DNA from: a virus
Length of the DNA: 32,126 bases
Reading direction: 5' to 3' (one strand)
Virus record (IMG/VR): IMGVR_UViG_3300029264_000377
Location: 1-32,126 of that record
Positions 1 through 32,126 of the stretch are shown piece by piece. The notes under the pieces are model-generated. The model saw only the letters and a list, made by a program, of their open reading frames with translations, was not told where the DNA came from and did no database searches. Within the stretch, counting starts at the first letter, position 1; the number at the start of each line of letters is the position of its first letter. The translations under genes and the position numbers were made by a program.

Positions 1-3000
1 ACTTTGTTGTGTTTGTTGCTTTGCTTTCTTAAGGATAGCATCTCTAGTTCCTGATTTATTTAATTTTTTACCTGCTGAAGGGCTGACTTTTCCGTTATTA
101 CCTTTGTTTATATTAAACACTGTTCCGTCTTCAATAACAGCGTAATCACTGCCTCCGTGAGAAACTTTCTGAAAAGGAGTTACCTTTAACATGGCTTTGT
201 TTATAATCTTTGAATCTGCAGAATCTTTTGGATCAAGTTTATTTCCATTAAGATAGGTGTCTCCGTTAGGTTGTATTTCTAAATCATAAAATGAATTTGC
301 ATCTTTTTTTATTTTTACACTCTTGACTCCATCACTTTGCTCAGCAGGCTTACTATAAGTAGGAAGACCATCATCATTCTTACCTGAGTAAATATAACCT
401 TGAGCCATTAAATCCTCTGCTTCTTCTTGAGTCTCAGCATATTCTAATTTATTAATATCAAAATTATCTCTTTCTTCAAGTATCATTCTAGCTGCAGTTG
501 CTTTCGCTGCACTTATAGGAGTAGTTTTACCATTCTGATTAGAATAGGATGCTTTTTTATGTGCTTCAAGTATCTTATTCAATTCATCAGTAGAACTATC
601 CTTTAATTCTCCATAAACCTTAGTTAGCATTTTACTCATCTTAGGTTCAGGAATAATCTCTGCTTGAATCTCTGCTTCAATCTCAGGTGCATTAGTGCTA
701 AATGAACCATCTTCATTCATTGTTATCATCATTGTTGCTCCCTCGGTATCATCTTCACTAGATATCCCAACTTCTCCTTTATCAGACTCTATCGCCCCAA
801 CTTCTTTTCTAGATGCAACAGGCTCCATGTATAACTGGATTCTTCTACCAGTCATTTTGCCATTAACTCTCTCTGCTGTATTGGCGAATGAATTTACTAA
901 CGGCTTAGCATTAGTGCTGATTATTCTGTTCTCTATAACATAATTCTTGTACTCATCACTATTGGTCCATGATTTTAGATTTAATTGTCTTCTTTTTGAA
1001 TTTCTTAAGAAACTAACTAAAGCAGCAATACTTTTTGGGTTATTCTTGAACCCTGGAGACATTCTTTCTCCACCAAAAAATATATCATTACCTTTAATGT
1101 ATAGTTCAGATTTCTTGTTTTTAGTCTTATCACTTACATAAACGAAACTTTTTATTAGATCCATAATCTTTGGCTCCTTGTATTCTGGATCCAACATTTC
1201 AATTTCAGGACCCATTAGTTCTCTTACTAAGGCTAATCTTTCTGGAGATAACTTATCTATTGTATCCTTAAAATTTAATTCTTTTTTAGAAACAACAAGA
1301 GTTTTTTTATCTTTTTTACCTTCATACATAAAAGCACCTTGTGCGTCAAGAATTGGTTCAGGAACAGCCATGTTGGATAAAAGATCTGCCAATAACTCTG
1401 ACTGAGCATCAGTATTGCTTAATAAATTTAATCTTAATGCAAATGGCTTACCGTTAGCTTTCTTTATAATCAAGAATACACCACCTTTGTACGGATATCT
1501 ATTACCATTACTATCTTCAGCAAGCAGTATTGGCTTACCAAATCTAGTATCAGGATCTTTATTAGAATCCATTAAGTAGCCCTTTTCATCTGAAAATCTA
1601 AGTTCAACATTATCCATGTTGTTTCCAATCTGTAATATGTCTAAAATAGAGTGTCTTGGTACCGTGTTACTTACTTTATCATAATCAGTTACAAGATCTC
1701 CACCTGAATTTTTGGCAACTTTAGAGGTTACTAATTCTCCAGCATGTAGTCTATCGATTATAATTTTTCTTTGAGAATCATATCCTTGCTTGTATTCATG
1801 TATCTTTTCTGCACTAGAACCTTTGATTGGTTTAGTAGGAAGAAACGTAAAGATATCGGAATGCTTCTCAAGTGTAGCTTTAATTGGCATATTATCATAA
1901 ACTGACTGAGGTATAGGGTCACCTGGTAAAGTATTCTCAAAAGTCTGTATAGCATCATTTTGCAATGTAGACAATGCAGTGCTTCTTTCAGATACAGTGT
2001 ACCCAAATACCTTTCCTATTTTACTAACAGGATTCTCATTCCAAGCTTGATAAGCTTCAATTCCTCTAACTTTATCTAGTAAAGCCATTAATCTTCCAGA
2101 TCCAATAGAGCTTTCCATGACCTTATCTTCATCATCTAATTGCTCTTTCTCAAATGAAGGCTCTGCATCAGCATTCTCATCTTCAACAACATCTCCTATT
2201 GGAGTGTGAATTTGATTATTTTCAACAGTTATATCTGCATCTCTTTCTTTAGCTTTCTTTTTTAATTCAGCAGCAACCTGTTTAGCGGCAGCTTTATTTT
2301 CAGCAAGTTTATTAGCAGCTTTAATAGTTGCCATTCTTTCGCCAATCTTTGTTTCTATTTCTTCAAAGTCTTCCTTAGCAATTTCTGATTCATCAAGATC
2401 TTTTTTTAATATCTCAAGGTCCTCTATGGTATTGGCTTGTCCAACTTGTCTGTCTATTTTTACAGAGTGTGACTTTTTTTGACCTTCTTCAGATTTAGAA
2501 AATATTATATCCTCATTGTTTATAATGATATTTTCATTAGCTCTTTCTTCAATTTCTCTTGCAGCAATTATATCACTTGCAACTCCATCATAAGCAGCTT
2601 GAGCTATAATGTTATCTGGAATCATATTTTCCTCCTGCTCTTTAGCAACTGGATCTAATTCTTTTCTTTTTTTAGTATTAGCTTTTGTTTCTCTATCTTG
2701 AGCACCAATTTTTAACTGGTTTATATCGATAGCTTTCTGTAAAAAAGCCTTCTTGACTTCAGACTTCTCTCTATTAAAAGCTGCTCTTAATGCTTTCTTT
2801 CTTCTTCTTAAAACAATACCTCTTTCTTTAACTTCTAATTTACTTTTTAAAGTAGAAGATGCTTGATATTTCCAAGCATTACCTAAACCATTTCTAATGG
2901 CTTCAGTAGCTTCTCTCTTTTCAAGGGCTAAATTACTCATAGACTCATTCTCTAGTTCTAATCTAGATAGCTTAGAAGATGTTTCTGCACTATAATTGTT

Positions 3001-4698
3001 TCTATGTTTAAGATACTTATCACGCATCTCTAATGATCTAGTTAATATCTGTGGAATATACTCTTCAGCTAGTTTTAGATCAAACTCTGAACCTGCTCCT
3101 TCCTCGAAGCTAACTCTATCTTCTTCAGACATGTTAGATATTTGAGATAAAGTCTCATAGAATTGGTCAAACTTATTTGCCTCTAAAGATTTGGCAGTTA
3201 AATTTAACATCATTTCATTTATAACAGCTTTTCTTGCAACAGGAGATTCTTCTTGATCCGCGCTGTTTAAGTGTTGAAACATTAGAGCTACTTGTTGAGC
3301 ATCTTGTCTTATAGTCTTTTCGTAGTATTTCCCTAGAGTCTCCTCGTATTCTTTTTGATTTTTAGATTTAAATGCAGAATTTACACCTTTACCAGCAAAC
3401 TGAAATAAATTACCACCAAGTCCACCAAAGAATGCTGATGTTAGCATTTCTTCAGATCCAAATGCCTCTGACATTTTCTTGTCATATTGCTCCTCAGTAA
3501 TATAACCTGAATCAAGATCTGTTTTAAACTTAGCTCTTTCAGCAATTATAAACTGATAACTTTCTTCACCTCCTTCTCCAATAAAAGTTTGTGCTGCCGC
3601 ACTTGCTTTTTCTTGCCAAGGCTTCATACCTGAATTAAGTCCATTTTTAGAACCTACGCCCACAGCATTTTCCATCTTTTTGGAAATAGGATTGAACACT
3701 TTTCCTAAAGCTAAGTACTGGGGTATATCTTGAAGCAACATTGCCCATCCAAGTTTCCAGTTAGAAGAAGCAGCTTTTGATGCAAGATCATTAGCTTTGT
3801 CTTCTGTAAACAACTTGCCGGTTTCTTTATCTATTTCTCTTAGTTTCTCAGCTTTGTAAGACTTATAGGTCCCGTGAGATTCCATCCAGTTCTCAATGTT
3901 ACGAGAAAGAACAGCTTGTGAAATACCTTCAGTCATCCACTTGCCTTTAGTTCCCATTTTTTCAGCTAATCCAGCAGCTTTTCTTGCAGCCTGCATTCCT
4001 TTTGAAGCACCAATACCTCGTCCAACAAAAGATAAAGCTTTCATTGCACCTGTGGTTGGAATTAGCATTGATAGAGTTGAAGCAACAGATACACCGTTGC
4101 TAAACCACCATCCTGAATCAGCCATTTTTGAAAAACCAGTTGCATTTGGATCTTGATAAATTCTAAGCTTCTCTTCAGTACCTTCTCTAATAGACTGCCC
4201 AAAGTCTGTCATAAAGTTTCCCCATTCAGCCTCATCTCCTTGCATAACATCTAGTACAGAACCTATGTCAAGTAAATATCCTAATCCCTCAATAGAACCA
4301 CCAACAATCTCTCCCATAACGGCTTGTCCCAAGAATCTACCCGCTTGCTCAAAGACACCTTGATTATTTGCTCTTTGAGTATTAAGTAGGTCTAATCCAG
4401 CATCATCTGGCTTAAATATATCAGTACCTAAATAATCACGATAATCATCAAGATCTGCATCAATAACTTTATCATAGACTCTGTTTTCACCTCTATTTCC
4501 AGTAGTTAATTTACCTGATTTAATTTCCTTAGCAATACTAGCCCATGGGTTCTTACCTCCTTCATTCTCTTCCTCTGCATCTTTTGCTACATCTTGAGGA
4601 ACCGCTTGACCTGGCTCATTTAAACTATCTATTGATACATTTTTTGTATCAACAGACGCTTCGTTTTCAACTAAATTTAACTCAATATCTTTTGACAT
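1..4698 (-). CDS. Giant crAss-like virion cargo/ejection protein (3' end beyond window)
   Basis: An uninterrupted reading frame runs from an ATG at 4698 to the window edge, at least 1566 codons. I translated it almost completely and found no stop. The first ~100 residues are acidic and look disordered. Residues ~110-390 look like a folded, partly hydrophobic region with Gly-rich stretches (GGSIEGLGYLLDIGS near 133, STLSMLIPTTGAMKAL near 207) and end in an IGEGGEESYQ motif near 373. The middle (~430-900) is highly charged and helical, rich in Glu, Lys and Ala. The last visible part is more beta-like. It starts 27 nt after the 760-aa gene with GGAAG nearby. Very long, helical proteins at this position of crAss-like genomes are virion cargo proteins that are probably injected with the DNA; that role is inferred from position, size and remembered similarity. 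No enzymatic motif was recognised. Confidence 0.82.
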   Translation of the reverse strand, partial: MSKDIELNLVENEASVDTKNVSIDSLNEPGQAVPQDVAKDAEEENEGGKNPWASIAKEIKSGKLTTGNRGENRVYDKVIDADLDDYRDYLGTDIFKPDDAGLDLLNTQRANNQGVFEQAGRFLGQAVMGEIVGGSIEGLGYLLDIGSVLDVMQGDEAEWGNFMTDFGQSIREGTEEKLRIYQDPNATGFSKMADSGWWFSNGVSVASTLSMLIPTTGAMKALSFVGRGIGASKGMQAARKAAGLAEKMGTKGKWMTEGISQAVLSRNIENWMESHGTYKSYKAEKLREIDKETGKLFTEDKANDLASKAASSNWKLGWAMLLQDIPQYLALGKVFNPISKKMENAVGVGSKNGLNSGMKPWQEKASAAAQTFIGEGGEESYQFIIAERAKFKTDLDSGYITEEQYDKKMSEAFGSEEMLTSAFFGGLGGNLFQFAGKGVNSAFKSKNQKEYEETLGKYYEKTIRQDAQQVALMFQHLNSADQEESPVARKAVINEMMLNLTAKSLEANKFDQFYETLSQISNMSEEDRVSFEEGAGSEFDLKLAEEYIPQILTRSLEMRDKYLKHRNNYSAETSSKLSRLELENESMSNLALEKREATEAIRNGLGNAWKYQASSTLKSKLEVKERGIVLRRRKKALRAAFNREKSEVKKAFLQKAIDINQLKIGAQDRETKANTKKRKELDPVAKEQEENMIPDNIIAQAAYDGVASDIIAAREIEERANENIIINNEDIIFSKSEEGQKKSHSVKIDRQVGQANTIEDLEILKKDLDESEIAKEDFEEIETKIGERMATIKAANKLAENKAAAKQVAAELKKKAKERDADITVENNQIHTPIGDVVEDENADAEPSFEKEQLDDEDKVMESSIGSGRLMALLDKVRGIEAYQAWNENPVSKIGKVFGYTVSERSTALSTLQNDAIQTFENTLPGDPIPQSVYDNMPIKATLEKHSDIFTFLPTKPIKGSSAEKIHEYKQGYDSQRKIIIDRLHAGELVTSKVAKNSGGDLVTDYDKVSNTVPRHSILDILQIGNNMDNVELRFSDEKGYLMDSNKDPDTRFGKPILLAEDSNGNRYPYKGGVFLIIKKANGKPFALRLNLLSNTDAQSELLADLLSNMAVPEPILDAQGAFMYEGKKDKKTLVVSKKELNFKDTIDKLSPERLALVRELMGPEIEMLDPEYKEPKIMDLIKSFVYVSDKTKNKKSELYIKGNDIFFGGERMSPGFKNNPKSIAALVSFLRNSKRRQLNLKSWTNSDEYKNYVIENRIISTNAKPLVNSFANTAERVNGKMTGRRIQLYMEPVASRKEVGAIESDKGEVGISSEDDTEGATMMITMNEDGSFSTNAPEIEAEIQAEIIPEPKMSKMLTKVYGELKDSSTDELNKILEAHKKASYSNQNGKTTPISAAKATAARMILEERDNFDINKLEYAETQEEAEDLMAQGYIYSGKNDDGLPTYSKPAEQSDGVKSVKIKKDANSFYDLEIQPNGDTYLNGNKLDPKDSADSKIINKAMLKVTPFQKVSHGGSDYAVIEDGTVFNINKGNNGKVSPSAGKKLNKSGTRDAILKKAKQQTQQS

Positions 4699-4725
4699 TC
4701 TACTTCCTTTTTGTAAGTTCTAATA

Positions 4726-7008
4726 TTACTCTTGCGTCTCTTCTTCTAGCAAAGAAATTTCACTCATTATTTGCTCATAAGCTTTATTCATAGCTAAAGC
4801 TAATTCTTGCTCTGATTTTAATTCTTCAGATCCAGCATAAGATAGTGGTCTACCAAACATGCTTGCACGCCATATAGTTTCATTGAAAAAACTCTTACTT
4901 TTTGTGAACTTTATATTATCCACCGGACCAATGCCTGGCAAGTCAACAAATACAGAACCTGAATCAATATTCCTGAAATTAGATTTTTTTATAGCAGACA
5001 TGAATATCTGATTCGCTAAACCTTTTTGCCCCTCTAATCTTTGCTTGTAGTCTCCAGATTTAACTAAAGAACCATAGAGTTCTCTCTTTACTCCTTCATC
5101 TTCAGCAGGAATTTGAATTACAACAGATTTAGTAGGATCATCTTTACTTCTAATCATTATTTCATCATAAGATTTTCCATCGCTAGAATAACCATCTATT
5201 GTAAAAGATTTTTTAATCTCATACCCTTTTTTATCTGCACCTGACATTTCTTTTTTAAATTCAGCAGTTTCCATATAATCGCTTATTGTCATTGGCTCAT
5301 CAGTACCTATTACAGAAATTGATTTTGTATTAAGATACTCTTCACTTAGATCTGTGAATGCTCTATACTTGCTACTGGAGAATTTGCCAGTACTAGGCAT
5401 ATTTACCTTTGTGTAAGCTATCCCTTTTTTCTGAGCATCTAAATCTTTACTTATAATATCATTTCTATTATTTACAGCAACTTTAATATTCCTTCTTATG
5501 TCAAGAAAAGTACCAGATCCTAATGGTATTCCGTATTCTTCTGCAAGTTTTTTTGATGCCGCACTTACAAGAAGTTTATTAGTGTTTTCGTCATTTGGAA
5601 TTTCTTCTTCAGTAAGGTTTTTGTATTTATTATAACCTCTTAATAACTCAGTTTTTGAAGTTCCATATTCACTAATAACTGTAGAAACTACATTGTTATT
5701 GTATCTCTTAATTAAAGATTCTAATGAAACAACATTTTGATCCTCTTCACTTAATTTAGAATTAGCACTAGATTCTAGTTGATCTATGTATGAATTAGAG
5801 TTGTTTAAATTAACTTTTGCTTCAGAATAATCTGCAAGCATCCTTTGATATTCAGGATCTTGTATAGCATCCTCTGAAGTCATACCCTTAGTCTTTATCA
5901 AATGGTTTTTGTAATTCTTCATATTGAGTTCGTACTCATCTACTTTTAAAGAAAAATCACTATTCATGGTTCTTATTTCAGGAATATCATCTGGCTTTAG
6001 ATCTAAGTACTCTCCTGTTTGTATTTTATACATCTTAACCATGGCATCTTTCTCATACTGATCCTCCCACATCTTCTTTCTAATGTCATTCTTGAAAAAC
6101 TTAACATCTAATGTAACTTCTTTTCCAGAAAAAGCTTGACCCATATTAGCCATTTTTTGTCCAAACCTTGATTTACCTTGAACATACTCATATACTTTTT
6201 TTGTTTTACCGTTTTTTTGAACAACATCTCTTGATTCTAATTTACCTAAATCTAAAGGATCTTCTTCATTATTAAATTCTCCTCGTTGTCTTAAGTGCTC
6301 AATCATTTCTGGGCTTGATAGAACTTGATTCCTCATTGTAGACATCACCGTGTTGTAATCAGCTCCTGATATTTTTTTAGATTGAAATGCGTCTTGAAAT
6401 GCAGTTAACCCACCAACATGTAGAATATCATAAGTTGTTTGAGTTACTTTGCCTTTTACCATTTTTGCAGCATCCGTCAAGAACTTGTCTTCATTTTGAT
6501 GCTTACCTATTGCTCTTGGTGAAAACGAATTAAATGTTCCGTCTTCATTCATAGCTCCTTTATAATCTCCAACTTGTTTTCCTGCAAAAGCCTGAGACTC
6601 TCTAGGTGACCATCCTCCAGACATGCCTCCTTTGTTTTCAGACATATTTTTCATATACATAGATGCAGCCTTCTTATTGGCTATGGCATTACCGACAAAT
6701 CCATTTTGTCCAAACTCGTCATTAACATCACTGCGTATTTTACGTAGCTTGTTGAACTGAGATCTAGACACACCATTATCAATTACATCTTGTGACAAAG
6801 CACTTGCTCTGTCTTTAAGTGCACTAACAGTAGATGCTGCTTGCTCTTGATCCTTATCTAATGTAGACGCCTCTAAAGCTTCAATTTTATCATTTTGAGC
6901 TAATAGTTGATCTTCCATTTTTTGCTTAGCCAAAGGAACCATCATAATCTCGTCAAGAGATAGTGGTTTAAATGATGATGTGCTAATATTTGAGGTACGT
7001 CCTGCCAT
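4726..7008 (-). CDS. Large helical virion protein, crAss-like cargo type
   Basis: A 760-aa protein, ATG start, no signal peptide or membrane segment. The N-terminus (FKPLSLDEIMMVPLAKQK, residues 13-30) resembles the opening of crAss-like cargo proteins as I remember them. It is followed by a long charged helical region (~30-130). The rest is hydrophilic with alternating helical and beta-like parts and a Glu-rich C-terminal tail. It sits between two other very long virion-type genes, 22 nt after the 7031-8671 gene. Related genes encode proteins packed inside the capsid or tail and ejected into the host. No catalytic motif is visible, so the exact role (channel, scaffold for injection, or carrier) cannot be assigned. 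Confidence 0.75.
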   Translation of the reverse strand: MAGRTSNISTSSFKPLSLDEIMMVPLAKQKMEDQLLAQNDKIEALEASTLDKDQEQAASTVSALKDRASALSQDVIDNGVSRSQFNKLRKIRSDVNDEFGQNGFVGNAIANKKAASMYMKNMSENKGGMSGGWSPRESQAFAGKQVGDYKGAMNEDGTFNSFSPRAIGKHQNEDKFLTDAAKMVKGKVTQTTYDILHVGGLTAFQDAFQSKKISGADYNTVMSTMRNQVLSSPEMIEHLRQRGEFNNEEDPLDLGKLESRDVVQKNGKTKKVYEYVQGKSRFGQKMANMGQAFSGKEVTLDVKFFKNDIRKKMWEDQYEKDAMVKMYKIQTGEYLDLKPDDIPEIRTMNSDFSLKVDEYELNMKNYKNHLIKTKGMTSEDAIQDPEYQRMLADYSEAKVNLNNSNSYIDQLESSANSKLSEEDQNVVSLESLIKRYNNNVVSTVISEYGTSKTELLRGYNKYKNLTEEEIPNDENTNKLLVSAASKKLAEEYGIPLGSGTFLDIRRNIKVAVNNRNDIISKDLDAQKKGIAYTKVNMPSTGKFSSSKYRAFTDLSEEYLNTKSISVIGTDEPMTISDYMETAEFKKEMSGADKKGYEIKKSFTIDGYSSDGKSYDEIMIRSKDDPTKSVVIQIPAEDEGVKRELYGSLVKSGDYKQRLEGQKGLANQIFMSAIKKSNFRNIDSGSVFVDLPGIGPVDNIKFTKSKSFFNETIWRASMFGRPLSYAGSEELKSEQELALAMNKAYEQIMSEISLLEEETQE

Positions 7009-7030
7009 TTTGTAAATATATTAAAATTTT

Positions 7031-8671
7031 TTAATTATCTCGTTTATTTGATCTTCTTTTTATCTTATCAGCTTTAGCTTTAGCTTTAGCTTTAGCTTGC
7101 TTTTCTCTTGCTAGCCTGGCTTTTTTAGCCAAAGATCTTCCTTTTTCATCATATCCAAGTCCCATTAATTCTGGGAATCTCTTAAACATCTCTTCTTTTC
7201 CTACCCCTCCAAGATCATTTCCTAATTGAGACAGTAATTTACTCTTGTTAGTTTTGTAAGCTGCCTCTTGTTCTAGATTAAGATCAGTATCTCTATTTCC
7301 TTGTTGCAGGTTAATTTTATCTATTCCTAGATTAAAGTTCTGTGCATTTTTCTTTTCTCCTCTATTTTCAGCAGTAGCTTGTTGATATGCAGATGACATA
7401 GCTTTTGTTCCTTGCAACTGAGAAGCTAGTAAACTTGCTCTAGCTGAAGATCCTGAGCCACCTGACGAACTTAAAATAGCATTCCTATTATTGTTAACAG
7501 ATTCTTGAACAGTATTTTGTAATCCTCTCTCATCAACTAATTGCTCATTGTATTTTGTATTAAGTCTATCTGAAGAAATGGTACCAGGTTTTTTTAGTGA
7601 CATCAATTGTGCAATATTCATTGCAGCAGGTGCATATCTTAATGATTCTGCAGGATTATATTTATACTCCTCTTCATCTTCAGGCTTATCATCGGCAACT
7701 TTATCAAATGATTCAACACTGTATGCTTCACTTGGTAAACTATTTGCAAAGCTATCAACTTGAGATAATCTTTCGTCTTCTATTTCATTATTGATTTCAT
7801 TCAGTTTATTTTGATCGTCATAATAATTATCTTCTTCATTGAAACCTCCATGTGAATAAGAGTTTGTATCTGAAGAATCTTTTTTACCACCCATCTCGTA
7901 CATGTTAGCTAATAGATTACCACCTTTTTTGTATGAGTTTGTAGCATTGTTATGATCAGCATTAGCAAAAGCAACACTAGCTTTATTTGCAGCTTTTATT
8001 GCTTTGCCTGAACCCACAAAACCAGATACACCACCTAGAGCTGTTCCTATTGCAGCTCCCCATGGGCCAAAAGATTTTCCAGCTTCCATTCCTTTCATTG
8101 CACCTTTCATTGTTCCGCCTGCTTGAGAATCTACTTCCGGTGCGTCAAATTTACCGCTAGTGTCTATATCTGATTTACCAAAAGTTTGTTTAGCCATGTC
8201 CATGACAGTTCCAAGTTTATCAGCCATTCCTGAAGCTCCACCTGCTCCACCTAAAGCTCCTGCTGCCCCATCTGCTCCGCCTGCTGCTCCACCAGCACCT
8301 CCTGATTTACCAAGCATTTGTAATATACCTCCAAGATTATACCCGTTAGATTCTTTCGCAGGTTCAGAACCTAGCGGTCCTGCTTGCTCCATGCCTCCAT
8401 CAGGGGACATGTCGGAAGACACATGCTCAGCACCTTCCATAGTACTGCCGTCTGGCATTTGATGAGTCTCTCCTTGAGGAGAACTTCTTTTTTCTTGCTC
8501 AGCTTTTACATACTCTTGAGCTTGCTGTAATCTTCCTTGAAGTTCATTAAGTGTGGCAATGTCTTCAGGGCTGTTTCTATCTTCAAATCTTTTAGCAATA
8601 CTTGCACTTGCATCAGAAAATGATTTACCTTTGATGTAATTGGGTAAGTTAAATTTAGCTATTATATCCAT
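7031..8671 (-). CDS. Virion protein with Gly/Ala-rich stretch and glycine zipper, crAss-like
   Basis: I place the start at the ATG at 8671. The longer frame to 8719 would need a TTG start and overlap the upstream gene, whereas 8671 leaves 1 nt after that gene's stop. The 546-aa product opens with FNLPNYIKGKSF (7-18) and a helical part ending at LQGRLQQAQEYVKAEQEK (~44-61), an N-terminus I associate with crAss-like virion proteins. Residues 124-148 are almost only Gly and Ala. Residues 203-222 (PWGAAIGTALGGVSGFVGS) form a glycine-zipper hydrophobic segment that could insert in a membrane. The C-terminus is an Ala-Lys repeat plus basic residues encoded by a 6-nt DNA repeat. The composition suits an ejected protein that helps DNA cross the envelope; this is inference. 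Confidence 0.77.
   Translation of the reverse strand: MDIIAKFNLPNYIKGKSFSDASASIAKRFEDRNSPEDIATLNELQGRLQQAQEYVKAEQEKRSSPQGETHQMPDGSTMEGAEHVSSDMSPDGGMEQAGPLGSEPAKESNGYNLGGILQMLGKSGGAGGAAGGADGAAGALGGAGGASGMADKLGTVMDMAKQTFGKSDIDTSGKFDAPEVDSQAGGTMKGAMKGMEAGKSFGPWGAAIGTALGGVSGFVGSGKAIKAANKASVAFANADHNNATNSYKKGGNLLANMYEMGGKKDSSDTNSYSHGGFNEEDNYYDDQNKLNEINNEIEDERLSQVDSFANSLPSEAYSVESFDKVADDKPEDEEEYKYNPAESLRYAPAAMNIAQLMSLKKPGTISSDRLNTKYNEQLVDERGLQNTVQESVNNNRNAILSSSGGSGSSARASLLASQLQGTKAMSSAYQQATAENRGEKKNAQNFNLGIDKINLQQGNRDTDLNLEQEAAYKTNKSKLLSQLGNDLGGVGKEEMFKRFPELMGLGYDEKGRSLAKKARLAREKQAKAKAKAKADKIKRRSNKRDN
7071..7097. repeat. Hexanucleotide tandem repeat (gcttta x4) inside a gene
   Basis: Four perfect copies of gcttta plus a partial copy. 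On the coding (minus) strand it encodes an alternating Ala-Lys run just before the basic C-terminus of the 7031-8671 protein. Such a tract can change length by slippage in 6-nt steps without breaking the frame. Confidence 0.9.
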
Positions 8672-8672
8672 G

Positions 8673-10448
8673 TTATGATAATTTGTATTCTGTTTGTTGA
8701 TTGTTATCTTCAAAAGCAACAGTGTTTAGTGCTTTTAGAATTTTCTTGTTTTCAAATGTCATAAAAAAGTTACTGTTATATAAGTCATTAGTTTTAACTC
8801 TTTTTAATAATTCTTTTTCATTAATCTGCTCGCCAGGCTTAAGTCCAATTTTCTCTCTAAATTCAGAGAAATTACCATAAGTTTCATGTGGTTGATTAAG
8901 GTATCTTTTAACATTTTCTAAGTGATTTTTTCCTTCTTGATGAAATGAGTTTCCTAATACGCTTTGTAGTTCACCAGCCATAGCTTGATCAAACTTAGAT
9001 GCATGTGCTCTCTCATGAGTTTCAACACCTGGAGTATTTTTAAATTTAGGACTAACACTAATATTATTAGTCTTTTCATCATACGTTGCTTTAGCATCTG
9101 AATTACTATTATGATTATCATAGTTAGCAGTAAGTCCCGCTAACAAATGATTATCTATATCGTAATCAGATAACCCAGCTTGCTCCTTTAATCTGCCTCT
9201 TGTAACAGGATCATTGTATCTCTTTAAAAACTCTTTAGCCCCGAAAGTATTTGCTAGACTATCAAAGTCTACACCCTCTTTCTGATTAGTTGAAAATGAA
9301 TTTGGCTGATTCATGTAGTTAGCCCTTATGTCGTGAACTTCAGTATCTAATCCTTTAGTGTGCTGAGCTGATTGTGTCTTTGTATATTGTAATGGGTACT
9401 TAGATCCCTCATTTTCTTGAGGTCCAAAAGCTGGTGTAGTTTCTACTACTGGTATTTTTGGTTTCTTTACAGGATCAATTAGTGAGTTCAAAGAACCTCC
9501 TTCAGCAAACACATTTGATTTCTTTCCATCTTCACCTGTGAAATTACCACCCATATCAAAAGAATTAGAAAAAATATAATCATTCCATTTAGTCTCTCCT
9601 TCTTCTACAAGATTAGTTTTGCCATTAGCACCCACTCCTTGAGGAATACCTCCTAATGGATTATCTTCATGTGAACCTCCACCTTCAAATAGAGTCACTA
9701 ATGCATCTGCACCAGACTGTGCACTCATTTGGCCACCTCCTTTAAAACTGTTTGACTCTTGCTTGTTTGTAAAACTAGATTCATTTTGACTCAACTTAGA
9801 CATTAAGTCATTCATTGAGTTTGCATTTGTATTGTCTTGAGCTCTTGGTATATTTCTTTCATTAGGAATATTAGATGGCACTTCTCTTTTTGGAGAAGGA
9901 TCTAACAAAGTCTTAGGCTCTTTAACGAACCCTTGATCTAACATGTTTTTATCAAAGTAACCTCTAAACTTTTTAACATATCCATCAACTGTCATGTTTT
10001 GTCCTCCTGGGACTTTGAAGTTATCTGGATCTTTTAAGTATTTACGAACATTTCCTGCACCAATGAAATGAACCATTGCTGTTAAATCATTGACATCCAT
10101 ATCTGAACCAAACTCACCTTTAAGTTTTCTTGCGTACTTCTCCCCATAGGTGTAATCCTTTAAAGAGCCGTCAAGAGCTTTGTCCATTATAGATTCCTGT
10201 AACTCAGGTCTATTCATAAACTCTCTTTTGCTGACACCATCCATTGAAGGGTCATTTTTTATAGCACTATACAGGAAATGATATTTACCTGCGGCACTAG
10301 ACCAACGCTTACCAGTATTAGGGTTTATGCCAGTCTCAAGGAACTTACCTCCAGAAGACTCTATCATGCCTATTGCATGCTTAAAAGCCTTCTTGTTAAA
10401 TTTAGAAGGCTTTGGATTATTTTTATTATTTTTATCTTTATTAGGCAT
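8673..10448 (-). CDS. Virion lytic transglycosylase-like protein with C-terminal HExxH metallopeptidase-like domain
   Basis: A 591-aa protein with two apparent enzymatic ends. Residues 21-165 resemble lysozyme-like transglycosylases: IGMIESSGG puts a likely catalytic Glu at 30, followed by SAAGKYHF (51-58) and a helical domain ending near GYFDK. It would cut peptidoglycan during entry. Residues 235-320 are Gly-rich, with GGSHEDNPLGGIPQG (258-271) and NLVEEGETKWNDYIFS (279-294), a pattern I recall from other Bacteroidota phage virion proteins. The C-terminal part has VETHERAHASKFD, a clean HExxH zinc motif (His478, Glu479, His482), and a possible third ligand in HETYGNFSEFR (Glu522). It lies directly before other ejection-type genes, so it is probably part of the virion. 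Activity of either domain is unproven. Confidence 0.8.
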   Translation of the reverse strand: MPNKDKNNKNNPKPSKFNKKAFKHAIGMIESSGGKFLETGINPNTGKRWSSAAGKYHFLYSAIKNDPSMDGVSKREFMNRPELQESIMDKALDGSLKDYTYGEKYARKLKGEFGSDMDVNDLTAMVHFIGAGNVRKYLKDPDNFKVPGGQNMTVDGYVKKFRGYFDKNMLDQGFVKEPKTLLDPSPKREVPSNIPNERNIPRAQDNTNANSMNDLMSKLSQNESSFTNKQESNSFKGGGQMSAQSGADALVTLFEGGGSHEDNPLGGIPQGVGANGKTNLVEEGETKWNDYIFSNSFDMGGNFTGEDGKKSNVFAEGGSLNSLIDPVKKPKIPVVETTPAFGPQENEGSKYPLQYTKTQSAQHTKGLDTEVHDIRANYMNQPNSFSTNQKEGVDFDSLANTFGAKEFLKRYNDPVTRGRLKEQAGLSDYDIDNHLLAGLTANYDNHNSNSDAKATYDEKTNNISVSPKFKNTPGVETHERAHASKFDQAMAGELQSVLGNSFHQEGKNHLENVKRYLNQPHETYGNFSEFREKIGLKPGEQINEKELLKRVKTNDLYNSNFFMTFENKKILKALNTVAFEDNNQQTEYKLS

Positions 10449-10452
10449 TTTA

Positions 10453-10484
10453 CAAATATATGAAATTAAACATTAATTGTCAAT
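10453..10484 (-). promoter_or_regulatory. Candidate Bacteroidota-type promoter
   Basis: On the minus strand the order is ATTG, 20 nt, TATATTTG, matching TAnnTTTG with a 3/4 match to the -33 TTTG. The -7 box ends only 4 nt before the ATG at 10448, so a transcript from it would be leaderless or start inside the gene. This weakens the call. Confidence 0.3.
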
Positions 10485-10502
10485 ATTATATGTCACACAG
10501 AA

Positions 10503-13500
10503 CTAGTGCTGTGTATAAAAAATTGTTATGTCATGTAAAATTAATTTGTTTCCATCTGGATTACTAAAACTAAATTCAGCAAACCCCCAAGAACTTCTAA
10601 CTCTATCTCTACCACCTGCATTTCTTGGAAAATTTAATTTCCAGTTTCTAAACTTTTTAAATACATTTTGTCTTAGGACCAAAGGAACTAAACCTGAGTC
10701 TTGATAATCATTATAAACTCTAACACCTGTTAACCCTTTGTTTGGTAACTCAATGCCAGATTGATTAGCAAGCTCCATCTTGTAACTAGCTCCATTCATT
10801 ATAATCTCATTTCCTTCAGGAGCTACATGGAACGTAATAGAGCTTTTGTGGCTCACTCCGTAGAATTGATTAGGTACTCCTTTGAAGTGCTCCCACACCT
10901 CAGTATTACTTGGGTTTGATGAAATAAGTACAGACCCTTTGTTGATATACCATGCTGGAACATAATCATAGTAACTTGTAAATTGTCCTATTTTTTCATT
11001 AAATCCTAAAGTAAAATCAGTTCCTCCATCTTGAAGAAAGCTGAAGTACACATCTGCATTTACCGGATTATAACCAACAGAAACTCCATTACCTAGAACA
11101 GGATTGTCTTTTCTTAATGATTCGTAATCCATGGTATTAAGTAATTCTTGATGAAATCCTTTTAAATCAGAAAGCCTAGAAACACTTCCTCCGTTAAAAG
11201 TCATTATACCTCTATTTATAGCATCAACAAAGTAGAACGAATTTTCCGTAGTTACAACTCCCCACTTATTTAAGCAACCTAAAGTAGTGCTCTTGTAAAC
11301 ATAGTCATGAAGTATTCCTCCAGTACCTAGCTCAAGAGCTACTCCATCTTGAGGATTAATTTGAACTCTAGGATTGATAGCAATATGTGCTACCGCCGTA
11401 TCTTGTAAGCAAAATATTTCATCTTTAATATTTACTACCGCGTTGATTGGTCCATACTTTCCATCAAGATCCATTTTTTCATTCTCTAAGAAATCAGTCC
11501 AACTATCTATAAATTCTCCAGGTATTTTTTCTTTTGAAGACATTAGCCTTCCGTCAAACTCTTTTATTTTTTTAATCTTATCTCCAGTTCCAATAGACTT
11601 TATTAAAGTTGGTTGTTGAGAATACACTGTATTGTATTTTTGGTACTCATCATATTTTGGCTGCCATCTATTATCCCAAACACCTAGAGATAAATCATCT
11701 CTATTTTTTAAATCAACAGTAGACTCGCATCTAAAACTAACTATCTCTGAAACTATATTAAACTCACGAACTTTAACTTCTAAATCATCTTTAGCTATTT
11801 TAGAAAAAGTAAACGTATTAACGAATGTATCTCCGGGAGATTCAATAATATTTACAGATTGATTTATTTCAGAAAAAGTACCAATCTCAATATACGCGGA
11901 CCCTTTCTTAGCTTCATAACTAAAACCACCATATATTCCTCCAACATATGATGCAGATGAATCTTTAATAAACTCTGCAATAAGGATTCCTTTAGTAGCA
12001 GCTCCAGTTATATTTGCTTCACCATACATTTGCTCTATACTTTTTCTTGACTCTATTGGGTAGCTAGAATCATCTGAACCTTCAGCAAATGTAATGCATT
12101 TTGCTCCTATTGAATTACATCCTGTTATAGCTACTTTTCCTCTTGCATCGTCAGATCTGTCCCAGCTATCTACCCTCATTGTTTTCAAATGATTAGCGTA
12201 TCTTAACTTATAATCATTATTGTATGGAGTAAAACCTGCACCTTCCTGAGTAAGCTCAGGAGATCCATAAATATCATGTTCAACAATACCTGTTGCTGGT
12301 TTAAATGCTCCTTGAAATTGTCTGTAAACTTGAGATGTCTGCATGGTGTTTTCTCCATTGGTTGGGCCAAAGAAACTAAAATCATATAAATCCCATGGAG
12401 CTCCGGTAATAAACTGAGGTGTAACTCCTGGAGTAGATATTGAGACTCCGTTAATAAACTTTGCTTCTATAGCATTCTCTGCATTTATTGGATTAGTTTC
12501 AGTTCCCCAGTTTGCAACATAATCCTGCTCCATCAAACCAACTATGTTTAACTTATAGCTTGAGTCTAATTGAGCGTCCCTAAATATTATTTCTGGACTA
12601 AAAAATTGAATTAATCTATTGTGCTGAAAATTCTGTGCTCTCCAGTCAGCTGAAGACTTTGCTTTAAATCCTTCGTATGATTGTCCTGGTCCTGCATTAA
12701 GCTGCTCAAATGTTGAATCATTAGCATTATTCCATGCTAGTTCAAAGTAATCTTTACATTGTACGAATGGTGGTTGATCCTCAAACATGCGAGTCATAGA
12801 AGGCATTTTGTCTGATTTCTCTGAATCAACTGCTTCTTGTCTTGTAGCAAAAGATGTTCTTTTGTTTACGCCGTTAGAAAAATTAGCAATCATTGGATTA
12901 ATCATTCCTTGAGAATGAATAGTCTGATCATTTAAAGTTCTATCTGCTCTTAATACTTTATATCCAACAGGCTTGTCGTCTTCAGAATTAAAGTTAGAAG
13001 AGTCATTTAGCCATAAGTAGAAATCAGAACTAAGAGTTACTTTTAATTGATTGTAGTTTCCTTCTAGGTTTCCTGAAGGAGTCTTCATATCCATTATCCA
13101 TTTTGGATCAGATGACTGTCCTCTTCTATTGTAGAACTTTAAACCTATTCTATAAATCTCTCTATCTTTTAAGAACTGCAAATCTTTTGATTCAGAATCC
13201 GATAAAGATGTTTGTAAGAACTCTACTTTCACATACTTCCCCGAAGCACCTTTTGTAACTCCATCTGATTGAAACTTATAAATATCATAGTTGCTATTTA
13301 TTGAATCGTGAGTAAGAAACAAGTTGTAATTAGGAGCCGATACACTAGAGGCGTTTCCCGCAGCATTGCCATTAGAATCTATATAAGCATTATTTATTAC
13401 ACTGCAATTAGATCCAGAGTCAAATGAAAATGCTCTCATATCTAAATCAGGAACATCAAATAATTGTTCCTTTATATTTATAGGAAACAATCTATTATCT

Positions 13501-14585
13501 TTTGTTACAATATGCTTTGGTATTATTGGGTTTGATCCAAGAAATATAAAAGATTCTAAAGATATTGAATCAACAGAGCTTCCGTCATCAGTAAACATTA
13601 ATGAAGTAAAGTCATCTATTTGCTTATCGGCAACAATTGTTATTTCTGGAATTTGATTGTATGAGGTATACTTTATAGAATATATTTTTACATTAGTAAA
13701 CTTAGAATCTATATTTGATATGTTTAATTGAACTGATTTCCCTAAAATTTCATTAACTTCACCGCCGCCTAATCCTAATCCTTTGTCAATAGGAACTAGT
13801 TTTGATAAAGGTGATGGTGTTGTCTGAGCACCGTTAAGTATATATGGAGCATACGCGTACTGAACCATTCCAGATGTATGAGATCCTCCGCTTATTACAC
13901 CTATTATTTCGGGTTGAGATAATGTAAATGTACTTACCGTGTCTATTGAGCTAGGGCTAACGTCTATTAAATTTATAGAGTCACCGTTATCAACGCTTTG
14001 ACGTATGTTGAGGTATCTTAATTGGTGCTCTCCATCGACAAAGTATATTTTTTGTATAATTGAATTTTCATAATTGTACAATACTTGAACTAATGAATTT
14101 GATGATAATCCTAAATTACCCATATAAAGTAAGTTTAGGTCAAAATTAGATTCATTCAAATTTGTAAGTTCCCAGAAACAATCAAAACCATTATTATCAG
14201 TAGTAACTATTATTGCAGAATCTCTTAAAGCTTTTGTTCCAATTATTGACTGAACTCCAGAAGTGGAAACCACTGTTGGGTTTGTAGATAAAACATACTG
14301 AGACTCAATATCACATCTAGGTATAACACTAGAGGTAGTAACATAGTTCAATGACTTAGCGTTTCCTGATAAAGTATAATCTATGGATGTAGTTGTTGTA
14401 TTAACAACTGGAGAAGGGATAGAGAAAATTAATTCATTCCCATCCTCATTAGTCAATGCAAAAGAACTTTTTTGATCTGTTTCAATTATTCTTATATTCC
14501 TGGCGTCAAAATATTTATCCGTTTGGATATCACTCGACGTTCCTTTTGACATCCCTCTATAAGGAGTTGTAAGTTTTTTTATCAT
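10503..14585 (-). CDS. Tail stabilization / muzzle-type protein (crAss-like, P22 gp10-like role)
   Basis: A 1360-aa, beta-rich protein with an ATG start and a TAG stop. It opens with a segment (PYRGMSKGTSSDIQ, then KYFDARNIRI) resembling the start of crAss-like stabilization proteins. Around residues 1090-1140 is STTLGCLNKWGVVTTENSFY then FVDAINRGIMTFNGG, the 'run-time check' strand pattern seen in beta-propeller tail proteins of T7 gp12/P22 gp10 type. Further on, NEKIGQFTSYYDYVPAWY is also typical of this family. It would form the distal part of the short tail that closes the DNA channel and carries fibres. It follows the tail tube/ring gene by 5 nt, the expected order in crAss-like genomes. 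Length is usual for this group. The assignment is from memory of family sequences, not from a search. Confidence 0.82.
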   Translation of the reverse strand: MIKKLTTPYRGMSKGTSSDIQTDKYFDARNIRIIETDQKSSFALTNEDGNELIFSIPSPVVNTTTTSIDYTLSGNAKSLNYVTTSSVIPRCDIESQYVLSTNPTVVSTSGVQSIIGTKALRDSAIIVTTDNNGFDCFWELTNLNESNFDLNLLYMGNLGLSSNSLVQVLYNYENSIIQKIYFVDGEHQLRYLNIRQSVDNGDSINLIDVSPSSIDTVSTFTLSQPEIIGVISGGSHTSGMVQYAYAPYILNGAQTTPSPLSKLVPIDKGLGLGGGEVNEILGKSVQLNISNIDSKFTNVKIYSIKYTSYNQIPEITIVADKQIDDFTSLMFTDDGSSVDSISLESFIFLGSNPIIPKHIVTKDNRLFPINIKEQLFDVPDLDMRAFSFDSGSNCSVINNAYIDSNGNAAGNASSVSAPNYNLFLTHDSINSNYDIYKFQSDGVTKGASGKYVKVEFLQTSLSDSESKDLQFLKDREIYRIGLKFYNRRGQSSDPKWIMDMKTPSGNLEGNYNQLKVTLSSDFYLWLNDSSNFNSEDDKPVGYKVLRADRTLNDQTIHSQGMINPMIANFSNGVNKRTSFATRQEAVDSEKSDKMPSMTRMFEDQPPFVQCKDYFELAWNNANDSTFEQLNAGPGQSYEGFKAKSSADWRAQNFQHNRLIQFFSPEIIFRDAQLDSSYKLNIVGLMEQDYVANWGTETNPINAENAIEAKFINGVSISTPGVTPQFITGAPWDLYDFSFFGPTNGENTMQTSQVYRQFQGAFKPATGIVEHDIYGSPELTQEGAGFTPYNNDYKLRYANHLKTMRVDSWDRSDDARGKVAITGCNSIGAKCITFAEGSDDSSYPIESRKSIEQMYGEANITGAATKGILIAEFIKDSSASYVGGIYGGFSYEAKKGSAYIEIGTFSEINQSVNIIESPGDTFVNTFTFSKIAKDDLEVKVREFNIVSEIVSFRCESTVDLKNRDDLSLGVWDNRWQPKYDEYQKYNTVYSQQPTLIKSIGTGDKIKKIKEFDGRLMSSKEKIPGEFIDSWTDFLENEKMDLDGKYGPINAVVNIKDEIFCLQDTAVAHIAINPRVQINPQDGVALELGTGGILHDYVYKSTTLGCLNKWGVVTTENSFYFVDAINRGIMTFNGGSVSRLSDLKGFHQELLNTMDYESLRKDNPVLGNGVSVGYNPVNADVYFSFLQDGGTDFTLGFNEKIGQFTSYYDYVPAWYINKGSVLISSNPSNTEVWEHFKGVPNQFYGVSHKSSITFHVAPEGNEIIMNGASYKMELANQSGIELPNKGLTGVRVYNDYQDSGLVPLVLRQNVFKKFRNWKLNFPRNAGGRDRVRSSWGFAEFSFSNPDGNKLILHDITIFYTQH

Positions 14586-14590
14586 TGCTA

Positions 14591-15301
14591 TTAGTGTATT
14601 TTCATTTTCTCCTGAGCACCTAAAAATTCAAACCTACTTGCAAACTCATTCTTACTTGGAAGTAATTGCGTTATAGTGTTAACTATGGTTTCCATTTCAT
14701 CTATGCTTGGTAGCTTTAAATTAGAGTCTGCTTGAGCAACATTAAAACAATAGTCTACTTCAGCTTTATTTAGCTTTCTATCAGAGACCATGTCCATGTC
14801 ATTTAAAATATCAAAGTATTTCCATTTTATGTAGCTCTCTACACATCTTAGTAAAACCTCGTTGTCTAATACTAATGGATAGCATTCTTCATCTACCGCT
14901 ATGGCTTTGTAAATGATTTCTATGGTACCTGTCTCAAAGTTTAAGTTTATATACTTACTGTTTAATGAATAAGTTTTATCAGCCCGAGATGGCTTTTTGC
15001 TTCCTCCCCCAGAAAAGAAATCTTGAGAAATATCTTCACTAGTCTGCAATGGAGTTACTCTTCCACTGTCAGTTCTAGCTATGCCTTCTACCTTAATCAT
15101 ATCAACAGGCTTGAGGGCTCTGTAATTTACTACGTTCAAAGACTCTCTTCTGTTTATAAATATAGATGGTGCCTCCAGTATTCTTAAAACCTGTATTGCA
15201 TTGTCAACTATAAATTCATAATTAAGATCCTTCATTAAAGGATTTCTCATAAGTCTATCAGCTATCATCTTGATACTGACTAAATTTCCTGTGCTTGCCA
15301 T
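14591..15301 (-). CDS. Tail tubular / ring protein, crAss-like (P22 gp4 / T7 gp11-like role)
   Basis: A 236-aa protein. The N-terminal helical part (SIKMIADRLMRNPLMKDLNY, then VDNAIQVLRILEAP) leads to a beta region with NYRALKPVD (59-67). YKAIAVDEECYPLVLDNEVL (131-150) is followed by a helix. This set of segments is very like the conserved crAss-like tail tubular protein I remember, including the characteristic 'YKAIPVDE.GYPL..DNE' stretch. It would form a ring between the portal and the muzzle. It lies 5 nt before the 1360-aa gene and 5 nt after the small basic protein gene. Confidence 0.85.
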   Translation of the reverse strand: MASTGNLVSIKMIADRLMRNPLMKDLNYEFIVDNAIQVLRILEAPSIFINRRESLNVVNYRALKPVDMIKVEGIARTDSGRVTPLQTSEDISQDFFSGGGSKKPSRADKTYSLNSKYINLNFETGTIEIIYKAIAVDEECYPLVLDNEVLLRCVESYIKWKYFDILNDMDMVSDRKLNKAEVDYCFNVAQADSNLKLPSIDEMETIVNTITQLLPSKNEFASRFEFLGAQEKMKIH

Positions 15302-15306
15302 GTTGT

Positions 15307-15825
15307 TTATTTTAGAAACGCATCAATACGTCCAGCAAATATAGATAAAGAAAGCTGACGCTTCATACCTCTATTAAATTGCATTTTGTATATGCTTTTG
15401 TTTTTGTAATTAGCTTTAGATGTTCTGTAGAAAATTCTGAAAGTGTGACCATCAGTATGCTCATTAGTGTATCTAATTTTAATCTTTTTTTCTTTTGCCC
15501 TTGGATTTGTAGCCCACAACTCTCTTGTTGCTTTCCAATTAGTAGGAAGATTGTTTAAGATATTTCCGTCCTCATCAATCTTAACTTCAGTTTTAATTTT
15601 TCTCAGCTCAATTTTTCCTATCTTATTTGGAATAATATACTCTGCACCTTTTGTAGATATTCTGTCTCTAACGTGGCCATTGAACTCTCTGAGTATTTCA
15701 CCAAACTTAACCCTAGATATATGAGTCATTTTATGTTTCTTTATGAAGTGTCTATAATAATCTCCATTTCCAAAATCAGTTTTTACTCTGTGATTTCTTT
15801 TATCTTCTATCATCTGTAGAATCAT
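15307..15825 (-). CDS. Small basic conserved crAss-like protein of unknown function
   Basis: The frame can open with a TTG at 15837, but I prefer the ATG at 15825 with an A-rich leader, giving 172 aa. An ATG at 15813 is also possible. All three overlap the end of the preceding ring protein gene, which suggests coupled translation. The product is very basic. NWKATRELWATNPRAKEKK in its second half is followed by IRYTNEHTDGHTFRIFY and a Lys/Arg-rich end. I recall proteins of this pattern as conserved between the ring protein genes of crAss-like phages, but no function is established to my knowledge. A role in the head-tail joint or DNA contact is possible because of charge and position. Confidence 0.75.
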   Translation of the reverse strand: MILQMIEDKRNHRVKTDFGNGDYYRHFIKKHKMTHISRVKFGEILREFNGHVRDRISTKGAEYIIPNKIGKIELRKIKTEVKIDEDGNILNNLPTNWKATRELWATNPRAKEKKIKIRYTNEHTDGHTFRIFYRTSKANYKNKSIYKMQFNRGMKRQLSLSIFAGRIDAFLK

Positions 15826-16471
15826 TTTTATTATCAACAGGCATACTTAATGGCCTTGTTAGCTCCTTTGTTATTAAATCAATAACAACATCAGCCATTG
15901 CTGATTCAATTGGATAGTCATCATCCCATGCATCCATAGTAGGATCTAAGTTGCAAGTTAATAGCCTAGCATCATCTGGGCTCTCAAATATGTCAGTCAC
16001 CTTGATGCTTTTTAAAAACTTGTGTTTTCCATCTTTACTTATGAGGTATAGTTTGCCACTAAAATCAACTGCACAATATGTTAAGTGCTGCGTGAATTTG
16101 TTTTCAAACAAATAAGGAACTCTTTCAATTGCAACGATGCTTAGCGCTATCACTCCACTATCAGCTTTTCTTACAGTTAGAGGACCTTCTTTACCTTTTA
16201 TCTTAATAGATCTAGGTAATGTAAGTTTTGTAGCAACCATCTTACCAGCACATGGGTATCCTTCGATTCTATCCACAATCTCTAAATCCATGCATAGTTC
16301 CTGCTTAATCTCAATTGGCATGTGCCAAGAGTTCTTAGCATATTGTTGCTTTAACAACATTGATCTTTTGGTGTCAATCAAGGAACTAATTAATTCCCCA
16401 GTGATGCGTGAATCATCACTAAGGATATTAAGCTTCTCAAAAACTGTATATATAAGTTCTTTTTTTGTCAT
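15800..16471 (-). CDS. Ring/connector structural protein, crAss-like
   Basis: A 223-aa protein starting MTKKELIYTVFEKLNILSDD. It is followed by an N-terminal helix pair with DTKRSMLLKQQYAKNS, then KQELCMDLEIVDRIEGYPC, a beta core with VIALSIVAIERVPYLFENKF, and a C-terminal DDDYPIESAMADVVIDLITK helix. The order 'helical start, DTKR..LL, QELC..LE.VD, sliding into a beta sandwich, DYP....D.I...I.KEL' matches the conserved crAss-like connector/ring protein as I remember it. It would assemble as one of the stacked rings below the portal. It starts 10 nt after the phosphoesterase gene and overlaps the next gene. Confidence 0.82.
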   Translation of the reverse strand: MTKKELIYTVFEKLNILSDDSRITGELISSLIDTKRSMLLKQQYAKNSWHMPIEIKQELCMDLEIVDRIEGYPCAGKMVATKLTLPRSIKIKGKEGPLTVRKADSGVIALSIVAIERVPYLFENKFTQHLTYCAVDFSGKLYLISKDGKHKFLKSIKVTDIFESPDDARLLTCNLDPTMDAWDDDYPIESAMADVVIDLITKELTRPLSMPVDNKNDSTDDRR

Positions 16472-16481
16472 TGTTTTTTAT

Positions 16482-17534
16482 TTAGTATAATATTCCTCCG
16501 TACCAGAAACTACCATCTGGATTTACATATATCTGAGATACATTAGATCTACCTAATTCATCAATCATATTAATAGCAAATCCATTTGCCCATTGTGATT
16601 TCATTGGTCGAGTAGCGTAATTAAATGCTGATGTAGTGAAGTCTGCACAAGATCCAATATTGAATGCTGCCATTTCTCCTTCTCTGTAATTCTGTATTCT
16701 ATGTGTATGAACATAAGCACATGATGATCTTAATTTGTCAATGTGTGCTTTAGCATTATGAATACTGAAGTAGATCCCATGAAATATTTGAAAGTTGGTC
16801 CCGAGTGTAAAGAAGTCTTGTGACCACTTATTTTTTACGTGATACCCTCTACCCTCTAATTGCATTCCGTCCATTGGAGATAGAAGCGGAGTCTTTGCAT
16901 TATCCATGTTAGACATCCATCTATTGTGTCTGTCTTCATGATTACCATACATGTAAGTTTTCCAAGTACCTTTTGGAATTACACTTTCAAATAAATCCAA
17001 CTCTTCATTACAAATATCATATTCTTGATCTAAGGTTAATCCAGGTACAGCAGTGAACCTTCCTTTGTCATGTGAAGACAAAGTGTTGATGTCTGCAAAA
17101 TCTCCCATTAAATGGAATCCCTTGATCTTATCCTGATGATCTTTCATCATATTTCTTATTCCCGCATGCAATTTTTGATTATGAAATGGCACATGATTAC
17201 ATCCTAGTAAAATATGCATTCCAACTTGATCTTTTATTGCTGGTACTTTTCCAGATCTAGGTTCTTTTCTTCTTGACAATGTTGGTGCAAATGGTGTTGC
17301 TGATAGTTTCTTTATATTTTCATTAACATGATCTCTAAAGTCTTCAGCAATACTAACTTTGCTTTTGTTTTTTAATTCTTTTTTAACTTCTTTCTTAACG
17401 TCCCTTATATCGTGTATATAAAATACTTTAGAATAATCTCTTAAAAGTGCTTGCTGTATTTTTAAGTTACCTTTTTTTAGGTATCCTTTTTTACTTAATA
17501 AAAATTTCTTAATAACTTTTGTACTACTACTCAT
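16482..17534 (-). CDS. Calcineurin-like metallophosphoesterase with altered first metal motif
   Basis: A start at ATG 17534 is chosen over a TTG two codons upstream (350 aa). Residues ~6-60 are basic and helical, possibly a DNA-binding or adaptor part. The phosphoesterase core follows: LLGCNHVPFHN (109-119), HLMGDFAD (141-148), MYGNHEDR (196-203), IFHG (250-253) and VHTHR (275-279). These correspond to the five metal/phosphate motifs of calcineurin-like enzymes. The usual D-x-H of motif I is C-x-H here (Cys112, His114), and the Gly of the last GHxH motif is Val. The other ligands (Asp145, Asn198, His199, His252, His276, His278) are present. The enzyme may act on nucleic acid or nucleotides. 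It has its own upstream promoter. Its presence among tail genes is unexplained. Confidence 0.85.
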   Translation of the reverse strand: MSSSTKVIKKFLLSKKGYLKKGNLKIQQALLRDYSKVFYIHDIRDVKKEVKKELKNKSKVSIAEDFRDHVNENIKKLSATPFAPTLSRRKEPRSGKVPAIKDQVGMHILLGCNHVPFHNQKLHAGIRNMMKDHQDKIKGFHLMGDFADINTLSSHDKGRFTAVPGLTLDQEYDICNEELDLFESVIPKGTWKTYMYGNHEDRHNRWMSNMDNAKTPLLSPMDGMQLEGRGYHVKNKWSQDFFTLGTNFQIFHGIYFSIHNAKAHIDKLRSSCAYVHTHRIQNYREGEMAAFNIGSCADFTTSAFNYATRPMKSQWANGFAINMIDELGRSNVSQIYVNPDGSFWYGGILY

Positions 17535-17560
17535 AAACAATTTTATATTAATATTATTCT

Positions 17561-17592
17561 CAAAGATATATTAAATATCATAATTAGCCAAA
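17561..17592 (-). promoter_or_regulatory. Bacteroidota housekeeping-type promoter (TTTG-N20-TATCTTTG)
   Basis: Reading the minus strand, TTTG (17592-17589) is followed by exactly 20 nt and then TATCTTTG (17568-17561). This fits the established Bacteroidota -33/-7 consensus TTTG and TAnnTTTG at normal spacing. A start a few bases beyond would give a leader of about 20 nt before the ATG at 17534. It lies in the 84-nt gap between the second adhesion block and the tail gene block, where a new transcript makes sense. Confidence 0.65.
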
Positions 17593-17618
17593 TAAATACA
17601 TCACATAATGATGATATA

Positions 17619-18008
17619 CTATTCGCAAGTAAGATTAGTATGTAATCTTGTTATTGATTTAGATTCAATTAAGGTACCTCCTTCTGAATCATACAAGTTA
17701 ATAGTTACTGTGCTTTGTAGTATGTTCTGAGATTGGTTTTGTGAAACAAATCCATTTATCAATAGATTCCAAGCTTTTATACCATTAGTCAGAACCTCTC
17801 CTCCCGTAACAGTAGAAGGAGTCATACTGTAATTAGTTCCTGGAGCTAAATCAAATACAAAATCAACCCAGCAAGTGCTCGATGTTTTTGCACTAAATGA
17901 GTAATTTACAGAACATCTAGAATCAGAATTAACTGTTGTTTCAGAAGTTGAATCTCCTGGACCAAATCCACTTAATTCTTCACTTACAAATAATGTTATT
18001 TTTCCCAT
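17619..18008 (-). CDS. Small beta-rich protein of the second adhesion block, unknown function
   Basis: A 129-aa protein with no signal peptide, rich in Ser/Thr and short beta-type stretches (CSVNYSFSAKTSSTCWVDFV, STVTINLYDSEGGTLIES). It has three cysteines, two in the central strands and one at the penultimate position. It reads like a single Ig-like or jelly-roll domain. It starts 2 nt after the stop of the DPEGD two-module gene and is the last gene of that block, ending in TAG. A virion surface decoration or fibre tip is plausible, but nothing identifies it directly. Confidence 0.65.
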   Translation of the reverse strand: MGKITLFVSEELSGFGPGDSTSETTVNSDSRCSVNYSFSAKTSSTCWVDFVFDLAPGTNYSMTPSTVTGGEVLTNGIKAWNLLINGFVSQNQSQNILQSTVTINLYDSEGGTLIESKSITRLHTNLTCE

Positions 18009-18010
18009 AA

Positions 18011-18739
18011 TTATTGTGAAAATGAACCGCTTCCAGCATCGGATACAGCAAAGTTAAATTCTAAAGATTGAAATGTTGTTATTGATGCATCAGGATAGTA
18101 AACTAAATACTCTAGAGCAATTTCAGTAAAATCAATTATCTGATTAGCAACAACATTAGTTCCATTAAATACTAATAAACCACTTGCAGGTAAATCAAGT
18201 ATTTTCAATCTAGAAGGAGCGTCTCCTTCAGGATCCAAATAAACAGGAGTTGTATAGCTAGTAAATGATTCCGGAGTAAACGTTACTGTATCTCCATAAC
18301 TTACCAGTATAGACAGATCTCCAATTTGACTAGGAGGTAGATTCTTAACAGAAGTCACATTCATTGACATATATCCTGCTCCCAATCCACTCAATGAGTT
18401 AGACCCAACGTCTGCGAGGTCAAAAGAATAAGCAGACACGTAAGGTCCTGCAATTGATTGATAAACAAAATTTCCTGTACTAACATTACCTGCGTCAATT
18501 ACATCATTTATATTTACCGAGACTCCGTTTAGATAAAGCCCTCCCGTGGCGGGAAGACTTAAAATCTTAATGTATGCTAATGCATCTCCTTCTGGGTCCG
18601 AGTATTGAGGCTCAGTTCCTGTTGTAAAGTCAGCTAAACTATATTGATAGGAAGTACCTGAATCAATACTTATAAAGTTTCTTCCTATGGAAGTTGGTCT
18701 TCCATTTTGTAATCCTGTATTCGTTACTGTATATAACAT
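18011..18739 (-). CDS. Virion adhesion protein with two DPEGD beta modules
   Basis: A 242-aa protein made of two tandem modules of about 100 residues. Each has a 'DFT..P.Y.DPEGD' start, then 'I.I..LP..G.L..NG..V', then a 'F..aDvGSnS' or 'FAVSDAGSGSF' end. First module: SLADFTTGTEPQYSDPEGD; second: SFTSYTTPVYLDPEGD. The pattern is reminiscent of bacterial cadherin-like/tandem Ig-like repeats that use acidic loops for calcium. It is clearly related to the protein at 31223-31972 and to the second half of the next upstream gene. Such modules usually decorate fibres or capsids and bind surfaces; crAss-like phages are known to carry other Ig-like domains (BACON). No signal peptide. Role inferred. 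Confidence 0.72.
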   Translation of the reverse strand: MLYTVTNTGLQNGRPTSIGRNFISIDSGTSYQYSLADFTTGTEPQYSDPEGDALAYIKILSLPATGGLYLNGVSVNINDVIDAGNVSTGNFVYQSIAGPYVSAYSFDLADVGSNSLSGLGAGYMSMNVTSVKNLPPSQIGDLSILVSYGDTVTFTPESFTSYTTPVYLDPEGDAPSRLKILDLPASGLLVFNGTNVVANQIIDFTEIALEYLVYYPDASITTFQSLEFNFAVSDAGSGSFSQ

Positions 18740-18753
18740 TCTTTTATTTTATA

Positions 18754-19710
18754 TTATGACACCCATGTCATGTTAACATTATCTCTAACACTAGCGTTAA
18801 ATGAATCAGTTGTAGTTGCATTATTATCTGGAGCTTCGTGATAAAAAGCACCTTGATTTAATTCTGCTGCAGTTATAATCTGACCAATAACAACTTCGCT
18901 TCCTAAGTAGTAGTAAACTCCAGTATTAGCGTCAGAAACTTCATCAATTCTAATTGCATCAAGATCATTTCCTTCTGGATCAAAATATGGTGCAATTGCT
19001 TGTGATGTAAAATCAGATAAATTAAATACTGTTGTTGTTCTGTTTCCTGAATATTGTGCTCTATCTCCCACTGTTGGCGGTGCATTAAATATTGTTATTG
19101 CTTCGACTGTTACGCTACAAGCAACTGTGTTTGAAGCTAGTGGCAATTGAGCATTATTATCATACACGTAGTAGTTAAATGAAGTATTGTAAGCACTATC
19201 ACTATTTCTTACATAGGTAAGTACACCTACGCTGCTTATTAATTCCCCTGCAACTACTGCAACTCCATCATTAAATAAAGTTCCATTAGAAGGCAATGTG
19301 CTAAACACAACACTACTAACAACTCCGCCTGCATCATCTGAATATCCAGAAAATAAATCTGAATAACTAAAAGTGTATTCACTGTTTGGGTCCGTTAGAG
19401 TTACTGCCGAGGCTGTAATCACTGGTGCAGTGTTTCCCTCAACACCAATTGCAACTACTCCTATTGGACTTGTATATTCAATACCACTTACTGATTGCAT
19501 CTCCATACATATATCTGGGTCAACTCTTTGTAGATAAGCAACCATCTTGTCTAGTCTTTGTAATTGAGAGTATGTAGAAGAGAAGCACGCGTATTTGTAT
19601 ATTAATTTTAACAAACTAATATTCTCTATATTTATATCGCCATAATATTGTAGTTTTTTAGATATTTTTGCAACTGATGATACGTATATTTTTGCGTTCT
19701 TACTTTCCAT
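18754..19710 (-). CDS. Adhesion/head fibre-type protein with helical base and DPEGN beta modules
   Basis: The frame extends to 19731 only with a TTG start. The ATG at 19710 overlaps the upstream stop as TAATG, so I choose it (318 aa). Residues ~1-75 are helical and basic with SSTYSQLQRLDKMVAYLQRV, likely a virion anchor. Two beta modules follow: one with YTFSYSDLFSGYSDDAGG and FSTLPSNGTLFNDGVAV, the other with FNLSDFTSQAIAPYFDPEGN and QIITAAELNQGAFY. The second aligns with the DPEGD modules of the neighbouring gene and of the gene at 31223. A capsid or tail fibre with a helical attachment end is the simplest reading. Confidence 0.7.
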   Translation of the reverse strand: MESKNAKIYVSSVAKISKKLQYYGDINIENISLLKLIYKYACFSSTYSQLQRLDKMVAYLQRVDPDICMEMQSVSGIEYTSPIGVVAIGVEGNTAPVITASAVTLTDPNSEYTFSYSDLFSGYSDDAGGVVSSVVFSTLPSNGTLFNDGVAVVAGELISSVGVLTYVRNSDSAYNTSFNYYVYDNNAQLPLASNTVACSVTVEAITIFNAPPTVGDRAQYSGNRTTTVFNLSDFTSQAIAPYFDPEGNDLDAIRIDEVSDANTGVYYYLGSEVVIGQIITAAELNQGAFYHEAPDNNATTTDSFNASVRDNVNMTWVS

Positions 19711-20288
19711 TATACTTGAGTTATTAAGCAATCAATTACACCTACGGATACAATGTTCCCTGCTGTAGAAACTAGTGGATCTATATCTGAACATGAATCA
19801 CAATTAGAAGTGTCAATCGTTATAATTAATTTAGATAAATTTTCAATTGCATCTTGATACCTTCCAACAAGAAGTGCTTGTTTTGTTGCCTCTAAATACA
19901 TGTCAAATAACAATGCGTTTTGAAAATTACTATTACAGCTTAAGCAAGATAAATCTATGTTTGCAATTAGTTTAGCTTGTACTGTAAAATATTGTGTTAA
20001 GTTAAATGTAGCAACTACTGAAGCTTCAGAGTCACTTGTAATTATTTGAACAAAGTACATTCCGGTAAAAGAACTTAAATTTGCTGATGATGTGGTTATT
20101 GATAAGTCTTCAATGTTTGTTGAACCACTTAGTAAGCTAGTTAAATCTACAGATTTACTAGGATCTCTATAAGATTTTTCATCCCATAAAAGCATCTGAG
20201 TTACAGTCTCCCCAGCATTTACTTCGACTTTTAAGTCAATGGTAGAAAGGTCATTAGATACTATAAATTTTATTACGCTAATAGCCAT
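19710..20288 (-). CDS. Conserved crAss-like virion-associated protein with two CxxC pairs
   Basis: A 192-aa protein. Residues 1-~100 form a beta-type domain (VIKFIVSNDLSTIDLKVEV, LLWDEKSYRDPSKSVDLTSL, SSFTGMYFVQI) resembling a conserved hypothetical protein I recall from crAss-like phages. The C-terminal half is helical, with CLSC (115-118) before a helix pair (FDMYLEATKQALLVGRYQDA) and CDSC (163-166) after it, plus Cys187. The two CxxC pairs could bind zinc or make disulfides across the helical hairpin. It is the first gene after the strong terminator at 20313-20347 and is translationally coupled (TAATG) to the next. Likely an adaptor for the fibre proteins that follow; this is inference. 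Confidence 0.68.
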   Translation of the reverse strand: MAISVIKFIVSNDLSTIDLKVEVNAGETVTQMLLWDEKSYRDPSKSVDLTSLLSGSTNIEDLSITTSSANLSSFTGMYFVQIITSDSEASVVATFNLTQYFTVQAKLIANIDLSCLSCNSNFQNALLFDMYLEATKQALLVGRYQDAIENLSKLIITIDTSNCDSCSDIDPLVSTAGNIVSVGVIDCLITQV

Positions 20289-20312
20289 TATTTTGTTTGA
20301 ATTTAATTAATG

Positions 20313-20347
20313 AAAAAAGGGACTGGGAATAAATATCCAGTCCCTTT
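20313..20347 (-). terminator. Strong rho-independent terminator after the auxiliary capsid gene
   Basis: On the minus strand AAAGGGACTGG, a 10-nt loop and CCAGTCCCTTT form a perfect 11-bp stem, followed by further T residues (six T in all at the end). It lies 23 nt downstream of the 20371 stop codon. It should end or reduce transcription between the head genes and the second adhesion block. Confidence 0.88.
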
Positions 20348-20370
20348 GGTTTGTTATAAGTTAATCTTAC

Positions 20371-21345
20371 TTACGAAGCCTTAATAGTAGCTACAGAACC
20401 TGCACCTAAAATAGTATTAAGATCAGCAATAACTCCATTTACGTTAGCATTTGGAATTGAAGCAGTTGGTAAAGCAAAAGTTAATCCTTTTTTAGATTTC
20501 TTAGCTTCATCTCTTCCTTCATCAAAATAACTAATTTCAATTAAGTCATAAGTTCCTGTTTTAAGAGCAACTAAATCCGGTCCAGCAATGTTGAATGGGT
20601 ATCCATTCTCTCTCATTGAATCTCCTCTTTCTCCAAGTAAGAAATATTCCATTTCCACAACTTGATATCCAGTTCCTTTACCAGCACTTGCTAAAGAAGT
20701 AACAGTAACGGTAGGGTAAGTTGTACAAGAAATATCAACAGTAAAAGAATCCACAGTCTTAATGTGTTTGTTTCCGTCAAATTGATCTCCTTGAGTTTTA
20801 CCAGTAACAACTAAAGCAGCTCCTGCTCCAGTTCCTGTTTTTTCAAAAGAAAAGTAAGGGTTACTAGTTGCTGATGCATTTGATTCACGAGAAAAATTAC
20901 GATTTAAAGACGAAATTAATCCGTCAACAATAGCTTCAGCATCATTACCTGCAGATGCTTTAAAATACCCCTGCTTGAGGTAAGTGTCTTCTTGAGATAA
21001 AGAACCGTGTTGGTCAATCTCAATTTTTACAGTATATAAACTGTTTACATCAACTGTAAGTCCTGATATTGTTACTGCTTTGTTTACAGCAGCAGTGTAA
21101 GGTACAGATGTTACATGTGTTACATTTTTAGCTTTAATGGTATCACTAGAGATTATGTTCCCTAACGCATCCTTTAAAAATAGTTTGAAGTCTCCTCCGG
21201 CAGAAACGGCAGAACCGTCCTTACCTAATAGTACTGCATCGTTAGCAACTCCAGCAGACTTTAATGTTGCTAAAGATGTAACTGTTGCTTCAGGTGCTTG
21301 ACCTACGTGCATGTGTCTAACTTGGTTTTGACCAGCTAATCCCAT
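20371..21345 (-). CDS. Auxiliary (decoration) capsid protein, crAss-like
   Basis: A 324-aa protein. MGLAGQNQVRHMHVGQAPEA at the start is followed by a beta domain. YTVKIEIDQHGSLSQEDTYL then continues as KQGYFKASAGNDAEAIVDGL and SSLNRNFSRE, matching the pattern 'Y.L.I.F...G.SDE..Y.K.G......D....L...L..NFSRE' that I recall from crAss-like auxiliary capsid proteins. It would bind the outside of the major capsid shell in many copies. High expression fits its own candidate promoter just upstream and the strong terminator just downstream. Position after MCP, the 301-aa protein and the connector also matches crAss-like order. Confidence 0.82.
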   Translation of the reverse strand: MGLAGQNQVRHMHVGQAPEATVTSLATLKSAGVANDAVLLGKDGSAVSAGGDFKLFLKDALGNIISSDTIKAKNVTHVTSVPYTAAVNKAVTISGLTVDVNSLYTVKIEIDQHGSLSQEDTYLKQGYFKASAGNDAEAIVDGLISSLNRNFSRESNASATSNPYFSFEKTGTGAGAALVVTGKTQGDQFDGNKHIKTVDSFTVDISCTTYPTVTVTSLASAGKGTGYQVVEMEYFLLGERGDSMRENGYPFNIAGPDLVALKTGTYDLIEISYFDEGRDEAKKSKKGLTFALPTASIPNANVNGVIADLNTILGAGSVATIKAS

Positions 21346-21389
21346 AATAATAATTGTTTTTAATTAGTAAATATTTATGATACTTTCTT

Positions 21390-21421
21390 CAAATATATAG
21401 GACTTGTATCAATAATCCTAA
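21390..21421 (-). promoter_or_regulatory. Candidate promoter for the auxiliary capsid gene
   Basis: TATATTTG on the minus strand (21397-21390) is a perfect TAnnTTTG -7 box, with TTAG (3/4 match to TTTG) 20 nt upstream. The leader to the ATG at 21345 would be about 38 nt. The box lies in the 85-nt gap in front of a gene that should be made in large amounts. Confidence 0.42.
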
Positions 21422-21430
21422 TATTTTATT

Positions 21431-22147
21431 CTAAACTCTTGAATCTAGCTTTATTCTTTTTTCTAAAGAACTCTCTCTGTAATCTAAAACTGCATTCTCA
21501 ACTGCTATGTTTATGATCTCCCTATGCGTTAAAGGAGCTAATTTACATGTGGCAATTGCAGTAGCACCTTCTATTGTTAAATTCAACCCAGCTACATCTA
21601 GAGATGTTGTCAGATCCCCAATAATAATTGGAGAAGGATAAGAAATATATCGGACATTGTATGATGTAATTGTTTCCGTAGAAATTAATTCAACCGTTGT
21701 CTTAGAATTTTCTTTTGATAAATCCATACGCCATGCCTTATTTTTATTAGGCTTCCTGAATGGATTATCGTATCCCAACAAAAACTCGTCGTGAGTTATT
21801 GGTATTACTTTTATATTTTTACTTCCCACTAATATTGTCTCCATTACAATATACATTGCACTATTCGACAATTCGTAAAATTTAGATTCACTAACCAATC
21901 CTCTATCTGAAAGAATTGGTATAGTGATCTTTTCATTATTAACTAATTCATTTAATACTCTTCGAGATCTTTCAATCTTCTCAAAAGAACTAGTTGGATC
22001 TTTTGATGCATCATAATTTAATTTAACAAATTGCTCTTGAGCAACTGTTAAGTAAGAGCTAATTTCAAAAGTATCTAATCCGGGTGCTCCTTCAAGAGCA
22101 TTGTTGTATCTCAAATTGAACTCTTCTTTAAACTCTAATGCAGTCAT
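21431..22147 (-). CDS. Head-tail connector/adaptor protein, crAss-like
   Basis: A 238-aa protein starting MTALEFKEEFNLRYNNALEG, followed by APGLDTFEISSYLTVAQEQF, then a beta domain. The segment VIPITHDEFLLGYDNPFRKP with NKAWRM is nearly diagnostic, in my memory, of a crAss-like connector (ring) protein ('P..HDEY.....PF..P....AWR'). An NIAVENAVLDYRESSLEKR helix ends the protein. It would sit under the portal and join head and tail. Its start lies 1 nt after the stop of the 301-aa gene, indicating coupled translation. Confidence 0.82.
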   Translation of the reverse strand: MTALEFKEEFNLRYNNALEGAPGLDTFEISSYLTVAQEQFVKLNYDASKDPTSSFEKIERSRRVLNELVNNEKITIPILSDRGLVSESKFYELSNSAMYIVMETILVGSKNIKVIPITHDEFLLGYDNPFRKPNKNKAWRMDLSKENSKTTVELISTETITSYNVRYISYPSPIIIGDLTTSLDVAGLNLTIEGATAIATCKLAPLTHREIINIAVENAVLDYRESSLEKRIKLDSRV

Positions 22148-22148
22148 A

Positions 22149-23054
22149 TTATCCTATATTTTTAAGCTTTGCTTCTAATGCCAATCTCATTTCTTGACCT
22201 AAGTTAGATGCTAAATATTTAGCAGCAGTTTCGAGGTATGGAGTATCTCCATCAGAAATAGGCTCGTCACTTAAAGTGTAAAACTTTTTTTCTACTTTGT
22301 TAATAGCTCCAAATTCATGACAAGACTCTAACAATACTTTTGTTTTTAAATACTCGTCACCCATTATAGAACAAAGTAAACTTGGGTTTTTCTCAAGTTC
22401 CTTGTGTAATTCAGATTGCAAGAAATCAAGCTTATGATTTCTATTAGTATTTCTACCTAAGTTTCTCAACGCGTACCTTAAGACATCTTTATCGTCTTCA
22501 TACTTAACATACAACTTATATGCTTGTACTTTGTTTCCAACTTTATTAATCTCTTTTGCCATAACTTCTGAAACAGATGTTAATACAAATCTATTGGTAG
22601 CTCTATGTCTAACCTCATCAAGAGTGTTAGCAACAATTGGAGAAGCTATTAGAACCTTTAACTTGATATAGTCATAAGGATCCGATTTGTTTAACCTTGT
22701 TTCATCCTTCCCCAAATAGATTGGCAGGATCCCCATAGTGTATGCACCACCTCCTTCTTTCCAGAAAGAACCATAGATAGACAAATCAACGCCCTTAAGA
22801 ATATGCTCTAATCCAGCTTTTTCAACATTAGTAAGAAGATTCTTCATCTTCCCGTTATCCATTGTTGGTGCAGGAATTGCAATCAATGCCCCGTTTAACA
22901 AACCTCCAAAAGCAACATGTTTAACATCTGTGATGCCATTTGTTTCTTTTGAAATATATTTTACTGATACAATCTCATCTGTTAAGAAATCAGTTCTTAC
23001 TGCTTCTACTTTTTCTTCTGACGCAACCTTAGTTGCTTTTTTAGCTAATGCCAT
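22149..23054 (-). CDS. Conserved crAss-like head-gene neighbour of unknown function
   Basis: A 301-aa, mixed alpha/beta protein with a Lys/Ala-rich start. Its core (IVSVKYISKETNGITDVKHV, then FGGLLNGALIAIP; later LSIYGSFWKEGGGAY and YDYIKLKVLIASPIVA) resembles a protein found just downstream of the major capsid gene in crAss-like phages. The C-terminal helical half (LESCHEFGAINKVEKKFYTL, PYLETAAKYLASNLGQEM) includes a Glu-rich end. No catalytic motif is visible. It lies between MCP and connector, so a head assembly or head completion role is likely, but the exact job is unknown. AT-rich leader with GGAAGG about 20 nt upstream. Confidence 0.75.
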   Translation of the reverse strand: MALAKKATKVASEEKVEAVRTDFLTDEIVSVKYISKETNGITDVKHVAFGGLLNGALIAIPAPTMDNGKMKNLLTNVEKAGLEHILKGVDLSIYGSFWKEGGGAYTMGILPIYLGKDETRLNKSDPYDYIKLKVLIASPIVANTLDEVRHRATNRFVLTSVSEVMAKEINKVGNKVQAYKLYVKYEDDKDVLRYALRNLGRNTNRNHKLDFLQSELHKELEKNPSLLCSIMGDEYLKTKVLLESCHEFGAINKVEKKFYTLSDEPISDGDTPYLETAAKYLASNLGQEMRLALEAKLKNIG

Positions 23055-23130
23055 TTTATACTTTTTTTATGATTCTTCCTTCCTTATTTTTGAGGTGATT
23101 AACGGCTCACCATCCTAAAACCTTTATTTA

Positions 23131-23164
23131 AAATACACTCCCCAGCGAACAACCGAGGAGTATA
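23131..23164 (-). terminator. Hairpin terminator/attenuator after the major capsid gene
   Basis: On the minus strand a 12-bp stem with some G-T pairs (TATACTCCTCGG with CTGGGGAGTGTA, 7-nt loop TTGTTCG) is followed by TTTTAAAT. It begins 11 nt after the MCP stop. The short T run suggests partial rather than full termination, which would lower expression of the downstream connector genes relative to MCP. Confidence 0.6.
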
Positions 23165-23174
23165 AGTTTTTATG

Positions 23175-24674
23175 TTACGCTAATACGTAAGGGATAATTG
23201 AAGCAGTTCTACTAGCATCATACACAACAACACCTAATTGGCACCATTTTGTAATTGTCCCAGAATCTTCAAGAGTTCCCATGTTACCGTTGTTTACAGC
23301 TCCTGTGAAAGGATTTCTGAAACCATATTGGTAACCTCTGTACTCTTCTTTTCCTTTTACTTGTACTTTTTGGATGTTTGGATTTTCCATTGTACCCATG
23401 TAAAAGATATCGAATCTGTAAGATTCAGCTACACCGTTAGATCCAGGGATCTTGATTGTGTTACGGATCTTATCATCGTAGAAATCATCTACTTCTAACT
23501 TAACTGATACACCATTCGGAGCTAAATACTCTACGAATTGGAAACCAGCACTCATAGCATTACTATGTAATTCAGAACTTGTAGACTTCACAGTTGCTGG
23601 ATTAGTACCTGGAGTACTCATGTTTGCAGACCAACCTGAAGTTGTTTGCAATACAGCTTTGTGAAATTCTGCAGCACCACGCTCACCAGTACGTAAAATA
23701 AATGTACGTTGGTCAAATCCTAATTTTCCTTCTGACAATCCGAAAAGGATTTCTTCAAGTAACTCAATAGAGAACTCATTGTAGAAGTAAGTATTAGACT
23801 GCTCCATTTGCTCACGGATACCAGATCCAATCTTGATGCTACGTCCAGAAACATCTTTGTTATGGTACTGACCATCAGCAGTTCTGTTAGTCTTACCGTA
23901 CATTAAGAATTTATTCTTGTATAAAGAAAATTCTTGCTCTACTAACCAATCTTCGTACATAGCTAAAGCACCAAATACTTTCTTGTTACCAGCTTTGTCA
24001 ACAACAGGAATCCCCATTACGACTTGCTTATTAGTAGCATCACCAGGTAATTTGTGATCAATACGAATAGTAGTCAATTCACCTCTCATAGCGACAGGAG
24101 TTACTCTACGAATACCACCTACTTCTCTAGATAAACCTTTACCTACTGGAGCAAACTCCTCAGTAAATCTTTTACCCGATACTAACTCAGAACCAGGAAT
24201 ACCTGATCTATCTGAACCAGCAATCTCACATGTGTTAACCCATTGAGATCCTGATGGATATCCATCATCTAATACTCTAATTGGATAAACCTCATTTTTC
24301 TCACCAACAATGATCTCACCTTTGAAGAACCATTGCTCATCAAATGTTAATTCAAACTCAGCTCCACCTTCACCAATATTGTTGTCACTATCAGTAACAG
24401 TCGCACCTCTATAAGAAGCTTCAGCTAATGGAATGTTTCTACGTGAACTTCCAATAAGTTCCCAATAAAACTCATTATCGTTATCTACTATCTTTGTTTC
24501 AAATTTAGCTAACATATTCTCAAGAGACTTACCTCTGTTGATTGCTAACAATTTGATCATAGCTTCATTAATTTTTGTTGGAGATGTTTTCCAGATAGCA
24601 CCTAAAGTGTTCTCAGGATTAATCATACCAGCAAAAGCTTTTGCATCAGTTACCTGAAATCTGCCTAATTGCAT
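23175..24674 (-). CDS. Major capsid protein, crAss-like HK97 fold
   Basis: A 499-aa protein of typical length for crAss-like major capsid proteins. Recognisable stretches: ENTLGAIWKTSPTKINEAMI (N-terminal arm), KLGFDQRTFILRTGERGAAE followed by FHKAV (central domain, very characteristic), VDDFYDDKIRNTIKIPGSNG, and EYRGYQYGFRNPFTGAVNNG near the C-terminus. It polymerises into the capsid shell. It is preceded by a Glu/Asp/Gln-rich scaffold-type gene and followed by a hairpin terminator. The leader has no Shine-Dalgarno, only A-rich sequence, which is normal for strongly expressed Bacteroidota genes. This is the firmest functional call in the window. Confidence 0.95.
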   Translation of the reverse strand: MQLGRFQVTDAKAFAGMINPENTLGAIWKTSPTKINEAMIKLLAINRGKSLENMLAKFETKIVDNDNEFYWELIGSSRRNIPLAEASYRGATVTDSDNNIGEGGAEFELTFDEQWFFKGEIIVGEKNEVYPIRVLDDGYPSGSQWVNTCEIAGSDRSGIPGSELVSGKRFTEEFAPVGKGLSREVGGIRRVTPVAMRGELTTIRIDHKLPGDATNKQVVMGIPVVDKAGNKKVFGALAMYEDWLVEQEFSLYKNKFLMYGKTNRTADGQYHNKDVSGRSIKIGSGIREQMEQSNTYFYNEFSIELLEEILFGLSEGKLGFDQRTFILRTGERGAAEFHKAVLQTTSGWSANMSTPGTNPATVKSTSSELHSNAMSAGFQFVEYLAPNGVSVKLEVDDFYDDKIRNTIKIPGSNGVAESYRFDIFYMGTMENPNIQKVQVKGKEEYRGYQYGFRNPFTGAVNNGNMGTLEDSGTITKWCQLGVVVYDASRTASIIPYVLA

Positions 24675-24730
24675 AATTGTTCTTGTTTTGCGTACACGCT
24701 ATTTTTTTTTGGTGCACTTCTGTTAATTGT

Positions 24731-25873
24731 TTACTCTATCGTTAAATTACTCAGATCTGATAACTTAAAATTAGAATTACCATCAACTACATTAGTATTG
24801 ACAGATCCTTCGTCAGTGAAATTAGCACCTCTTAATAAATTCTCTATGTTGTTAGTGATCTTGCTTTCAGCTCTTGTTCCGAAAACACTAAAGTCACTAA
24901 GACCTTTAGTTAGGTAAAACAAAGCCTCTAATTTAATTCTGGATCCAACTGGATCAGCTTTTTGAGCCTGCATAAATGCATTATCTTTGTTACCTAGATC
25001 AGTAGTAATTTGGGCATATAACTCATCCTTTTGGGAATCATTCAAAATTATGCCTGGAATAACTTCTGGTGTTTTAGCAATATAAGACTTGACATCATCA
25101 AGACTTTTTTGCTCTTTATTCTTTGCGTCATTAATAATGCCTTCTAGAGAAATCTCCTCTGCCGCAATCAAACCATCTAACGCAAACTGTGCGTCTTCAA
25201 TATCTGTACCAGCATCAATACTTCTCTGAGCCATTACTGTTGCTCTTTCTTCAGAATATCCTTTAGTTAAAGCATCCTGCACAATAGCAGTACGTCTAAA
25301 CTCAATATTCCTGTCATCACCAAGATACTGAGGAGTCACTCCTTTTAACTTACTGATTGTTTCTGTTTTTGCAACTACTTCTGTAACTGGTGCTCCAGAT
25401 TTTTGAGCATCTTCAATAAATCTCTGTCTTTCTGTAAGACCAGAATCTATTTTACTTTTAATTGCATCTTCTATATCCTTTAAGGATTTTACTTTAGATA
25501 CATCAAGTCCAGGTAAAACACCTTTGGATTGAAATTCGGCAGCTAAGTTCGAATAAAGCTGTTCAGTCTCATTCAGTTTAGGAGAGGAAGAATCGCTGCC
25601 TTCTTTTCCATCAGCAGTTTTACCTGCCTGAACTTGATTATTTTCTTTACCCTGACTAGCTACGCTCTCTTGACTAGGTGGGATTGGATTTCCATCCGCG
25701 TCCACTTTGTCATCACCATCAGTATTTTGTTCATTGCCTTTTTTTTCATCCGTAGATCCAGGAGAGGCTTCTCCTTCTTTTTTTGGCTCAATAGGTTTGA
25801 TGTCAACTCCTTCTTCAAATAACTGAATGTTGTCCGTATCAAAATCTAAATCACCTAAATTTAATTCTTCCAT
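24731..25873 (-). CDS. Putative capsid scaffolding protein
   Basis: The frame reaches 25936 only with a TTG start and an un-phage-like basic/hydrophobic leader. The ATG at 25873 gives MEELNLGDLDFDTDNIQLFE and 380 aa, and leaves the bipartite promoter motif at its usual distance upstream. The protein is acidic. Residues ~30-100 are low complexity (Lys, Glu, Gly, Ser, Asp). The rest is helical (LTERQRFIEDAQKSGAPVTE, TKGYSEERATVMAQRSIDAG). A soluble, acidic, helical protein directly upstream of MCP is the expected place and type of a scaffold. No sequence motif proves it. Confidence 0.68.
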   Translation of the reverse strand: MEELNLGDLDFDTDNIQLFEEGVDIKPIEPKKEGEASPGSTDEKKGNEQNTDGDDKVDADGNPIPPSQESVASQGKENNQVQAGKTADGKEGSDSSSPKLNETEQLYSNLAAEFQSKGVLPGLDVSKVKSLKDIEDAIKSKIDSGLTERQRFIEDAQKSGAPVTEVVAKTETISKLKGVTPQYLGDDRNIEFRRTAIVQDALTKGYSEERATVMAQRSIDAGTDIEDAQFALDGLIAAEEISLEGIINDAKNKEQKSLDDVKSYIAKTPEVIPGIILNDSQKDELYAQITTDLGNKDNAFMQAQKADPVGSRIKLEALFYLTKGLSDFSVFGTRAESKITNNIENLLRGANFTDEGSVNTNVVDGNSNFKLSDLSNLTIE

Positions 25874-25904
25874 ACTAAATATTAGTTTATTAATTCTCCT
25901 GTAA

Positions 25905-25954
25905 CAAAAGTATGATATTACGGCTCTTAATGCCAATAGGTATTATAGCTAAAG
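25905..25954 (-). promoter_or_regulatory. Bipartite late-promoter motif, copy A (head genes)
   Basis: On the minus strand CTTTAGCTATAAT (25954-25942) is followed after exactly 29 nt by TACTTTTG (25912-25905), a TAnnTTTG box. No TTTG is seen at the normal -33 place. The scaffold ATG follows 31 nt downstream. Same layout as the copies at 27547-27596 and 31990-32039. Confidence 0.6.
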
Positions 25955-25961
25955 TAGTGAG

Positions 25962-26609
25962 CTATTTAAAAACTTTAAGGGTTTTTGAGTATCCTATGCT
26001 AATATTTTTTTGAGTATCTATTCCTAAAGATATAATGGATCCGTTCTTAAATTGAAGTCCAGCATTAGCTCTTATTGCCATTGGCTGATTATTTACAGCA
26101 TTAGTAGGAACAGTAACGCCTATGCCGTAAACTAGAGATAGACTTGGATAAGCTATTACAGTCTTTGGAGTGTACGATATTGAATCCTCTTTAATTTCGT
26201 ATTTAATTGAGTAATCTATTAATTCTCCTCTTGTGGTAAACTCTCCATCTATTCTTATATCGTCATCATCTACAATAGTTTTCTTGTAACTATTTATAGT
26301 TATACTTTCTAGGAATAAATTTTCTGCAGCCAATGAATCATTTCTCTTGACTGCATCCTTATATTTAGCCCTGTACAGTGAATCAACTATTACTTTAGTT
26401 CTAGCAGGAAGAATTTCTCCTGGAACATCTATTTCTATGTATACCGTATCTACAGATACAGAATCTTTTAAGGTTTCTTGTACTTCCCCAACCTTACTTC
26501 GAACAACAACAGTGATGTCTTTTGTTGGATTTTCTGAATTAAAAAATATTTGCTTAAACAGAAACAAAGCTAGCATTAAAATTATAATAGTTTTAAAGTC
26601 TATTTTCAT
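25962..26609 (-). CDS. Membrane-anchored spanin-like protein
   Basis: A 215-aa protein. Residues 7-23 (TIIILMLALFLFKQIFF) form one N-terminal membrane helix with a positive start (MKIDFK). A periplasmic part follows with beta and helical segments (VDSLYRAKYKDAVKRNDSLA). The C-terminal third has alternating strands (YPSLSLVYGIGVTVPTNAV, IRANAGLQFKNGSIISLGID, ISIGYSKTLKVF), like an outer-membrane-type or spanin C-terminus in Bacteroidota phages. It sits directly after holin and DUF5675 genes, so a role in outer-membrane disruption at lysis is the best inference. No lipobox is seen. It ends in TAG just before the promoter of the head genes. Confidence 0.6.
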   Translation of the reverse strand: MKIDFKTIIILMLALFLFKQIFFNSENPTKDITVVVRSKVGEVQETLKDSVSVDTVYIEIDVPGEILPARTKVIVDSLYRAKYKDAVKRNDSLAAENLFLESITINSYKKTIVDDDDIRIDGEFTTRGELIDYSIKYEIKEDSISYTPKTVIAYPSLSLVYGIGVTVPTNAVNNQPMAIRANAGLQFKNGSIISLGIDTQKNISIGYSKTLKVFK

Positions 26610-26611
26610 GT

Positions 26612-27031
26612 TTATTTTATTTTATTTTCAACTATAAGTTTGAAATTGTTTGGAAGAATTTTATTCAATAGACCCATAGTATCACCACTATTTGTCACAT
26701 CTTTCATTCCGTCTCCATCAATATCAATTAAATTATCCCCCGGCAAAAGACACCCTCTGGTGTTCTTGTAATAATTTCCAACATGTATTAAGATGTAAAG
26801 TCTGTCAAACACATCTAATACGTGGAAATGATCACCATATTTAGGAGAATTTCTTTTCACACAATTATACTCACCTTCATTTATTCTTGATACTCCAGTT
26901 TCATTGTTTCTGTATGGTAGCTCTAAAATATACCCAGACAAAACATCACATTCGTATTCGTCAAACACGGTGAAGTTACTTAAGCTTTGTTTCTCATTTT
27001 CTGAGAATCTTGTTACTTTTAATTTAAACAC
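26612..27031 (-). CDS. DUF5675-family protein, probable lysis cassette enzyme
   Basis: The frame extends to 27106 by another GTG, but that would overlap the holin gene by 83 nt. The GTG at 27031 gives MFKLKVTRFS, an 8-nt overlap with the holin stop, and 139 aa, which fits DUF5675. Family features: FKLKVTRF start, GEYNC near 53, LIHVGNYYKNTRGCLLPGD (81-99; His83, Asn86, Thr91, Gly93, Cys94). DIDGDGMKD (103-111) looks like a calcium-binding loop. The His and Cys around the conserved 'IH.GN...T.GC' are candidate catalytic residues. Members occur in Bacteroidota phages near lysis genes, but the reaction is not established to my knowledge; a cell-wall enzyme is likely from the context. Confidence 0.72.
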   Translation of the reverse strand: MFKLKVTRFSENEKQSLSNFTVFDEYECDVLSGYILELPYRNNETGVSRINEGEYNCVKRNSPKYGDHFHVLDVFDRLYILIHVGNYYKNTRGCLLPGDNLIDIDGDGMKDVTNSGDTMGLLNKILPNNFKLIVENKIK

Positions 27032-27524
27032 TCTTGCTTCTTTTAAAAATAGATTTAACTCTTTGAGGAAATAATTTAAGAACACTTTTGAATAAATTAT
27101 TACCACTAACTGCTTCCATGTTTTCGTATATACTGTATATTTCTACAAGACAAGCTACTGCTACGGCTATCTCTGCTATTGAGTATGTATTGCCAAGAAG
27201 TTCTATTGCCGTAGTGCCAAAAACCATGCTGTCTAGCAAAGCAAAAGCTAGGATACCTATTACGTATTCAGTTCCTTTTTTCCATGTACTTCTTAATTGC
27301 TTAGAAGTTATTATTTGCCAAAAACTTGCCCTCCATGGTCTAAACTTAACACCTGCTGCATAATGAGATTTTCTTATTCCAGTAAGAAGATCAATAAAGA
27401 TAATTATAGATAAAGCTAATAGAGCTGTTTTCATAGTTACTAATAGTATAAATACTGGGCTTAATGATAAAAGTAATAATTTACCCATATTCATTTTTGA
27501 AAAAAAGAATGTTAATGACTTCAT
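27024..27524 (-). CDS. Phage holin
   Basis: A 166-aa, small, hydrophobic protein. Membrane segments at about 14-30 (GKLLLLSLSPVFILLVT), 31-46 (MKTALLALSIIIFIDL), and two around 85-125 (YVIGILAFALLDSMVFG, SIAEIAVAVACLVEIYS). The pattern DLLTGI near 45 and EIYSIYENMEAVSG near 127 are typical of the toxin-secretion/phage-lysis holin family (Phage_holin_4). The tail is basic (KRVKSIFKRSKS type). It permits the lysis enzyme to reach the cell wall. It opens the lysis cassette, 8 nt overlapping the next gene, behind its own bipartite promoter motif. Confidence 0.85.
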   Translation of the reverse strand: MKSLTFFFSKMNMGKLLLLSLSPVFILLVTMKTALLALSIIIFIDLLTGIRKSHYAAGVKFRPWRASFWQIITSKQLRSTWKKGTEYVIGILAFALLDSMVFGTTAIELLGNTYSIAEIAVAVACLVEIYSIYENMEAVSGNNLFKSVLKLFPQRVKSIFKRSKSV

Positions 27525-27546
27525 GTTTTAATAGTGTTTGACTTTG

Positions 27547-27596
27547 CAAATGTAGTGCATTGATTAAAAATTATTTATTATTCATTATAGCTAAAG
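27547..27596 (-). promoter_or_regulatory. Bipartite late-promoter motif, copy B (lysis genes)
   Basis: On the minus strand CTTTAGCTATAAT (27596-27584), 29 nt, then TACATTTG (27554-27547), a TAnnTTTG box. The holin ATG follows 22 nt downstream. It occupies most of the 133-nt gap between the fibre block and the lysis cassette; the rest of the gap shows no gene and no convincing terminator. Confidence 0.62.
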
Positions 27597-27657
27597 CTTT
27601 ATAAATTTAACGATAACTGTAAACTTTATTATGGAAAAACCGTAACTTGTATTTTTA

Positions 27658-29034
27658 TTATGTTATTAATTCTACTTCATTACTAAAAGCGCTAACATTT
27701 TGATGCCCGTCTATTGTTCTGATTTTAACTTTTGAATTATTAGCTGTACCTACGTCGTCTATTATTTCTGTTAAATCAACTGTATTTCCTACTACGGTTA
27801 TTTCTGAATATTCAAATTGTTTTCGATAAACTGTTCCATCATTAATCCAGACTTCAAAACCAATTGTTCCGTTCGCGTTTGCTAAAGGTTCTGTAAAAAC
27901 TAAGTCTACTGAATTTACGTTAAAATTAACATAACTTAAATTACTTGGTGCATTAACTGTAATAGGCGTTGAAACCTCCACTAAAGTTGCTCCACCAAAA
28001 TCCCTAACTTCCATCATAACAACATGAACATCTGTTCCTCCTATAAATGTAGGTGTGCTCCAGGTAGTGGGTCTTCCATTTCCTGGATCAGATGATGCGG
28101 TGATTGTATTACCTATTGCTCCAATAGTTTCGCATAAAAAAGTTATATTATCTCCATCACGATAATAAGAAAGAGAAACATTAACATCACCTGTTCTTGT
28201 GTCGTTAATAATTTTGTTTGCAAAATCCTCACTAGAACCATCAAATTCAGACTCATCACTAGGCGAAGTAACCGCAGTGTAGGTTAAGCCGTTTATTGTG
28301 TGAATGTCTCCAATAGAATATATACCTACTATTCGTATAAATGCTTTTCTATCCATAGCACCTAAAGCTGAATTATAATAACATATAGGATTGGTAGCAT
28401 TTACACCAGCCTTAAAAAAGGTGGGGTATCTTTGCACGTTTCTTATATAAGACCCTTTCAATTCCTCATCGCTAAAAGTAGTCAACAAAGGTATATACAA
28501 AACCTCTAAAGCTCTTAATTCGCTAAAAACACCTTGAGAACCATTGTTTGTAATGCTAGTTAAAGAGCTCAATTTTAAGACTCTTAAATTTTCTGCATCA
28601 GATAGCAAGAATCTATTACTAGCAATTGTTACGCTTTCAAAATTAACATGAGTTAGTCTAGTATTATCATTGAAAGCAAATTGATTACCTATTTCTAATG
28701 CGGAAGGAAAATAAGCGTGAGTTATAAAGTCTGCCTTTCCAAAATAATTACCTGATAAATTAAACCCGTCTTTATCAATAAAATACGTAATATCATCATC
28801 ATCATTAAATGCGTTTGCAGCTTTTAAAGAATAATTTTTTTCAATCCTAAAAGAAACACTGTTATCTGAATTTATAACAAAACCAATAACATCCGCCTCT
28901 TCTAATTCTCCACTAAGCGTAGCGAAATCTAAAGCACTTGTAATAGAAGTGGATCCAACATTACCAATATAGGTGTTTCGATCAACCAAAGAAGCTTGAT
29001 TACCGATATATAATAAAGCTCTTCTATTGCTCAT
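27658..29034 (-). CDS. Tail fibre-like protein with leucine-rich repeats and fibronectin-III-like end
   Basis: A 458-aa protein, no signal peptide. Residues ~95-200 carry BspA-like leucine-rich repeats (FPSALEIGNQFAFNDNTRLT, LRVLKLSSLTSITNNG, LRALEVLYIPLLTTF). Residues ~235-335 hold a phage tail/fibre type domain with INGLTYTAV, FANKIIND, LCETIGAIGNTITASS and TPTFIGGTD. Residues ~360-458 look like a fibronectin type III domain (APSNLSYVNFNVNSVDLVFT, VKIRTIDGHQNVSAFSNEV). The combination fits a receptor-recognition fibre. It is last in the first adhesion block and lies just upstream of the lysis genes. Confidence 0.75.
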   Translation of the reverse strand: MSNRRALLYIGNQASLVDRNTYIGNVGSTSITSALDFATLSGELEEADVIGFVINSDNSVSFRIEKNYSLKAANAFNDDDDITYFIDKDGFNLSGNYFGKADFITHAYFPSALEIGNQFAFNDNTRLTHVNFESVTIASNRFLLSDAENLRVLKLSSLTSITNNGSQGVFSELRALEVLYIPLLTTFSDEELKGSYIRNVQRYPTFFKAGVNATNPICYYNSALGAMDRKAFIRIVGIYSIGDIHTINGLTYTAVTSPSDESEFDGSSEDFANKIINDTRTGDVNVSLSYYRDGDNITFLCETIGAIGNTITASSDPGNGRPTTWSTPTFIGGTDVHVVMMEVRDFGGATLVEVSTPITVNAPSNLSYVNFNVNSVDLVFTEPLANANGTIGFEVWINDGTVYRKQFEYSEITVVGNTVDLTEIIDDVGTANNSKVKIRTIDGHQNVSAFSNEVELIT

Positions 29035-29053
29035 ATCTTAATTGTATTTATAC

Positions 29054-29668
29054 CTAGTAATCTAGATCTATATATTCTGTTATAATGCTTAATAATTTGG
29101 AATAAAAGTTTACACCAATTATAGATGGCTCTATATCTATAAGTTTTTGACGCCCAGAAATCCATTGACCATTTATCATTTCTTCCCTAACCGGAATTAG
29201 TGCATTATCAATAGAGATATGTCTCGTTTCATCTATAACACCTGTAATTTTCATCACTCTTAATTCTGCTGATAATCTTAAATATGCATTTACACCATCT
29301 TCTCTGCGTTTTAAATAGTTCTCAAACTCTTCTTGTATTGGTTGATCTTGTTTGGTTTTAATATTATTCGCGATCTCTTTCTCCGTAAGTGCTATCGTAT
29401 TGTAAATAAAATCATTATCTACTTCTAAAATAATATTGCCTAGCTTGTGAGTTTCTGTATCAAATGTTGGAGTTGAAATAGTTTTAAAACCATCTTCAAT
29501 ATGCAAGTCCTTTCTATTTCTGTATCCTCCACTGACTGGAAATTTAACATAGAATTTATTTGGCAATGATGTTTTAACAATCTTACCAATAGCGTTATCT
29601 TTTACAAATGGCAAATTATACCTTTTGTTTTTATCTTTTATTTCTTGAGTTATTTTTATAGCTAACAT
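29054..29668 (-). CDS. Unknown protein of the fibre block
   Basis: A 204-aa, soluble, charged protein. The N-terminal half is beta-like (KITQEIKDKNKRYNLPFVKD, IVKTSLPNKFYVKFPVSG). The middle is helical (TEKEIANNIKTKQDQPIQEE). The end has strands (GQWISGRQKLIDIEPSIIGV). No membrane segment, signal or known motif. It lies between two fibre genes with gaps of 6 and 19 nt, so a fibre assembly chaperone or a fibre-attached structural protein is possible. I do not recognise the family. Confidence 0.62.
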   Translation of the reverse strand: MLAIKITQEIKDKNKRYNLPFVKDNAIGKIVKTSLPNKFYVKFPVSGGYRNRKDLHIEDGFKTISTPTFDTETHKLGNIILEVDNDFIYNTIALTEKEIANNIKTKQDQPIQEEFENYLKRREDGVNAYLRLSAELRVMKITGVIDETRHISIDNALIPVREEMINGQWISGRQKLIDIEPSIIGVNFYSKLLSIITEYIDLDY

Positions 29669-29674
29669 TTTATA

Positions 29675-31219
29675 TTAATTAGGTTGTGAAAAGAAAACTG
29701 CAATTTTTAATCCTTCGTTAATAAAATTAGAAACCTCTACTGTTGCTTGCGTAATTGTACCATCTGGTACATATTCTCCAAACTCAGCAGTGCTGTTTGC
29801 AACACCAAAAGTCTGAGTAGTAGAGCTTTGTATTCTATAATTTCTAACTATTGAATTTCCGACAGCAGGAGTGTCTGTAAAAGTTATTACTGAATCTCCA
29901 GTTAATCTTATAAATACTGATGAAACTAAAAGACTAACATTAGTTGCACCTGTCGTAGTTAGTAATTCACCGGTAGTTCCTAATACATTTTCTTCACTTG
30001 GTAAATTAGATTCTATTAGATTGCCGTCAACATCTACTGAAATTAACTTTACAGCAATACCAGTAACAGTTCCTGATCCGTAACTAGGAATTTGAAATTT
30101 ACCACTGTGTTTTACTATTAAAGCATTACTTCTTGTTGTTGCTGTTGTCCAATCTCCTGCCGCATTAATACTATGTGTTCCGTTACCTATTATGAATAAT
30201 GGATTGTCAGCATCTGTAGTATTGTTTACAGCAGTAACTTCTTCGTTAGCATGCCCTATTACTAACACGCCTACCCCGTTTGTTAGTTTTAAAGAAGATC
30301 CTAGTAAAGTGTTAGCAAATCCATTTACCATAACATTACCTCTTCCAGAATTAAAATGATAACCTCTGTTGTTACCTCCTGATATTGAATTGTTGTAACC
30401 GCTAACTAAACTAGAGTAAGTTGAGTTTGAGTTTAAATAACCTATTACTGTTGATAGATATCCACTGTTAATTAATCCTGCTCCAATAGTTACTGCTCCA
30501 TAAACACTTGCTATATTATCTTCACCGTGGTTAAAAGAGTATGCTCCAGAAGCCCCTTGAAGTGCATTAGATGCGAAATTACCGAAATCAACAGCATTAC
30601 TACCAATAGATGCTGATTGTGTAGGATCTTTTCCAATAAGCCTCCAACCTATTCCATTGCCTTCATCAATAGCTTCTAGTCCTGAAGACTCGTAATCATC
30701 TTCAAATACTTCAAAATCAACGTATTCATGTTTTGTTTCATCGGCACTAACTCTTATTATTTTTAAAGAATGACCTATTTTATCTCCAGGAGTATCAATT
30801 AGTTCGTCGTAAGTAGTTGCAGGAGCACCTACCGCTTCACAAGAAGCATTATCATTTAATCTTGTTACACTAGCATCAAATTGATTATAAGACTCCGCAG
30901 TAGTGTTGTCAATAACTTGTATGTCAACTTCATGAAAAACACCAGGACTACCTGAGTTTCCTATTGAGAAAGATATATATAAATCTAACCCATAAGTTAA
31001 AGATATTGTTGAGTTATTTGTAAATTGAGTATCAACCCCTAAAACAGTGTAATACATGTTTAGCGGATATTGGCCAACACCTCCAACTTTTAGAGATATG
31101 TTATTTCCTGATTGAGAAGTCACCTTATACTGATAGGTAGATGAACAATCTGTTTCGGTGTTGTTTTCTAAAGATACTGAAAACAAAGAACTAGATATAT
31201 TAAAATTAAAATTAGCCAT
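29675..31219 (-). CDS. Trimeric fibre-like protein with YadA-head-type repeats
   Basis: A 514-aa, Ser/Thr/Gly/Asn-rich protein. The N-terminal ~130 residues are a beta domain. Residues ~205-345 show head repeats of the trimeric adhesin type: GSNAVDFGNFASNALQGASG, VYGAVTIGAGLINSGYLSTV, SSLVSGYNNSISGGNN, GNVMVNGFANTLLGSS. A TTRSNALIVKHSGKFQIPS stretch (~350-375), common at the end of such heads in phage fibres, follows. The C-terminal ~110 residues are a separate beta domain. Such proteins form a trimeric beta-helix and mediate host attachment. It lies 3 nt after the two-module gene upstream. Confidence 0.75.
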   Translation of the reverse strand: MANFNFNISSSLFSVSLENNTETDCSSTYQYKVTSQSGNNISLKVGGVGQYPLNMYYTVLGVDTQFTNNSTISLTYGLDLYISFSIGNSGSPGVFHEVDIQVIDNTTAESYNQFDASVTRLNDNASCEAVGAPATTYDELIDTPGDKIGHSLKIIRVSADETKHEYVDFEVFEDDYESSGLEAIDEGNGIGWRLIGKDPTQSASIGSNAVDFGNFASNALQGASGAYSFNHGEDNIASVYGAVTIGAGLINSGYLSTVIGYLNSNSTYSSLVSGYNNSISGGNNRGYHFNSGRGNVMVNGFANTLLGSSLKLTNGVGVLVIGHANEEVTAVNNTTDADNPLFIIGNGTHSINAAGDWTTATTRSNALIVKHSGKFQIPSYGSGTVTGIAVKLISVDVDGNLIESNLPSEENVLGTTGELLTTTGATNVSLLVSSVFIRLTGDSVITFTDTPAVGNSIVRNYRIQSSTTQTFGVANSTAEFGEYVPDGTITQATVEVSNFINEGLKIAVFFSQPN

Positions 31220-31222
31220 ATA

Positions 31223-31972
31223 TTATCCTGTGTATTCTCCTGATCCTACGTCAGAAATTTTAAATTTAAAACCTTCTATGTCTCCGCTTATTGGTTCTGA
31301 GTTATTAGTGTATATTAAAAGACCAGAATCTATATCTGTAAAAGATACTATTTGATTATTAACTACAAGAACTCCATTGAGTTTTATTTCCCCGTAAACA
31401 GGGACTTCTTCTATTAGTAAATTTTCTGCAATATCTCCTTCCGGATCTAGATAAGGAGGCTCAAGCTGGTTAGTTAGACTATTTCTAGTAAAAGTAAAAG
31501 AGTCACCTATTGTTAAATAAACTTCCGCATCACCAACAGTTGTGGGTCCATTGTTTTCTGAACTTTCATCGTAAGAAACATTAAACGTTACTGCGTAAGG
31601 TACATATGAATAAGAGTTAGATCCCTCATCTGAAACTAAGAATGTCATACTAGAATCAGAATAACCATCAGTATCTGATGCATCTGATTGATAACTTAAA
31701 AGTCCACCTGATAATGCCATTGCCGATATATCTTGATCAACTAAAACAGCAGATCCGTTATTACTTAAGACTCCTTGGAGAGGAAGTGATTTTACTATTA
31801 TTGACTCAAATGTATCTCCCTCTGGATCACCGTAAGGAGGATTTGTGTTGGTAGTAAAATCAGCTAAACTAAAAACGTATAGTTCATTATAGTCAAGAGG
31901 CAAGCTAAGCCATCCTGAAGAATTAGGAGGCTGATTATCTTTAGGATTTATGTTTAATGTTATTGCTCCCAT
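31223..31972 (-). CDS. Two-module DPEGD adhesion protein, paralogue of 18011-18739
   Basis: A 249-aa protein with two modules of ~100-110 aa. First: FSLADFTTNTNPPYGDPEGD, LPLQGVLSNNGSAV, FLVSDEGSNSYS. Second: NQLEPPYLDPEGD, VPVYGEIKLNGVLVVNNQIV, FKFKISDVGSGEYTG end. The second module matches the second module of 18011-18739 over its whole length (shared YLDPEGD, NG..VV.NQI..FT.I, ending in SD.GSG). It opens the first adhesion block behind a promoter motif. A virion surface or fibre role is inferred; the acidic DPEGD loops may hold calcium. Confidence 0.72.
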   Translation of the reverse strand: MGAITLNINPKDNQPPNSSGWLSLPLDYNELYVFSLADFTTNTNPPYGDPEGDTFESIIVKSLPLQGVLSNNGSAVLVDQDISAMALSGGLLSYQSDASDTDGYSDSSMTFLVSDEGSNSYSYVPYAVTFNVSYDESSENNGPTTVGDAEVYLTIGDSFTFTRNSLTNQLEPPYLDPEGDIAENLLIEEVPVYGEIKLNGVLVVNNQIVSFTDIDSGLLIYTNNSEPISGDIEGFKFKISDVGSGEYTG

Positions 31973-31989
31973 GTGTTTATGTTGTTAGG

Positions 31990-32039
31990 CTAAAATAACA
32001 AAAACAAATATATTTTCTATATTTATATTATAGCTAAAA
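31990..32039 (-). promoter_or_regulatory. Bipartite late-promoter motif, copy C (fibre genes)
   Basis: On the minus strand TTTTAGCTATAAT (32039-32027), 29 nt, then TATTTTAG (31997-31990), a weaker form of the -7 box. A better TAnnTTTG box (TATATTTG, 32012-32005) lies between them at 14 nt. The ATG at 31972 is 17 nt downstream of the first box. The upstream half matches copies A and B in 12 of 13 bases. Confidence 0.5.
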
Positions 32040-32075
32040 GCAATAGGCTCGCATTCGCGAACCTATTTTACTTTT
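32036..32075 (-). terminator. Hairpin, possible terminator of an operon entering from the right
   Basis: An inverted repeat with stem AATAGG/CCTATT plus TCG/CGA around a 6-nt loop (32042-32067), extended by AAAAG and CTTTT flanks. Read on the minus strand it ends GCTTTT and directly precedes copy C of the promoter motif. The T run is short; it might work in both directions. No gene is seen between 31973 and 32126. Confidence 0.48.
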
Positions 32076-32126
32076 CTATATAATTTATATTTAGAATATT
32101 TATTTACTTTTGTTATTAACTTGGTG

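Follow-up and report, generated by a model that had tools for sequence, protein, structure and literature searches.

A crassvirus homologue of cargo protein 1, with its CARG1 domain divided between two genes, carries a transglycosylase-fold domain and a predicted zinc protease domain

In the IMG/VR virus record IMGVR_UViG_3300029264_000377 (positions 1 to 32,126; this whole stretch of 32,126 nucleotides is referred to below as the window), gene A (8673..10448, minus strand; 591 aa) holds the first half of the crassvirus CARG1 domain, and the next gene, gene B (7031..8671, minus strand; 546 aa), holds the second half. Thus, we are dealing with the environmental-crassvirus form of cargo protein 1 (gp45 in crAss001), split in two and with enzyme domains attached. 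The gene A product is probably a portal-anchored cargo protein 1 that is ejected early in infection, whose transglycosylase would open peptidoglycan and whose gluzincin would more likely cut a host or viral protein than stem peptides.

The window represents part of a Crassvirales genome, in which profile matches recognise the major capsid protein (PF23898, E 3.1e-157), the muzzle protein (10503..14585, minus strand; PF25731, E 1.7e-202) and the ring 1 and ring 2 proteins. Gene A is situated directly downstream of the muzzle gene within the structural block, in synteny with gp44-gp45 of crAss001, and gp081 of Cellulophaga phage phi14:2 occupies the same place after the muzzle gene. The plus strand of 8673-10448 is full of stops, and the open reading frame lies on the minus strand. 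A sequence-only reading had described here a virion protein with two domains; the frame is real, with a transglycosylase-fold N-terminus and a C-terminal HExxH domain, and all the motifs reported in that reading are in place (ESSGG at residues 30-34, AAGKYHF at 52-58, HERAH at 478-482, and Glu522). The virion location is supported by homology, both by the CARG1 match and the similarity to crAss001 gp45 and by phi14:2 gp081, a virion protein detected by mass spectrometry. The first scan of IMG/VR yielded 11 loci related to gene A. In three relatives (L003, 4255-4971; L005, 4132-4851; L018, 4157-4840) an extra gene of approximately 227-239 aa lies between the muzzle and cargo genes; it is absent from the window and has no Pfam match.

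Residues 238-316 of the gene A product (9501..9737, minus strand) match positions 4-83 of the 133 positions in the Pfam model PF25725 crAss_CARG1 (E 2.6e-18; 66.9 bits, the curated Pfam cut-off being 27). The same part matches residues 419-508 of gp45 in the structure 7qog_M (E 1.8e-9). The Gly-rich region between the two enzyme-like domains had been taken for a separator, but it is not just a linker: since residues 238-316 match the portal-binding region of gp45, a piece of the portal anchor is located within this spacer.

The ATG of gene B is at 8671, one base past the stop of gene A, and residues 12-63 of its product (8483..8638, minus strand) match positions 75-127 of the same Pfam model (E 0.0069). 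The same range of the model, that is, its second half, is found at the same place in six of the seven environmental relatives, each match being below the Pfam cut-off; in the seventh (L008) the open reading frame after the cargo gene is a different gene. Neither phi14:2 gp080 nor phi17:2 has a Pfam match to the second half of CARG1. A hidden Markov model built from 12 gene B N-termini matches residues 499-551 of gp45 and two gut homologues, with hmmsearch i-E-values from 7.6e-9 to 7.6e-6 for the three proteins searched, or from 2.5e-6 to 0.0025 at Z=1000; the hhalign probability for the same comparison of profiles is 94%. Hence the domain is not contained in one chain here: gene A covers positions 4-83 of the model and gene B positions 75-127, and the relatives have the same split. 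A one-chain CARG1 is a trait of gp45 lying outside the Pfam criterion, and we treated the split as a variant trait. We infer that two adjacent genes encode cargo protein 1 in this genome, and that its halves rejoin at the portal.

In crAss001, gp45 holds on to the portal wing within the capsid through residues 425-552, and its residues 214-245 are located in the tail barrel. It should be the first protein to leave the virion, from the N- to the C-terminus, and has been named as a likely channel former (PMC10172136). Similarly to gene A, the gp45 gene encodes a CARG1 domain and directly follows the muzzle gene. However, gp45 is one protein of 842 aa with an unsplit CARG1, no HExxH motif and no match to the lytic transglycosylase (LT) model, and its Gly-zipper stretch and C-terminal region are recognisable, by eye, in the product of the neighbour gene B. 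As gp45 has neither enzyme domain, neither is essential to the cargo role.

The N-terminal domain (residues ~16-175; 9924..10403, minus strand) was modelled by AlphaFold with a mean pLDDT of 74, mostly 79-92 outside residues 31-60. The best VIA-align match of the model is Cj0843 (Z 9.8, rmsd 3.2 A, 127 residues aligned), further matches including PaSlt, Slt70, phiKZ gp144 and MltF, and the top 31 matches are all lytic transglycosylases, lysozymes or related glycan hydrolases. Glu30 (10359..10361, minus strand), the proposed catalytic acid, stands at the end of the first helix (residues 19-31 of the model) and, judging from the alignment ends in two VIA-align matches, falls on Glu503 of PaSlt, whose E503Q form is described as an inactive mutant in PDB entry titles. 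In the 12 aligned N-terminal domains (45-62% identity to that of the window) Glu30, Ser31, Gly33, Gly34, Gly54, Tyr56 and Phe58 are invariant. Thus, the fold of the peptidoglycan transglycosylase proposed from the motifs is supported, the invariant Glu30 coinciding with the Glu that is catalytic in Slt enzymes, and the modelled domain may be a transglycosylase, or possibly a hydrolase.

The likeness to Slt-type transglycosylases (Cj0843, PaSlt, Slt70 and the phage protein phiKZ gp144) concerns the fold and the position of the catalytic Glu, whereas by sequence the domain has no match in Pfam, PHROG or NCBIfam, and searches of PDB sequences with the profiles of both domains gave nothing usable. 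As no profile library names the domain, it is called transglycosylase-fold here and is not assigned to any GH family. Foldseek comparison of the two domain models with the PDB gave no significant match (best E 0.16 and 0.89); for the N-terminal domain it was uninformative taken alone, with globins on top, and transglycosylases appeared only in the second look with VIA-align. A search of BFVD returned weak matches, several of them annotated as transglycosylases or tail lysozymes.

The C-terminal domain (residues 348-591; 8676..9407, minus strand) was modelled with a mean pLDDT of 80, which rises to about 90 across most of residues 51-230 in domain numbering (347 is to be added to domain numbers to obtain residues of gene A). 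In the model, strands 107-110 and 115-118 are followed by helix 128-137, which carries HExxH at 131-135, then by helix 164-170 with Tyr516 and helix 173-186 with Glu522, all helices and strands in domain numbering. The sequence-only reading had named HERAH on a surface loop with no third ligand as the case against a zinc site; here HERAH (residues 478-482; 9003..9017, minus strand) is on a helix and Glu522 (8883..8885, minus strand), the proposed third ligand, is on a later one. At the head of the VIA-align matches stand neprilysin, PepO, PPEP-1 and further HExxH peptidases, with Z not exceeding 5.7, a range that may mean a common arrangement only. The fold has therefore been assigned from the topology, the motif and the conservation of the motif taken together.

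Twelve C-terminal domains were compared, the homologues being 41-51% identical to that of the window. His478, Glu479, His482, Tyr516, Glu522 and Arg531 are invariant in all of them. The expected number of chance HExxH occurrences in a protein of the gene A composition is 0.02, and a chance motif is ruled out by the 12/12 conservation. The window contains a second HExxH, HEDRH, encoded within 16482-17540 in a metallophosphoesterase-like protein (with a GNHE motif, by eye); hence the bare motif is insufficient, and conservation decides. That gene (minus strand; phrog_221, E 5.7e-12) belongs to the structural block, and phi14:2 has an annotated metallophosphoesterase at a similar place. Purifying selection on the HExxH module is indicated by dN/dS of ~0.13 (L020/L022) and ~0.10 (phi14:2/phi17:2). 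The proposed HExxH domain with Glu522 as a plausible third ligand is supported, with a zincin-type model and an invariant Glu522 on a following helix, and the domain is a probable zinc protease, predicted to be gluzincin-like.

The closest parallels of the HExxH domain are gluzincins of the PPEP/VgrG2b type, which share the HExxH helix, the downstream Glu and the Tyr on the preceding helix, but have no sequence match and align with Z of only 4.3-5.1. PPEP-3 likewise has its catalytic Tyr190 and its third ligand Glu197 on successive helices, and the spacing from His to Glu (His153-Glu197) is 44, as in gene A (PMC12828418); the spacing from Tyr to Glu is 7 in PPEP-3 and 6 in gene A. Searches with two patterns found no relatives of the module in cellular genome contigs, which is a weak test of a cellular origin. 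A match in cr114_1 (E 0.3) was set aside, as it sits between the portal and capsid genes; the match in cr125_1 has E 0.8.

The arrangement of modules varies among the relatives, whose contigs are incomplete, the presence and absence of modules being counted within those contigs. The layout of the window (LT, first half of CARG1, HExxH) is found in nine loci (L002, L003, L005, L006, L018, L020, L022, L023, L025), in some of them with insertions. In four others (L007, L008, L010, L011) LT and the first half of CARG1 are combined with other modules, and no match to the HExxH domain is found anywhere in their incomplete contigs. In L017 and L027 the HExxH domain is encoded by a separate gene, and their incomplete contigs contain no LT match. 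Similarly to gene A, phi14:2 gp081 has the first half of CARG1 followed by HExxH, but in two copies, only ~25% identical to the domain of the window, and the phi14:2 genome has no match to the transglycosylase model. In phi17:2, gp042 combines Pfam Phage_lysozyme2 with two HExxH copies; the first is 81% identical at the protein level to that of phi14:2, and the second has no equivalent of Tyr516. The similarity of these first copies may be due to exchange among phages that share a host species. The relatives also point to a portal-binding domain that can be divided over two genes and to a cargo protein that takes exchangeable enzyme modules. Two further features of these genomes were seen. Phage phi17:2 (L013, Lightbulbvirus), classed outside Crassvirales, has a CrAss_Ring_1 match at 3556-4326 (E 1.1e-8), which suggests a related tail. 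In the viral contig L027, a Cpn60/TCP-1 chaperonin gene (2681-4225, E 9.4e-60) lies near the stand-alone HExxH gene.

If the preferred reading is correct, the two polypeptides would rejoin at the portal wing in the virion, and on infection the gene A product would leave early, with its N-terminus first. The transglycosylase would then cut glycan strands, letting the ejection conduit cross the peptidoglycan, and the zinc peptidase would refold in the periplasm and cut protein, either an obstacle in the host envelope or a viral protein ejected along with it. A protein substrate is favoured for the HExxH domain because its fold neighbours cut proteins and because VgrG2b, a gluzincin that is delivered by a phage-like machine and is active in the periplasm, had no detected peptidoglycan hydrolase activity (PMC6899460). 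Gene A need not be an endolysin, since candidate lysis genes are present elsewhere in the window (26612-27524, minus strand), namely a DUF5675 gene (E 1.6e-22) and an adjacent gene of a phage holin family (E 1.2e-5); with these separate genes, an endolysin role of gene A is less likely.

Alternatively, the protein could be a bifunctional peptidoglycan hydrolase, with glycan as the target of the transglycosylase and stem peptides or cross-links as that of the HExxH domain. Both domains are indeed in one early-ejected protein, and L007-L011, which lack HExxH, have another module instead, by eye lysozyme-like in L008-L011. There is also a precedent in phi29 gp13, one half of which is lysozyme-like. 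It shares with the gene A product the idea of a two-activity virion hydrolase acting on glycan and peptide, and shows that a tail hydrolase can cleave peptide bonds, but it is located at the tail tip and its peptidase is an M23 D,D-endopeptidase (PMC9662197), so that it differs from a portal-anchored cargo protein with HExxH. The fold neighbours of the HExxH domain are protein-cutting gluzincins, not M23, M15 or NlpC/P60 enzymes, and VgrG2b, a delivered gluzincin, had no detected activity on peptidoglycan (PMC6899460). The cleavage of peptides in peptidoglycan, which the sequence-only reading had suggested, is thus unsupported, and we consider the bifunctional hydrolase unlikely.

The HExxH domain could also be a maturation or ejection protease acting on virion proteins, such as the cargo, the RNA-polymerase polypeptides or the portal anchor itself. 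This is one of the two protein-substrate cases left within the best explanation. That HExxH is flanked by the two parts of the split portal-binding domain, near gene B and other cargo genes, agrees with such a role, as does the need of cargo proteins to detach and partly unfold in order to leave; however, cargo protein 1 of crAss001, cr116_1 and cr128_1 has no such module, and the one-copy, two-copy and separate-gene forms are more in keeping with an exchangeable accessory than with an enzyme required for processing. As a dedicated virion-protein protease, the domain is a doubtful candidate. It is still less probable that the peptidase, with one half of the portal anchor on either side of it, is activated during ejection, on refolding outside the virion, and releases or trims the co-ejected cargo; if it does act on the ejection machinery, crassvirus entry would be a proteolytically ordered process. 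Finally, a structural or binding module that no longer cuts is consistent with the second phi17:2 copy, which lacks the equivalent of Tyr516, and with the weak overall similarity to zincins, but is very improbable given the low dN/dS and the absence of any change at the four proposed metal and catalytic residues across 12 diverged sequences.

The paper on the crAss001 structure never mentions peptidoglycan, lysozyme or peptidase (PMC10172136). The Crassvirales review, Yutin 2021 and the epsilon-crAss paper have no mention of a peptidase, and the one mention of lysozyme in the review concerns lysis. In the literature searched, with most subscription journals outside it, we found no report of enzyme domains or activity on cargo protein 1, and we do not claim priority; nor was a description found there of how crassviruses cross peptidoglycan. 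The presence on cargo protein 1 of a wall-cutting fold, together with a probable protease, would provide a concrete, testable mechanism of crassvirus entry, and phi14:2 is a cultured phage carrying the HExxH part.

Several other genes of the window were also observed. Three proteins encoded on the minus strand in 18011-19731 and 31223-31972 contain repeated DPEGD-type segments, with weak Cadherin-like matches for two of them, and look like related surface or fibre modules. A 458-aa protein (27658-29034, minus strand) has a weak match to BspA-type leucine-rich repeats (E 0.01) and is possibly a fibre or receptor-binding protein.
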